Source of the DNA: a virus
Direction: 5' to 3' (one strand)
IMG/VR virus record: IMGVR_UViG_3300020183_004356
Coordinates: 1 to 56,560 of that record
DNA length: 56,560 nucleotides
Every line of letters begins with the position of its first letter. Position 1 is the stretch's first letter. Both the position numbers and the translations under genes were made by a program. Of the stretch, positions 1-56,560 are shown piece after piece. The notes beneath the pieces were generated by a model. It ran no database searches and had not been told where the DNA came from. It saw only the letters and a program-made list of their open reading frames with translations.

Positions 1-158
1 TAAATTATAGTAAAACAGTCATTTTTATTTAATTTAAACGATTCTATTACCCATGATATAATTTTTTTTCCAAAAACAGGAGTTAATACTTTTGGTAAAT
101 TATAGTCTGCAATTTTAAATCGTTCTCCTTTTCCTCCAAGTGGAATCACTATATTCAT
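1..158 (-). CDS. Sugar-phosphate nucleotidyltransferase, N-terminal part (runs off the left edge)
   Basis: Only the first 52 codons are visible, from the ATG at 156-158. The protein opens MNIVIPLGGKGERF and continues to LPKVLTPVFGKKI. This is the G-G-x-G-x-R-F and P-K-x-L signature of the NTP-transferase family (RmlA, GlmU, GalU type), which joins a nucleotide to a sugar 1-phosphate. It starts 31 bases after the GT2 gene ends on the same strand, so I infer that it supplies an activated sugar to the neighbouring glycosyltransferases. The sugar and nucleotide cannot be told from this fragment. Confidence 0.75.
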   Translation of the reverse strand, partial: MNIVIPLGGKGERFKIADYNLPKVLTPVFGKKIISWVIESFKLNKNDCFTII

Positions 159-189
159 GTTATTTGAAATTTGTATTTTTTAGGATTAT

Positions 190-858
190 TCACAATCCTC
201 TATTTTCTTCCTCTGTAAAGTCTCTATTATATCTTAAATTTGTGTTTTCTTGTTTTTCAATTGTTTTATTATGAATTAATGCAAAATCAAGATCCTCTGG
301 AAATCTAGAATATGTCTTTGTATGTTCAATTCGTTCATGTAATTTTCTTTCCCATTTTATATATTCTTTATTTTGAAAAATTCTACTTTGATAATCCGGC
401 CAATTAACAATCTTTCTATCTTTATATTCCGTCAGTCTCCATCCCCACTTATTTGCATGTTGTTGAGTAACACCAACAAAATCGTTAATTCTTGGAATCC
501 AGAACAATTCAACATCTTCGTTTTCTTTCAAAATATCTTTTAAGTTTTCCATTAAAATTTTCGAGGGAATTTCATCGGCATCAATTTGAAATACCCATTT
601 TCCTTTGCACAAAGATTTTCCATAATTTTTATGTTCGCCATAATTTTTATCTAAATGGTGTTTATAAACTTTAAAAAATCCATTAGAATTTTTTTCTACA
701 TTTTGCAAAACCGACAAAGTATCCACGTCATCGCTATAATCGTCTAAAATAATAGTTTCTGCGTCATCCTTGTATTTGAAAAGAGTGTCAAATAAAAATT
801 GTAATGAATATCCTTCATTTTTACACGTAACTAAATAACTTATAAAAGGTTTATTCAC
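190..858 (-). CDS. Family 2 glycosyltransferase
   Basis: A 222-aa protein with a GT-A fold. The N-terminus (ISYLVTCKNEGYSLQ) is the usual first strand and nucleotide-binding loop, an acidic pair DD lies near residues 39-40, and the metal-binding DxD appears as DADE at 93-96 in KWVFQIDADEIP. These are typical of GT2 enzymes that transfer a sugar from a nucleotide sugar in the cytoplasm. No membrane segment is seen. It follows the GT4 gene by three bases and is probably co-transcribed with it. Acceptor and sugar are unknown; likely roles are phage DNA or virion glycosylation or modification of the host surface. Confidence 0.85.
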   Translation of the reverse strand: MNKPFISYLVTCKNEGYSLQFLFDTLFKYKDDAETIILDDYSDDVDTLSVLQNVEKNSNGFFKVYKHHLDKNYGEHKNYGKSLCKGKWVFQIDADEIPSKILMENLKDILKENEDVELFWIPRINDFVGVTQQHANKWGWRLTEYKDRKIVNWPDYQSRIFQNKEYIKWERKLHERIEHTKTYSRFPEDLDFALIHNKTIEKQENTNLRYNRDFTEEENRGL

Positions 859-861
859 AAT

Positions 862-2190
862 CTATGACGTGACCGTTGTTGTCTTTTCCGTTTGTATTTT
901 ACTAATTTTCGGTAGTTCAATCTTCTTTAACTTCGGCAAAACAATTTTCTTTTCAACTGCAAATTCAGGAACATGTTTATCCAACATAGCGTGAAACTGT
1001 TTGTCTATGGCCGACTCGTTAAATTTTTCAACTAAACTTGTTACTGATTCTTCAGACTTTTTCAAAAGCTTATCATAATTAACAATCATCCCCACAAATT
1101 TTTCTTTGGCTTTTTCATAATCAACATAAAACCAACTTGATTCTTTGATAAGATACTGATTTACTGATTCTGGTGAAATTGTTTTGACGTCTCCTCTCAA
1201 TAAATATGAATTGTCTTTATTTAGAAATTCTAAGTGTCCGCTCCAATCAGATGCCATCACCGGCTTGCCGCTCATTGCAGATAACAATAATGGATGTCCG
1301 TATCCTTCTCCATGCGTAAAACTCACATGACACTTAACCTTTTTATGATTAAATAATGCATTCATTTCAACGTCACTCAATTCGCCGTGTAGTAAATACA
1401 CGTTGGGTAAATCTCCGTTCACATCATTTTTAATTTGATTTATCTTGGATAGACATTCATATTTATCAATTTTAGAAAAAGTAGCTCCGCTCGTTTTTAA
1501 TATCAAAGCAGGCCTGTATTTTGAATTTTTGAAAGTTTCTAAAAATGTCTTGATTAACATTCCTATATCTTTTCTATCTCCATATGCAGAGCCGTGCGTC
1601 CATTGTCCTACAAACAAAAAACAAAAATCTTCTTTTATGTTTGAAAGCTCATTTTCTATTGATGAAACGGTTTCATCGGTTTTTTTATATATGTTAGTAT
1701 TAACTCCCCAATTAACTACTTCTGTCGGTTTTATTAACTTAATTTCTTCTTTTTGTCCATTCGGATGTTGTTTTAAAAAATTTACTTTTTCAAATACTTC
1801 TTTTACAAATTTAGAAAGAACAAAATTTACATTCATTCGGTTCATTCCTTCAATCCAATCTCCTGATGGAATAGTTGTCTCTATTCCTGCCGTCATACCA
1901 ATATTAAATTTTGCTGGGGATTGGAATTCGCTGGGAATACTAATTTGAATAAATAATTCTGGTTGTTTATTCAAAGGTTCACGAATAATTCTGTTAAATA
2001 ACTCCTTTTCGACCACATCCGTAATTTCTTCCGCACTATTTTTAGATGGACATGCTCCCCATCTTGTTGGCGCAATTCTTAAATCAAATTTATCATAACG
2101 TAACATCGATTTAGCCATTGCCATACTCCACTCACCATATCCGCTTCTAGTAAAAAGTGGAGACTGTAATATACAAATTGGTTTACTCAT
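862..2190 (-). CDS. GT-B fold glycosyltransferase (GT4/GT1-like)
   Basis: A 442-aa protein. The second Rossmann domain starts near residue 190 (FCFLFVGQWTHG), and the donor-binding block HGEGYGHPLLLSAMSGKPV spans about 293-311, with the E and G-x-P-x-x-S-A pattern of GT4 enzymes. The first 100 residues contain a start typical of these proteins (ICILQSPLFTRSGYGEW). The tail from about 415 is rich in K, P and T and looks disordered. It lies five bases from the dUTPase gene in the same transcription unit. It would transfer sugar from a nucleotide-activated donor. Donor and acceptor cannot be predicted. Confidence 0.85.
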   Translation of the reverse strand: MSKPICILQSPLFTRSGYGEWSMAMAKSMLRYDKFDLRIAPTRWGACPSKNSAEEITDVVEKELFNRIIREPLNKQPELFIQISIPSEFQSPAKFNIGMTAGIETTIPSGDWIEGMNRMNVNFVLSKFVKEVFEKVNFLKQHPNGQKEEIKLIKPTEVVNWGVNTNIYKKTDETVSSIENELSNIKEDFCFLFVGQWTHGSAYGDRKDIGMLIKTFLETFKNSKYRPALILKTSGATFSKIDKYECLSKINQIKNDVNGDLPNVYLLHGELSDVEMNALFNHKKVKCHVSFTHGEGYGHPLLLSAMSGKPVMASDWSGHLEFLNKDNSYLLRGDVKTISPESVNQYLIKESSWFYVDYEKAKEKFVGMIVNYDKLLKKSEESVTSLVEKFNESAIDKQFHAMLDKHVPEFAVEKKIVLPKLKKIELPKISKIQTEKTTTVTS

Positions 2191-2195
2191 ATAAA

Positions 2196-2876
2196 TTAAT
2201 TTTCTCTTTCTTTTATTAAATCGCTATATCGTTTCCTTGGTGCAGAAACATTTGTTTTTTCATACATCTTTATTAAGTGTTCAGGAATCGAAACTTTATT
2301 TTTTTCGGTATTATTTTCAGTGGTGCTCCCAAATCCACCTTTACCTCTTTCGGTGGAGTCTAAAACATTCACTAATTCAAATATAACATTTTCTATTTGA
2401 GTTACTTTTAATTGGCATATAGTATCGCCTTTTTTATAAATTTTATTTAAATTTGGTCGGCCTACAATTAAAGCTGATCCTGTATTTGGTTCCGTTGTGG
2501 GAACATATAGAAAATCGTCGGGTTGCCAAATATATTTGAATCTTAATAATATTTCTCCTCTATAATCCGCGTCAATTAAACATATCGAGTTGGCCAACAT
2601 CAAATTATACTTGGATATTGAAGATCTGGGAAAACCTAAAATATCATAATCAGATATATTATTCATTTGAACCGAAGTAAACAAATTGGTTCTATATTGA
2701 ATATAATCAATTGATTTATAATAGTATCCTGATCCGTCTTTATTTTGTTTTGTTCCAACAATTTCTGGTTCCGATGTAGCAATTATATCTCGGCCCGTCG
2801 AACGAGATGTGGCCGGTTTTGGCAATTTTTCTTCTGACGAATACGTTTCATTCTTTAAAATTTGAATTTTTGTCAT
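2196..2876 (-). CDS. dut: dUTPase (deoxyuridine triphosphatase)
   Basis: Hydrolyses dUTP to dUMP and pyrophosphate, keeping uracil out of phage DNA and feeding dTMP synthesis. Several dUTPase motifs are visible in order: PRSS in GFPRSSISKYNLML (motif 2), IDADYRGEI (motif 3), and the glycine-rich C-terminal motif 5 as RGKGGFGSTT. At 226 aa it is longer than the usual 140-160 aa, with inserted segments between motifs and about 45 extra residues after motif 5, where the active-site arm normally ends the protein. It sits between two glycosyltransferase genes, so operon order is mixed. The ATG start lacks a clear Shine-Dalgarno sequence. Confidence 0.9.
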   Translation of the reverse strand: MTKIQILKNETYSSEEKLPKPATSRSTGRDIIATSEPEIVGTKQNKDGSGYYYKSIDYIQYRTNLFTSVQMNNISDYDILGFPRSSISKYNLMLANSICLIDADYRGEILLRFKYIWQPDDFLYVPTTEPNTGSALIVGRPNLNKIYKKGDTICQLKVTQIENVIFELVNVLDSTERGKGGFGSTTENNTEKNKVSIPEHLIKMYEKTNVSAPRKRYSDLIKEREN

Positions 2877-2896
2877 ATTTTAATAATTATAAGTTT

Positions 2897-3880
2897 TTAT
2901 TTCACATTTTCAATTTCTTTTATTTCACGCATAATTTTGTCCACATCAATTTTTGGCATTTTAAATCCCAAACAATTTTTTGGCATTTTATGGCCAACAT
3001 GTTCGGTCGGAGTGTGCAGTGAAAACGATTTCTCAGGAACAAAATTTTCTAGTGTAAAATCCATGGCTTTAATAAATTGGTGCGCAAGATTTTTATGATT
3101 TAACCCCCCCTCATTCATAGCCCATCGGCGACCTTCTAATCCAAACTTTTCTCGAATTTCTTCGGACATCATATACCAATACATCATTGCGTTAGCCACA
3201 TCTTCCCATTTGCACAAATCATCAAAAATGTATGGCGTTGGTGGTGACCCCTGAACTACTCTAGTTACCGGCCATATTGGTTTGGCCCACACACCGTGAC
3301 GGCTATATTTTTTTTCGTTATTTGATGAGAAATCAACATCAAATTCTACTGGATTTCCTTCATCATCTAGTTGACCAATTTGATCTTGTAATCCTCCTGT
3401 AACATTTACAATAACAGGAGTTCCTGCCATTATAGATTCTGCTACGCTCAACCCAAACCCTTCATTTGAACTGACGTTAATCGTTACATCTGCGATATTA
3501 TAAAGAACATTCATATCTTCAGGCGAAAATCTATCTTGAATTACCAAAAAATTATGATCTGGTAAAAACGCTTCTTGAATAGCTTTTAAATCGGTGCCGG
3601 CATCTAATACTTGTTCGGTATGACATACCAAAATACATTTTTCCGATTTTTCTTTTGGTAAATTGTCACAAAACATTTTGAACGCCAATGCTATATTAGA
3701 TGTTCTTTTTCTTTGAATGTTTCTACTATTGTAAAAAAATACAAAATCATAATCAATATCTTTAAAAATATTTTTTTTCATCACGACGAGTTTCTCGTCG
3801 GTTTTATTTAGTGGTTTAAATACTTCACTATTAATTCCATGAGGAACGTAATGTAATAGATGTTTTCCTTTTACTGACAT
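2897..3880 (-). CDS. GT4-like glycosyltransferase, C-terminal (donor-binding) half
   Basis: A 327-aa protein beginning MSVKGKHLLHYVPHGINSEV. 'VPHGIN..VF.P' is normally found in the middle of a GT4 enzyme, just at the domain junction. It then carries the donor-binding block SSNEGFGLSVAESIMAGTPV. The missing first domain is encoded by the gene directly upstream (3891-4436). The ATG is preceded by AAGGAAAAAT, a reasonable ribosome site, so it can be made as a separate chain. The start is out of frame with the upstream gene by one base, so either a true two-chain enzyme or a single-base frameshift in one ancestral gene is possible. Confidence 0.8.
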   Translation of the reverse strand: MSVKGKHLLHYVPHGINSEVFKPLNKTDEKLVVMKKNIFKDIDYDFVFFYNSRNIQRKRTSNIALAFKMFCDNLPKEKSEKCILVCHTEQVLDAGTDLKAIQEAFLPDHNFLVIQDRFSPEDMNVLYNIADVTINVSSNEGFGLSVAESIMAGTPVIVNVTGGLQDQIGQLDDEGNPVEFDVDFSSNNEKKYSRHGVWAKPIWPVTRVVQGSPPTPYIFDDLCKWEDVANAMMYWYMMSEEIREKFGLEGRRWAMNEGGLNHKNLAHQFIKAMDFTLENFVPEKSFSLHTPTEHVGHKMPKNCLGFKMPKIDVDKIMREIKEIENVK

Positions 3881-3890
3881 ATTTTTCCTT

Positions 3891-4436
3891 TTAATTTTTG
3901 ATTAACTTTCCATCTGTGTTAAACTCGCCGTCTACGGTTAGACAGTTTTCCGGTCTGAGCACCCACTTATTTATATTCATAGTTTGTTTACTAATAGAAA
4001 ATAACGTGTCGCAGCTTTCATAAAAAGGTCGATTCCACATAGGATATGGAATGTCATCCCAAATGTTAAGATACGTCAATGGAATTTTTTGTCTAATCTT
4101 TTTTTCAAGTTGATACAACCACCCCCAAAATCTAGGATCGGTAAAGTGTAAAATTGCGTCAGGCTTTTCCATATTCATAACCGCCATTAATACATCTTCA
4201 TTGCCATATCCGTCTACCGGGTACAATTTTAAATATGCGTCTTGTAGTTTTGTATATTCGTTTGCGGCAGCTGACATGTCTATTATTTTTCCCTTTTCGT
4301 AATGATTAATTGCGCCTGCGATTTGTACCCAATCATAATGGTGAATTGTGTTTAAAACAAGTTCACGTGATTGACAAGCAATTCCACTAAACATTCTTAA
4401 ATCGTCGCTCAGTAATAATATTTTTTTCTTTTTCAT
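3891..4436 (-). CDS. GT4-like glycosyltransferase, N-terminal half
   Basis: A 181-aa protein. It begins KKKILLLSDDLRMFSGIACQ, a typical first strand of a GT-B fold, and ends in SKQTMNINKWVL..ENCLTVDGEF, the point at which a complete GT4 would cross into its second domain. The next gene, ten bases on, supplies that second domain. Alone it lacks the nucleotide-sugar site, so it should be inactive unless it pairs with the downstream product. The TAA stop is followed by AAGGA, which may allow coupled re-initiation. Confidence 0.78.
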   Translation of the reverse strand: MKKKKILLLSDDLRMFSGIACQSRELVLNTIHHYDWVQIAGAINHYEKGKIIDMSAAANEYTKLQDAYLKLYPVDGYGNEDVLMAVMNMEKPDAILHFTDPRFWGWLYQLEKKIRQKIPLTYLNIWDDIPYPMWNRPFYESCDTLFSISKQTMNINKWVLRPENCLTVDGEFNTDGKLIKN

Positions 4437-4451
4437 TTTAAATCATGTAAG

Positions 4452-4631
4452 TCAAGGAGTTTTTACGCCACTAGAATTATAATCTTCAATAATTGCTTTT
4501 ATTTCCGATTCAATGTCTTTGATTTTTTCTTTGTATCCCGCATTAACATCTTTTTGATCTAACTTAACCTTTATTAATTGTTCAGTCAATTCGTATACCT
4601 TTTGTTCAGCTTGTTGTTTTGTCAATTTCAT
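4452..4631 (-). CDS. Small coiled-coil protein, 59 aa
   Basis: Opens MKLTKQQAEQKVYELTEQLI and ends SSGVKTP. It is highly charged with heptad-like spacing and looks like one long helix or coiled coil. The ATG lies inside the last codons of the 63-aa gene upstream (26-base overlap), which suggests translational coupling. No family is recognised. The reading frame, the compact packing and a codon pattern like its neighbours support it as a real small gene. Confidence 0.6.
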   Translation of the reverse strand: MKLTKQQAEQKVYELTEQLIKVKLDQKDVNAGYKEKIKDIESEIKAIIEDYNSSGVKTP

Positions 4632-4797
4632 ATGATTTTACTTTATAACTTCCGGATATTGCATCTAAAATTGCTTTTTCAGCAAATCGATTCATTTTAT
4701 AACCATTATCATCGCAAAATTCTTTGAGAAGATCTCGTATTGTAGTCGAAACTTGTATAGATGTTTTATCGTTATTATCCGTCATTTGATAATACAT
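4606..4797 (-). CDS. Small ribbon-helix-helix-like protein, 63 aa
   Basis: After a short leader the sequence reads TSIQVSTTIRDLLKEFCDDN followed by a helix containing NRFAEKAILDAISG. One beta strand and two helices with this spacing fit a ribbon-helix-helix (Arc/MetJ/CopG-type) DNA-binding protein, so it may be a small repressor. An in-frame ATG at 4783-4785 (MTDNNDK) is an alternative start giving 59 aa. Neither start has a good Shine-Dalgarno sequence. It overlaps the next small gene by 26 bases. The function call is from fold pattern only. Confidence 0.55.
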   Translation of the reverse strand: MYYQMTDNNDKTSIQVSTTIRDLLKEFCDDNGYKMNRFAEKAILDAISGSYKVKSYEIDKTTS

Positions 4798-4838
4798 AGT
4801 ATTAAACTTTAGAAAAGATTAGAAAAAATTAGAAAAAA

Positions 4839-5591
4839 TTAGAATTCATTTAATATATTTTTCCAATTAAAAACCAACGGTTTTACAAAAACTATCTTTT
4901 TTTTACTTTCAGTAACCTTATATCCACTCTTGCTATATTCGCCTAAATAACTTCCGTATTTTTTCAAACACTCTTCTTTATTTTCTCTAGCCAGTCTGCC
5001 TCGTTCGCCTTTTTCTTTAGCCCATAAAAGTAAAGGAGACTTTTGAATACTTGATCCTGAGGTCATTCCTATTTCAATCCAATTGTCAGCTTTATAACAG
5101 CTGCCGTTTCTATTGGCATTTCCATTATATTCAACGTCTCTTTCAGGTTGTACGAATGTTTCTATTAAAATTAGATTATCATTATAACGTTCTTTCCAAT
5201 CTCTGCGTCCAGAAATTCTTAACTGTTTTAAAGTTGAACTCGCAATGTTTTTTATAGTGGCGTTTTTTTGAATTATGCAAAATCTACTATTATTTGCTAC
5301 TTTGTTAAGATGTTTCATTTTTGTTGTATTATTCCACCCAATATAATTATCTCTACACGCTACCGCAATTGTAGCACTACTTAAACCAACGGCTCCTACA
5401 AAATTTCCACTCTTAGATTCGTATACCAAATATCTTATGTTTCTAGTCGGAGAATCTTTATATTTCACATAAGAATGATATTGATTTATAGTGTCTCTAA
5501 ATAATTTATTTTGCCGTGAATTTTCACAGTTAAATAGTATAATATTATCCTTAACTGATTCTATATTAAAAAAACTGTGATTGTAAATCAT
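4839..5591 (-). CDS. DUF4338/DruA-like protein
   Basis: A 250-aa protein. Landmarks match my recollection of the DUF4338 family, which includes DruA of the Druantia anti-phage system: NFVGAVGLSSATI at about 63-75, RDNYIGW at 80-86, ANNSRF at 99-104, IASSTLKQL at 116-124, DWKERY at 131-136, IETFVQP at 143-149, and GSCYKADNWIEIGMTSG at 163-179. Biochemical activity of phage stand-alone members is unknown to me. The start overlaps the stop of the dNMP kinase gene by four bases (ATGA), so the two are co-translated. It is too short to include the helicase or other partners of Druantia, and none is encoded nearby. A diverged relative lies at 8435-9622. Confidence 0.62.
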   Translation of the reverse strand: MIYNHSFFNIESVKDNIILFNCENSRQNKLFRDTINQYHSYVKYKDSPTRNIRYLVYESKSGNFVGAVGLSSATIAVACRDNYIGWNNTTKMKHLNKVANNSRFCIIQKNATIKNIASSTLKQLRISGRRDWKERYNDNLILIETFVQPERDVEYNGNANRNGSCYKADNWIEIGMTSGSSIQKSPLLLWAKEKGERGRLARENKEECLKKYGSYLGEYSKSGYKVTESKKKIVFVKPLVFNWKNILNEF

Positions 5592-6238
5592 ACTATTTTA
5601 GTTAAAACATCGTCTACTGTTTTTAATAATATTTCATCTTTTAAAGCTAAACTGTATAATTCGTGGGTTCTATCAGTGGAATCTTCCCATTCAATTTGAA
5701 TATCACTGCCACGTTTAATAATTGGATCATTTATCATTTCTTGATCATTTGCTGGCTCCATATATAACTTTTTTTGTTGTGGTTGTTGAAACCGATTTGT
5801 TTTCATTCCTGCAAAGTAATATTTAGACAGATGAACAAGTGTACCTTTTAATTCGTTTTTTATCCAATAAACCTCATCCTTATCGTAGATAGAATATCTA
5901 ATGTCCGTAATTATGTTTATATCCGCATTTGATTTTTCAAGATCTTTTTGCAACATTTCTATCCAATATCTTCCTTCTGTTTGTTTTCTTTTTATGCCGC
6001 CATACCATACTAATAAAGGTCTAAATACATTTTTTTCCTCTGTTAATTCAGACCACACGTTCATATTTAGTTTTTCTTTAACAAACTGTTCACAATCTTT
6101 TTTCAAATAATACGCCAGTGCAAAAGATTTGCAGGTTTTGTTATATTTTTCTTTTAAAATATTACTTGCAATATCTGCAAATAAATTTTTGCCTGTTCTA
6201 GCTACTCCGCCAATACCTATAATTTTTTTATTCTTCAT
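5588..6238 (-). CDS. Deoxynucleoside monophosphate kinase-like P-loop protein
   Basis: A 216-aa protein. The N-terminus KKIIGIGGVARTGKNLFADI is a P-loop of the nucleoside monophosphate kinase type and resembles T4 gp1, which phosphorylates dGMP, dTMP and hydroxymethyl-dCMP. The residue after the P-loop lysine is N rather than S or T. Later SNADINIITDIRY fits the conserved D-x-R region of such kinases. With dUTPase and ribonucleotide reductase in the same window it would serve dNTP supply. It overlaps the gp62-like gene by 11 bases at its start. Substrate assignment is inferred. Confidence 0.68.
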   Translation of the reverse strand: MKNKKIIGIGGVARTGKNLFADIASNILKEKYNKTCKSFALAYYLKKDCEQFVKEKLNMNVWSELTEEKNVFRPLLVWYGGIKRKQTEGRYWIEMLQKDLEKSNADINIITDIRYSIYDKDEVYWIKNELKGTLVHLSKYYFAGMKTNRFQQPQQKKLYMEPANDQEMINDPIIKRGSDIQIEWEDSTDRTHELYSLALKDEILLKTVDDVLTKIV

Positions 6239-6713
6239 CTTTATTTATAATTTTATCTATTTGTTTATCTTCCATTCCATATCCTCTACAATCCTCGTAT
6301 AGTCGATTCAGTCCTATTTCAGTCTTGGACATAATCTCACAATATTCGTTAGCTTCAGATTTGCTTATCCGATATCTATCACTAATTAACTCTAGAATAG
6401 ATTTATTAAATTTTTTATTTTTACTTTTTATATAAGGTGTAAATTTAACGGGTTTAATAACTTCACAACAAACTTTATAAAAAGATTTACTGTCCATTTT
6501 ATCAAAAATTTTACTAAGATAACATACTTCGTCAATCACGTTTGGATCCATGCTTAAAAATCTACAAATCATATAATGATTAAATGATTTTTTTTCTACG
6601 TCTGTTAAACTATCGTAATAACCCGGATTTTTTACGTTCCTTATTTGATTAATATGATCAAACAATCCTTTTGGTTTAACTTTATTTTCGTTCGTTTGTT
6701 TTTTTCTTGCCAT
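6228..6713 (-). CDS. Clamp-loader small subunit (T4 gp62-like)
   Basis: A 161-aa protein. Sequence LFDHINQIRNVKNPGYYDSL near the start, then SFNHYMICRFLSMDP, and a C-terminal ILELISDRYRISKSEANEYC, follow the layout of gp62 proteins of marine T4-like phages and match T4 gp62 in its C-terminal helices. gp62 joins gp44 to load the sliding clamp (gp45) at primer ends. gp44, gp45 and a family B polymerase are not in this window. The first 15 residues are basic and likely disordered. Confidence 0.72.
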   Translation of the reverse strand: MARKKQTNENKVKPKGLFDHINQIRNVKNPGYYDSLTDVEKKSFNHYMICRFLSMDPNVIDEVCYLSKIFDKMDSKSFYKVCCEVIKPVKFTPYIKSKNKKFNKSILELISDRYRISKSEANEYCEIMSKTEIGLNRLYEDCRGYGMEDKQIDKIINKDEE

Positions 6714-6951
6714 AAATTATTTTAATGCATTTATTAATATTATCATTCAATACATTTTGATTTTGTTTTAAATCATCTATATTTTTTCTAAATGTAATAT
6801 TGTTTTCGTCTTGTATTATAAAGTTTTTACTTACAAATTGTTTATTTGTCAAAATAAAATACACCGTTGCTCCTAAAAACAACGGTGTAATATTTTGAAA
6901 CCAAAAACAAATAAGTGATACGCCAAAACTAATTATAATTGGAATAATCAT
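6682..6951 (-). CDS. Small membrane protein, 89 aa
   Basis: The first 35 residues (IIPIIISFGVSLICFWF, then TPLFLGATVYFIL) form two close hydrophobic segments, followed by a charged C-terminal half with coiled-coil character. This topology suggests an inner-membrane hairpin with a cytoplasmic tail. It overlaps the clamp-loader gene by 32 bases. No family is recognised; a holin-like or spanin-like role cannot be argued from sequence alone. Confidence 0.6.
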   Translation of the reverse strand: MIIPIIISFGVSLICFWFQNITPLFLGATVYFILTNKQFVSKNFIIQDENNITFRKNIDDLKQNQNVLNDNINKCIKIIYGKKKTNERK

Positions 6952-6979
6952 TCATTTATTTACTTGCTTACGTGCTTGA

Positions 6980-7189
6980 TTAAGCTGCCAATCTAGTAGC
7001 CTTGGTCAGAACCTTTCTCAAGGTGTTAATTTGATGTCCATTCAAATCAATTCGGACATCATCAGATTTAATTGTTAGACGATTACGACCCTTAGAACCA
7101 GCATAAGATTGATTAATATATGTGGCCACATTGCCATAATCGGCACGAACAAACACGCTCTTTTTTCTATCGTTCTTAATAACTTGCAT
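6980..7189 (-). CDS. Small conserved-looking protein, 69 aa
   Basis: Start chosen at the ATG at 7187-7189 because it is preceded by AAAGGGGAAAAAAAT, one of the clearest Shine-Dalgarno sites in the window. A longer frame would need a GTG at 7225. The protein MQVIKNDRKKSVFVRADYGN... is basic, with no membrane segment or recognised motif. It is the first gene after a 266-base gap, and so may be expressed from its own promoter. Function unknown. Confidence 0.6.
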   Translation of the reverse strand: MQVIKNDRKKSVFVRADYGNVATYINQSYAGSKGRNRLTIKSDDVRIDLNGHQINTLRKVLTKATRLAA

Positions 7190-7455
7190 ATTTTTTTCCC
7201 CTTTGTTTTTATTTTCAATCTTCACACAATGTAAAGATTAAATATTATGTTTTATAGTTTAGTTCAAAAATTACATTAGTCAACAGTAAATTTGATATAA
7301 AAATTTATTATATTTTTATGTTATAATTAACTCTGCACGTGAATTAATCCACGATGTATTTCTCTATTAGTTAAGTTATTCATTATATATAAATTATTTT
7401 AATATTTTTATTTTCGGCATTTATTGTTTAATCTTCATAATTTAAAGGTTATATT
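7190..7455. other. Intergenic region with possible promoter upstream of the 69-aa gene
   Basis: About 266 bases, very AT-rich. On the minus strand it holds TTGACT at 7278-7283 and TATAAA at 7251-7256, but the 21-base spacing is too long for a standard sigma-70 promoter, so the match is weak. Another minus-strand reading frame of only 18 codons (MNNLTNREIHRG...) is present at about 7317-7373 and I do not call it. No terminator hairpin or RNA gene is evident. Confidence 0.3.
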
Positions 7456-8379
7456 TTAACAATTAAAAGTTTTTTCAAATTTTTTAATAGCTAGATCTTT
7501 TGCTTTAAATTCAAATTCTAAATCTATTTTATCCGCATTATTATATTCTTCTGGAATTTGAGATACATAATCTGCGTGTGCTCTAGGGTTTTTCGCATTT
7601 TTTTCACAATCGCTGAAGTGAAATAGTGGGATGTAATTTCCCCACGTCGATTTGGCTAAATTATACGCTTCAATATTTGACAAATTTCCAGTATTATTTT
7701 TGAAGTGTAAATTGTCATACGTAATTGGTATATTCGTTTTAACATATATGTGATCATAAAGTTGTTTTACATTCCAGCTATTAAGTTTGTCTTCGTTTTC
7801 CAAAACCAATCTAGATTTTACATTATCGTTTAAAGAATTATATATTGTTATAAATCTATTAGCGGTGTCTTCTAACGGGCTGCCTTTATAGCAATTCATG
7901 TGAATATTAATAGGCGATTCATAACTTTTTGGCAGTTCAAATAAATCCATGATGTCACCGTGATGATGTAATTCTAAAATTGATTTTTTTACAGTATTTA
8001 AATTCATAGATGCAAGAACCACAAATTGATCAGGATGTGTACTACATCTCAAATTATTTTTACGAATTATTTCTGCACATTTTTTAAATTCTTCGTAGAT
8101 TTGATCTTTATCAGGTAATATATCAATACTTATGTTTGCTTCTGGGAGAGTAATTAGGGGGATGATACCACTACTTATTCTGTAATTCCATTTGTTTTTT
8201 ACACAATGTTCTATTGTTTTCAAAGTGACTCGTAAATTATTTAATGTTCTTTCGCTGACAATTTTCAATGCAGTTTTTCGTTCAAGCATCAAAAATCTTT
8301 TTTTAGTCATGCACGAAGCTCCTACATCATCCGGTAACATTAATGATATGCAACAAAGACTTTTTCTTTTATTTTTCAT
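7456..8379 (-). CDS. uvdE: UV damage endonuclease UvdE/UvsE
   Basis: A 307-aa protein of the usual length. UvdE nicks DNA 5' of UV photoproducts and starts an alternative excision repair. It is a TIM-barrel metal enzyme. Visible barrel motifs are STHPDQFVVL, LELHHHGDIMDLF, INIHMNCYKG, RLVLENEDKLNSWNV, ITYDNLHFKNN, and FHFSDCEKN, which supply the metal-ligand His, Glu and Asp residues. T4 itself uses a different enzyme (DenV), so this is a substitution of the UV repair function. It is separated by 55 bases from the upstream DUF4338-like gene. Confidence 0.9.
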   Translation of the reverse strand: MKNKRKSLCCISLMLPDDVGASCMTKKRFLMLERKTALKIVSERTLNNLRVTLKTIEHCVKNKWNYRISSGIIPLITLPEANISIDILPDKDQIYEEFKKCAEIIRKNNLRCSTHPDQFVVLASMNLNTVKKSILELHHHGDIMDLFELPKSYESPINIHMNCYKGSPLEDTANRFITIYNSLNDNVKSRLVLENEDKLNSWNVKQLYDHIYVKTNIPITYDNLHFKNNTGNLSNIEAYNLAKSTWGNYIPLFHFSDCEKNAKNPRAHADYVSQIPEEYNNADKIDLEFEFKAKDLAIKKFEKTFNC

Positions 8380-8434
8380 TTTTATATTATATTATTTTAT
8401 TTAAAACAGTCAAATGATTTATTAAATTTTAAAA

Positions 8435-9622
8435 TTACCTTCCTACTTCATGAAAATAATTTTCTTTTGCTTCATTATACGGCATACCAATCATTGAATT
8501 ATAATAAAGAATATCAGTCTTCACTTTATTTTCTGATAAAAGTTTTTTGTATCTTTCTATGGCTTTGGGTTTCCACCATTCCAATATTGCGGTTTTGTCA
8601 TTTGCGTATAATTCTTTCATCTTTAATTGATTGTCGTCGATTTTATTTTGAAGAAATTCTTTGGTATTTTGATAAAATTCTGAATAATATACGCCTCTTT
8701 CATAACCATGAACATAATCTGATGTTTTAATACCTAACTCATTAAATATCATAGATATGGACTTTTGTTTTGCGCCTGTAACAGGACCAGACACTCCTTC
8801 TTTTTGAGTCATTGCTTTTTCATATTTTTCTTTTTTATTTTCTTGAATCCAATGATGCCATATTTCGTAAATTTCGTCATCAGGCTTTATAGGAATTTTT
8901 CCTGCACTGCTACCACATTTATGCCACCATTTTAAACTGTTATACATACTATAACTTCCGTATAAGCTGGTAGTGGTCATTCCGACCAACGTATTTTCGT
9001 ATAATTTTTTCCAAACATCTCTTACTGTAGAAGTAGTAATTAAACATGCTATGAGCTTTCCTCCTAAAAAATTGTATCCAAATGGTTGCGTAGACATGAT
9101 GCAGCTTCCAATGGCACTATTATTTATACGTTTAGATTTTTTTAATTTATCGTCGACTGTCCATTTTAGATAATTGTCTCTATCACTTATACAAATCACA
9201 TCGCTAGATACCGATACCGCACCTAAATACCTTTTGTTGGAATCATTGCCGTCGTGAATTAAAAATTTCAAAAATCTACCTGGAGTTTGACTGAATTCCA
9301 TAGTGTGACAAAAAACTCGCAACATTATCCAATCTATCTCTTGAAATTCTCCATTTACAAGTTCAATTGTAGGATTGATTTTTTCTATTTCTTCCGTCGT
9401 TTTTTTAAAATTGTTTATGTCGGTGGGAACCCAAATTTTTGCTTTTATTTGAGCAGATACACTTGCATACTTTCTATAACTTTGTACCTCATACCATTTT
9501 TTATAGAAAGTTTGTTCTTCAACGCTCATACGTTTAAGAAAATTCATATTTTCTATAAATTTATTTTTGTTTCCCTGATAGTCGAATTCAATAATATCAA
9601 AAAAATCGTTTGCAACGTTCAT
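8435..9622 (-). CDS. DUF4338-like phage protein, long form
   Basis: A 395-aa protein. After an N-terminal region of about 110 residues it carries GRFLKFLIHDG, YLGAVSVSSDVICISDRDNY (132-151), INNSAIGSCI (166-175), PFGYNFLGGKLIACL (180-194), and TTTSLYGSYSMYNSLKWW (216-233). The order GAVSxSS / RDNYxxW / NNS / W-x-x-x-Y / TTSLYG or ETF / G-x-S-G parallels the smaller gene at 4839-5591, so I place both in one superfamily. I recall proteins of the GGKL and TTSLYG type in T4-like marine phages, without a proven function. The start ATG overlaps an ATATTTATA box that faces the divergent gene at 9637. Confidence 0.55.
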   Translation of the reverse strand: MNVANDFFDIIEFDYQGNKNKFIENMNFLKRMSVEEQTFYKKWYEVQSYRKYASVSAQIKAKIWVPTDINNFKKTTEEIEKINPTIELVNGEFQEIDWIMLRVFCHTMEFSQTPGRFLKFLIHDGNDSNKRYLGAVSVSSDVICISDRDNYLKWTVDDKLKKSKRINNSAIGSCIMSTQPFGYNFLGGKLIACLITTSTVRDVWKKLYENTLVGMTTTSLYGSYSMYNSLKWWHKCGSSAGKIPIKPDDEIYEIWHHWIQENKKEKYEKAMTQKEGVSGPVTGAKQKSISMIFNELGIKTSDYVHGYERGVYYSEFYQNTKEFLQNKIDDNQLKMKELYANDKTAILEWWKPKAIERYKKLLSENKVKTDILYYNSMIGMPYNEAKENYFHEVGR

Positions 9623-9629
9623 ATTTATA
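9621..9629 (+). promoter_or_regulatory. ATATTTATA box before the 75-aa plus-strand gene
   Basis: The box ends seven bases before the ATG at 9637. It is the same nonamer, in the same orientation relative to its gene, as the boxes upstream of several minus-strand genes. Because the divergent gene starts at 9622, the box overlaps that start codon. Confidence 0.45.
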
Positions 9630-9636
9630 CAATACT

Positions 9637-9864
9637 ATGACATTTAAAAAAGTCAATTCTAATGAAAAGGAATTCCATTATATAGAATTACAATCAACCA
9701 TGTATGTATTATTTGACTCACAATTTGATATTCCTATAGCAAGAGGCAGTAAAGTTATTGTTGGAAAAGAAATTACAAAGTTAAATGAAAATGTGACCGT
9801 TCATTACTATAAATTGGATAAAAATAAAATTATGTATAAAATGACACATGGACAAAAAAAATAG
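9637..9864 (+). CDS. Small plus-strand protein of unknown function, 75 aa
   Basis: One of only three convincing plus-strand genes. ATG at 9637 is chosen rather than an in-frame ATG at 9610 because it follows an ATATTTATA box by seven bases and the earlier start would overlap the divergent gene. The protein MTFKKVNSNEKEFHYIELQS... is soluble, predicted mostly beta, basic at the C-terminus, with no known motif. It ends at a strong bidirectional hairpin terminator. Function unknown. Confidence 0.55.
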   Translation: MTFKKVNSNEKEFHYIELQSTMYVLFDSQFDIPIARGSKVIVGKEITKLNENVTVHYYKLDKNKIMYKMTHGQKK

Positions 9865-9888
9865 TTCTGTATTTTATTACAGAACTAT
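9861..9888. terminator. Bidirectional hairpin terminator
   Basis: ATAGTTCTGTA pairs with TACAGAACTAT (11 bp) around a six-base loop. The minus-strand product ends in a run of eight U, and the plus-strand side is followed by TTTATCGTTTTT. It lies between convergent genes 9637 (+) and 9907 (-), and can stop both. Confidence 0.85.
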
Positions 9889-9906
9889 TTATCGTTTTTA
9901 TGTCAA

Positions 9907-10269
9907 TTATACGGTTTGCAAATTCTTGTCCGATTTAACTTGCGTGGCCTCAGTCTTGTTTGCATTAAGATCTACAACCTTGACAGTTGCCGATTCATGA
10001 AGAACAACTCCGTCATTCTTAGCTTGTTCAATAGTCTTGGTGGAAACAGGAGCCATAGAATATACAGAAAGGGGTCGTCCCTTACCGAAATTCTTGGTGC
10101 CCAATTCAATAACGGTACCTTCATTCTGAGCCTTTGCGAGTCGAACTCTAAGAGTAATTTCCTTATCGAAATGACTGTTCTGCTCGAGAAGTTGCTTGAA
10201 CGTAAAAATTACATTTTTTGGCCAAGTAACAGTCTGCTTTGTTTTGTTTTTTCTATTTGTTTTATTCAT
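9907..10269 (-). CDS. Small basic protein, possibly winged-helix DNA-binding, 120 aa
   Basis: Lys-rich N-terminus, then TWPKNVIFTFKQLLEQN, KEITLRVRLAKAQNEGTVIE and GKGRPLSVYSMAPVS. The helix / helix with RVR / hairpin 'GTV.ELG..FGKGRP..VY' layout looks like a winged helix-turn-helix, so it may bind nucleic acid. It has a good leader (AAAGGGATAAATATAAAAT before ATG), its own possible promoter upstream and a strong terminator downstream, so it appears to be a single-gene unit. Such an arrangement suits an abundant nucleoid or regulatory protein, but this is inference. Confidence 0.55.
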   Translation of the reverse strand: MNKTNRKNKTKQTVTWPKNVIFTFKQLLEQNSHFDKEITLRVRLAKAQNEGTVIELGTKNFGKGRPLSVYSMAPVSTKTIEQAKNDGVVLHESATVKVVDLNANKTEATQVKSDKNLQTV

Positions 10270-10296
10270 ATTTTATATTTATCCCTTTCACTTTCT

Positions 10297-10324
10297 ATAT
10301 TATAACAGTGTGTTTTTAAGTCAA
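10297..10324 (-). promoter_or_regulatory. Possible sigma-70-type promoter for the 120-aa gene
   Basis: On the minus strand TTGACT (10319-10324) is followed 14-16 bases later by TATAAT/TAATAT (10297-10304). The -35 hexamer is close to consensus but the spacing is short. Placement directly upstream of an isolated gene supports it. Confidence 0.4.
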
Positions 10325-10341
10325 CTACTTTTTTAATATTT

Positions 10342-12456
10342 TTAATTTTCTTTTTTTAAAAACATAATATTCAACGTTTTAGCGATTTCTAATAAATTTT
10401 TTACATTTATAAATGATGCGTTTTTACCATACATCATTCTAAATTGTTCCGTAATTTCGTTGGTATCCACATCAGAGATACCTATATTTCCATTATTTAA
10501 TGTGTTAATATGTATAAAATAAGATAGAACTTCGTATCCTGATCGAATTACTTTTTTAATTTGATTTCTAGTGTGTTCTGCCGCTTTACGCCCTTGATAC
10601 ATATGAGTTAAATTATTAATTTCAACGGACAAATATGGAAGTCCGTCAGATAAATTTATAAAATAATAATCTTCGTCTGAATTTTTTGCGGGTAAGTTTT
10701 TTACTATTGGTTCAAAACATAACCCTTCAGGAGTTGTATTAGCCGGATAAATGTGACTAAAATCATTTTTTATTTTATTAAAAGAGTCTTTAGTTGAGTC
10801 GTATGCAATTACAACGTATGGCGTATATGTATTGGTACTAACTTTTACAGAGGTTCTAAAACTTACTACTACATTTACGTTATTAATCATTGAACATGCC
10901 TTACAAATAGCCACTACGGTTGTAAGTGTATTTCTCCACTTTTCTCCGCCCATCGAACTGCTAGCGTCTACACTAATATGAATGTTAGCGTTTTTATATT
11001 TATCCATTTGATTTGTAAAAAATACGGTTGGAGAATCAAAGGCAAGATCCGATAAAGTTCGTCTATCAATTTTTCCCGAAGACTTTCTCATGAATTTTGT
11101 TGTGTTTACAGAATTTCTAATTTGAAGTCGTTTCCCCAAAAGCTGTCCTAGACTGATTCCATTTCTAATACAGTTTTCATTTTCTCGATGAGTTAATACG
11201 TTATTACCATCGTTCAATGGAAATTTTTCATCCATCAATAATTCTCGTGTGAGATTTTTAACAAAAACGCAATCAACGTTTGTTCCGAAAAAATCTTCTC
11301 CCACTTTTATTAAGGTCATTCCGCTATTTTCTATATTAGATATGGTGTTATTATCTAATTTATTCAAACTCTTTTTAAGGAACTGATGATCCATAAATTT
11401 TTTTTGATTTTTAAAACTGTTTTTTACTTTTTCTATCAGAGTTTTTGTCAGTTTTTTAACGTTGCCGTTTTGTTTTTTCTCAGATTTAGATTCATCAGTT
11501 TTATTATCTTGGTCTGTATCATCGTTTGTATCGTCGTTTTTTACATTTTCTTCCTTGTTGTCTGAATCTGCGAGTTCTACATCTTTATTACTATTATCTG
11601 AATTTTTATCTTTTAAATTTGTGGATGGTTCGTCGTTATCCGCCTGTTCAGATTTATTTAAATGATTGTCACATTTAGATGTTGTTTTTGATCCTATTTC
11701 CGATTTTGTTTCTGTAGTATTAACATCTGATATATTTTTCAATATCAATTTAACACATTCGACGGCAGTTAAAAATCTATCGCTCGGAGTTTTCAAACGA
11801 CTAATGTTTTTGTAATCTATCATTTTATAAATTTTTTCAAGATCTGGTAATGCTGCCAAATCGGTATTTTCGTTTGTAAAATTAAAAATTCTGAACGTAT
11901 ATGATTCCACGTCTAAACTTCTGTACAATTCGCTTTTTAACGCAACATTATTTATTTTACTGTTAAAATATTTGTTATATAATTCTATGTAGTATCCTTG
12001 ATAGCCTACGGATGTAGTATATACATACCAATCAATATATCTGTCTTCGACATAATTTATCATATCTTTGGTTAATTCCCACACCGATTCTTTGCTCATG
12101 TTAATTTTTTCGGATAATTCGTATATTTCTCTAGGAATTCTTTGCCATAAGGTCTTTAAAATGTTCATATCCGACAAAACTATATGAGCGGATTCGTGTA
12201 ACGCCAATCCAACAGTCACGTCGAAATCTTTTTTGCAACTTATCTTTGATGTAATGTAAATTGTTTCACCATCGGTTGAACTGTTTCCCGATGTCTTAAA
12301 TTTTACAGGTACATTTTTATTGGTTAATATTTTTACGAAATTTGAAATAGCCAGTCTATATGCGGCTAATTGTATCAAATTTAAATCTAATTTAGAATAA
12401 TTTTCTTCTTCAACCGATTCCTCATTCAACCAAAAATCTGAATAAGTATCATTCAT
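10342..12456 (-). CDS. VWA-domain protein with N-terminal HExxH motif (CobT-like partner of MoxR)
   Basis: A 704-aa protein with three parts. Residues 1 to about 240 hold a metallopeptidase-like domain with HESAH at 87-91 (HExxH). Residues about 250-330 are a very acidic, Asn/Asp/Lys-rich linker. The C-terminal third is a von Willebrand A domain with the metal-binding site ISVDASSSMGGEKW. This matches 'VWA-like putative metallopeptidases' and the CobT type of chelatase partners. It works with a MoxR ATPase, and such an ATPase is encoded 33 bases upstream. The likely role is an ATP-driven remodelling machine, target unknown. The plus-strand frame opposite the acidic linker is a shadow. Confidence 0.85.
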   Translation of the reverse strand: MNDTYSDFWLNEESVEEENYSKLDLNLIQLAAYRLAISNFVKILTNKNVPVKFKTSGNSSTDGETIYITSKISCKKDFDVTVGLALHESAHIVLSDMNILKTLWQRIPREIYELSEKINMSKESVWELTKDMINYVEDRYIDWYVYTTSVGYQGYYIELYNKYFNSKINNVALKSELYRSLDVESYTFRIFNFTNENTDLAALPDLEKIYKMIDYKNISRLKTPSDRFLTAVECVKLILKNISDVNTTETKSEIGSKTTSKCDNHLNKSEQADNDEPSTNLKDKNSDNSNKDVELADSDNKEENVKNDDTNDDTDQDNKTDESKSEKKQNGNVKKLTKTLIEKVKNSFKNQKKFMDHQFLKKSLNKLDNNTISNIENSGMTLIKVGEDFFGTNVDCVFVKNLTRELLMDEKFPLNDGNNVLTHRENENCIRNGISLGQLLGKRLQIRNSVNTTKFMRKSSGKIDRRTLSDLAFDSPTVFFTNQMDKYKNANIHISVDASSSMGGEKWRNTLTTVVAICKACSMINNVNVVVSFRTSVKVSTNTYTPYVVIAYDSTKDSFNKIKNDFSHIYPANTTPEGLCFEPIVKNLPAKNSDEDYYFINLSDGLPYLSVEINNLTHMYQGRKAAEHTRNQIKKVIRSGYEVLSYFIHINTLNNGNIGISDVDTNEITEQFRMMYGKNASFINVKNLLEIAKTLNIMFLKKEN

Positions 12457-12489
12457 AATATTATATTTATATTTGCTTACGACAACTAA

Positions 12490-13461
12490 CTAAAATGGTA
12501 CATTTACGTTATTTGATGGAATTGTAGATGGAACCGACGCCGTTTTTTTACCGCTAAAGGGATTTTCTGCCGTTATTCTAGGGTCTTTTATATATTTTTG
12601 TACCAATTGTTTGACATATGTTCTTTCGCTATTAACTCCACCATCGTTATCAAAATTAGGATAAATTGCGCTTTCGGCAATTTCTTCTAAATTAAATCCG
12701 TCCACTAATAATTCTGTCATTTCTACAGACGCTCTAGTTGATAGAAAGTTAGTAAGTTTAGAATCTTCTTTTTTAATATTTATACGTGTATGAGCACAAA
12801 TCTCCAAAATGTTTTCTAGTATAGATATTTTAGATGTGTCACTTATATTAAATCGTTCAGTTAATAATTTTAATTCTTCTTCAATTTTCAATGGATTCAT
12901 TTCAATTTTAACCGAAAATCTATTAAGTAATGCTCTATCCATTACCCTAGTAGATGTGTATTCATTACCTATATTAGCCGTGGCAATAAAACTTACATTT
13001 TTAGCTACCTTGACCGTTTCTACATTGGATTTTTCGTCTAACCTCAGATATCTTTGAAGATCATCTAATACCGTCATTAAAATGTTCCATGCATCAGGAT
13101 GAGCTCTGCTTATTTCATCTAATAAGATGATTGCGCCTTCAGTTCTAATTGCAGATACAAATGCGCTTTCATTAAAAACTGTTCCTGTGTTTTTGTCGAA
13201 TTGGGTATTTCCTATCAAACTACATCTCGCATCTTGTGTGCTTCCCAAATTAAAATAAAAAAATTTATCGATTTTCTTTAAGGCTTTTGCAGCGCTAATA
13301 GCGGCCAATGATTTTCCACATCCTGTGGGTCCTACGATTAAGATATTTTTTCCACGTAAAACATTTCTTATCAAATATTTCCATTTCAAATCATCAATAA
13401 TGAGTTCGGATGGTTTTATGTCTTTACACGAATTTATTATTTTTTTAATGTCGTTATTCAC
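12490..13461 (-). CDS. MoxR-family AAA+ ATPase (CobS-like)
   Basis: A 323-aa protein. Walker A is GPTGCGKS at 44-51; Walker B is AIILLDEIS at 110-118; TANIG near 160 is sensor 1; NRFSVKIEMNP with an arginine after the sensor region is typical of MoxR/CbbQ/CobS. Such ATPases act as hexameric rings on VWA partner proteins, and the next gene encodes a VWA protein. T4-like cyanophages often carry a cobS-annotated homologue. The start codon is GTG (13459-13461); no in-frame ATG gives a complete N-terminus. Confidence 0.9.
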   Translation of the reverse strand: MNNDIKKIINSCKDIKPSELIIDDLKWKYLIRNVLRGKNILIVGPTGCGKSLAAISAAKALKKIDKFFYFNLGSTQDARCSLIGNTQFDKNTGTVFNESAFVSAIRTEGAIILLDEISRAHPDAWNILMTVLDDLQRYLRLDEKSNVETVKVAKNVSFIATANIGNEYTSTRVMDRALLNRFSVKIEMNPLKIEEELKLLTERFNISDTSKISILENILEICAHTRINIKKEDSKLTNFLSTRASVEMTELLVDGFNLEEIAESAIYPNFDNDGGVNSERTYVKQLVQKYIKDPRITAENPFSGKKTASVPSTIPSNNVNVPF

Positions 13462-13513
13462 GATAACACTGTATCACCGACGGGTATCAGTGTCAATTTT
13501 TAAAAATTATAAT

Positions 13514-14500
13514 TTACTTACTTTTAATTTTATGTGCGGGTAGATTTAATTCTTTGCCTTTTCCACCTTTTAAAACGTGTTTCTTTTCGACTTTACTCTG
13601 TTTAGGATATGTGTATTTAACTTTCTCGCCTTCACTTGGGTGTTCCGATTGTTTATTTACCTTGTTTACTTCTTTCATAGGTTGATTAGGTAAATCTTCT
13701 TCATTTACTACTTGATTTTCTTTATAGTCTTTTTGTTCGTTTTTCTTATCATTCAAAGATTTAATAGGATTTTGTTTGGTTTCAGGAAGTTCCGATCCTT
13801 TTACCTGATCATTTGTTTGTTCTGCGGATTTATTATAAGCTTTTTGAACGTAGTTGCCTTTTTCGTTTAATTTTTCTTTTACGAACTTTTTTAATTCATC
13901 TAAACTGTCATTCATATGTCTGGTTCTGTCGGTCCCATCTTTCGTATGAATTATATCATATGAATCCATATAATTTGGTCGAATGTGAAAATAATGCGGG
14001 AAACATCCAGAAATTTCGTATCCGCCGAGTTTACTTGGTTTCACACAATAATCTTTGCTATATTCTTTAACTACCTTATCTAAAGCGACCATGGATTCCT
14101 CAATGGATTTCTGAGTTTCCAATTTAATTTCTTCAATTGATTCTTTAATCAATGATGTTAGAATTTTTCTTTTAGACTCTTCTAATTTAGAAAGTTCCTT
14201 TTCCGCATCCAATTCGTGTTTTTTTACATATCCATCGGATCCCAGATACACATAACCTTTATCTTTAGCGACTTGATCAGCAAATGTCAAAATTTCTTCT
14301 TGAACGGATTCCGCTTGAGCGACATCTTTGATATGAGAATAAATTATATTAGATATATCATCATGATCCAAATATGTTTCGTTTTCATTAAATAGTTTTT
14401 CGACCTCGGATTTTATAGTATCTACCATAGATTCAAGATGTGCTGGATTCATCTCGTTCAAAACTTCTTGTATCAACGACTTTAACTCAGAAATATTCAT
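13514..14500 (-). CDS. Acidic/basic coiled-coil protein with N-terminal 'ELKSLIQEVL' tag, 328 aa
   Basis: Begins MNISELKSLIQEVLNEMNPA, nearly identical to the start of the unrelated gene at 24403-24831. The middle (about 95-150) is coiled coil; a segment with YEISGCFPHYFHIRPNYMDS may be a small folded domain; the last 100 residues are Lys/Glu/Gln-rich and look disordered. An ATATTTATA box ends four bases before the ATG. Short amphipathic N-terminal tags of this kind are known in T4 as capsid-targeting sequences of internal head proteins, so it could be an internal virion protein. Function not recognised. Confidence 0.65.
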   Translation of the reverse strand: MNISELKSLIQEVLNEMNPAHLESMVDTIKSEVEKLFNENETYLDHDDISNIIYSHIKDVAQAESVQEEILTFADQVAKDKGYVYLGSDGYVKKHELDAEKELSKLEESKRKILTSLIKESIEEIKLETQKSIEESMVALDKVVKEYSKDYCVKPSKLGGYEISGCFPHYFHIRPNYMDSYDIIHTKDGTDRTRHMNDSLDELKKFVKEKLNEKGNYVQKAYNKSAEQTNDQVKGSELPETKQNPIKSLNDKKNEQKDYKENQVVNEEDLPNQPMKEVNKVNKQSEHPSEGEKVKYTYPKQSKVEKKHVLKGGKGKELNLPAHKIKSK

Positions 14501-14504
14501 ATAT

Positions 14505-14513
14505 TATAAATAT
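14505..14513 (-). promoter_or_regulatory. ATATTTATA box
   Basis: Reads ATATTTATA on the minus strand and lies four bases before the ATG of the 328-aa tagged protein. See the finding on the recurrent box. Confidence 0.45.
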
Positions 14514-15286
14514 CATATAAAAAAAGAATCGTTAATATTATTTTCGACATCAAAAGTCTGTATTTCGTCGGAATAAGTAGAAAGTTTTGGATATGGTAAA
14601 ATTGGATGTTTTAGAGATTTTTTTAATTTTTTGTTTAAAATCTTATTGGATATAAATTTTATATATCTGTGTTTAGAACTTTCTTTCTTTCTCCAAAAAG
14701 TTTTACCTATTCTTTTTTTGAGATGTTCAATATTATGACTGCCCCACTTGGAAAACACCGTTCGACTGTGAATCCATTTATAATTTGGAGGACCATCTAA
14801 ACTTATGCTATAATTAGGCATTAAACACAAACTATTGTTGCCTTGATATAAAAAGCCTGTAGCTTGATATATGATTCCTGAGTGATTTACTTCTGAATCC
14901 GAATAACTTACCACCGATTTTATATGTGGAAAATCTTTATTTAATTGTTTAAAAGATTCTGCAATACAATAACTTTCTATATTTTTACCATATCCGTCAT
15001 GAATAAACAGTCTTACCAATTCAAATACTTCGTCTTTTGATAATAAATCGGATAATGAACTCGACACACTTCTTCCTACAGGTTGACTATAAACCACGCA
15101 ACCAATTAATTTATCTACTGTGTCGTTAAAATATAAAAACTTCTCTTCAGTTTTATAAAAAATACCGTATGCTATCCTGCATAACGTCCATTTATGAGTA
15201 TAATGGTTTTTTATAATAATATCTTTTGCTACTTTGCTGCTTATTGGTTTTAAATAAACTTTTTCAACATCACAATATTTTTCCAT
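14513..15286 (-). CDS. Mom-like GNAT-fold protein
   Basis: A 257-aa protein. The order DIIIKNHYTHKWTLCRIAYG (about 22-41), a strand pair with LIGCVVYSQPVGRS (60-73), LVRLFIHDGYGKN (90-102), and VSYSDSEVNHSGIIYQATGF (125-144) is the pattern of the Mom family and related GNAT-fold phage proteins. Mom of phage Mu adds a carbamoylmethyl group to adenine in DNA and protects it from restriction. Whether this protein modifies bases, and which group, is not known. It lies 12 bases upstream of the 328-aa tagged protein gene. A lysine-rich C-terminus is consistent with nucleic-acid binding. Confidence 0.6.
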   Translation of the reverse strand: MEKYCDVEKVYLKPISSKVAKDIIIKNHYTHKWTLCRIAYGIFYKTEEKFLYFNDTVDKLIGCVVYSQPVGRSVSSSLSDLLSKDEVFELVRLFIHDGYGKNIESYCIAESFKQLNKDFPHIKSVVSYSDSEVNHSGIIYQATGFLYQGNNSLCLMPNYSISLDGPPNYKWIHSRTVFSKWGSHNIEHLKKRIGKTFWRKKESSKHRYIKFISNKILNKKLKKSLKHPILPYPKLSTYSDEIQTFDVENNINDSFFI

Positions 15287-15322
15287 TAATATATGATGAT
15301 GAAATAAACGAAAAGGTCAATT

Positions 15323-15892
15323 TTATTTAATTTTTAAACTTCCTATATAACCGTTATTATGAGTTTTTATCGCATTACACTCTACTAAGAATGTGTTTCC
15401 GTTGTCTCCAACCATTCTATAAGTATCTTGATACATTCTTCCATCCGTTACACAATCGTTCCAATGATCTACAACCCTTTCTCGATCTTCTTCATGTATT
15501 ACGTTTTTCCAACCGTGTTCTAAAAAATAACTAATATCATGTTTAAATAATTTTGTGTATGCCGAATTTACCCATATACATTTTCCGTCATCAGAACTTT
15601 CAAAAATAGGCTCTTCTCTGTTATCCAAAATCCATCTCTGTCTGTGAAATATTTTTTCTGTAATTTGTGTGTTAATCGCCATCTGTTCGGACAAATGATT
15701 TATTTTATCTTTTATAGAGCCACCGCCGTTAGGTATAACTTCTTTGAAAATAACGTCTAGTTTATTTTGAAACGATAATAATTTTTCATACTGTTTTTTT
15801 ATCCATGTAATTATCCACGTAATCGTTTTATAAAGAGTACCTATCAACCCCAGTATTAGTATAGTGATCTGTAAATTGTTTTCGATATCCAT
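15323..15892 (-). CDS. Membrane-anchored PAS-domain protein
   Basis: A 189-aa protein. Residues about 8-30 (ITILILGLIGTLYKTITWII) form one membrane segment, 35-80 a helical linker, and about 85-189 a PAS domain with the typical series ESSDDGKCIWVNSAYTKLF, WKNVIHEEDRERVVDHWND, and YRMVGDNGNTFLVECNAIK. PAS domains sense small molecules, redox state or light. There is no kinase, cyclase or other output domain, so the output may be protein interaction or a competitor of a host sensor. An ATATTTATA box lies eight bases before the ATG. PAS proteins are unusual in phages. Confidence 0.8.
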   Translation of the reverse strand: MDIENNLQITILILGLIGTLYKTITWIITWIKKQYEKLLSFQNKLDVIFKEVIPNGGGSIKDKINHLSEQMAINTQITEKIFHRQRWILDNREEPIFESSDDGKCIWVNSAYTKLFKHDISYFLEHGWKNVIHEEDRERVVDHWNDCVTDGRMYQDTYRMVGDNGNTFLVECNAIKTHNNGYIGSLKIK

Positions 15893-15900
15893 ATATCAAT

Positions 15901-15909
15901 TATAAATAT
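15901..15909 (-). promoter_or_regulatory. ATATTTATA box
   Basis: Minus-strand ATATTTATA ending eight bases before the ATG of the PAS protein gene. Confidence 0.45.
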
Positions 15910-15938
15910 AATTAATTTTTATAAAAGTTAAAAATGAT

Positions 15939-17912
15939 TTACCTTATAGGGCAAAATCCACCGTCGCATTCTATTCCTTGAATAAGTTCTCCTGTAATAA
16001 CTGTGTTAAAAATTCTGTGTTTTATTTTTTCCGTTCCACGGATATATTCTTCCTCTGTAATTTCTTGATAAGGAGCTTGTTTGAAACCATGTTCTTTGTG
16101 TAATAAAAAACTTACACTTTTAATGTTTTGTTTATAATTTTCAGATAACCACTTTTTTAATTTTTCTAATTCTTCCGATTTATAATAAGCCGTAACACTA
16201 ACTGCATTGTCACTCCAAATCGATTGCAATTTCTTTACCATTTCCAATTGTTCGATTACGTTCATTTCTTTAGCGAGAATAGCGCCTTCTGGAGTTTTAC
16301 ATGGAAAATATACAACTACCGTGTCGTGATTTTCTGATCCATCAAGGTTTAACAAATATTCCACGTGATATCCGGAATCTTTACATATTTTTACTAATTT
16401 ATCGCTAGAAGACATCCGGATGGTTCTCATGTAATATTTACTATATGACGGATGAATTCCAGGAGTGGCGCCTCCTAAAAGAGACAATGTGCCACTTGGT
16501 TTTATGGTGGTAAGTTTTATACTTTCAGGCCAACCTTTTTGTTTGCTCCATTCTCTATCAAATTTTCTCAACATTACATAAACTTTATCTAACCATTCTA
16601 TTTTATTTAGTGATTGACAAATTCCTGTCACACCTAATCCCAACCTCATATTTTTATGAACAATTTTATTAGTTTCGTCGTGGATAAAAGGAAGTGCAGC
16701 GATGGCTTTTTGAGTCTTATACAGTAATTTTGCACAATCAAAAAGTTCTTCTTGACTATCTATGTTGTTCAAATATAATTCAGATAAATTGCAACATTCA
16801 TAGCTAGATAAAGAAATTTCTGAACAAGGGTTAGTGCCTATGACATTATCGACGTCAGTAGGATACATTTCGTTTCCCTTTAACGGTCCATCTTTTAATC
16901 TTCCATACGTCTGAGATAATGGCAAATTAAACAATCCATAAGGTTCTCCATTTGCATATCCTGTTTCTTTGTTTACTATATATCCATTTTTCCACACTTC
17001 TTCCATTATATGTTCAAATTCATCAACATATATAGTGTTATTGCTCATAGCTCGCCAGTTTGGGATATTCCCACTAGACCAATTTTTTGCTCTTAAATAC
17101 AAAATATCATCAGGATCACCTAAAGCGATTTCAGCACTTCTTCTTACGTTTCCAGCCACTACTATACTTCCAATAATATTACATACATCTAACACATCTA
17201 CGCTTCTTAATTTTTTTCCTTCTCGATTTTGAAAAATAGTTTTTATTTTTTCTATACCTTCTACTAAAATTGCGGGCCCACTAGCTTTTCCACCAAAACC
17301 GTTAATAGGTTCGCCGGCTCCTCTAATTAATATGGTGGAATAATTAAATGATTTTCCGGTTTCGTAGAATGATTTTAAAACGTATTCCAATAGTTTAACC
17401 CATCCTTCTCGAGTATCAGGAACAATAAAATCCGCATCTTTAGTTAATTTGTGAATTACATTTACTCCTTTTTTAATTTTTGGAAGCTCGTGAACATCTT
17501 CTCGTCTAATGCTATAACCTACGCCGCCACCAAGCATTAAATTTTCAAACAAAAACGTAAACGCTTTTGGTTCATTAATACTTACATACCAACAATTCAA
17601 TAAACTATTTGCGCCAAATCTATCAACTGTAGATGTTCCTAACTGCCATAACATTCTGCCTGCAAAATTGCATTTTAAATTAAAAATTAAATCAAACAGT
17701 CTCTGTGCTTCTTCTTTTGTGTAGCTCGCTCCGAGTTTTTGAGCCCCGTTTATACAACGAGCCACTGTCTCATGCCACTCTTCGGTGTTTCCATCATCTT
17801 TAGTTCTGGCATAAGTTCTTTTGTATACGATATATCCTAGTCCGTTAAATCCCCAGTTAGGTTGTTTGTTCTTATAATTTTCCAAAAAATCTTTTTCAAT
17901 AATCTCATTCAT
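15939..17912 (-). CDS. nrdJ: Adenosylcobalamin-dependent (class II) ribonucleoside-triphosphate reductase
   Basis: A 657-aa monomeric RTPR-type enzyme that reduces ribonucleotides to deoxyribonucleotides using B12. The key residues are in place: C107 (SLLNCWYV) and C374 as the redox pair, N361-P-C363-S-E365 as the active-site loop with the thiyl cysteine C363, and a C-terminal shuttle pair C649/C654 in CDGGFCPIR. The spacing of each pair matches that of the Lactobacillus enzyme. Being class II, it works without oxygen and needs no second subunit, but depends on host cobalamin. The gene is followed on the minus strand by the PAS gene after about 46 bases. Confidence 0.93.
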   Translation of the reverse strand: MNEIIEKDFLENYKNKQPNWGFNGLGYIVYKRTYARTKDDGNTEEWHETVARCINGAQKLGASYTKEEAQRLFDLIFNLKCNFAGRMLWQLGTSTVDRFGANSLLNCWYVSINEPKAFTFLFENLMLGGGVGYSIRREDVHELPKIKKGVNVIHKLTKDADFIVPDTREGWVKLLEYVLKSFYETGKSFNYSTILIRGAGEPINGFGGKASGPAILVEGIEKIKTIFQNREGKKLRSVDVLDVCNIIGSIVVAGNVRRSAEIALGDPDDILYLRAKNWSSGNIPNWRAMSNNTIYVDEFEHIMEEVWKNGYIVNKETGYANGEPYGLFNLPLSQTYGRLKDGPLKGNEMYPTDVDNVIGTNPCSEISLSSYECCNLSELYLNNIDSQEELFDCAKLLYKTQKAIAALPFIHDETNKIVHKNMRLGLGVTGICQSLNKIEWLDKVYVMLRKFDREWSKQKGWPESIKLTTIKPSGTLSLLGGATPGIHPSYSKYYMRTIRMSSSDKLVKICKDSGYHVEYLLNLDGSENHDTVVVYFPCKTPEGAILAKEMNVIEQLEMVKKLQSIWSDNAVSVTAYYKSEELEKLKKWLSENYKQNIKSVSFLLHKEHGFKQAPYQEITEEEYIRGTEKIKHRIFNTVITGELIQGIECDGGFCPIR

Positions 17913-18020
17913 AAAATACGTCTGTAAAAAATAAATATTTTGTTTTTTTTAAAACTTTTAAAATACCATAAAATTTTAAAAATAAATTCTGTTCGTTTTT
18001 ATTTTTTCTTACTATGATCT

Positions 18021-19406
18021 TTAATTGTCATCATCTTCACTATCCATGTGCGATTTCCATTTACTTGCCATCATTCTTTTAACTACATTTTCACCTTCGT
18101 TCATTTCTTGAATAGCGGCGATACCATCTCTCGATTTCTCATCGAAAATTTGAATATCTCCACAGCCTGCGTTCATTCGGCTTGGAAAAGTCATTCCATC
18201 TGGACCAAAACGATTCTTGATAATATGAAATCTTGCGGTATTACTCACTTTGTCGTTTACTTTTCTAGAAAGACTCATGACAAAATCCGCCGTCATTATT
18301 TTTCTGTAGCTATCGCTGATGTTATTGGCTTGAATAATATCTTCATCCATTGCCGCTCTATTGCTTTGTGATGCGGTCCAGATTGGTATTTGCAATTCTC
18401 CCGCAATGCTTCTTAATTCTTCATATATTCCGCCCGCCTCACTATAACTATTAGAGTTCTTATCGGAAGAAGTTGGCTTTAAAATATCAGCATAATCTAC
18501 AATTATCATGTCGATCTTGGTCCCTAAAGTTTGAATTCTTTCAGTATGAATTTTAAGACTGTGTGCGCTGACTGTTTTTAGTGGAAAATATTTGATTATT
18601 AATTTTCCAGGAATATTTGAAATTTTATCTTTAACAACATTTACGTTATTTCTAATATTTTGAAAGTCTATACCTGTAAAACAACTATCATATCTAAGCC
18701 CCACGTAGTTTTCATTTAATTCTAGAGTAAAATGTAACACGTTTTTTCCATTCTTCATTGCTTCTGCGCCGATTTTTGCTAATACCCAACTTTTACCACT
18801 GCCTGCACATGCCGTTATCACTCCTAACTCTCCTGAAGCTAATCCTCCATCCATTATAGCATCGACTACTTCCCACGGAGTTCTCATCGTGTTTCTTGCC
18901 ATTACACTCATACGATTGTCTATATCGATCATATAATCATGTCCGATGTTTCTTTCCATGCCTGCTTTCAACGCTTCTTGAACTACATGCGAAATTCTAT
19001 CATAATGGCCTATTTTAATCAATTCGACGCTACTAAGAATAGCATTTTTCATTTTTTGATTTTTACAAAATTCTAAATACTGTTCCTTCACATATTTTAT
19101 ATCGCTCTCGCTTATTTTTTGATATACTAACTTTAGTTGGTCGACTACTGTTTTTTTAAGCAATTCAGTTTCGATTGTATCTACTTGAACTTTAAAAGCT
19201 GTCATCGTAGGTAAATCTTTATATTTTATAAAATATTCTACAATAGTTTTTACTATCCATTGGTGAGCATCCATTTCAAAGCTATTGAAATCTACAATGT
19301 CGTATATTCTTTCTAAAAAAGTCTTATCGCTCAAAAGACTTGAAATACATTTTAATTGAAAGTCGTTTCCGTATTTTTTAAGGTTGTTTATTATTTGGTT
19401 TTCCAT
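18021..19406 (-). CDS. Replicative DNA helicase (DnaB/T4 gp41-like)
   Basis: A 461-aa RecA-fold hexameric helicase that unwinds DNA 5'-3' at the fork. Residues about 1-150 are the helical N-terminal domain. Walker A is ACAGSGKS at 199-206, Walker B is IDMIIVDYADIL, and the conserved Gln/Ser of motif H3 appears as IPIWTASQSNRAAM. RFHIIKNRFGPDG carries the arginine-finger region. The C-terminus is acidic (SEDDDN). Length and motifs fit gp41 of T4-like phages. It starts opposite the divergent plus-strand gene 19533. Confidence 0.9.
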   Translation of the reverse strand: MENQIINNLKKYGNDFQLKCISSLLSDKTFLERIYDIVDFNSFEMDAHQWIVKTIVEYFIKYKDLPTMTAFKVQVDTIETELLKKTVVDQLKLVYQKISESDIKYVKEQYLEFCKNQKMKNAILSSVELIKIGHYDRISHVVQEALKAGMERNIGHDYMIDIDNRMSVMARNTMRTPWEVVDAIMDGGLASGELGVITACAGSGKSWVLAKIGAEAMKNGKNVLHFTLELNENYVGLRYDSCFTGIDFQNIRNNVNVVKDKISNIPGKLIIKYFPLKTVSAHSLKIHTERIQTLGTKIDMIIVDYADILKPTSSDKNSNSYSEAGGIYEELRSIAGELQIPIWTASQSNRAAMDEDIIQANNISDSYRKIMTADFVMSLSRKVNDKVSNTARFHIIKNRFGPDGMTFPSRMNAGCGDIQIFDEKSRDGIAAIQEMNEGENVVKRMMASKWKSHMDSEDDDN

Positions 19407-19476
19407 ATGAAGGTATCAATATGTAATTACAATACTATTATAAAAACAAAAGACAATTTTTTTTATGTCGTTTTAC

Positions 19477-19484
19477 TATTTATA
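19477..19484 (+). promoter_or_regulatory. TATTTATA box in the divergent region before gene 19533
   Basis: CTATTTATA lies 48 bases before the ATG at 19533, in the same orientation as boxes elsewhere but farther away. Between it and the gene is a small hairpin, CGGAT-GTATG-ATCCG, and an AGAAAGATAAATT leader. Confidence 0.35.
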
Positions 19485-19532
19485 GTTGAAATCGGATGTA
19501 TGATCCGCTTTCTACAAAAAGAAAGATAAATT

Positions 19533-20219
19533 ATGAATAATTATTACAATACTGTGGATGTAAATATCCTTGTTAAAGGAAATCCTGTCGCTACCTATTT
19601 TAAAGACGAAAAAACTTATATAGAAGCAAAAGATGGAAGCGAATATGAAATTCAAATAAAAAATAAAAATTTCAATCGAATACTTGCTTTAGCTAGTGTA
19701 GATGGTTTAGATGTTCTGACAGGCGAACCGTCTTCTAACGACGATGGTGGTTACGTTATAAATCCATATGACTCATTTAAAGTTAAAGGATTTAGATACA
19801 GTAATGAAAAGGTGGGTTCGTTTAAATTTGTAAGCAATAAAAAATCGTCCGTCTCGAATCAAATTTTAAAAAATTGTGGAACTATAGTCGTAAAAATTTT
19901 TTGCGATGCATCCGCTTACACGTATACTGCCACCAGTCCCACATTTGTTAAAAATTCAGAAACATGTAATTTTGATATAAATCACAATTTAAACGAAAAT
20001 TGCAGATTTAACATGGGTTCTACGTGGGGTTCTTCAAAAGAAAGCAAAGTAACCTCCACAGACTTTGATCGAGGTTATATAATTCATTCATTTGAATTTC
20101 ATTACGCGTCTAGAAATACGTTATTAGAAATGGGAGTAATAGGAAATTCAACTCCCAAAGTTTCTTTTCCTAAAGGTTTTATAAAATATGCCGTTCCACC
20201 CAAAGATTGGATAGGATAA
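19533..20219 (+). CDS. Conserved-type protein of unknown function, 228 aa, on the plus strand
   Basis: Begins MNNYYNTVDVNILVKGNPVA, with YIEAKDGSEYEIQIKNKNF, RILALASVDGLDVLTGEPSS, GYVINPYDSFKVKGFRYS and VGSFKFVSNKKS. I recognise the 'VSVDGL.V..G.P....GY.I.P......GFR....V..F.F' pattern as one that recurs in phages and some bacteria, but I know of no assigned function. The protein looks all-beta with no membrane segment. It is inserted between two replication genes that face the other way, which suggests independent gain and its own promoter. A single-base-pair-scale gap (six bases) separates its stop from that of the exonuclease gene. Confidence 0.65.
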   Translation: MNNYYNTVDVNILVKGNPVATYFKDEKTYIEAKDGSEYEIQIKNKNFNRILALASVDGLDVLTGEPSSNDDGGYVINPYDSFKVKGFRYSNEKVGSFKFVSNKKSSVSNQILKNCGTIVVKIFCDASAYTYTATSPTFVKNSETCNFDINHNLNENCRFNMGSTWGSSKESKVTSTDFDRGYIIHSFEFHYASRNTLLEMGVIGNSTPKVSFPKGFIKYAVPPKDWIG

Positions 20220-20225
20220 TAATGT

Positions 20226-21299
20226 TTATTTTATAAAATTATCTAGTTTAGTAAACACTTCGCTGAGCCATACATTTCCATTTGGAATATTATTCCAAAT
20301 TTTATCCTCTCGCATTAACCCTATAAATTGCATTCTATTTAATCTAGAAATTTGAGAATCTATTATTTCGTTTATTCTTAATTGTGTAAAACTTTGAATC
20401 TGAGTGTCATTCAACTGCATTAAATCATAATTTCTTTGTGCAACAGATTTGTTGTCTAAAATGGTATCGTGCAACTTATATTTTCCCTTATGACTTTCAC
20501 AGTAATTAAATATCTCATCCAAGCTATATCGATAATTATGTTCAAATATAGGAAAACACTTTTTTATAGTTTTTAATCCTGCTCCGTATATTCCATCAAT
20601 ATTATCACTCACATCGCCTTCTAATACTCTATAATTTATGAAATTTTCACAACTTATTCCATACTCAGATAAAATTTCCGCACAACCATAAAGTTTTTTC
20701 TTTGTGGAACTCCAAATTTTAACTCGATTACTTGCTAATTGTAAAAAGTCTTTATCAGAAGACATTATTGTAATATTACTGTCTTTAAATTTGTCTAATG
20801 ACAAATATGCAATTACATCATCCGCCTCAACGTTATCTACACACAACACAGTTACAGGTAAGTTTTTTAAATAATCTACCGTTCTAATTAATTGTTTCTT
20901 TAAATTCTTTTCTTCGGTATCTGCATCGGCGTTATCTAAATAAGTTCTATTTATTCTGATTTTAGTTACCCGTTTATTTTTGTAATCGGGATAGATTTTT
21001 CTTCTTTTTTGACTTCCTCCTGAACCGTCAAAAACAATTACGCATTTTGTAGGGTTAAAAAGTTTGATGGCATATCCGATACTCTTTAAGAATCCGGATA
21101 TGCCACCTGTGTGTATTCCATCTGCGTTCATATATGGTGATACGCAAAAACTTTTTATGAAAGTATTTAATCCATCAATTATTAATATATCCGACAGTTG
21201 ATTTTTTTGTAATCCTGTTGTCGATGTTTCTTCATTTTTATTTACACTTTCAAATAAAGAATACAATTTTTTTTTATCTGAAGAATTAATACTTTCCAT
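20226..21299 (-). CDS. 5'-3' exonuclease / RNase H (FEN-like, T4 Rnh type)
   Basis: A 357-aa protein with a FEN/PIN nuclease core that removes RNA primers and 5' flaps. Motifs: ILIIDGLNTFIKSF near residue 33, CVIVFDGSGGSQKRRKIYPD, VEADDVIAYLSLD, ITIMSSDKDFLQL and LEGDVSDNIDGIYGAGLKTI, which give the acidic metal ligands and the helix-two-turn-helix DNA-binding site. About 30 extra N-terminal residues are low complexity. It lies two bases downstream of recA/uvsX and is certainly co-transcribed with it. Confidence 0.9.
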   Translation of the reverse strand: MESINSSDKKKLYSLFESVNKNEETSTTGLQKNQLSDILIIDGLNTFIKSFCVSPYMNADGIHTGGISGFLKSIGYAIKLFNPTKCVIVFDGSGGSQKRRKIYPDYKNKRVTKIRINRTYLDNADADTEEKNLKKQLIRTVDYLKNLPVTVLCVDNVEADDVIAYLSLDKFKDSNITIMSSDKDFLQLASNRVKIWSSTKKKLYGCAEILSEYGISCENFINYRVLEGDVSDNIDGIYGAGLKTIKKCFPIFEHNYRYSLDEIFNYCESHKGKYKLHDTILDNKSVAQRNYDLMQLNDTQIQSFTQLRINEIIDSQISRLNRMQFIGLMREDKIWNNIPNGNVWLSEVFTKLDNFIK

Positions 21300-21301
21300 T
21301 T

Positions 21302-22453
21302 TTACTCCTCGTCAGATTCGTCCTCATTAGTATCTACAACTGTATCGTCAACAATTATACTGTTCGGGTCTTTATATTTCATTATTACAGACTCAGATAT
21401 TTTATTATACAATTCTTCCTTAAACAAAGGATCTTTTGTCATCATATCAACCAAATCTTTAGATTGAAACTGAATTTCTTCTCCATTTACTTTAGTATAT
21501 TTATAATAAGCGCCGGCTTGTTTTATTATGTTTTGTTCTTTTAATACTTTTAACCAGCTCGCATAATCCGCAATGCCACTATCAAAATAGATATCAAAAC
21601 TTGCTTGTCGTTGTGGTGGCCCCATTCTATTTTTTACAACTTGTGCTTTGCATTCATTACCAATTACTTCTTCTCCCTTTTTAAGTTTTCCAGTATTATT
21701 AAGCCTCACTCTAACTGAACAATGATAGGCTAACGCCTTACCGCCACTTACAGTATATTTGTCTCCGAATGCCATCGCATTGAGATTTTGTCTTAATTGA
21801 TTAGTGAAAACAATCAATACTTTTTGTCTACCAATCATGTTAGTAATTTTTCGCATTGCTTTACTAATAATAATTGATTTAGCCGTTGCAAATCCATCTT
21901 TGCCATGTTCGCTTTCTTGTTCAGTTTTAGTCGACGCAGCCGCCACAGAATCTACTATAATCGTAAGAATTCTATCTTTATTACTTTTTCTAACCACGGA
22001 TATTAGTTTTTCCATCTGTTCAAAAATATCTTCTACCGTTTCGCATGGAGAATACGGAAGATTTTTTAAATCTACACCTAAGCTTTTCCAAAACTCAGGC
22101 GCGGCTGCATTCTCCGTATCGATAACTACTGCAATGCCACCTTTCTTTTGTGTATTTGCTACAATATGAGCAGAAATCAAACTTTTTCCCGTTCCTTCTA
22201 ATCCGTTAAATTCTACCATTCTGCCAACAGGAAGTCCTCCGTTTGGACGATTACTTATCGCTAAATCTAACAAAGATGAACCTGTGGAAATCCAGTCGGA
22301 TATTGTGGAAGGATCGTCTTGATCATCTAAGAAATATACTTTTTTTCCTTCTTTGGAATCTTTATTTAAAGCATCTGCTAATTCAGATACTAATTCGTCT
22401 CGGTCTTGTTTAGATTCAATTGTTGCGTTTTTTGTACTTTTATTTTTTGCCAT
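21302..22453 (-). CDS. uvsX: RecA/UvsX-type recombinase
   Basis: A 383-aa protein that forms filaments on single-stranded DNA and carries out strand exchange. Walker A is GLEGTGKS at 84-91; Walker B is ILTIIVDSVAAAST; the L2 region includes TNQLRQNLNAMAFGDK. The C-terminus is very acidic (DTNEDESDEE), like T4 UvsX. It has the best ribosome site in the window, AAAAGGAG seven bases before ATG, and a strong hairpin just upstream. The neighbouring gp32-like and exonuclease genes make a recombination and repair operon. Confidence 0.92.
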   Translation of the reverse strand: MAKNKSTKNATIESKQDRDELVSELADALNKDSKEGKKVYFLDDQDDPSTISDWISTGSSLLDLAISNRPNGGLPVGRMVEFNGLEGTGKSLISAHIVANTQKKGGIAVVIDTENAAAPEFWKSLGVDLKNLPYSPCETVEDIFEQMEKLISVVRKSNKDRILTIIVDSVAAASTKTEQESEHGKDGFATAKSIIISKAMRKITNMIGRQKVLIVFTNQLRQNLNAMAFGDKYTVSGGKALAYHCSVRVRLNNTGKLKKGEEVIGNECKAQVVKNRMGPPQRQASFDIYFDSGIADYASWLKVLKEQNIIKQAGAYYKYTKVNGEEIQFQSKDLVDMMTKDPLFKEELYNKISESVIMKYKDPNSIIVDDTVVDTNEDESDEE

Positions 22454-22471
22454 AAAACTCCTTTTAAAAGG

Positions 22472-22500
22472 GGGGAGAGGCGAGTATTTCGCCTCTCCCC
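22472..22500 (-). terminator. Strong GC hairpin between SSB and recA genes
   Basis: Perfect 12-bp stem GGGGAGAGGCGA / TCGCCTCTCCCC with a five-base loop, by far the most GC-rich stretch nearby. On the minus strand it is followed by CCTTTT and then the recA Shine-Dalgarno sequence, so the U run is short. It likely acts as a leaky terminator or mRNA-end stabiliser for the abundant SSB message, and sits 18 bases before the recA ATG. Confidence 0.8.
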
Positions 22501-22521
22501 GTTAAGTTTACCAAATGTATA

Positions 22522-23343
22522 TTAACTATTAAACAAATTATCAAATGCTTTGGTAACGTCTTCAACATTTGATTTTGCGGCGGTCGCGCTAGGCGATTTA
22601 GTAGTAGGATTTTTAGCTGCTTCAACTGCGGCCGTCTCTACCTCTTCGGCTGTAGGAACGGGTTCTTCAGTTCCGCCATTTTCGGCATCATTTGATGCCA
22701 ACCAAGCTTCCATAACTGCCTTAAGCTCGTCATAACTAAGCTCAGGAAATATTTCAAGAAGATTTGGCTGACTGCTGATCATTGAAACCATTTCTTTATT
22801 ATTTGGATCAACCGCTGGAGAAACGTTTGGCTTAACTCTGATAGCCGTCTCAGGATATTGTTTACCCGTCTCATTGGCCGTCTTAAACTCTACAACCACG
22901 TCACGTCCCTTAACTAGATCGGTAATGTCACCAAAATCTGGATCTGCGATGATTGCCAAAATCTCTTGGTATACATTCTTACCAAATCCCCAGAACTTAA
23001 CACCTTCAAATTCTTGTCCACGGACAATTACTGGAGCAAAAGTTCTCATTTTTGGTTCAATTTTTCGACCAAACTTCCATTCCTCTTTATCTCCGCTTCT
23101 CTTTAGCTTATTGGAGAATTCTACAATAGGATCTGGTCGATTGAAAGAATCTGGACTCAAATAAGTTTTTCCGTTAAGTCCATAATGAAACTTCAATTCA
23201 ATAAATGGGTTTTCAATATTGTGCTTGTAGGGAACGATTCGAATAACTTGTTTACCAGGTGATGGTTTCCAAATTAAATTGCTTTTGGTATTGTTTGAAA
23301 ATGAGTTCAAACGACTCTTAATTTTTTCTATGTTTAATGGCAT
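22522..23343 (-). CDS. Single-stranded DNA-binding protein (T4 gp32-like)
   Basis: A 273-aa protein. It coats single-stranded DNA during replication and recombination. The N-terminal region and core follow gp32: SNLIWKPSPGKQVIRIVPYK, then GVKFWGFGKNVYQEILAII and a C-terminal acidic, Ala/Glu/Pro-rich tail ending in DVTKAFDNLFNS, the tip used to recruit partners. The four zinc ligands of T4 gp32 are absent: the matching stretch reads SFNRPDPIVEFSNKL, with no Cys. It is next to UvsX, helicase and exonuclease genes. The leader upstream is extremely AT-rich, which could support autogenous translational control as in T4. Confidence 0.85.
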   Translation of the reverse strand: MPLNIEKIKSRLNSFSNNTKSNLIWKPSPGKQVIRIVPYKHNIENPFIELKFHYGLNGKTYLSPDSFNRPDPIVEFSNKLKRSGDKEEWKFGRKIEPKMRTFAPVIVRGQEFEGVKFWGFGKNVYQEILAIIADPDFGDITDLVKGRDVVVEFKTANETGKQYPETAIRVKPNVSPAVDPNNKEMVSMISSQPNLLEIFPELSYDELKAVMEAWLASNDAENGGTEEPVPTAEEVETAAVEAAKNPTTKSPSATAAKSNVEDVTKAFDNLFNS

Positions 23344-23445
23344 AATGTTATTTTTTAATTTTTAATTAGTAAATAAGTTAATTATTAACTACTCTGTTAA
23401 GTATTTTCTTATCACCAATAAATAGTATCGTATACTAGTATTCAA

Positions 23446-24360
23446 TCAGTTGGAAGTTATTTTAACTAAAATTTTTTTAGAATAATTATATCTATAAAAT
23501 TCACAGTTTAGATGTGAGATTATTTTTTTATGACGTGCTTCATCTTTTTCAGTTAGTTTACCGTTTTTATAATGCCTGGGCTCATCGTATTCTACCACAA
23601 TATTTTTATCTTTGTCGTATCCATCAACCCAATATCCCAATTCTTTTATATAATACTCTCCACCATTCATTGCATGAATAAGATTCCATCCGTTTTTAAT
23701 ATTAAGTTCATCCAAATAACGGCACGCTTCTATATTAAAATTTGGAGCAGATTGTCCATTATATAATTGTTCTCGTCGTTTATTATGAGACATTCTTATT
23801 TTATTGCGTACTTCGTCTCGTTTAGCCGGATTTAATTCTCCTGTTCTTTTTCCTGAATTTGATCCGCTTATTTTTTTCTTAGCATCCTCTGTGTGATGTT
23901 TTCCAAAAAAAGGATGTCGTGTTCCTGATCGACCCATACATGGTGCATTATCTCCAGAATTTGATTGGCTTATTTTTTTCTTAGTATCTTCTGTGTGATG
24001 TTTTCCATACATCGGATGATTTTTTCCACAATTTTTTAAACTTATTTTATTTTTAGTTTCGTTTGATAATTTTTTACCAATTTTTATGTCACGCATTTTA
24101 TTTTTAGACTCCACTGTATGTTTTTTACCGTACATGGGGTGTTTTTTTCCAGAAAAATCTCTACACGCCATACAATTTCCGTTTAATCGGCGTATCAAAT
24201 CCGTCTTCAATCCGTAAAACATAAAGTTTTCACATTTTTTACAACGTCGGAAATATTTTCTTTTTGAATCGACTAAAATATATGGATAATTTTTTGTTCT
24301 GTCAAAATTAATATAATATTCGATTTCATTATATTTAATTTTGGTCATGTTAATTGACAT
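23446..24360 (-). CDS. Free-standing homing endonuclease with NUMOD3 repeats
   Basis: A 304-aa protein. N-terminal zinc ribbon (CKKCENF...CMACRD), then four to five NUMOD3 DNA-binding repeats of the type GKKHPMYGKKHTVESK, and a C-terminal nuclease-like domain with YWVDGYDKDKNIVVEYDEPRHY, EARHKKIISHLNCEFYRYN. The D...E-Y-D-x-x-x-H pattern fits an EDxHD/Vsr-like fold. It lies just 5' of the SSB gene and is not in an intron as far as I can see. It would spread by cutting genomes that lack it. Confidence 0.85.
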   Translation of the reverse strand: MSINMTKIKYNEIEYYINFDRTKNYPYILVDSKRKYFRRCKKCENFMFYGLKTDLIRRLNGNCMACRDFSGKKHPMYGKKHTVESKNKMRDIKIGKKLSNETKNKISLKNCGKNHPMYGKHHTEDTKKKISQSNSGDNAPCMGRSGTRHPFFGKHHTEDAKKKISGSNSGKRTGELNPAKRDEVRNKIRMSHNKRREQLYNGQSAPNFNIEACRYLDELNIKNGWNLIHAMNGGEYYIKELGYWVDGYDKDKNIVVEYDEPRHYKNGKLTEKDEARHKKIISHLNCEFYRYNYSKKILVKITSN

Positions 24361-24402
24361 AAAGCTTAATCGTAATTTATCATAATAAAATAACCGCGTA
24401 GA

Positions 24403-24831
24403 TTATTTGGTTAATTGATTCACTATTTCTTTTTTAAAATCAATATATTTGTTGTTAATTTCTGGATATTTTTCAGCTATACTATTCCACTCAACATCTA
24501 ATAACTTTATATTTTTATTATAGTTATCTAAATCTATGTTACCGATTGCGTGTACAACCGCATCTACAATTTTTTGTGTTTCGCTTATACCGGCTTTTAT
24601 ATCTATTCTTTTTTTTCTATCAATATAATTTGTTATTACATGTAACACTTTAGACTTCATTGCAAAATCTTTATCATCATACGGATTTATTTTTGTGGCT
24701 GGAAAAGTTCCATTTTTATCATCTTGCGAGTTTGTTGAATCGAATGGGTCACGGGGTTCATTTTCCAATCCTTGTAAATTCATTTCGTATAAAACTTCTT
24801 GTATCAACGATTTTAGTTCTTTTTTTTTCAT
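24403..24831 (-). CDS. Protein with duplicated N-terminal tag, 142 aa
   Basis: Opens MKKKELKSLIQEVLYEMN, which repeats residues 5-17 of the 328-aa protein at 13514-14500, including a DNA stretch of 20 identical bases. The remainder is helical and charged with no known motif. It follows the homing endonuclease and precedes a 129-aa unknown. The tag suggests targeting to a common place, for example the prohead. Function unknown. Confidence 0.6.
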   Translation of the reverse strand: MKKKELKSLIQEVLYEMNLQGLENEPRDPFDSTNSQDDKNGTFPATKINPYDDKDFAMKSKVLHVITNYIDRKKRIDIKAGISETQKIVDAVVHAIGNIDLDNYNKNIKLLDVEWNSIAEKYPEINNKYIDFKKEIVNQLTK

Positions 24832-24849
24832 GATATTTTTTAGTTATTT

Positions 24850-25239
24850 TCAAATTTTTATAATGTCAATTAGTTCAAGATTAATAGTTCGATAACCAAT
24901 ATCTGTGGTTATGATCAATGTGTTTTGAAATAAGTTCCAATCTATCTGATAATTTTTATCTAATCTTCCTCCGGTTTCTTCTTGAATAATTCTATTTAAA
25001 GAATTTAATGTGTAAAGTGTGTTTGTTTGTTTTTTTCTATGAATTGAAATTGTAGCAGGAAATTTTTTGTAAATTCCTTCGGAAAAAATATTGTAAGTCA
25101 AAATTATAGAGTCATCTTTTGATTTATCTTTAAAAATGAAAAATTTTTTATCCGATAAAGTATAGAAACTTTTTATGGTTGTTATTAATCCGACATACTC
25201 TTTAACATTAGAAAATGTACATAACAATTGAATTTTCAT
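24850..25239 (-). CDS. Hypothetical protein, 129 aa
   Basis: Sequence MKIQLLCTFSNVKEYVGLIT ... mostly beta strands with GYRTINLELIDIIKI at the end. No membrane segment or catalytic motif. Its ATG overlaps the stop of the 240-aa gene by four bases (ATGA), so translation is coupled. It may be a small structural or accessory protein; I do not recognise it. Confidence 0.6.
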   Translation of the reverse strand: MKIQLLCTFSNVKEYVGLITTIKSFYTLSDKKFFIFKDKSKDDSIILTYNIFSEGIYKKFPATISIHRKKQTNTLYTLNSLNRIIQEETGGRLDKNYQIDWNLFQNTLIITTDIGYRTINLELIDIIKI

Positions 25240-25958
25240 TTTCTAATTAAAAAAGTGTTGTTAGATTCGTCAAAAAATTGAGTGCCGATTAATTCTCCGT
25301 CTTGAGTATACCAACGTTTGTCTTTTTTATAAAAATTAAGTTTTTTCGCTTCTTCAATAGTATACGTTATTGACTCGTTAGTTAAAATCTTTTCTACATA
25401 TTCTTCTTTAGCTTTTTCAATTTCTTTATCTGCCATCATAGATTTTACGTCAGGTGTCGAACCGGAAATAGGTATAGATGCTGGATCAGACGTGGGTGTA
25501 GAAACGTTTATGGTTGAAGAATCCGGATCGGCCGCTGGAGCTGCTGGAGCTGCTGGAGCTGCTGGAGCTGCTGGAGCTGCTGGAGCTGCTGGAGCTGCTG
25601 GAGCTGCTGGAGCTGCTGGAGCTGCGGCTGAAGTGATTGGTGTTGAAAATTGAAGGTTTGTTTGTCCGGCTTTAGGATTTTTTTCAAAATGGGTGCCTCT
25701 TTGTATAGCTCGTTGTTTATATTCTGCGGTCGGAAACGTCACTAATATTCCATTGTTATTATAAGCTTGTCTTTCTGGAAATCTTCCTTCTAACATGCGA
25801 TTTCTCACGGCAATAGATTCTTCTTTGGAAGCTCCCATATTTTGTAAATATTCTTGAAATATATCAAGATGATCGTTATTATCAATTTCAAAAGTTCCGT
25901 TTGAAATTCTTTCATCCAATGAGATTTTATTTAAAAATTTTTCAGCTATAGTATTCAT
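25236..25958 (-). CDS. Protein with Ala-Ala-Pro repeat linker, 240 aa
   Basis: Residues 1-105 are a folded charged region (ending LQFSTPITSA), followed by about 11 AAP triplets, a Ser/Thr/Pro-rich segment and a C-terminal helix and beta region with YTQDGELIGTQFFDESNN. The AAP block is encoded by a nearly perfect 9-bp tandem repeat. Such rigid Ala-Pro stalks separate domains in envelope, virion and enzyme-complex proteins. It is in a run of small proteins after the polymerase gene. Function unknown. Confidence 0.65.
   Translation of the reverse strand: MNTIAEKFLNKISLDERISNGTFEIDNNDHLDIFQEYLQNMGASKEESIAVRNRMLEGRFPERQAYNNNGILVTFPTAEYKQRAIQRGTHFEKNPKAGQTNLQFSTPITSAAAPAAPAAPAAPAAPAAPAAPAAPAAPAAPAADPDSSTINVSTPTSDPASIPISGSTPDVKSMMADKEIEKAKEEYVEKILTNESITYTIEEAKKLNFYKKDKRWYTQDGELIGTQFFDESNNTFLIRK
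25534..25625. repeat. 9-bp tandem repeat, about ten copies
   Basis: Unit GGAGCTGCT (coding AAP on the minus strand) repeated almost without change. It will be prone to slippage, changing linker length in steps of three residues. Confidence 0.95.
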
Positions 25959-25960
25959 AA

Positions 25961-27157
25961 TTAATTAACAAGTGTAACTTGTGGTCTAACAGATTGGTTT
26001 ATAGAAAAGAACTTGAATTTTGGATTACTCAAAAAATTATTATTTTCATCAATAATAATCAATTTTAAATCGGGCGTGTTGTAAATTTGATTTATTTCCT
26101 TTACAACCTGTTCTCCAAAATTTTCTACATTTGGATATTGATTTAAAAAGCTATTTACAATGACCCCCACATCTTCCGAAAAAGATACAATTTCTTCGGT
26201 GTCTTGTTGATCCAAAGTTGGTTCGATTTGCGTGGGTGTTTTTTGTCCCGCCGACGTTGAAGCTGATTTTTTAATATCATCAAACGGCAATTTAAAATAA
26301 ACATCTTTGTCGACATCATTAACTTTAAATATAAAGTTTTTTCCTGTTGTCGTGGATGAACTTATACTCTTTTCTTTCTTTTGTTCAACGGTATACTCTT
26401 TTAATTGTTTCAAAAAGTCGTAAAATTTTTGTATTTTTTTTGTTGTCCAAGAAGCTCTTGATCCTTCCCCGAGATCATCTGTCGATCGCCCTCTATCTTT
26501 ATAATTTAAGATTGAAAAAAATATATTATTAAACTCTACTATTAATTTGCCTTCTTTATATTTTTTAGATTTTAATAAGCTTTCCAGATTTAATATTAAT
26601 TTATTAAAATCGGTTATGGTATTCAAATTTAAATTGGTACCAAATCGTATTGCTTCTTTAGGGGTTTTTATTTTTTTAATCTCGTATGAGATTCCTCCAA
26701 CTTGAACGTCTCCCTTTTTTCCTTTCGGAATTTTAGTTGCGCCATTTACAAGTAAAAGAATCGCAAACTCGCCTTCTCCAACTTCCTTTTTTTGAAAACT
26801 TAAAAGTGTGGGATTTTGTTGTAAAAACTTAAATGCATCTCCTAATGTTTGAGATGGATAGTTTGTTTTAAAATTAACTAATTGATTATTTACGGTGTTT
26901 AAATACTCGTCCGATATATCGGTTCCCATGAATTTTTTCCAAGTGGCTTTTACATATTCTCGTGTGCCATTTATATCAACACTATTTTCAAACAATTGTT
27001 TAATTGTGTTTTCTTTAAAAAATGAATTGTAGTTACTTTTAATTAAAAAATCCTCAAAATCTAGAAAACTGTTGCGATCTTTTATATTGAAATTAACTCC
27101 GCCATCATGTCGGTTCATGAAATATTCATTTAATATTTTTTCCAAACTAAGGTTCAT
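25961..27157 (-). CDS. Putative PD-(D/E)XK nuclease, 398 aa
   Basis: Residues 127-161 read GEGEFAILLLVNGA..., GDVQVGG, SYEIKK: an E (128 or 130), D150 and E159-x-K161 with hydrophobic strands around them. This is the core of a PD-(D/E)XK nuclease. The last third (about 300-398) is a separate region that begins with a Ser/Thr/Gln-rich linker. The N-terminus MNLSLEKILNEYFMNRHD is an amphipathic helix like other tag-like starts here. An ATATTTATA box lies eight bases upstream. Placed beside virion genes, it could be a DNA-processing virion or packaging-associated protein. Confidence 0.5.
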   Translation of the reverse strand: MNLSLEKILNEYFMNRHDGGVNFNIKDRNSFLDFEDFLIKSNYNSFFKENTIKQLFENSVDINGTREYVKATWKKFMGTDISDEYLNTVNNQLVNFKTNYPSQTLGDAFKFLQQNPTLLSFQKKEVGEGEFAILLLVNGATKIPKGKKGDVQVGGISYEIKKIKTPKEAIRFGTNLNLNTITDFNKLILNLESLLKSKKYKEGKLIVEFNNIFFSILNYKDRGRSTDDLGEGSRASWTTKKIQKFYDFLKQLKEYTVEQKKEKSISSSTTTGKNFIFKVNDVDKDVYFKLPFDDIKKSASTSAGQKTPTQIEPTLDQQDTEEIVSFSEDVGVIVNSFLNQYPNVENFGEQVVKEINQIYNTPDLKLIIIDENNNFLSNPKFKFFSINQSVRPQVTLVN

Positions 27158-27165
27158 CGATACAA

Positions 27166-27174
27166 TATAAATAT
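27166..27174 (-). promoter_or_regulatory. ATATTTATA box
   Basis: Minus-strand ATATTTATA ending eight bases before the ATG of the 398-aa gene (sequence ATATTTATATTGTATCGATG). Confidence 0.45.
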
Positions 27175-27199
27175 TAAGAGATATAGTAAAAAGTGTTAA

Positions 27200-28579
27200 T
27201 TATATATCAATTGATACCAAGTCTTGATAATTCTTACCAATGTGACATTTTACGGGAAATTGGTTGTCTACCATGATAGTTTTTATATTTACTAAGGTGT
27301 CTTTTTTATCATCTTTACACACATCAACCAAGATAGAATCGTATGTGTATAATACAACCTTTGACTTCTTGTTTTTTAAATAGTGATTGACTCGGTTTAT
27401 ATTTTGAATACTAAACTCAGTTTCTGCTGCTTGCAACAAATAGTTAAAAAGTTTATTTGGGTTGGCATCGTGAATATGTTTATTTGTTATTCTTCTTTTA
27501 AATATCGGCGTCTCAACATATTGGTTTTGATTGAAGAAATCCCATCGGTGTGTGATGTATTCGTCTACTTTTTTAAAATAATCAATATTTTTATATTCTT
27601 CTCTAACGCCACCGTAAAGATTTTGAAAAGTCAAATTTTTAGCCTTTTTTAAGTCTTCCACAGTTATTTCTTCTTTTTCAAAATACTGTTTTGCCAAATA
27701 TTCATAAATATTAAGTGATAAATCAAGTTTGTAATTTATTAAATTCGCAATAATGTGTGGGTGATATGCGCTATAATCTATACTTAAAAGCATTCCGTCG
27801 TCGCCAAATCTAGACACAAAAGCAGATCTACAGCCATCTTCTTTATTTAATGCCGCGTAATTTATTTTTCCGAATCTATTGCTTGGTCTACCCGTCGAGG
27901 TGAAAAGATTGTATTCGGTATAAACAAAATTGGATTTTTGCTCAATTTCTTTTTCCTTAAAAAATTCATTGAATTTAATCACATCAACATATAACCCATT
28001 CGATTCAACTTCAGCTAATGTCTCAGTGATAATTCCATTTAACTGTGAAAAAGACTCATCTATATAAAAATCAGTCATAGATGATCTCATTTTTTTATAA
28101 TTTTTTTCAAACAATTCTATATGTTTGCTCACAGGTATTATATAATTAACATCAACTCGATCATCTATATTTTTATATTTTATAAAATCGTGATAATTGG
28201 TCGTGGTCACTTCATCCAAAGAATCGGTTCCTTTTTGAAATTTAAAAATTAAAACGTCGTTTACGTTTTTGATTTTAAATAAATGTATAAATTTCTTTTT
28301 ATCTGTTACAAATATTTTTTTTGATTTTTGTATAATTAAATTTAAAGTGTTGTTTATATTTAAATTTGAAAAATTTAAATCCTGATGAGTTTGGTTTAAC
28401 AAATATAGCTCGTCAGTTTTTATATTTTTTATAAATAACAAAATTATCTCGTTTTTAATAGAATGAACATTATGATTTTTTACAACGTAGTCTATAAATA
28501 CTTCTTGATTGCATATATTGTTTAAAAAACTATTATAGTTTGTTGTATTCAACGACATCATCGTGTAAGAATCTAACAT
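27200..28579 (-). CDS. Family A DNA polymerase (Pol I-like), shortened
   Basis: A 459-aa protein from the ATG at 28577-28579; a TTG six codons earlier is possible. Motif A is LLSIDYSAYHPHIIANL, motif B is KKAKNLTFQNLYGG, motif C is YTYDSILVDV. Both catalytic Asp residues are kept, but the usual His-Asp-Glu of motif C is Tyr-Asp-Ser. RPSNRFGKINYAALN is the conserved strand before motif A. The N-terminal 190 residues do not show clear 3'-5' exonuclease motifs, so that domain is probably lost or degenerate. It lies among tail and small genes, away from the replication cluster. T4-like phages normally rely on a family B enzyme, so this may be a repair or specialised polymerase. Confidence 0.78.
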   Translation of the reverse strand: MLDSYTMMSLNTTNYNSFLNNICNQEVFIDYVVKNHNVHSIKNEIILLFIKNIKTDELYLLNQTHQDLNFSNLNINNTLNLIIQKSKKIFVTDKKKFIHLFKIKNVNDVLIFKFQKGTDSLDEVTTTNYHDFIKYKNIDDRVDVNYIIPVSKHIELFEKNYKKMRSSMTDFYIDESFSQLNGIITETLAEVESNGLYVDVIKFNEFFKEKEIEQKSNFVYTEYNLFTSTGRPSNRFGKINYAALNKEDGCRSAFVSRFGDDGMLLSIDYSAYHPHIIANLINYKLDLSLNIYEYLAKQYFEKEEITVEDLKKAKNLTFQNLYGGVREEYKNIDYFKKVDEYITHRWDFFNQNQYVETPIFKRRITNKHIHDANPNKLFNYLLQAAETEFSIQNINRVNHYLKNKKSKVVLYTYDSILVDVCKDDKKDTLVNIKTIMVDNQFPVKCHIGKNYQDLVSIDI

Positions 28580-28608
28580 CCAAAACAAAACAGTCAATTA
28601 TTTTATCA

Positions 28609-31074
28609 TTATAAGATTCCTGCAATTGCAGAACTCGGTCGCACAGTTGCGGTTACGCTAGTTATCCACCCATCTCTATTTATTGAATGTTTTACCTCTC
28701 TTACTTGAAAAATAACTCCCGTATCATATGGTTTTGGTAAATTTTTTGCAGTAAAAATTTGAAACGATCTAAAGCCTGATATTCCTAAAATAGTAAAATC
28801 TATTGTGACACCCGGCATTGGCATAGTACTTATGTTTGCAAATAGCGGGCTTTGATTGTCTGAAATCAGTTGGACCAAGAAAGATTCTGCGGTTTTTGGT
28901 AATTTAAGTCTGACTTTCTCTTCTGATTTTTCCTTTACTTCTACCGTACGAGATCTAAAAGTTGTTGGCTTAAACCCTAGAGGAGGAGACGATATCATCA
29001 TGCTGTCTTCATCTATATTATTGTATTTTTGAGTTTTTGATGTGGTTGATGTGGTTGGATCGCTTTTTGTAGATGATCCTAAGTTCACCGGTTGGTTTTC
29101 TTTTGCTGCTGATAACATTTCATCGACTCCCATTTGAAATTTTCCTATATAACTTTGTCCTGTAGAAATATCACTGTCTGCCGCCGAAGAAGTTTTCGGT
29201 AAATCGGTAACTGGCGCTGACTGTGATTCCGCATCGTAAAGTACCATATTGGCTACCTTATCCGACAGTTTCACATTGAAATTAAAACTTTTCAATATAG
29301 AATTTTGTGAATATACGTCAAACGGATATATTGTCGGATCCGTATCGGTTAATCCAAGGCTTGTTCTTAACTCTTTAATATGTTCGAGATTTAAAAATCT
29401 TTCGTCTCTTATAGAGAGAAGAAGTGGCTCTTGTTCGCATAATTTCAAATCCCATATTTTTGCAAAACTGTTTAGATCTTGACACAGTGATTGAGCAAAT
29501 TCTTTTATTGATCTATTTTTATCAAGTAATTCTAATACGCGTACATATTTAATATATACATCTTTTAAATTGCCTTTAAATTTTTCAGATTCTCCTCCTG
29601 TATAAGGAAAAGAGTATCTGCCTTTCTGGCCAGGAAACATTTTATATCTTAACCAGTTTATCACTTCATCTAAATTTTGTCTGTTTGCGGTCTTTAATGC
29701 TTTAATCATTAATCTATTTTCAGGTTTTTTGAACGATGCGGGAGGGATAAATTCGTTAAGATCTGCTTGTCCGTTTAAATTCTCCGAGGTAAAACTGGGT
29801 GCGTTTTCGTTTGGTATTAAAAAATTAGAGGTGGTGGATATTAAATTGGGATGGGCTCCTATTATAGAACTATTTAGGTCTAGTTTTATAGCTGGTTTAG
29901 TACTTGGAAGTTCTATGTTCAATATATCAGCTAAAAGTCCTAAACTTATATAAAATGATTCGTCGCCTCTAAATTTGGTAGCGGATTCTTCTGTGATTAT
30001 ATTTGTATAGTTTTCTAAACTAAACAGTCCCCCCGCATTTACAACTGATTTTTTTTGGGACCACTGAACTGCCTTGGAAAATATTTTAGAATAATCTGCA
30101 TCATCCGCATTCATTGGAAACTGTGAGTTTGGTTTTGGAGAGTTATAATGTTCATACAATCGCTTAGTCAACCCTTTTAAATAAGAAAAAATATCACTTT
30201 TCATTCTCTCATAAATGGTTTGTTTGGGTTTGTTGTCTGCTCCGGTTTTTTCTTGGCCCTCCGGTGAGGCATCTTTTACAGATAATCCATAGTAAAATTT
30301 ACTATTTGAATATAATTCAGTAGTACAATTAAATGACATATCGGAGGAGTCAAACGAGTAGTCGAAATTTACTATGTGTCCAACTAAAGCGTCGTATTTT
30401 CCTTCTGACTTTTTAAGGTTTTCTTCTATTAATCCCGCGTTCGTATATGCTCCTAAAGTTCCTGAACCTTTTTGTGTTATGTTTCCGGAATCATCTCTTT
30501 TGAGAGGCGTGCCTATTTCTGTTATGTCGATTAAACTCTCAGGATTATAAGTATTCCAACCCCATTCTAATAATACGGTGTTGTATGGTGAAAAAAAATA
30601 AGGAGTCATGTAATTTATCTGACTTACGGTAAAACATTTCCACTTTATTGTGGCTTTTCTAAAAATTTCTCGTTGAATGTCTACATCTATGCTTATAATT
30701 CCCGGAATAGGTCGGTGTTTTTGATATTCGTTTGTTATATTATTTTCAATATAGTGTGGTTTTCCTTTTCTGTCGTATCCGATTATTGTTGCGTTTTTTA
30801 CGTTCTGACCATTCAACGAGGAATCAAAAGAGTTTTGAATTCCGTATTTATCTTTAAAAGAGTCGCCTCCATATAATACAAATCCGCTATATTGATTTAC
30901 CTTAGAATTAGACACGGCGCGAATCCATGGCGTCATCGCTCCTTTATAATCTTTTATTTTTGAAAAATCGCTTGTATAGTTGTTGCCGTATTTATCAGAC
31001 CGACGTTCTATTTCGTTACGCATATATTTGGGTAACGGAACCGCTGCATACGGTGGATATAGTGTATCAGACAT
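28609..31074 (-). CDS. Large virion protein of the baseplate region, 821 aa
   Basis: Located in the block tape measure / 959-aa / gp53-like / this gene, all closely spaced on the minus strand, so a tail or baseplate protein. Conserved-looking parts are RPIPGIISIDVDIQREIFRK and YFFSPYNTVLLEWGWNTYNP near residues 122-180, and a C-terminal domain with MPMPGVTIDFTILGISGFRS, TGVIFQVREVKHSINRDGW. The arrangement (beta-rich ends, long middle with 'LREYLRK'-type helices) suggests a hub or wedge protein such as a gp27 analogue, but I cannot name it firmly. No transmembrane segment is seen. Confidence 0.6.
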   Translation of the reverse strand: MSDTLYPPYAAVPLPKYMRNEIERRSDKYGNNYTSDFSKIKDYKGAMTPWIRAVSNSKVNQYSGFVLYGGDSFKDKYGIQNSFDSSLNGQNVKNATIIGYDRKGKPHYIENNITNEYQKHRPIPGIISIDVDIQREIFRKATIKWKCFTVSQINYMTPYFFSPYNTVLLEWGWNTYNPESLIDITEIGTPLKRDDSGNITQKGSGTLGAYTNAGLIEENLKKSEGKYDALVGHIVNFDYSFDSSDMSFNCTTELYSNSKFYYGLSVKDASPEGQEKTGADNKPKQTIYERMKSDIFSYLKGLTKRLYEHYNSPKPNSQFPMNADDADYSKIFSKAVQWSQKKSVVNAGGLFSLENYTNIITEESATKFRGDESFYISLGLLADILNIELPSTKPAIKLDLNSSIIGAHPNLISTTSNFLIPNENAPSFTSENLNGQADLNEFIPPASFKKPENRLMIKALKTANRQNLDEVINWLRYKMFPGQKGRYSFPYTGGESEKFKGNLKDVYIKYVRVLELLDKNRSIKEFAQSLCQDLNSFAKIWDLKLCEQEPLLLSIRDERFLNLEHIKELRTSLGLTDTDPTIYPFDVYSQNSILKSFNFNVKLSDKVANMVLYDAESQSAPVTDLPKTSSAADSDISTGQSYIGKFQMGVDEMLSAAKENQPVNLGSSTKSDPTTSTTSKTQKYNNIDEDSMMISSPPLGFKPTTFRSRTVEVKEKSEEKVRLKLPKTAESFLVQLISDNQSPLFANISTMPMPGVTIDFTILGISGFRSFQIFTAKNLPKPYDTGVIFQVREVKHSINRDGWITSVTATVRPSSAIAGIL

Positions 31075-31076
31075 AC

Positions 31077-31376
31077 TTATTTATTTAAATTGTTGTATTC
31101 TTGCATTATAGAATCTATGTTAATAGGAATTCTTAATTGTAACCCAACAGGTATACTCAGTCTTCCGTTTCCAAGATTGTTAGATAAGGCTATAATCCAC
31201 CATAAAGATGCGTCTTTATAAAATTTATATGCCAATGCATCAAGATAATCCGTTTCTTTTGAAATATAAATAATATCCGAGTCTTGTGGCTGAATCGTAG
31301 GATATAATCTTGTTCCTAAGAACCTTTTACCATCAAATGTTTTTTTGACGTTTTTATTGTTGTCGTATCGTGTCAT
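31077..31376 (-). CDS. Baseplate wedge LysM protein (T4 gp53-like)
   Basis: A 99-aa protein with a single LysM-type fold: IYISKETDYLDALAYKFYKD, SLWWIIALSNNLGNG, IPVGLQLRIP. T4 gp53, a wedge component that helps clamp neighbouring wedges, contains a LysM domain with the same 'Y-D-x-L-A-x-x-x-Y ... W-x-I-A ... L-R-I-P' order. Two bases separate it from the 821-aa gene, and its start overlaps the stop of the 959-aa gene (ATGA), so these three are translated together. Confidence 0.78.
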   Translation of the reverse strand: MTRYDNNKNVKKTFDGKRFLGTRLYPTIQPQDSDIIYISKETDYLDALAYKFYKDASLWWIIALSNNLGNGRLSIPVGLQLRIPINIDSIMQEYNNLNK

Positions 31377-34252
31377 GCTACAATTAATTGTTTAGAGAAA
31401 CCACCACCGCTTTCACCGCCACCAAAGTTTCTTCCTCCGGTACGAGGCCTTTCTGTTTCTAATATATCTGTACTTATTTGTATTTCACATTCGGTGGGAA
31501 ATTGTGCGTATTTTCCGCCACTGTTGTTCCATTCAATTTGATTGTTTAAATACTTCCACGTATTAGATTCATTATTTAATTCTGGAGTAATTTCCCAAAT
31601 AACGTCTTCTGGTATAGATATGGTTACACTTTTTAAAATAACTGGTTGTTCTTTATATAAATCTCCAATTGTTATAGTTATAAGCGGAGGTACTATAAAA
31701 TTACTGACAGATGGAATCTTTTCTTTTATATACGTATAATCAGTGTATTTAGCCGGTTTAGTCAAACCCACTAGGTAATTTATTCTCTTCCACATAGGTA
31801 ATAATTCTTGTATGCTCATTGCAACTGCTTTGAAATTAAAACCTAATGTTCTGGTAAAACCTGTATAGTTACATAATTTATCCGCTCGACCTATATAGTT
31901 TATGTCTGCCCAATTGGCGTTAGCGTTCTCTTGAATTCCTTTGACTGTTGCTCTGAATGGAATGTAGGTTTCGTTTACAAGATCGTGAAAGTAAAATGCT
32001 ATGAAATCGTCTTCATAGGGATTATATTTTTGCAAGGTTATCATCGACTCGCTTAATTTTCCTGGTTTATTATAAATTATAGATGAGTCGTCTACTCCCG
32101 GAAAATTTTTCACCATTATGGATAAAGAATTTATTGTATCCGATTTTCCTGTTGTTGATAATCCTTTTTGCGGGTTTGGGTTTTTATCATTTATGCTTTT
32201 TTCATATGAGCCAGATAACGGGCTCTGCGGATAACGATGATTTACTAATTTATTATATGTAACGTCTACACGACTTTCATACGAAGTAGTATTATAGTCT
32301 GTATTTATTTTTTTTAATGCGTCATTTAAAGAATTTATTATATTTTTTTTATGTTCGTTTACTTCAGGTGAACCGCGAACAGATATAACTTTTCCTGTTG
32401 CGTCGAATGCGGAATCGGGTAAAAATTCTTTATTTTCGTTTCTTCCAGAAAGTCCGGTCCCCATGCCTGCGCCGTGGAGTGTTCTAACTCCTGAATTCGG
32501 ATCTTCTTTTATTTTATTCGAATATGTACCTTTTATATTGTAGGCCGATTCATTTTTTTTATTTTTATGTTCGTTTAATACAGATTCAACGCGAACAGAT
32601 ATAGGTTTTCCTGTTGCGTCTACACTTCCAGAAATTCCAGTCTCCATGACTGCGCTATGGTGTTTTAAAACTCCGAAAGGCGGATTTCCTGTTTCTGATG
32701 AGCCGGAAATCTTATATTCATTCGAATATGTACCTTCTATATTGTGGGCCGATTCATTTTTTTTATTTTTATGTTCGTTTAATACAGATTCAGCGCGAAC
32801 AGATATAACTTTTCCTGTTGCGTCGAATGCGGAATCAGGTAAAAATTCTATTTTATTTCCGCTTCTTCCAGCCATTGCGCCTTGGAGTGTTCTAACTCCT
32901 GAATTCGGATCTTCTTTTATTTTATTCGAATATGTACCTTTTATATTGTAGGCCGCGTTACCGGAGTTTATTATAAATTTGATTTTATTATTTGCTTCTT
33001 GTCGATATCCCCAACTCTTTCCTTTGTTCTCGTCAGAAATATCTCTTGGAATTTGCGTATTGGGTTTTTCGGCTGTATCAGACGGTAATCTATAAGAACG
33101 AAAAGCTGGTTTACCTTCAAGGGTGGTATAAATGGATAATATATCCGAGAATTGATATGGTCCGGCTCCGGGTTCTAAATCCGATCTCTCTTTTCCTACA
33201 TTACTACCATATTTTTTGTATCCGTGTGTATCATCTTTGATGTCATATCCCAACGGTGAACCGAAATATTGAGATTTCATCGGAATAGATTGTCCGAATA
33301 TTTTTATTTTTTTATCGCTATCAGATGTAGAAGTTTGACCGAATTTTTTAATATTTTCTTTGGCCTTGCCTGTATTTTTTCCTGCCTCAAATCTTTGATA
33401 AAAATCTGTTCCCCAAGTTATAGGTTTTCCATTTTTATCAAAATAAGAAAATTTTTGAGGTTGCGTCAAAAATATTCCATAAGCTCCTTCATCCGCCCTG
33501 TATTTTGCGTTTCCTGGATGTTTCAGAGGACCAAATCCACCAAATAAACTTTTTGCAAAAGATACAATTGGTAAAGAGGCTAAAAATCCACCCTTTGAAG
33601 ATTTGGGATTCTTGATAGACAAACTATTATATGCACTGATTGCAGTTCCTGCTCTAATTAATCCCTTTGAATTATTTTGATTTAAAGTGGATAATGCTTG
33701 GGGTCCGACGGTGCCTTTAGGTGGAGTTGGTTTATTTAGTGCCGATACACCAACAATACTTGCTAATGCTCCTAATAGTCCACCGCTCGTATCTATATGT
33801 CGGAGTGGATTTTTATCGGAGAATGGATTTATTTTAGTCGAAGCTGCCAGTATTGAACTCAGCGGATTGTATATTCTTGTTTCGTTAAATGCTTGACTTT
33901 TTTGTAATAAAAATTGTTTCGTTAAAAAAAGTATGCCGTTTCCACCTATTAAAAATTTACTGACTCTTATAGTATCTTGCAATGTGCTTGCAAATGGAAA
34001 TGCTCGACTTTCAAATCTTTTTAAACCGTTTATTCCTTTTCTTCCTTGATTTGGATTTACATAAACATAAGGCTGTCTAGGTCCAAAACTAAAAAGTCCA
34101 CTGTTTTCGGTATATGGAGATAGTTTCTTATACAAATTATTATTATTAGCATCGTATAATTGTTGTATTTTACCCACCAAAGGCGAATTACTATAACCAC
34201 TAGGCACTATAACCGTCGGCGGCACTATATTTGTTGTATTTTGATTTGCCAT
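31373..34252 (-). CDS. Large baseplate/tail protein with internal repeats, 959 aa
   Basis: Directly downstream of the tape measure gene. The N-terminal third is Gly/Ser/Pro-rich. Residues about 430-640 contain three imperfect 68-aa repeats with the units GTYSNKIKEDPNSGVRTL and VESVLNEHKNKKNESA. The C-terminal 220 residues are a folded domain (YIPFRATVKGIQENANANWA, YIGRADKLCNYTGFTRTLGF, LPMWKRINYLVGLTKPAKYT, PPLITITIGDLY), a pattern common in phage baseplate or tube-initiator proteins. It ends with a Gly-rich tail. Likely role: connecting baseplate with tube or tape measure. Exact T4 counterpart uncertain (gp48/gp54 possible). Confidence 0.62.
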   Translation of the reverse strand: MANQNTTNIVPPTVIVPSGYSNSPLVGKIQQLYDANNNNLYKKLSPYTENSGLFSFGPRQPYVYVNPNQGRKGINGLKRFESRAFPFASTLQDTIRVSKFLIGGNGILFLTKQFLLQKSQAFNETRIYNPLSSILAASTKINPFSDKNPLRHIDTSGGLLGALASIVGVSALNKPTPPKGTVGPQALSTLNQNNSKGLIRAGTAISAYNSLSIKNPKSSKGGFLASLPIVSFAKSLFGGFGPLKHPGNAKYRADEGAYGIFLTQPQKFSYFDKNGKPITWGTDFYQRFEAGKNTGKAKENIKKFGQTSTSDSDKKIKIFGQSIPMKSQYFGSPLGYDIKDDTHGYKKYGSNVGKERSDLEPGAGPYQFSDILSIYTTLEGKPAFRSYRLPSDTAEKPNTQIPRDISDENKGKSWGYRQEANNKIKFIINSGNAAYNIKGTYSNKIKEDPNSGVRTLQGAMAGRSGNKIEFLPDSAFDATGKVISVRAESVLNEHKNKKNESAHNIEGTYSNEYKISGSSETGNPPFGVLKHHSAVMETGISGSVDATGKPISVRVESVLNEHKNKKNESAYNIKGTYSNKIKEDPNSGVRTLHGAGMGTGLSGRNENKEFLPDSAFDATGKVISVRGSPEVNEHKKNIINSLNDALKKINTDYNTTSYESRVDVTYNKLVNHRYPQSPLSGSYEKSINDKNPNPQKGLSTTGKSDTINSLSIMVKNFPGVDDSSIIYNKPGKLSESMITLQKYNPYEDDFIAFYFHDLVNETYIPFRATVKGIQENANANWADINYIGRADKLCNYTGFTRTLGFNFKAVAMSIQELLPMWKRINYLVGLTKPAKYTDYTYIKEKIPSVSNFIVPPLITITIGDLYKEQPVILKSVTISIPEDVIWEITPELNNESNTWKYLNNQIEWNNSGGKYAQFPTECEIQISTDILETERPRTGGRNFGGGESGGGFSKQLIVA
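32345..32957. repeat. Three imperfect repeats of about 200 bp inside the 959-aa gene
   Basis: Each copy contains GCGAACAGATATA, TTTTCCTGTTGCGTC and TTCGAATATGTACCTT in order. Copies are at about 32345-32550, 32550-32750 and 32750-32957. The third is almost a copy of the first, the second is most diverged. They encode the 68-aa protein repeats. Confidence 0.85.
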
Positions 34253-34261
34253 ATGAATATT

Positions 34262-37200
34262 TTAATAAGATGCTTGCGCTAATAATTCGCTCGCACGTTT
34301 GCCGTCTATATTTACTGCAATTCCTCCAGATTTCATTAAATTTATAAGTTCATCTAATTTTCCGATCATCGTTGTATTATCTTGGCTGGACTTAGCGTTT
34401 TTATTTTCTAATTTATCTTGGTCGGACTTAGCGTTTTTATTTTCTAATTTATCTTGGTCGGACTTAGCGTTTTTATTTTCTAATCTATTACCTAACACAG
34501 ATGACGTAACTAACTTTAACGTATCGAGTTTTTCTACACTCGAATTTAATTTTTCTAAAGACGTCGCGAGTTTTGATATTGCATCACTAAAAGTGTTCAC
34601 TGATTCAAATTCTTGTGCGACTTTTGATATATTCATAAGTGCATCTGCTGTAAATTTCAATTTACTTCCGATGTCTGCCAAGTCTCGTATTTTCTTTATC
34701 GGATCTCCTCCTAAAAACTTTCCAACAAACGAACCAATTCCTGCAACCGCAGATCCCTGTCCAAATGCCGCTAACGCTAACGAAATAGCACCAATACCTA
34801 TTGCAGCTTTTAAAAGATCTATCTGAGTTAGTTGAAGTACGGGATCTATTGCTTTTGCAATGCCCTCGCCGAATAACGTCATTCCTGCGCCCGCCGCGAG
34901 TGCGGCCAAACCAAATGGAATAAGTGCTAAACCAAGTGCCGTTATAGCTAATACTCCTGCACCAAAAATTAATCCGCCGGGACCTGAAACTAAAGCTCCT
35001 AATCCAAATGCTGCTGCCGTAAATCCAATTAATGCTAGTGCGCCAATTCCAACTTGTGCCCAGTCTAGCTCACTAAACATTTTCATAGCAAATGTAAATG
35101 GAAGTAAAGATAATCCAAAGGCCGCAATGCCTAATGCTCCCTTGAAAACTTCGGGTTTTCCCATTTTTGATATTCCCTCTGATAAACCAGTTAATAATTT
35201 TTTTGCAGCGCTTCCGCCTCCAGCTGCACCTGCTATAGATATTGGTATAGCTGCAGCTCCTATTAATAACAATCCAGGTGAAGCCAATATCATTGCGGCT
35301 GATCCTATAAATACTTTCCCACTTCCCATTGCTTTTATCCCTTCAGCTAAACCTTCGAGAGACTGTTTTAATTTTTCTCCATTCAAAGTTTGTAACAATT
35401 TAGCTCCAAGAAATCCAGGTATCATTAAAGTTAATCCCGCCGATGCTGGAATAAGATTAAATGCGCCCTTTAAAACTCCGTCTTGTCCCATTTTTTTCAA
35501 TCCCTCCGCAAGCCCAGTCAAGAACTTTTTAACACCTGGCCCATCAGATCCGCCCATTCCTTTAGTTTTACTTGCAGTAGAAGACGCATCTGGAGTAGCT
35601 GTTGTCGCAACGCCTGATCCTAAAGCCGTTTTCATACGATCTTTTATAAATGTGAATGGTTTTTTTATCATGGACATAAGTCCTGAAAGACCCATTTTTC
35701 CGAACAAAGCGATAGTAATAATTCCTGCACCACCGAGCACTAAGTTGGTCAGAATCTTCCCCACGTTCCCAAACGATTCATACAACTTACGAGTGTCTTC
35801 AATCGTCTCGTTTATCCACTCGTTAAATGATTGCAATACACTGTTTGACTCCCGAATCAAACCGAACAATTCTTTAAAGGGAAGTAAAAGCGCTTTTGCA
35901 ATTTCTACAACTACTTTTAAAGTAGGAATAAAAATGCCGCCTAACAATTCTACAACAGGGAAAAATACATCGCTTAAACTATTACCAAGTGAATGCATTG
36001 TGTCGTTTAGTTGGTTTAGCAAGCTTTGCATTTTTGCTTTTTTTAACAAATCGTCTTTGGTTACTTCTACATTTTCTTTATTTTTTGTGATTAAATCGTC
36101 GTATTCTTTGCGTTCCTTCTCACTCATTTTATCCAATTCTTTTTCCATCATCAACATTTTGTTTATCTCTCCCACCGACATACCTGCAGCTTTTGCAATC
36201 GCTTCTTGTTGAAACATGTTCATCTTTTGAAACTCTCCAGTCGACTTTATGGTTGCTAAAGTAGCTTTTGCTGCCTCTTCGAACTTTCCTGCATATGAGA
36301 GTCTACGAGATTCCATGAAGTTTAAATTTTTTCCTACTAAAACTGATGCTTCCATTTCGTCTCCGATACTAGTTTGAAAGTTAAGCATACTTCTTGACGA
36401 TTCCGTTAAAGTTTTTAAACTTGTTCCAAGTCTCGCTGCCGCTGCGGCTCCTTTTATAAGTTCCAACGTGCTGCCTCTAACCATCGAAAGCGCCTGCTCG
36501 CCGGCTTCGGCCACATCTTTCATTAATTTATCCAATGGAACACCTGCGGCTTTAGCTAAATTACCTGCATATGAAGCATAACTTGTAGCAACTTTCGAAC
36601 TAACTCCACTCAAAGCCATAGTTTGTGTTAAAAACTTTGCACCTGTATCACTGGATACACCTAAATTTTTACTTAATAAGGCTGTAGTTTCTACCAGTTG
36701 TTTATTGTTATTTAATACTTTTACATTTCCAAGGTTATTCATTAAATCTCCTGAGGCTTTGTATCCATCCTTTAGCGTCACTCCAAATTTTTGATACTCT
36801 TGATTTAACTTTAAAGCTGTATCCTCAAGTTCTTTGGTTTGATCAACGTTTAACTTAGTTTCTTTTCTAAACTCTTCGGCCTCTTTCTGAAGATCGATAA
36901 AACGATCTACGGCTAGCGTTAGTAAATCAGCTATTACTTTTAATGCCAGCGCATATATATTTCCGGTTTTTGCCACATCCATCCAACCTTTAGCTAAATC
37001 TACAACTTTTTTTCCTTGTTCGCCTAAAAGGTCTGCTCCTTTTTTCTTGAGATCTACTTGTGACTGAGTCATAGAATTCTCCGCTTTAAGAGCATTGATT
37101 GTATCCATGAGGGGGCCCGTCTTCTCTACGGATGCGTTCTCTTCACGTAGTCTGTTCAATTCTTCTTGAAGACTATTTATAACTGATTGTCTAGTTGATA

Positions 37201-37435
37201 TAGATTCGAGTTGGTGCTCAGTGGTTCTATGTGATCCTTCCATCATCTTAGACAGATCTTGTGTTTTAGTAATTTTTTCTTCTATTTCACGGATGCTTTT
37301 TTTCGCTAACTCCGACGCTTGCTTTTGAAGATTTAACTCTTTAGCCGCTCCTTCTCGCTGTTCGGGTGTCATTTTATCGACCAACTCTTTACCTGTTTTT
37401 TGTGCCTCGGATTTATTTTCGTTTGGATCACTCAT
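34262..37435 (-). CDS. Tail tape measure protein, 1057 aa
   Basis: Sets tail length and fills the tail tube. N-terminal 160 residues are coiled coil; a helical middle with many 'AAGVPLDKLMKDVAEAGEQA'-type segments follows; about 600-890 holds strongly hydrophobic glycine/alanine-rich stretches (for example LIFGAGVLAITALGLALIPF) that are typical membrane-penetrating parts of tape measures. Near the C-terminus a 12-aa unit (LENKNAKSDQDK) is repeated three times. The gene follows the tail tube and the gp26-like gene, the normal place for a tape measure. The ATG is four bases after an ATATTTATA box. Long plus-strand frames opposite it are shadows caused by its composition. Confidence 0.88.
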   Translation of the reverse strand: MSDPNENKSEAQKTGKELVDKMTPEQREGAAKELNLQKQASELAKKSIREIEEKITKTQDLSKMMEGSHRTTEHQLESISTRQSVINSLQEELNRLREENASVEKTGPLMDTINALKAENSMTQSQVDLKKKGADLLGEQGKKVVDLAKGWMDVAKTGNIYALALKVIADLLTLAVDRFIDLQKEAEEFRKETKLNVDQTKELEDTALKLNQEYQKFGVTLKDGYKASGDLMNNLGNVKVLNNNKQLVETTALLSKNLGVSSDTGAKFLTQTMALSGVSSKVATSYASYAGNLAKAAGVPLDKLMKDVAEAGEQALSMVRGSTLELIKGAAAAARLGTSLKTLTESSRSMLNFQTSIGDEMEASVLVGKNLNFMESRRLSYAGKFEEAAKATLATIKSTGEFQKMNMFQQEAIAKAAGMSVGEINKMLMMEKELDKMSEKERKEYDDLITKNKENVEVTKDDLLKKAKMQSLLNQLNDTMHSLGNSLSDVFFPVVELLGGIFIPTLKVVVEIAKALLLPFKELFGLIRESNSVLQSFNEWINETIEDTRKLYESFGNVGKILTNLVLGGAGIITIALFGKMGLSGLMSMIKKPFTFIKDRMKTALGSGVATTATPDASSTASKTKGMGGSDGPGVKKFLTGLAEGLKKMGQDGVLKGAFNLIPASAGLTLMIPGFLGAKLLQTLNGEKLKQSLEGLAEGIKAMGSGKVFIGSAAMILASPGLLLIGAAAIPISIAGAAGGGSAAKKLLTGLSEGISKMGKPEVFKGALGIAAFGLSLLPFTFAMKMFSELDWAQVGIGALALIGFTAAAFGLGALVSGPGGLIFGAGVLAITALGLALIPFGLAALAAGAGMTLFGEGIAKAIDPVLQLTQIDLLKAAIGIGAISLALAAFGQGSAVAGIGSFVGKFLGGDPIKKIRDLADIGSKLKFTADALMNISKVAQEFESVNTFSDAISKLATSLEKLNSSVEKLDTLKLVTSSVLGNRLENKNAKSDQDKLENKNAKSDQDKLENKNAKSSQDNTTMIGKLDELINLMKSGGIAVNIDGKRASELLAQASY
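34381..34488. repeat. 36-bp tandem repeat, three copies, in the tape measure gene
   Basis: Units at 34381-34416, 34417-34452 and 34453-34488 differ at only a few bases. They encode the 12-residue LENKNAKSDQDK repeat. In-frame, coding and without spacers, so not a CRISPR. Confidence 0.95.
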
Positions 37436-37754
37436 AATATATAAATATCAAATGCTAAAGGTTATTAACGATTTAGTTGATTTAAAATTATAATAAATTG
37501 CGGATTCTACAGTTAAGGCTTATCGACCTTAAAGAATGTCGGTTATTATAGCGATTTTATGTATAACTTGTAGAAGTCGTCAACATCCTGCGGCATCGAT
37601 ACGGAGAAACGAATGATCCGATGTTCACAAAAACCGGAGACAGTTAATCTCTGTCTGTTATTTTAGCTAGACCGAATTGTTGATAATCGATCTTTTACAG
37701 AGAGACGTATTGGGTCGACTCTATGCTAATTTCGTTGTTTATATTTTAAATTTA
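37436..37754. other. Non-coding island before the tape measure gene; possible structured RNA or gene remnant
   Basis: A 319-base gap in an otherwise gene-dense region. Its core (about 37500-37735) is clearly richer in G+C than the surroundings: 28 of 60 bases at 37561-37620. Several short inverted repeats are visible: TTAAGG/CCTTAA (37513-37532), ACTT/AAGT (37566-37577), CATCG/CGATG with extra AT pairs (37594-37623) and AGACAG/CTGTCT (37638-37656). No tRNA T-loop was found. One minus-strand frame reads protein-like from about 37725 to a stop at 37546 with a single internal TAA, so a decayed gene is the alternative. The ATATTTATA box of the tape measure gene lies at its left end. Confidence 0.45.
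37440..37448 (-). promoter_or_regulatory. ATATTTATA box
   Basis: Minus-strand ATATTTATA, four bases before the tape measure ATG (ATATTTATATATTATG). Confidence 0.5.
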
Positions 37755-40700
37755 TTAGATAAAAAACTTCCTATAATCTGATAGGTTGTATGGTGATCCT
37801 TCTTTGATTTGATTGCCAACATCGGAACTTATACCCTTACTTTTATCATTTTTTTTGGTTTTGATTAACCCCTTTGCTTTGTCATAGTCATTTCTACCAG
37901 CTTTTGACAATGTGTTCAGTTTTTGAATCAATTCAGCTTTACCCTTTACATCAAGTGGTTTCAAACCATCTTTTGTAACAATATTCCACTTGTCTCCAAA
38001 ATATTGATACAAAGACTTTGGAGTTAATGGATCTTCTTCTTGACCAGCCATGACCAATGTCTTTTCTTTTGGTTTAAATCCATCTTGTTTTGGTTGAGCT
38101 TGGCTTGATCCCAACAAGTCCAATCCTTGTAGTGCGTTATCAACCATTTTGTTTGTCTTTTTACTACCCTTCTTATATACCAACACATCACCAATGTCCA
38201 AACAAGTAATTATAAGTTGTTTTAGATTTGCCTTAGTAAAGCCGTTTGGATTCAATCCTTGTAGAATTAGACCTAAATCAATCAATTTAGCAAACATTGC
38301 TCTAGCATTTGCGATATCTGGGCCGGTCAAGTTTCCAATAGCGCCAGTATTTGGAACAACTGGCTTACCCTTGGTCTCCAAATCTTCGTTCATTGGTAAC
38401 TTAGGTGGCTGTGCAGGTGCCACGCTAAAATTATAAACACTATTTGGATTCTTTTTGTTGAACACTTGACGAAGTTCAAAAGTAGCACCCACTAGGTTTG
38501 GAATAACAGCGGTAAAGTCGTTGATAAATGCTTGACGTGCTTTATTTTGTGCCAATAAATCTTTAGCTGCTTCAGCCAGCGAAGTAAACTGAGGATCTTG
38601 TGTTATTTCAACACGAACATTATTTGGATCACCAACCTTTTGACGATATTGAGCAGACGCATCACTAATTGCTTTACTGAACTTAATCAAGAAGGTCTTT
38701 AATGTAGCAATACTAGCCTTAGCCTCTGGACTTTTTGGATCATCAACAGCTTTTAACATATCTACCACCCGTTGTTGTAAATTACCAGAGAATAACGGAC
38801 TTCCCTTCAATCCAGTTACATACTTTGCCAAATTTTTATTTGCATAACTGCCGCCTGAATCACCAGCACCAGTAGTTGCACCAGGAGTTGCATCAGAATT
38901 TTTGCATTTTGCGATGTCGAGTTGTCCACTCTTCGTATTTTTATATTTTTCGTATATTTTTGGATATTTCTTTTCAAATTCATCTAGAAAAGCACAAAAA
39001 ACAGAACGATAATAGTTATCATCATCTATAACTTTTCCAGTTGAATCAACTTTTACAAAATCGTATTTTTTGGGATTGTTATATACATTCTTACCAAACT
39101 CGTTCCGAAACGCTAGAAGTGTATTTTCTTCTTCACGTGTCAAAGGTTCGCCTGTTGCGGAAGTCTGTGTTGAAGTTGCGCCAGTAGTTTTTTCAGAATC
39201 TTTAACACTTTTACTGACCACGATATCTTCCGGAAAATTTAAGTTCAAACTTTTTGGAAGCTTTTTAAAATCGGCTTTAACTTTTTCAATAAGTTCATAC
39301 GCGGATTTTGCGCCCTCAATGTTTTTCAAACTGTTCAACACTTCTGTTGTATTGTTTCCACTTGCGTTGAATGTTTTTGCGACATCTTGAATATATTGAC
39401 GCATTTCTTTTTCAATATTTTGTTTTAAATTTTTAACTGCGTTTTCTTGATTTGCAGTTAAAGGAACAGCCCCAACAACAGGAGTAGCAGCAGACGTGGA
39501 TGCGGCTGCTTCACTTAAAACATTCTTAAGTATAGATAACAACATTGTAGATTCGTTTGTGTTATTAATTTTATTTGGTGTGACCCCTGGTGTGCCCCCC
39601 CCTGCGGCTACAGCTCCAAACGCGGATGTGGCAGAACGAATGTTATTGTTTAATGTTTGATTAAATGCATCGGTTGCGGCCTCGATACTGTTTCTTGTCG
39701 CCATAACTAATTCAGCATTCTGGAAAGCTTTAACCAGATGTTTATTATCACCATCATTTGCAAGATTGGCAAGATAATTATATAAATTTATATATTCTTG
39801 ATTCATTCGCTTCGTAACTAGAGGCGCCATTGTTCCTAGCTCATCGTTTGCCAGATCTTCACCCATCTGACTTATTGAACGTACAGAGGTCGCTATTAAA
39901 TCGATTGTACTCTTGGATCCTGCTATATCAAAAGTCATCTTTTGAGCAGAATCCCAATTGTTCATAGTTACTTGTACATGAACATAACCCTCATTCTGAA
40001 ACTTTTCGAAATAGGTCATGATGTCACGCCCAATCTCAGTCGGTACCGACATTTTCATCATATTCTGTAAAAATGGACCAACAGTTTGTTGAAATAACTG
40101 GCCGGTCAACCAACCTACTATACTCGTTTTAAGTGCATTGCCAATTGCAGTAGAAGCACTTTCACCTTTTAACGCACCCACAGCGGCTCTCAACATGAAG
40201 AGAACTGCGCTTGTTACAAGAACAACAGACTTTGCACCTACAAGCGCGAAGCCAATTGGCCCGGCGGCCAAACCTGCAACAGTTGCTAATAATCCAATTA
40301 CTATACCGGTCTTAACTGTATTTGCTTTTGCATAGGCTCCAAGTTGATCAACTATCTTTAAAATATTAGACTGTTCTGTTTGATTTGCACCCAGCTTAGA
40401 GAGATTATCACGAATTGATTTCTTCTTTTCTTCAAACATTCTATCAAAATCTTGAACCGGCTTGGTATTTTTGATGTTTTCCCACAATTCATTAAATTTT
40501 TTATTCAGTAACGCAGTAAGTTTTTCCGCTCCACCAACCGCGGCAACGGCAGCACCAGTAACACCGTACGGTAGAACATTGGCACCACTTAGAGCCGTTC
40601 GTGCAACTCCACCTGCGATTTGTCCTCCCTTTTGGGTTAAACCTTTTAACACTCCACTCTTTTTTACAGGAATACCTCCGATAGCATCAGGTACATTTTT

Positions 40701-41132
40701 GTCGAAAGTTTTTAATTGAGCAAAATAATCTCCCAAACTTCTTGTGAAATTTTTGTTTCTTAAATTGAGATATGTGGTTTCATATTCACCTTTTACCGAT
40801 CCACCTATCTTACTTTGAATAGCTTTTCCCAAACTACCAAATCCACCAGCACTAGCGAGATTACCCACAGCATTAATAGCACCTTTACCAAATCCAGCAA
40901 CCTTAGCTGCAAAGTTATCACCAAATTTTTCTTGAAGAATTTTTTCGGTGATTTCGATTGATTGAATCTCCATTACCAATTCTTTTTGTATAGCCAGACC
41001 ATCACGATAATATCCAAAAAATTCTTTGGTGCGATTACCGTGAATTGATTGATATTGATCATAAAATTTAACTTCTTCGTTGAGAAGTTGTCTAGAATAA
41101 AAAGTTTCAATTAAAAGAGGTGAATTATCCAT
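37755..41132 (-). CDS. Large virion-associated protein, 1125 aa
   Basis: Not recognised. Starts MDNSPLLIETFYSRQLLNEE. Residues about 80-200 are Gly/Ala-rich with amphipathic helices; about 270-345 contain hydrophobic segments (IVIGLLATVAGLAAGPIGFA and VVLVTSAVLFMLRAAVGAL) that could cross a membrane; the rest is helical with Ala/Thr/Ser linkers. A block at about 525-545 (TMLLSILKNVLSEAAAS) resembles the tag-like helices at the N-termini of other proteins here. Lying between the tail gp26-like gene and the tape measure, it may be a second internal tail protein or a protein ejected into the host envelope. An ATATTTATA box precedes its ATG by four bases. Confidence 0.6.
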   Translation of the reverse strand: MDNSPLLIETFYSRQLLNEEVKFYDQYQSIHGNRTKEFFGYYRDGLAIQKELVMEIQSIEITEKILQEKFGDNFAAKVAGFGKGAINAVGNLASAGGFGSLGKAIQSKIGGSVKGEYETTYLNLRNKNFTRSLGDYFAQLKTFDKNVPDAIGGIPVKKSGVLKGLTQKGGQIAGGVARTALSGANVLPYGVTGAAVAAVGGAEKLTALLNKKFNELWENIKNTKPVQDFDRMFEEKKKSIRDNLSKLGANQTEQSNILKIVDQLGAYAKANTVKTGIVIGLLATVAGLAAGPIGFALVGAKSVVLVTSAVLFMLRAAVGALKGESASTAIGNALKTSIVGWLTGQLFQQTVGPFLQNMMKMSVPTEIGRDIMTYFEKFQNEGYVHVQVTMNNWDSAQKMTFDIAGSKSTIDLIATSVRSISQMGEDLANDELGTMAPLVTKRMNQEYINLYNYLANLANDGDNKHLVKAFQNAELVMATRNSIEAATDAFNQTLNNNIRSATSAFGAVAAGGGTPGVTPNKINNTNESTMLLSILKNVLSEAAASTSAATPVVGAVPLTANQENAVKNLKQNIEKEMRQYIQDVAKTFNASGNNTTEVLNSLKNIEGAKSAYELIEKVKADFKKLPKSLNLNFPEDIVVSKSVKDSEKTTGATSTQTSATGEPLTREEENTLLAFRNEFGKNVYNNPKKYDFVKVDSTGKVIDDDNYYRSVFCAFLDEFEKKYPKIYEKYKNTKSGQLDIAKCKNSDATPGATTGAGDSGGSYANKNLAKYVTGLKGSPLFSGNLQQRVVDMLKAVDDPKSPEAKASIATLKTFLIKFSKAISDASAQYRQKVGDPNNVRVEITQDPQFTSLAEAAKDLLAQNKARQAFINDFTAVIPNLVGATFELRQVFNKKNPNSVYNFSVAPAQPPKLPMNEDLETKGKPVVPNTGAIGNLTGPDIANARAMFAKLIDLGLILQGLNPNGFTKANLKQLIITCLDIGDVLVYKKGSKKTNKMVDNALQGLDLLGSSQAQPKQDGFKPKEKTLVMAGQEEDPLTPKSLYQYFGDKWNIVTKDGLKPLDVKGKAELIQKLNTLSKAGRNDYDKAKGLIKTKKNDKSKGISSDVGNQIKEGSPYNLSDYRKFFI

Positions 41133-41136
41133 ACAA

Positions 41137-41145
41137 TATAAATAT
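41137..41145 (-). promoter_or_regulatory. ATATTTATA box
   Basis: Minus-strand ATATTTATA four bases before the ATG of the 1125-aa gene (ATATTTATATTGTATG). Confidence 0.5.
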
Positions 41146-41185
41146 AATTAATTCTATAAAAAAAGCATAATATTGTTACATCATC

Positions 41186-41452
41186 TTATTTTTTGGAATA
41201 GTTCGTCGACTTATTATATTCTTTAGATTCTTTTTCTTTGATCTCGGTGAGTTGTTTATAGTAGAAATTTCTCAAATAAACAGGTAAATCATAAGCTATA
41301 TCAACATTTATAGCTCCTTGACTGTAATAACCAAGCTGAAAAATCTGTTGATGTAAGTAAACTTTATACTCCGGTGTCAGGCCAAAAAAAGGATACCGAC
41401 AACGGTATGCCCATCCTTTCGTTGTGTTGGCAGTCGGAACACTCAAAATCAA
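41186..41452 (-). CDS. Short ORF out of frame with gp26-like gene; probable frameshift extension
   Basis: The open frame has no ATG: its first possible start is a TTG at 41450-41452, deep inside the gp26-like gene. The protein-like part is the last 65 codons (GLTPEYKVYLHQQIFQLGYY ... YDLPVYLRNFYYKQLTEIKE). It is joined to the gp26-like frame at a run of seven T (41384-41390 on the minus strand), by a +1 or -2 shift. Position between tail tube and tape measure is where many tailed phages make a frameshifted tail assembly chaperone. Independent initiation at a non-ATG codon is the alternative. Confidence 0.55.
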   Translation of the reverse strand: MILSVPTANTTKGWAYRCRYPFFGLTPEYKVYLHQQIFQLGYYSQGAINVDIAYDLPVYLRNFYYKQLTEIKEKESKEYNKSTNYSKK

Positions 41453-42239
41453 ACGCCATGTCGATATCAGGTGTATTTTCTTTAACGTAGATTCTAAATG
41501 CTAAACTATCCTTGGATAACAACTGTTGATCAACAAACTTGTTGATAATCTGTCGATCTTCGTTTCCGTCCACACTGACAATCATTTTTTTCAAACGAGT
41601 AGTGATTTCAGCCGAAGCTCCTGACTTGTTGATTTTGTTGAGTGCAGTCAATTCTTGTTCGATCGAACTTTCATCACGATGTGTCAATAACTTGTATTTT
41701 AATGTTACTTTTGACGCGGGTAAAACAAATTCAAATAAATTTACTCCACGTTCATACTTTTCAAACTCAAACTCTTTGTTATTTACTTTTGATAAATCTA
41801 TCAAACAGTTGTTTTCTTTTCCACATTTAGGACATTTAACTTGAAGTGGTCCATAACTATCGCCATACGCCAATCTTCTTGATGCGACAAATAGAGCATT
41901 TTTATCGCCAATTAATAATTCATCGGTTTTAACTCCATCGGTAACAATCAAACTCTCCAAAAGTTTTTCCAACACCACTCCTTTTTTAATCAAATTTTGA
42001 CTCGTTAAAATATCTTCTTCTTTTGCAGTCATGTATTTTATATCTACAACACCTTTACTTAAAGGTGAATTTGAGTTGTAAAAATATCCCTCGCTAGGCA
42101 ATCCAATCGTTTCTGATGGATACTTGGGTTTCTCGACTGGTTTACTAGCAGGTGATTTAACTGCCAGTCTGACTGAATCAGGAACGTTAATCGAAGTTTC
42201 TTTTTGTGGTCGTGTAATATTAATTGTATCTTCTTCCAT
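41364..42239 (-). CDS. T4 gp26-like baseplate/tail assembly protein
   Basis: A 291-aa protein. Residues 45-130 (TIGLPSEGYFYNSNSPLSKG, VDIKYMTAKEEDILTS, GDKNALFVASRRLAYG) and the zinc-ribbon cysteines C136, C139, C145 and C267, C270 are as in T4 gp26-type base plate proteins of T4-like phages, which end in a Phe-Phe-Trp-Pro motif (here 284-287). T4 gp26 helps assemble the baseplate hub. The TCC TTT TTT TGG codons near the 3' end provide a slippery T7 run and an overlapping frame. It is upstream of the 1125-aa and tape measure genes. Confidence 0.72.
   Translation of the reverse strand: MEEDTINITRPQKETSINVPDSVRLAVKSPASKPVEKPKYPSETIGLPSEGYFYNSNSPLSKGVVDIKYMTAKEEDILTSQNLIKKGVVLEKLLESLIVTDGVKTDELLIGDKNALFVASRRLAYGDSYGPLQVKCPKCGKENNCLIDLSKVNNKEFEFEKYERGVNLFEFVLPASKVTLKYKLLTHRDESSIEQELTALNKINKSGASAEITTRLKKMIVSVDGNEDRQIINKFVDQQLLSKDSLAFRIYVKENTPDIDMAFDFECSDCQHNERMGIPLSVSFFWPDTGV
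41382..41392 (-). other. Candidate programmed frameshift site (T7 run)
   Basis: Minus-strand CC-TTTTTTT-GG within the codons for Ser-Phe-Phe-Trp of the gp26-like protein. A +1 or -2 shift joins its frame to the downstream 65 codons. The normal stop (TAA at 41364-41366) is 15 bases after the run. Confidence 0.45.
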
Positions 42240-42311
42240 ATAACATTATGTTTTCAATATATAGTAACCAATTACTTTTTTTTCTTTTTATATTTAATGT
42301 ATTTTTAAAAT

Positions 42312-42638
42312 TTACTCTTTTACGATTGATGCGGCTTTAACAGCTGCCTCTGTAGATTTAACTTTTTCTTCTGCATTTTTTACCGACTGTTCTTTTTCAG
42401 TTAAATCTTTTTCTCCAGAATCTTTTGCAGATTTTAATGATTCTTGTGCTTTATTCAAATTATATTTTGCTTTTTCTAATGATTTAGATTTTGCCTTTAA
42501 ATCAAACTCGTCACGTTTTAATTCTAAGTCTTTTATTTCTTTATCAAACGTCTCGTTTTCTTTATCTTGTTCATTTTGTTCCAAGATAATTCTTATATAA
42601 CTTCTCACATATTCTTTTAATTTAACTTTTTTATTCAT
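42312..42638 (-). CDS. Small coiled-coil protein with tag-like N-terminus, 108 aa
   Basis: MNKKVKLKEYVRSYIRIILE opens with a helix of the same type as other tag-like starts, followed by one long charged coiled coil rich in Lys, Glu and Ala to the end (AEEKVKSTEAAVKAASIVKE). It sits between a homing endonuclease and the gp26-like gene. A variant box ATATTTATT lies 11 bases upstream. Function unknown; a minor virion or scaffold component is plausible. Confidence 0.6.
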   Translation of the reverse strand: MNKKVKLKEYVRSYIRIILEQNEQDKENETFDKEIKDLELKRDEFDLKAKSKSLEKAKYNLNKAQESLKSAKDSGEKDLTEKEQSVKNAEEKVKSTEAAVKAASIVKE

Positions 42639-42671
42639 ATAGTTTCAGTAATAAATATATAAAAATAAAAA

Positions 42672-44321
42672 TTATTTTGAAAAAATCCACTTAGAGTGTC
42701 CACAATCCCAAATTCTATCGTAATTATTAAGTTGCATATTTTGCCATTCGGTTAAATTTTTATCAAATTTATTCAGTTTTTTATCAAGATTGTGTTTAAC
42801 AAACCCGTATCTATGTAATCTATCTGGATTGCCATATTTAATATAAAAATAATTAGGCGGCGTGTTTGATTCAAAAGAAAATCCTAACTTTTTATAAATA
42901 TCTCCAATACTCCACCTTCTATCCGCGTATGATATTATTTTCTTAGGATTGTAAGTCTTTATAAAATATTTAATAAGTTTACTAGCTCCACCTATTATCA
43001 GATTTTCTGAACAATATCTATACATTTCGTATTCATCTTCTTTATGTTTGTTTCCTAGAATGACTCTGAGTTTTCCAAATGTCATAACCGATACAAGGTT
43101 TCCTTTAAAAATTAAAGCTAACCGTATCGATGAATTGCATTTTCCCTGAAGATGGTGTGTTTCCAAAAACTGATCGCAATCTTTTGAATTAATCTCTTGG
43201 ATTTCACAGTCTCTAGCATAAATCTTATTTTTTGCATTTTTACCTAAAATGTGAGATAGTCGAGTTTTGACCACGTTTTCTTTTTTAATCCACTCATCCT
43301 CAAATATGTGAATAAGTCTAATGTTCTTCTGAAGACATTCTTCTGTTTTTTTTAAATGATACATTTTTGATTTTTTTCCTGCCAACTCACTGTGCCAATA
43401 TGTTCCGTCAAATTCTATTGCAACGTTTTTAGCCGGAATGTATATATCAAGTTCACCCGAAATAATACCTCTTTGTTTTTTTTGTATTTCCACTTCGGCA
43501 CCCATCAACGATTTGATATAATCGGATATTTCTTGTTCCATAATCGATGTTCCTCGAATGTATGGATTGCAAACCAAACATCTGGGAATATGTCCGCCGT
43601 CTATGTGATCTTCAAAAATTGCCTCACACTTATTACATTTAAATTTATATAAATTTGATTTATCCGTCGTAACATACTCTTCGTTTTCAAAACAAACAGA
43701 AACATGTTCGTTTATTTTTGGATTGGATCTTAACTTTTCCCATCGACGCAACCGATTTTTTTTAACCATTTTTAATTTTATAATATCAGAATTTACAGGT
43801 ATTTTATTTCCGTATTTTTCTATATTGGTGTTGTGAATTTTAGATTTAATTGACTCACATTTAAAAACATTATCACATCCGTATTTTTTTCTAACCGTGT
43901 TTTTTACCTTTTCTTTGACCATCTTAGATTGTGATGGATTTTCCGTTCCGTATTTTTTTAAATTTGAAATTTTTATTTTTTCTTTTACCACGTTTGATTG
44001 AAAAGAACACTCAACCCCAAAATTCTTTTTATTTGTAGTTTTAATCTTATCGATGACCTCCGATGATTTTGACGCATTATTTACGCCGTATCGTTCTAAA
44101 CACGTTTTTTTTGCTTTTTCTGGATTAACATACGTCTCAGATCCATATTTTTTTAATTTTGTGCTCTTTATTTTATCAATACGATTTTTGTCATTCGCCG
44201 TCGCTTGAGAACTGCATTTAACACAACAAAATCTTTGCTTTCTTTTTATTAAAGATTCAAATTCGTTATTACATACTTCACAATTTTTTACTATATAATA
44301 TGTATTTTTTAATTTTATCAT
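42672..44321 (-). CDS. Homing endonuclease with Vsr-like nuclease and GNAT-like C-terminal domain
   Basis: A 549-aa protein. N-terminal zinc ribbon (CEVCNNEF...CCVKC); then six to seven repeats of the type LKKYGTENPSQSKMVKEKVK; a second zinc ribbon (CNKCEAIFED...CLVC); nuclease domain ELDIYIPAKNVAIEFDGTYW, HSE, HLKKTEECLQ, RLIHIFEDEW, consistent with an EDxHD/Vsr fold; then a domain with HHLQG, LALIFKGNLVSVMTFGK, IISYADRRWSIGDIYKKLGF, and the end NNYDRIWDCGHSKW. It is inserted between the tail tube and a small coiled-coil gene. Two paralogues lie at 45064-46623 and 48215-50149. Confidence 0.82.
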   Translation of the reverse strand: MIKLKNTYYIVKNCEVCNNEFESLIKRKQRFCCVKCSSQATANDKNRIDKIKSTKLKKYGSETYVNPEKAKKTCLERYGVNNASKSSEVIDKIKTTNKKNFGVECSFQSNVVKEKIKISNLKKYGTENPSQSKMVKEKVKNTVRKKYGCDNVFKCESIKSKIHNTNIEKYGNKIPVNSDIIKLKMVKKNRLRRWEKLRSNPKINEHVSVCFENEEYVTTDKSNLYKFKCNKCEAIFEDHIDGGHIPRCLVCNPYIRGTSIMEQEISDYIKSLMGAEVEIQKKQRGIISGELDIYIPAKNVAIEFDGTYWHSELAGKKSKMYHLKKTEECLQKNIRLIHIFEDEWIKKENVVKTRLSHILGKNAKNKIYARDCEIQEINSKDCDQFLETHHLQGKCNSSIRLALIFKGNLVSVMTFGKLRVILGNKHKEDEYEMYRYCSENLIIGGASKLIKYFIKTYNPKKIISYADRRWSIGDIYKKLGFSFESNTPPNYFYIKYGNPDRLHRYGFVKHNLDKKLNKFDKNLTEWQNMQLNNYDRIWDCGHSKWIFSK

Positions 44322-44369
44322 GCGTCTCCACCTGTCATTCTAACTTGAAATACATATAATTCAATCCAT

Positions 44370-44408
44370 TAAAAAATAAAAAAGTTCGCCGGTTTAGTGG
44401 CGAACTTT
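44370..44408 (-). terminator. Rho-independent terminator of the tail tube gene
   Basis: Minus strand: AAAGTTCGCC, loop ACTAAACC, GGCGAACTTT, then TTTTATTTTTTAA. A 10-bp stem with a good U run, 24 bases after the tube stop codon. It isolates the highly expressed tube gene from the endonuclease gene. Confidence 0.88.
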
Positions 44409-44431
44409 CTTTGATATCCTTTAAACAATTT

Positions 44432-44926
44432 TTAGAATTGGAGGATACAGTAATCCATACTGAGAGTTATGGTGATTCCTATATGCTCGCCGTCGTTACT
44501 CCAATCAAGCGTACCGAAGTTGGTTGTACCTGTGATAAATGCTCCTTTAAGAGTCCACTCTTCCACTTTATCTCCAACAGGTCCTAGAACGTTAATTGTG
44601 ACATCTTTTTTGTAAAAATCACTATATCCGTCTCGACCAGTCACTGATTCGTGGTGTAAACGAATCCATTCCATGACTGCTTGTGCGCCGGACGGAACAA
44701 TTGGATCATACAATTCTATTGTCACATCTTCCCATTTGCTCTTTCCACGATATTTTCTTTGAATGTTGATGTGGTTTAATTCTTTTACAGCTGCGTTAAT
44801 TTTGGGTCGATCTGTTTTCTTGATTAGGAAGGACGGAATTCCATCAAGATACATGATAAAGCGATTTTGAACTTTAGGTTCGAAAGCTGTGAAAAAGATT
44901 TCATTGGATTGTAATAAGTCTGCCAT
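44432..44926 (-). CDS. Tail tube protein (T4 gp19-like)
   Basis: A 164-aa protein, as long as T4 gp19. It polymerises into the inner tube. Features are FFTAFEPKVQNRFIMYLDGI near the start, IPSFLIKKTDRPKI, WEDVTIELYDPIVPSGAQAV and DVTINVLGPVGDKVEEWTLK, ending FGTLDWSNDGEHIGITITLS and a Tyr-Cys strand. This is the beta-sandwich layout of contractile tail tubes. Good ribosome site AAGGA and its own strong terminator; ATTTATA lies about 49 bases upstream. The sheath is encoded upstream on the same strand, separated by insertions. Confidence 0.9.
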   Translation of the reverse strand: MADLLQSNEIFFTAFEPKVQNRFIMYLDGIPSFLIKKTDRPKINAAVKELNHINIQRKYRGKSKWEDVTIELYDPIVPSGAQAVMEWIRLHHESVTGRDGYSDFYKKDVTINVLGPVGDKVEEWTLKGAFITGTTNFGTLDWSNDGEHIGITITLSMDYCILQF

Positions 44927-44975
44927 AATTTAAAATTCCTTATTTTGATGTTTTGATGTTATATTCATCGTTGAG

Positions 44976-44984
44976 TATAAATAA
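44976..44984 (-). promoter_or_regulatory. TTATTTATA box upstream of the tail tube gene
   Basis: A one-base variant of the ATATTTATA box, 49 bases before the tube ATG; here a normal leader with Shine-Dalgarno AAGGA follows. Confidence 0.4.
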
Positions 44985-45063
44985 TAAAAAAAACAAAAAA
45001 AATGATTTTAATTTTTACTTTAATAATTATATTTACAGCTTTCGAACTAAAAGGTAATATTTT

Positions 45064-46623
45064 ATGGGTAGACGTAGAAAGAATCCGATTAACGTGACAA
45101 AACAATGTCCAACATGTGGCGTTAATTTTTTAATTAAATATTCAAAACAACATCAAGTTTATTGTAGTCGAGCTTGTTCACAGAAATCTCCATCGGTTAT
45201 AGCAAAAATGAAATGTAGTCAAAAAGAAACGTTTATTGAAAAATATGGAGTAGAACACCCTATGTTGACCGATGCTACAAAATTAAATTTTAAAAAATCG
45301 ATGTTGAGTAAATATGGTGTTGATCATCCAAGTCATATGGATGGACACAGGGAAAAGGTTAAGTTAACATTGAAAAACAGATACGGTGCTGAAAATTATA
45401 ACAATCTTAAACAAATGGAAAAAACCATGTTTGACAGATATGGGGTTGTGAACTATAGAAAAACTTCAGCTTGTTCGGACAAAATAAAACAAACGTGTTT
45501 GAAAAAATATGGTGTGGAACATGCCTCTCAAAGAGAAGAGCTAAGGCATAAACATCGCTCGAATATGTTTATTAAATTTAAAAATTTGCCAGAATTTGAG
45601 AATTTTACACCTCTGTTTAGTTTAAATGATCTACAGGGAATGTCTTCTGAAATTATTAGATACAAATTTAAATGTAACCGATGCGATTCTCTTGATTTTT
45701 ACAAACTTATAGATGGAAGTAAACCTTTATGTAAAAAATGTGATAAAGATATTTTATTTAAAAACCAAAACGAATTGTGTTTGTTTTTAAAAGATATTTT
45801 AGAAAAAGATGAAACGATTATTGTTGATGATCTAACTATACTATATCCTCAAGAAGTAGATTTATATATTCCATCGAAAAAAATTGTAGTCGATCTTGTG
45901 GATTTGCAATCTCACAGCGAATTGGTTGGCGGTAAAAATAAAACATATCATTTGTTAAAAACCAAAAAATGTCTGAGAAAAGAAGTTGAGTGTGTTCAGA
46001 TTTTTGAAAATGAATGGAATGATAAAAAAGAAATAGTGAAATCAATTTTAAAAAATAAATTTAAAAAATGTGATAATAAATTTTATGCTCGTAACTGCAC
46101 TGTAAAAATTCTTAACAAAGAAGAATGTAAAAATTTTTTAAACGAAAATCATATTCAGGGAAACGATAAGTCTTTTTTTAAAATTGGTTTGTTTCATAAC
46201 AATATGTTGGTGTCGGCAATGACATTTTGTAAAAGTAGATATAATAAAAATTACGAATACGAACTTAGTCGTTATTGTAACAAATTGTATTCAAACGTTG
46301 TCGGTGGAGCGGAAAAGTTATTTTCTTTCTTTTTAAAAAAATACAATCCCAAAAACATTATTACTTACAGTGATCGTCGATTTTTTTCCGGCGAAGTATA
46401 TCTTAAATTAAAATTTAATTTTACACATAACACCTCTCCCAATTATTTTTATATATCGGATAATTATAAAACTTTATTAGGAAGAATTAGCTTTCAGAAA
46501 CATAAATTGAAAAAATTGTTGTCTTTGTATGAAGAAAATCTTAGTGAGTGGGAAAACATGAAAAACAACGGATATGATAGAATTTGGGATTGTGGCCACT
46601 CGACCTGGGTTTATACCGCTTAA
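45064..46623 (+). CDS. Plus-strand homing endonuclease paralogue with degenerate nuclease site
   Basis: A 519-aa paralogue of the endonucleases at 42672 and 48215, in reverse orientation. N-terminal zinc ribbon (CPTCGVNF...CSRAC), repeats such as KKYGVEHASQREELRHK, second ribbon (CNRCDSL...CKKC), nuclease-like region and C-terminal GNAT-like domain ending NNGYDRIWDCGHSTW. In the nuclease core the family sequence IEFDGTYWHSE is replaced by VDLVDLQSHSE, losing the central D-G and Tyr-Trp and changing the E. Good ribosome site AAAAGG before ATG. Inserted between tube and nucleotidyltransferase genes; it overlaps the latter's stop by four bases. Confidence 0.78.
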   Translation: MGRRRKNPINVTKQCPTCGVNFLIKYSKQHQVYCSRACSQKSPSVIAKMKCSQKETFIEKYGVEHPMLTDATKLNFKKSMLSKYGVDHPSHMDGHREKVKLTLKNRYGAENYNNLKQMEKTMFDRYGVVNYRKTSACSDKIKQTCLKKYGVEHASQREELRHKHRSNMFIKFKNLPEFENFTPLFSLNDLQGMSSEIIRYKFKCNRCDSLDFYKLIDGSKPLCKKCDKDILFKNQNELCLFLKDILEKDETIIVDDLTILYPQEVDLYIPSKKIVVDLVDLQSHSELVGGKNKTYHLLKTKKCLRKEVECVQIFENEWNDKKEIVKSILKNKFKKCDNKFYARNCTVKILNKEECKNFLNENHIQGNDKSFFKIGLFHNNMLVSAMTFCKSRYNKNYEYELSRYCNKLYSNVVGGAEKLFSFFLKKYNPKNIITYSDRRFFSGEVYLKLKFNFTHNTSPNYFYISDNYKTLLGRISFQKHKLKKLLSLYEENLSEWENMKNNGYDRIWDCGHSTWVYTA

Positions 46624-47312
46624 TTTTTTTCAAAAATACTCACCGAATGATCGTATACATCTTTTTTTAAATCTCTTATTCTTTTTATATATCCTTTAGA
46701 TCTTAAAAGTTTAAACACAACATTTTCTACGCTCATTTCTCCAGACGAATCTAATCCAGTTTGCCTCATTTTATATAAGTCATTAATCAGCGTATTCAAC
46801 TTATCTACTGTGGTAGGTTCTTCTGTAAATCTATTTATTTTATAAACGTAATCATTATATTTACTCTTGACCATTTCTTTATCTATTATCACCTTTTGTT
46901 TTTTCGGCTTAACAATCCAATATCCTTTCATTAAAGAATAAATTCCAGTCGCATGTGTTTTATGATTTACGTCTTGAATATAACCTTCGACGTTATAACC
47001 TTTAATAGTAATGTCATGTTCGTAATTCCACTTTGATTTTAAAGCGTTTAAATAATTCTGCGCTTCTTTTTGATCGACTCCTAGTTCGTTAATATCAATA
47101 ACCAAATGAATATCTATATCACTTGTAGTCGTCCAGTTATAGTTTGCAGAACTTCCTAATAATAATACATCTTTAAGAGCGGGCTTTATTTTTATTTCTG
47201 CATAAAAATCAGAAGCGATTTTTAAAAGCTTTGCAGAAATTTCAGGCTTGATGTTTTCATCAGACTGCCATATGGCAGGATTTAAAGTGGATTGATATAA
47301 TCGATCAAACAT
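46620..47312 (-). CDS. Nucleotidyltransferase-fold protein
   Basis: Start chosen at ATG 47310-47312, which overlaps the stop of the HAD gene; a longer frame to 47447 would be wholly inside that gene and lacks ATG support. The 230-aa protein has the pol-beta-type signature LLLGSSANYNWTTTSDIDIH: G53-S-S and D65-x-D67, followed by strands and WNYEHDITIKGYNVEGY with a third acidic residue. Such enzymes transfer nucleotides to RNA, protein or small molecules. Here the substrate is unknown. Translational coupling to a HAD phosphatase suggests a shared pathway. Confidence 0.75.
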   Translation of the reverse strand: MFDRLYQSTLNPAIWQSDENIKPEISAKLLKIASDFYAEIKIKPALKDVLLLGSSANYNWTTTSDIDIHLVIDINELGVDQKEAQNYLNALKSKWNYEHDITIKGYNVEGYIQDVNHKTHATGIYSLMKGYWIVKPKKQKVIIDKEMVKSKYNDYVYKINRFTEEPTTVDKLNTLINDLYKMRQTGLDSSGEMSVENVVFKLLRSKGYIKRIRDLKKDVYDHSVSIFEKN

Positions 47313-47847
47313 ATCTGTAAAGTTCTTTAATAATCCTTTCGGCGTTAATGCGTTCAAGATCACCAATTGTTCTATTAGCATTAAAATGCTGAATTCCGAT
47401 TCCTCCTTTAGCTCTCCAAGAATCGATATTATTCTTGTAGTCGTCAACTAATATTTTTCCAGGCCCCGCATATTTCTGTTTATCCTGCGCTGATCCAACA
47501 ATAATAATATCCGAAGCATCAATTTGCGATGTAAAATTATATTTTTTAAGCCACAATCTTTTTCCTTCATCTGCATAAATACTTCCGTTTTTCTCACTTG
47601 AACTGCTTAAAATTCCAACGCGAACAAAGTTTTTAAATACAAAACTTTTAAGATCTTCCATGTCTTTCATCGGAGTCATGTTTTCCCAAAATTCCACTCC
47701 CGCGTCATTTATAAACTTCCACAACGATTGCGATCCTTTGGTTTTTTCATATTCAGCAACATCAACTCCTGATTTAATTTTAAATTCAAGATGAAAATCG
47801 CATAATACGCCATCCATATCAAGGTATATTATTTCAATATCAGTCAT
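47305..47847 (-). CDS. HAD-family phosphatase, 5'(3')-deoxyribonucleotidase-like
   Basis: ATG at 47845-47847 is used, since the sequence upstream is not protein-like and a box variant (ATATTTATT) lies about ten bases before it. The 180-aa protein has the catalytic loop YLDMDGVLCDF (D10, D12), VGILSSSSEKN as motif 2, and KILVDDYKNNIDSW as the final acidic motif. Overall it resembles NT5C-type deoxynucleotidases found in phages, which hydrolyse nucleoside monophosphates. Coupled by overlap to the nucleotidyltransferase gene. Confidence 0.8.
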   Translation of the reverse strand: MTDIEIIYLDMDGVLCDFHLEFKIKSGVDVAEYEKTKGSQSLWKFINDAGVEFWENMTPMKDMEDLKSFVFKNFVRVGILSSSSEKNGSIYADEGKRLWLKKYNFTSQIDASDIIIVGSAQDKQKYAGPGKILVDDYKNNIDSWRAKGGIGIQHFNANRTIGDLERINAERIIKELYRYV

Positions 47848-47984
47848 ATCGTTGTATAATAAATATCCATTTAAAATATAAATAGTTGACTTTGTTTTAT
47901 AAAAAACTATATGTACAACATGCTGTTGCAAGCAAAACAAGCACAATAACTAAAATAAGTAAAACAAGTACAATATAATTAAAA

Positions 47985-48167
47985 TTAAGTACTTAAGGAA
48001 AATAAAATATCAAAATTGTCAAAGGTGTATTTTTTATGTAATAGTTGTTCGATCGAATTCTCTCCGTTCCAACCGTCACTCCAGGGTTGACCGTATTCAG
48101 GACCGGCTAATACATGTTCAATGTTGTTATCGTCGTACTCAACGAAAATCTTAGTATCGATTTTCAT
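47985..48167 (-). CDS. Small hypothetical protein, 60 aa
   Basis: MKIDTKIFVEYDDNNIEHVL..., acidic, with a Trp/Gly-rich middle (GQPWSDGWNGEN). An ATATTTATA box ends four bases before its ATG, which supports it as a real gene. It sits in the 370-base space between the endonuclease and HAD genes. No function can be suggested. Confidence 0.55.
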   Translation of the reverse strand: MKIDTKIFVEYDDNNIEHVLAGPEYGQPWSDGWNGENSIEQLLHKKYTFDNFDILFSLST

Positions 48168-48171
48168 ATAC

Positions 48172-48180
48172 TATAAATAT
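48172..48180 (-). promoter_or_regulatory. ATATTTATA box
   Basis: Minus-strand ATATTTATA four bases before the ATG of the 60-aa gene (ATATTTATAGTATATG). Confidence 0.5.
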
Positions 48181-48214
48181 CAAAATATAATAAATAATTT
48201 ATTTTTTTTAATAA

Positions 48215-50149
48215 TTATTTTTTCCACTCGTATTTTAAATGTCCACAATCCCAAATTCTATCATATCCGTTGTTTTTCATGTTTTCCCATTCGCTTAAGT
48301 TTTCATCGAAAATTTTAAGCTTATCTTTTAGAACATTTTTTCTAAAATTAAATCTGTGATACAATTTTAACGCATTGCTTTTATAGAAATACCAATAGTT
48401 AGGAGACGTTATACTTGACAAATCAAACCCCAATTTTTTATAAAACGCTTCTCCTGATTTACTATATCGCCTATCCGCATAGCTTATTACGGATTCAGGA
48501 TTATAATTTTTAACAAAATATGAAAACATCCTTCCAGCCGCCCCAATCACGGTCTGAGACATGCAAAATCGATACAGTTCATATTCATCATCTGCGGTAT
48601 TAGTGGAATTTCCTAAAGCGACACGTTTATTACCAAAGGTCATTACTGATACAAGTTTATCATTATAGAATAATCCTAATTTAATTGAGGATTTATCAGG
48701 CCCCTGCAAATGATTTAATGTTAAAAAACGAGAAGCGATATTTGAGCCGACAACACGAACCTCGCAATCTCTAGCATAGATTTTTTCTGCGTTATTTAAC
48801 CCTAAAATATGAGTCAACCTACGTTTAACAATATCTTGGTTATTCATCCACTCATTTTCAAATATATGAATCAGTCTCACGCCGACCACCTCACATTTTT
48901 CAGTCTTGTTCAGATGATAATTTTTATCTTTACCACAAGACTCTCCATGCCAATAAATTCCATCAAGTTCTATTGCCAATTTCTTCTCTGGAATGTAAAC
49001 ATCCAACTCAAGTGGATTTATTACAGTTCTGTCATCCTTAACAATTAAACACTCATTTCCTAATTTAGATTTAATAAAATCTACCAACTCTAACTGAATT
49101 CCACTTTTCGTTGGATACGGTTCGCACGATAAACATCTCGGATCTTTTCCATTTGATATAATGTCACTAAATACATCATTACATTTTTTACATTTAAACT
49201 TATAAGGAATTCCTACTCCGCCAACTTTATTTCCCAAATACTCTGATTCCGAAAACATCGGAACGAACTTATCTTCTATCTTTTTAAATAACCTCTCTAA
49301 ATATTTTTTATTTTTTTCATTTTTAGAACGACGAGAAACATCCGAATTCTTCATCGCATTTTCAACTCCATATCTATCTCGCATGGTTTTTAAAAACCCA
49401 TCCGTTCCAAATCCTATTTTTCCAGATTTCAAATTCTTCTTTGTAGAAATCGAAACATTTGGAGAATAGGGCAATCCATATTTCTCAATTAAAGTGGTCC
49501 GAGCTTTGGGTCTATTATTATAATTCTCATCGCCATACTTTTCTAGTTTAGTCTTTTTAACTTTATCTATATTCACATAATTTTCATCACCATATTTATC
49601 AATCTTTGTATTTTTTACCTTATTTATATTTACATAATTCTCATCTCCATACTTCTCAAGTTTGGTTTTCTTGGATTTAAAAACAAAATCCGACAGTTTG
49701 GAAGCATGATCAACTCCATATTTTTTTAACATTGTATTTCTCAATGTATTCATTCTTTTTTCATTTACATCTTTACTAGAATTCAATGTTAATAAACAAC
49801 CCTTAGAACATGTAATCTTTTTCCTTTTCTTATAAACATCAAACTCCTTATTACACACAACACAATTTCGAGTCTCGTGACTGTTTTTATGTTTAGAGTC
49901 GCCCACACATTTATAAGAACACCGATTTCTGTAACCCTTGTAAATTCCATCAAATTTACATTTTTTCCCACACGACTCACATCGACCAACATTTTCCCCA
50001 TTCAAAAAATGATAAAGCTTTTGGCCAAATGATTCAAAATCATACATACCATCGATGTCACGATAAAAATCTGGATGCATTCTTTTAAGTTGAATAGAAT
50101 AATTTTCACGATTTTTTTCCAAAAACAAATTCAATTCTTCAATAGTCAT
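48215..50149 (-). CDS. Homing endonuclease, long paralogue, 644 aa
   Basis: Same architecture as 42672-44321 with an extra N-terminal zinc-ribbon region (RCESCGKKCKFDGIYKGYRN, CVVCNKEF). A set of KYG repeats includes three tandem 19-residue units (KYGDENYVNIDKVKKTKLE). Nuclease core is intact: ELDVYIPEKKLAIELDGIYW, HGE, YHLNKTEKCE, RLIHIFENEW. C-terminal GNAT-like part has HLQG, LGLFYNDKLVSVMTFGNKR, VISYADRRYSKSGEAFYKKL and ends NNGYDRIWDCGHLKYEW. It lies between the sheath gene terminator and the 60-aa gene. Confidence 0.82.
   Translation of the reverse strand: MTIEELNLFLEKNRENYSIQLKRMHPDFYRDIDGMYDFESFGQKLYHFLNGENVGRCESCGKKCKFDGIYKGYRNRCSYKCVGDSKHKNSHETRNCVVCNKEFDVYKKRKKITCSKGCLLTLNSSKDVNEKRMNTLRNTMLKKYGVDHASKLSDFVFKSKKTKLEKYGDENYVNINKVKNTKIDKYGDENYVNIDKVKKTKLEKYGDENYNNRPKARTTLIEKYGLPYSPNVSISTKKNLKSGKIGFGTDGFLKTMRDRYGVENAMKNSDVSRRSKNEKNKKYLERLFKKIEDKFVPMFSESEYLGNKVGGVGIPYKFKCKKCNDVFSDIISNGKDPRCLSCEPYPTKSGIQLELVDFIKSKLGNECLIVKDDRTVINPLELDVYIPEKKLAIELDGIYWHGESCGKDKNYHLNKTEKCEVVGVRLIHIFENEWMNNQDIVKRRLTHILGLNNAEKIYARDCEVRVVGSNIASRFLTLNHLQGPDKSSIKLGLFYNDKLVSVMTFGNKRVALGNSTNTADDEYELYRFCMSQTVIGAAGRMFSYFVKNYNPESVISYADRRYSKSGEAFYKKLGFDLSSITSPNYWYFYKSNALKLYHRFNFRKNVLKDKLKIFDENLSEWENMKNNGYDRIWDCGHLKYEWKK
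49516..49690. repeat. 57-bp tandem repeat, three copies, in the long endonuclease gene
   Basis: Copies begin TAATTCTCATCGCCATA (49521), TAATTTTCATCACCATA (49578) and TAATTCTCATCTCCATA (49635), exactly 57 bases apart. They encode three of the KYGDEN repeats that probably contact DNA. Confidence 0.85.
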
Positions 50150-50220
50150 ATGGATAAGTATATCTGCAACCGACTAAAACTACAATATTTATGTAGTTAT
50201 AATTTAATAAATCTAAATAA

Positions 50221-50254
50221 AAAAATTGGCAACTTGTTTAGTCGCCAATTTTTT
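50221..50254 (-). terminator. Rho-independent terminator of the tail sheath gene
   Basis: Minus strand: AAATTGGC, loop GACTAAACAAGTT, GCCAATTT followed by a U run. An inner GAC/GTT pairing may extend it. It lies about 18 bases after the sheath stop codon. Its loop shares ACTAAAC with the tail tube terminator. Confidence 0.85.
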
Positions 50255-50271
50255 CGAATGGAATTTAAATA

Positions 50272-53200
50272 TTAAGCGCCTGGGAAAGCAGCACCAGTTG
50301 GTAATATATTAAAATCAAGAACAATGAATTCAGCCGTTTTGGCAGGTTGTAGATAGATTTGACCATACAATATGTTTCTATCAATCAAATCCGGCGTATT
50401 ATTACTTTCATCCATCACAACTTGGAATGCATATAGACCACTTCGTTGTTGAACGCTTTCCAAATATGGATTCACGATGCCTAAGAATCTATTTCTTGTG
50501 GCGGTCACGTTCTGTTCAAACACCAAGAATTTAGAACTACTTGCGATAAACTTCTTAAGCGCAATTAACAATCTGCGAACGTTAATTCTATCTAAAGCAC
50601 TTGGTTTTTGCTGAAGGGTTTTCTGTCCCCATACACAAATTCCTTGGCCAGGGAATGCCGCGATAGGATTGACTCTTCCCTCGTATAGAGTATCACGTTC
50701 AGAATGCGTCAGTCTGTCTAAAACTTGAACAGCTTGAGTGATACCACCACGATTCAAGCCGGCCGGAGCAAACCATTCTGCGGCAGCGGCATCATTAGCT
50801 GCGTAAATAGCAGGTAACACTACGCTAGGCGGAACACTTATAATCTTATTTAGATTTGTATCTAATATCTTCACCCACGGATAATAAGTGGCAGCGTAAT
50901 TTGTATCATATGTTGAGGCTTGATTTACCGCTGAATCAATTAATCCTACACTTTGATTGCTTGAGGGGAAAACTACGTTATCCATAATATAGAAACAATC
51001 TCCACGAGCTTCACACATGTCAACCACAAGATTTGTTACGTAACTGTGTAAGCTAGAGAAAATGCCTGGAGTAACAATCAAATTAATATCAAATTCATCT
51101 GCGTTACCCAGTGCTCCTATACATTGTTTGTAAGCTATACTACCAGCACTATTAATATTTACGCAATTTAATCCTTGAGTATTTCCAGCAATTATATCAG
51201 AACCAATATTAATAGGAATAGCAGGCCACTGTCCATCAAATCCACCCTGCATGCCTAAAACGAATTTACGTTTTTTAACGTTAGTAGATTCATCAGCCGC
51301 GATATAATAGGATGGAACTCCATTTCCTGAAGTAACTCCTCCGATTGTATAATCTGATTCCAAATCAAAATCATCGTTTCCTCCGTTGCTATCATTTGAA
51401 CCAAACGCAGGAAGCGGAGCAAAATATTGTTCATTGTCACGATTACATCCTACACCTGAAGAGGCGGTAGGATACAGAGCTCTAAGAGCGTCAGGAGCAC
51501 CTACAGGCACTTCTCCAATCATTACTCCTGAAGCATATTTACCTGGAGTTTCACTATAGGTTGAAGCTTTTGTATATTTCATTGTAGGCAAGAATATACT
51601 ATAGTTACTATCCATTGGAGTAGCATATGCTCGGAAGCCGTAAGGAACCGCATCAACAGGATAAATATCTGTAGTCATTTCGATACGAATATATTTACTC
51701 AAGTTGACATAAGTTCCAAATTCAATAATTTTACCGGCAAAGGTAATGAAGTTGTATCGATCACCAATTTTACGAGCAATGAAATTTGCAGAATCAGGAT
51801 CAAGATTTAAGTTTTGGAAGCTCTCTAAATATTTAGGACGTTTCTCGGTGTCACTATAACTACGAACACTTAGAGTAAAACTACCATAATCAGAACCAGG
51901 AACAGTACCTGCCAGTTTAACATTACTAATTTCAATTTTAAACCGTGTATTTTCACCAGTACCATCACCTAAAGTGTGAACCTTAAACAAATTGAATTTA
52001 CCTGGAACAGCCGGACCAGCCGTACCAGTCCAAGGAGCAACAGTTTGTGAGGTAATGAATGGAGTCTCAGCCTGTTTAAGACCGAACGCACTATCTCCTT
52101 TATTTAAATCCGTAGAATACTTGTCAGAGAAATTCAATAAACCACCAACACGATCTTGACCCTCGATAGTAGTTCCAACTTTAATCATCCAATTTTCTTT
52201 TTCTGCTTTTACCTGTTCAATTGTATCCTCGAATATTGAATATATGTAAGCGGCTTCAATTTTTTGTCCACTAACTTGTTTGGCAGGATCACCAACCGTA
52301 GCATCATCACCAAACACAGAAGTTATATATTTACTATTATTTGGATCCAATGAAAATCTATATGTTCCAAATGCACTACCAACAGAACTACTTAATTTTA
52401 AATCAAATTCTAAGCTTGTGGCTCTTTCTGACGCAGAAGAAGTAATTGTAGTCAAATCACCACTGAAACCAGGAATACTCAAGTCAGATAAATTTTGATT
52501 AGCATTTCTGGTATTAGCCAAAACTGCCAATATCTGAGGCAAAGCGCCTGAATTTGTAGAAGCACACGGATCCGAACTCACAACGGAAGAACTGATGAAC
52601 TCTCCTGTATAATCTCCATATTCACCCTGTATATTTCCTGACACAAGATACAATACCGTGCCACAACCACCTTCAGTACGTACGGCTTTAAATACACCGT
52701 TTAGTATTGTTAGAGCAGAACCATCTTCTGTATCAAATGTAGACGAAGCGGTAATATTTAATGATATTCCTGACATCGAAAGATTAGACGTAGTTGAGGT
52801 AGTTTCTAATAACGCTTGAGTGAGTTTGGCTAAACTAGAAAAAGTGGAATTACTTTGAATACTAGAACTAATAAAAAATTTTCCTGAAGTAAATGTGGCC
52901 GTAGTAGTGCCTAGTTCCACGGTTTGTCCAGCAAACGCTAAACTTGATGTATTAAACTTAGCTATTACAGTGACGTTATTTAGCGTAATTGACCCAGTGT
53001 CTGTACTATTAGAACCGCTATATGTAATAAAATTTAAAGGATCAGTTGAACCATCTGAACTTTTTACAAACGAATTATTTCCAGTTTGAACCGCTTCACT
53101 TAAACCATTACGATCCCAAGTTCCAGGAACTGCATAAATCATCAACGGATTGTTTTGTTTATAGCCTGTGAGTGCTCCTACTCTGCATACGGTGACTCTT

Positions 53201-53460
53201 CCTTGTTCTTGTAAATACTCTTTGGCGGTATAAGGTCCGTAATATACACCATCCGCAACTCCAAATCGTTCTTCAAGATCAGTTACGGAGGTAATTAACG
53301 TGGGAGAAAAACCTGGTCCTTTTGCAAACGGCGCGACGACAACTCCGCCTATGTCAGCGACACCTTGCGCGAGACCGCTGAGGTCGTTTTCTCTTGTAAA
53401 AACGCCCGGAGACACTATTTGGTTAACCGGACTAAATCTTCCACCTTCTGTAATTGGCAT
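50272..53460 (-). CDS. Tail sheath protein (T4 gp18-like), 1062 aa
   Basis: Forms the contractile sheath. The N-terminus VSPGVFTRENDLSGLAQGVA and the C-terminal domain (GICVWGQKTLQQKPSALDRI, NVRRLLIALKKFIASSSKFL, FEQNVTATRNRFLGIVNPYL, IYLQPAKTAEFIVLDFNILP) are clear sheath signatures. T4 gp18 has 659 residues; the extra 400 here are a Ser/Thr/Asn-rich, beta-type insertion at about 130-480 that would decorate the sheath surface. SD AAAGGA precedes the ATG; an ATATTTATA box lies 53 bases upstream and a strong terminator follows. Confidence 0.92.
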   Translation of the reverse strand: MPITEGGRFSPVNQIVSPGVFTRENDLSGLAQGVADIGGVVVAPFAKGPGFSPTLITSVTDLEERFGVADGVYYGPYTAKEYLQEQGRVTVCRVGALTGYKQNNPLMIYAVPGTWDRNGLSEAVQTGNNSFVKSSDGSTDPLNFITYSGSNSTDTGSITLNNVTVIAKFNTSSLAFAGQTVELGTTTATFTSGKFFISSSIQSNSTFSSLAKLTQALLETTSTTSNLSMSGISLNITASSTFDTEDGSALTILNGVFKAVRTEGGCGTVLYLVSGNIQGEYGDYTGEFISSSVVSSDPCASTNSGALPQILAVLANTRNANQNLSDLSIPGFSGDLTTITSSASERATSLEFDLKLSSSVGSAFGTYRFSLDPNNSKYITSVFGDDATVGDPAKQVSGQKIEAAYIYSIFEDTIEQVKAEKENWMIKVGTTIEGQDRVGGLLNFSDKYSTDLNKGDSAFGLKQAETPFITSQTVAPWTGTAGPAVPGKFNLFKVHTLGDGTGENTRFKIEISNVKLAGTVPGSDYGSFTLSVRSYSDTEKRPKYLESFQNLNLDPDSANFIARKIGDRYNFITFAGKIIEFGTYVNLSKYIRIEMTTDIYPVDAVPYGFRAYATPMDSNYSIFLPTMKYTKASTYSETPGKYASGVMIGEVPVGAPDALRALYPTASSGVGCNRDNEQYFAPLPAFGSNDSNGGNDDFDLESDYTIGGVTSGNGVPSYYIAADESTNVKKRKFVLGMQGGFDGQWPAIPINIGSDIIAGNTQGLNCVNINSAGSIAYKQCIGALGNADEFDINLIVTPGIFSSLHSYVTNLVVDMCEARGDCFYIMDNVVFPSSNQSVGLIDSAVNQASTYDTNYAATYYPWVKILDTNLNKIISVPPSVVLPAIYAANDAAAAEWFAPAGLNRGGITQAVQVLDRLTHSERDTLYEGRVNPIAAFPGQGICVWGQKTLQQKPSALDRINVRRLLIALKKFIASSSKFLVFEQNVTATRNRFLGIVNPYLESVQQRSGLYAFQVVMDESNNTPDLIDRNILYGQIYLQPAKTAEFIVLDFNILPTGAAFPGA

Positions 53461-53513
53461 ATGTTGTTCCTTTCAAAGTTCTACTTTTTTAAAAATAGAT
53501 GTAAAAATCTAAA

Positions 53514-53522
53514 TATAAATAT
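53514..53522 (-). promoter_or_regulatory. ATATTTATA box upstream of the sheath gene
   Basis: Minus-strand ATATTTATA, 53 bases before the sheath ATG. Unlike most boxes it leaves room for a normal leader with Shine-Dalgarno sequence. Confidence 0.45.
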
Positions 53523-53561
53523 ATTTAAATTTTCCAAACAACATTTTATTATAAATTTATT

Positions 53562-53840
53562 TTATTTATTTTGTGGGGTAAAAGTACCATCTTTTAAAGA
53601 AAGTGTTCCATCTCCATACTTGGTACTTAGATCCGACAACAATTTAGACTCATCTTCTTGTAATTTCAAGTATTCTTCACGAAGTTTATTTTCCGATTCG
53701 TTTATAGATTTTATAGCCTGTTCAATAGAAATTCTTTCTATATTTAGCTGGCCAAACATAATCAATTTTTCTTGATATGATTCTTGTAGAGTTTTAATAG
53801 CTCTTAATTCTTCGTCGGTAAATTTTATAACGTCATTCAT
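53562..53840 (-). CDS. Small coiled-coil protein, 92 aa
   Basis: MNDVIKFTDEELRAIKTLQE ... a single long helix with heptads, ending in a short beta hairpin GDGTLSLKDGTFTPQ. Proteins of this size and shape occur upstream of sheath genes in marine T4-like phages as I recall, with no known role. Its ATG overlaps the stop of the nucleotidyltransferase gene by four bases. Confidence 0.65.
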   Translation of the reverse strand: MNDVIKFTDEELRAIKTLQESYQEKLIMFGQLNIERISIEQAIKSINESENKLREEYLKLQEDESKLLSDLSTKYGDGTLSLKDGTFTPQNK

Positions 53841-54292
53841 AGTTTATTTATTATATTTGTAGTGGATATATCATGTTTAAATTTTATAAATTTTATATCC
53901 GACTTATTTTCGGTCAGAGATTTTTTTTCTTCTTCGTTTAAAGTTTCAAGAGTATAATCTCCACCCTTTATATATATGTCAGGTTTAGAAATTTTCAAAA
54001 AATTTACACATCTTAGTTCGTCAAAAACATATACAAAATCCACACATTTTAAATTATCTAATATGTAAGCTCTATACGATTGTATATTAATTGGTCGGTT
54101 TTCACCTTTTAATTTTTTAACGCTAGAGTCAGAATTTATACCCACTAACAAATAGTCTCCTAAAGATTTTGCTTCATTCAAATAGTGAACGTGACCAGCA
54201 TGCAAAATATCAAAACATCCATTTGTAACCACTAATTTTTTATTAGTTAGAACAAACGAATCCCTCCACTGTTTTAAATTTTCTATTAGCAT
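53837..54292 (-). CDS. Heptose-type adenylyltransferase (cytidylyltransferase fold)
   Basis: A 151-aa protein with LVVTNGCFDILHAGHVHYLN: the H31-x-G-H34 nucleotidyltransferase motif, RPINIQSYRAYILDNLKCVD, KGGDYTLE and the end ISTTNIINKL. This matches the C-terminal domain of HldE (D-glycero-beta-D-manno-heptose 1-phosphate adenylyltransferase) and related glycerol-phosphate cytidylyltransferases. It would make an activated heptose or similar sugar. About 20 residues at its N-terminus reappear at the start of the methyltransferase at 55692-56417. The next gene upstream is a heptosyltransferase-like GT9. Confidence 0.85.
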   Translation of the reverse strand: MLIENLKQWRDSFVLTNKKLVVTNGCFDILHAGHVHYLNEAKSLGDYLLVGINSDSSVKKLKGENRPINIQSYRAYILDNLKCVDFVYVFDELRCVNFLKISKPDIYIKGGDYTLETLNEEEKKSLTENKSDIKFIKFKHDISTTNIINKL

Positions 54293-54444
54293 ATTAAATC
54301 CGATTATAATACTTTTCCTTTTATCTTGTAAACATTTATCAATTTTTAATCATAAATTCTATTAAAATTCTTAAATGATTTTTTCTACACCACCACCCAC
54401 ACCGAAAAAAATCTGAAAAATTATGATCTGAATGCATGTTATTT

Positions 54445-55692
54445 TTACCCTTGTCGATAATATTTCTCAACCACGGTTTCTACAATCTTTTCTACTTTAG
54501 GTATGCATGAAAAATTTTTATTTAACGGACAGGTTTGGACTCGAAATTGAAGTATTTTCCCATGTTCATCCACATAATATTTTAAATTATTTAAACAATG
54601 TTCGAAACAGTCTCCATGCATATAAAATAATTTATAATCATCGACACCATTTCTGTAAGGATTCCAAAGCTCGTTATTAAAATAACTCGATATTAAGAAA
54701 ATGTTAGTATCCGTCGTTGAAGATAATACATATGCGCTAGTCGGAAACGTAATTATCCCAAAGGATTTATTTATTAAATGCCAAATCTCACTAGAAATCT
54801 GAAATTCATTCGTAGAATCGATGTCTAATTTTCCGCATAAATTAACTCCTAGTTTCACATCCAAGTCATGATGATCTTTTTCTGGTTTGCCGAAGTTTGA
54901 ATTAAGACCAATAGTGACAACCGGAATATTTTTTGCATTCAATATGTTCACCAATTCTTGCCATTTATCCTTGCCTAAATCTCTATCCTGTCCAGTTTTT
55001 CTTGGATAAATTAATATATACTTCTCAGGAAGATTAAAATTAAGTTTTTTAGGATTCGGATAAAACTCAAAATATTTTTCTTTTTTACTTAAACTTGTTT
55101 GACATAAACTTGCCGCATTATCTCTTAAATCTAGCTCTTTATTCGCTACAAATTTATAATGACCAATTTCCCAAAAATTAGGATTATCTTTGTTTTTTTG
55201 TTTTACAGATTCTCCTGTGTCATTATCGTTTATTCTCGTAAACTTATTAACGTGGGGGTTGTTTAAAAAAGGCAGATCATATGTAGAATATACGTCCACT
55301 CTTCTTTGAAAAATTTTATTTAATTTTCTAATCACCGGTTGAGTCGTAAAAGCATCACCCAGACCAAATCGTTTCCCCGCTGCTATAAGAAGCGTTGGGG
55401 TCTGAATTTTTACTCCATATTTAGATTTTAATTTTATAAACTCAGAAAACACAATAACTTCATTTTGGTAAATAGAAATTGTAATATTTTTTGAAATAGT
55501 ATAAAATTTACAAAAATGAAAAAAATTACTGTCAACAAAATCCTTGCCTATTTTGTTAATTGTAAAACTATAAACTAATTCATTATTTTCATTTGTTATT
55601 TTAACAATCTGATCGTCTGAAGTGGGTTCTTTATGATATACATTAATAGTAATATCATTCCCAGATATAAAGTAAAGAATATTAATTTTCAT
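54445..55692 (-). CDS. Heptosyltransferase-like (GT9) glycosyltransferase
   Basis: A 415-aa protein. The first 110 residues are a beta-rich extra domain. From about 115 a GT9 fold: PTLLIAAGKRFGLGDAFTTQ, PVIRKLNKIFQRRVDVYST, then YILIYPRKTGQDRDLGKDKW, NIPVVTIGLNSNF, and FGIITFPTSAYVLSSTTDTN in place of the usual 'D.G..HLA.A.G.P' block. Such enzymes add heptose to lipopolysaccharide or related glycans. With the heptose adenylyltransferase it suggests a phage-encoded sugar-transfer pathway. Its ATG overlaps the methyltransferase stop by one base. Confidence 0.7.
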   Translation of the reverse strand: MKINILYFISGNDITINVYHKEPTSDDQIVKITNENNELVYSFTINKIGKDFVDSNFFHFCKFYTISKNITISIYQNEVIVFSEFIKLKSKYGVKIQTPTLLIAAGKRFGLGDAFTTQPVIRKLNKIFQRRVDVYSTYDLPFLNNPHVNKFTRINDNDTGESVKQKNKDNPNFWEIGHYKFVANKELDLRDNAASLCQTSLSKKEKYFEFYPNPKKLNFNLPEKYILIYPRKTGQDRDLGKDKWQELVNILNAKNIPVVTIGLNSNFGKPEKDHHDLDVKLGVNLCGKLDIDSTNEFQISSEIWHLINKSFGIITFPTSAYVLSSTTDTNIFLISSYFNNELWNPYRNGVDDYKLFYMHGDCFEHCLNNLKYYVDEHGKILQFRVQTCPLNKNFSCIPKVEKIVETVVEKYYRQG

Positions 55693-56417
55693 TATTTTTT
55701 CTTAAAAATAGAAGTTAGTATATTTTCCGAGTCTTTTGATTTTCTTAAAGTGTCTTCAATAAAACAACAAGAAACCTTTATAAAGCCTATTTCAGACATA
55801 AAGTTAGTAAGTGAATTTTCATTAAAATGCCACAAATGTTCATCCGGTCTTCGATGTTTCCAGTTTAAAAACCACTCGTCTGATAAATATGTGCAATTTG
55901 GGACGGATATGTATATATAATTAGTCTTTAGGTTTTGAATGTCGTAAACATTATCAAAATGTTCTAACACGTCGAAAAAACATACTACATCATAACTATT
56001 AGAGAAAATATTGTCCACCTTAAGGCATCCATCCGGAATATCATATCCATTAACTTCAAATCCGTAACATTTTCCAGAATTTCCTATATGCTTACTAGCT
56101 GCGCTTAAAAAGTCTCCGTTTCCATATCCCACGTCGAGTATTGATGATGGAGTCGATTTTAGCGTTCCCAGAAGGTATCCCAATCTTAAAAACCCCATGT
56201 TTACGGATGCAGATTTGTAAGAATCGTATCTTTCTCTAATATAGTCTCTGTTATATTTAATTTTTGAAATTATTCTCTTCTGACGGATTAAACCGTTTGG
56301 TAATTTTTCATAATTGTCTAATACATTTTTTGAACAAAAACTTTCATTTGCAACCACTAATTTTTTATTAAAGGTCATAAAAGAATCTCGCCAAGATTTT
56401 AAATTTTCTATTATCAT
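55692..56417 (-). CDS. SAM-dependent methyltransferase with borrowed N-terminus
   Basis: A 241-aa class I methyltransferase: SSILDVGYGNGDFLSAASKH (motif I, 92-111), CYGFEVNGYDIP, SYDVVCFFDVLEHFDNVYDI (motif IV-like with DVLEHF) and NYIYISVPNCTYLS. This type methylates sugars or small molecules in glycan pathways. The first 22 residues (MIIENLKSWRDSF...NKKLVV) nearly copy the start of the adenylyltransferase at 53837-54292, although they are not part of a methyltransferase fold. This looks like gene-start recombination. Start overlaps the upstream partial gene. Confidence 0.8.
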   Translation of the reverse strand: MIIENLKSWRDSFMTFNKKLVVANESFCSKNVLDNYEKLPNGLIRQKRIISKIKYNRDYIRERYDSYKSASVNMGFLRLGYLLGTLKSTPSSILDVGYGNGDFLSAASKHIGNSGKCYGFEVNGYDIPDGCLKVDNIFSNSYDVVCFFDVLEHFDNVYDIQNLKTNYIYISVPNCTYLSDEWFLNWKHRRPDEHLWHFNENSLTNFMSEIGFIKVSCCFIEDTLRKSKDSENILTSIFKKK

Positions 56418-56560
56418 ATTAATTCCATTTTACTTTTAAAAACCCAACCTATTTGATAATCATCAAAATATTTTTCTTTATTTAAATTAGACATATAATC
56501 ATTTATATACATTCCTTTTCCTGTATTATTTTGGTTATCATCAACTACAATAAGACTGTG
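56414..56560 (-). CDS. C-terminal end of an unidentified gene (runs off the right edge)
   Basis: Forty-eight codons ending in a TGA that overlaps the ATG of the methyltransferase gene (ATGA). The visible residues include IVVDDNQNNTGKGMYINDYM and DDYQIGWVFKSKMELI. The coupling and codon use support a real gene, most likely another member of the sugar cassette. The piece is too short to identify. Confidence 0.6.
   Translation of the reverse strand, partial: HSLIVVDDNQNNTGKGMYINDYMSNLNKEKYFDDYQIGWVFKSKMELI

Follow-up and report, generated by a model that had tools for sequence, protein, structure and literature searches.

A shared N-terminal tag on unrelated proteins of a T4-like myovirus and its relatives, a likely capsid-targeting propeptide

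Two proteins of a T4-like myovirus that are otherwise unrelated open with the same 16-residue tag. The tag is modular, ends sharply at [VIL]xE and, in relatives of the phage, is linked to the genes of the head. Since it opens 28 unrelated families and stops where the head protease would be expected to cut, it seems likely to be a capsid-targeting propeptide acting like those of the T4 internal proteins. There are no virion data behind this reading, and packaging, cleavage and injection are all inferred from sequence alone. No virion mass spectrometry data were found for these phages, nor was any description of the tag found in the open-access literature searched.

The stretch of DNA that was analysed, referred to here as the window (56,560 nt, IMGVR_UViG_3300020183_004356), comes from a T4-like myovirus and is only part of its genome; it encodes tail sheath, tail tube, RecA, a DnaB-type helicase and SSB. 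Over 55.6 kb the window matches an 80-kb IMG/VR contig at 99.99% identity, and that contig adds sequence on the left side; both are fragments and head genes are absent from both. Relatives of the window, identified through the tail sheath and a 129-aa gene, include Flavobacterium phage immuto, Microcystis phage Mel-JY01, LR756508, which is an uncultured 484-kb phage, and many IMG/VR contigs.

Two unrelated proteins with the same start

The 328-aa protein (13514-14500, minus strand) starts MNISELKSLIQEVLNEMN and the 142-aa protein (24403-24831, minus strand) starts MKKKELKSLIQEVLYEMN, so that both share the start M-x-x-x-ELKSLIQEVL(N/Y)E, followed by MN. The two genes have an identical 20-mer, AAAACTTCTTGTATCAACGA, in common (Table 1). 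No further match to it was found in the window with up to three mismatches permitted, and two matches were seen in none of 100 shuffles. When the N-terminal 40-mers from the contig were compared all against all, with pairs that are homologous further downstream excluded, the 328-aa/142-aa pair scored 64, whereas unrelated pairs top out at about 39. The DNA identity between the two genes stops just past the tag and no similarity between the bodies of the proteins was found beyond it. An initial annotation had claimed that these two proteins carry the same N-terminal tag and are unrelated to each other; with the 20 identical bases, the score of 64 and the dissimilar bodies, both claims held. It had put forward a search of the full genome for the tag as a check; a search of the window gave no third clear tag.

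Table 1. Features of the tagged proteins and of a weak third candidate; positions are those of the window.
Feature	Position	Strand	Evidence
N-terminal tag of 328-aa protein, residues 1-16, MNISELKSLIQEVLNE	14453..14500	minus	translation, 20 shared identical bases, alignment with 28 tagged families
Mature part of 328-aa cargo (predicted)	13514..14452	minus	orthologs, AlphaFold2 model
N-terminal tag of 142-aa protein, residues 1-16, MKKKELKSLIQEVLYE	24784..24831	minus	translation, shared 20 bases, tagged-family alignment
Mature part of 142-aa cargo (predicted; no family assigned)	24403..24783	minus	only near-identical IMG/VR copies
20-base identical stretch, copy 1	14460..14479		sequence match
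20-base identical stretch, copy 2	24791..24810		sequence match
Possible third tag, residues 1-21, MNKKVKLKEYVRSYIRIILEQ, on 108-aa coiled-coil protein; weak	42576..42638	minus	pair score 36

It is very unlikely that the two proteins are diverged paralogs retaining only their N-terminal region. phmmer does pair them weakly (E 0.02-0.07), but the tag accounts for this and the bodies fail to align; moreover, the 142-aa locus of the near relative G002 encodes a third body, unrelated to these, behind the same tag. That the stretch is functionless and shared merely through gene conversion or a recent duplication of DNA can likewise be all but set aside. The 20 bases are identical at synonymous sites also, as such an event would give; against it, a similar tag is present on several distant orthologs of the 328-aa protein and on 28 families of other phages. 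Duplication is perhaps how the tags spread, yet it gives no account of why they are kept.

In the AlphaFold2 model of the 328-aa protein, which has a mean pLDDT of 68, residues 3-17 form a separate N-terminal helix. The predicted mature part consists of a variable region, a second tag-like helix (around residues 114-126), a conserved beta domain (around 150-200) and a disordered Lys-rich tail. No PDB fold matched the model at E<=0.001. Orthologs of the protein are present in 8 relatives, at the same locus wherever this was examined. The 142-aa gene lies in a slot of variable content, flanked by SSB and the conserved 129-aa gene, and the only IMG/VR matches to its product are near-identical copies. 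Pfam and PHROG searches with the two proteins gave nothing reliable and tblastn of both against phage records gave no match. In each protein the cut, which is predicted from the sequence alone, would fall after E16, at L-N-E in the 328-aa protein and L-Y-E in the 142-aa protein.

The initial annotation had also listed similar starts at 42638 and 27157, which was not supported. The start at 27157 was rejected as a tag, being part of a different, longer conserved domain that is common to a 240-aa neighbour and the protein at the same position in relatives. Compared with the 142-aa tag, the start at 42638 (KLKEYVRSYIRIILEQ) scores just 36, no higher than noise, and the tag profiles gave no match to it; that it is a third tag is possible, though the evidence is weak. 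The generic motif alone was not enriched in the window beyond the two tagged proteins and the 27157 domain.

Several other repeated segments were seen in the window. The 240-aa protein encoded at 25236-25958 has a perfect (AAP)n repeat in its middle and belongs to a family conserved beside the 129-aa gene. An RfaE-like nucleotidyltransferase and a methyltransferase-like protein (53837-54292 and 55692-56417, minus strand) share the start M(L/I)IENLK(Q/S)WRDSF...NKKLVV with a pair score of 98; this appears likely to be a partial duplication of the nucleotidyltransferase start and is distinct from the tag. The tail tube gene is surrounded by three large ORFs (42672-44321, 45064-46623 and 48215-50149) that have a common C-terminal R-I-W-D-C-G-H and repeated KYG segments; they are probably homing-endonuclease-like insertions.

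The tag as a module in relatives, and its end

A search of IMG/VR with a DNA pattern encoding MKKxELKxLIxEV returned 63 stretches, corresponding to 48 distinct proteins whose bodies fall into 28 unrelated families. In the 48 proteins the tag lies at or near the start codon, and for most of the tags found with the pattern there is little or no open frame 5' of the ATG. A single 297-kb contig has at least ten tag matches, three of them in tandem. G002 has the tag at both of the corresponding loci: a 381-aa ortholog of the 328-aa protein and the unrelated 185-aa protein at the 142-aa locus are tagged, their starts conforming to MKK(T/E)(E/Q)(L/F)-x-x-(I/L)I-x-EC(M/L)NE. Orthologs of the 328-aa protein retain a tag-like start, several with an extra copy ahead of another tag-like segment. 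The slot between the 129-aa and SSB genes is empty in many relatives and, where occupied, often encodes a protein whose start ends L/I-x-E. A cargo motif, CWxGY...VPNCVP, was found behind three tag types across different phages. The tag is a genuine module, put on different proteins by different phages, and one cargo may follow tags of several types.

The end of the tag is equally well defined. When each of the 28 families is given the same weight, residue 14 is hydrophobic ([IVLM]) in 100%, residue 15 may be any and residue 16 is Glu in 96%, against a background for Glu of 8.5%; residues 14-16 had been left unconstrained by the search pattern. Conservation drops from residue 17-18 and is near background from 18 onward. 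The residue following the proposed cut is hydrophobic in 57%, being Met in the window proteins, while the predicted MCP sites have Ala/Ser. In 2,591 proteins of relatives, where the core ([hydrophobic][polar]x[hydrophobic][hydrophobic]) is N-terminal, Glu comes two residues after it in 39%, versus 9.6% where the core is internal. T4 gp21 cleaves at L/I-X-E, and the T4 internal proteins bear targeting propeptides of 10-19 residues (PMC9026906). The [VIL]xE end of the tag has this signature, and lies where the head protease of the phage would be expected to cut.

The motif was calibrated on T4, where the strict form matches, among 253 ORFs, only IPII, IPIII, gp24 and Alt, all known gp21 substrates. 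A looser form also picks up a few T4 proteins not known as substrates, and for this reason the strict form was taken as the calibrated one. Strict-motif matches number 62 at the N-terminus, compared with 9-16 in each successive internal window and 4.8 after shuffling. These counts bear on whether the tags are no more than chance or convergent amphipathic, Glu-rich coiled-coil starts. Helical segments rich in Leu, Glu and Lys are frequent in these AT-rich genomes, the generic motif on its own shows no enrichment in the window and matches to the tag profiles occur inside proteins too. Nevertheless, the excess at the N-terminus and the score of the window pair relative to unrelated pairs make this explanation very improbable. 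A sirtuin-like protein in G013 (MELKELINEAKYVVAFTGAGLS) we take to be a chance motif match, judging from how sirtuins start.

Other tags were seen in the relatives. In immuto (L021-L024) a long tag, ENFDLKKFLVENKLTxNSKxLxE, is found on four unrelated proteins and KKQILSEQF(R/K)RMQxLAGIITES on two; tagged proteins of this phage lie at 102294, 102880, 113188, 117631, 118632 and 123355. LR756508 (L025-L027, 150001-300000) has more than 30 N-terminally tagged proteins, among them roughly twelve divergent ones whose tag reads MKLKxLLxE; most of these also have LYRG and SxFAST-like segments. Of twelve LYRG proteins aligned, most have LYRG or a close variant. The idea that they are ADP-ribosyltransferases similar to T4 Alt was not confirmed by Pfam and PDB profile searches; it remains possible as a hint at the level of the motif only and is not counted as evidence.

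Head genes and the prohead protease in relatives

Both the protease and the capsid protein expected of such a system are found in the relatives. Pfam identifies Peptidase_S77 and Gp23 in G017 and a Peptidase_S77 protease in immuto (124660-125241) and LR756508; in other relatives the gp21-type protease or the Gp23 capsid protein was detected by homology. Just upstream of the protease gene, in the position of T4 gp67/gp68, lies a gene for a conserved protein that opens with a tag-like helix (immuto 123355, LR756508 3398, G012 72035, G017 274387 and 274702). The pattern [LIVM]xE[AMIS][STN]xT[GA] is common to the end of this helix and the predicted cut site of the MCP; it occurs only 13 times in 514,695 residues, 10 of these being in the MCP and protease-adjacent families. 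In LR756508 the part up to the neck gene holds 64 of the 166 genes but 21 of the 29 long tags (p = 5e-5); for the short tags a concentration in the head cluster is unclear or weak, with 13 seen and 9.4 expected. Some of the tagged proteins, among them a LysM lysozyme in G010, are odd things for a head to carry. In LR756508 the prohead protease (L026:6480-8204) is 574 aa long and has internal matches to intein-splicing and LAGLIDADG models, so its gene probably carries an intein.

An alternative is that the tag is an uncleaved docking helix, which recruits proteins not to the head but to another phage structure, such as a replication/transcription complex, the baseplate or an intracellular compartment. 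In its favour, some tagged genes are not in the head cluster, for instance those next to SSB/RecA and MoxR/VWA genes, and a family that adjoins baseplate genes of immuto, and has matches in Mel-JY01, G010, G012 and G017, opens with a similar helix. However, a docking helix would leave unexplained both the sharp [VIL]xE end and the match between the end of the protease-adjacent tag and the predicted MCP cut site, and we consider it unlikely.

The capsid-targeting reading, which the initial annotation had proposed as a T4-like signal cut by the prohead protease, is supported by sequence evidence only. Speaking against it are the often hydrophobic residue after the proposed cut, the lack of head genes in the window, the short tags' unclear concentration in the head cluster, the odd cargo, the similar helix beside baseplate genes and the mature window proteins not being basic. 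The evidence in favour comprises the 28 body families, the strictly N-terminal position, the [VIL]-x-E end and the presence of a gp21-type protease with a gp23-type capsid in relatives, with further support from the correspondence between the helix end of the protease-adjacent head protein and the predicted capsid-protein cleavage site.

Proposed mechanism and relation to known systems

In the mechanism that we propose, the 16-residue amphipathic N-terminal helix would bind the prohead core, so that the tagged protein becomes part of the immature head. The gp21-type serine protease of the phage would then cut after Glu16 (L-N/Y-E, before M), and the freed protein would remain in the head with the DNA and enter the next host together with the genome.

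The closest known kind is the capsid-targeting sequences of T4 (IPI, IPII and IPIII, and also Alt and gp24). Like the tag, these are short N-terminal segments on unrelated proteins, their hydrophobic core runs into [L/I]-x-E, and a gp21-type protease and gp23-type capsid are encoded alongside, as in relatives of the window. The T4 internal proteins differ widely, their targeting sequence alone being conserved (PMC3012670). The tag would nevertheless be a new variant rather than a recognisable homolog or a member of the T4 family. It was placed outside that family because only the type of motif is shared: the tag profile gave no match to T4 IPI-III, Alt or gp24 and there is no detectable homology to the MKTYQEFIAE propeptide. 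The tag has 16 residues and a KKSELKxLIxEV core, in contrast to the 10 residues (MKTYQEFIAE) of IPII and IPIII, and some relatives, unlike T4, apparently use such tags on tens of proteins. T4 internal proteins are basic, whereas the mature forms of the two window proteins are not, that of the 328-aa protein having a pI of about 6.2. Packaging has been demonstrated in T4 but is here only inferred.

Head proteins of SPN3US and phiKZ also have N-terminal propeptides that are removed after Glu by a diverged gp21-type protease. In SPN3US the cut is at A-x-E and most propeptides have 111-254 residues (PMC10052503), in contrast to the [VIL]xE motif and 16-residue length of the tag. A predicted [LIV]xE cut is also shared with the propeptides of T4 gp23 (65 residues) and of the MCP of these phages, and the MCP propeptide and the tagged protease-adjacent protein have the same [AMIS][STN]xTG pattern after the predicted cut. 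The MCP propeptides, though, are about 60 residues long and confined to one protein, while the tag is short and mobile.

On a bolder reading, which we favour by a narrow margin, a large group of uncultured T4-like phages shares interchangeable head-packing tags of 10-25 residues, with which many unrelated proteins, tens of them in a huge phage, would be loaded for injection. If so, the injected proteins could be listed directly from genomes and metagenomes by means of their tags. Phage proteins are mostly without known function, and proteins injected from the head act before phage genes are expressed, often against host defences. Should the tag be what it appears to be, its sequence alone would tell, for isolates and metagenomes alike, which of the unknown proteins are packaged and injected. 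It would also add further short signals to the T4 one already used to load foreign proteins into phage heads.
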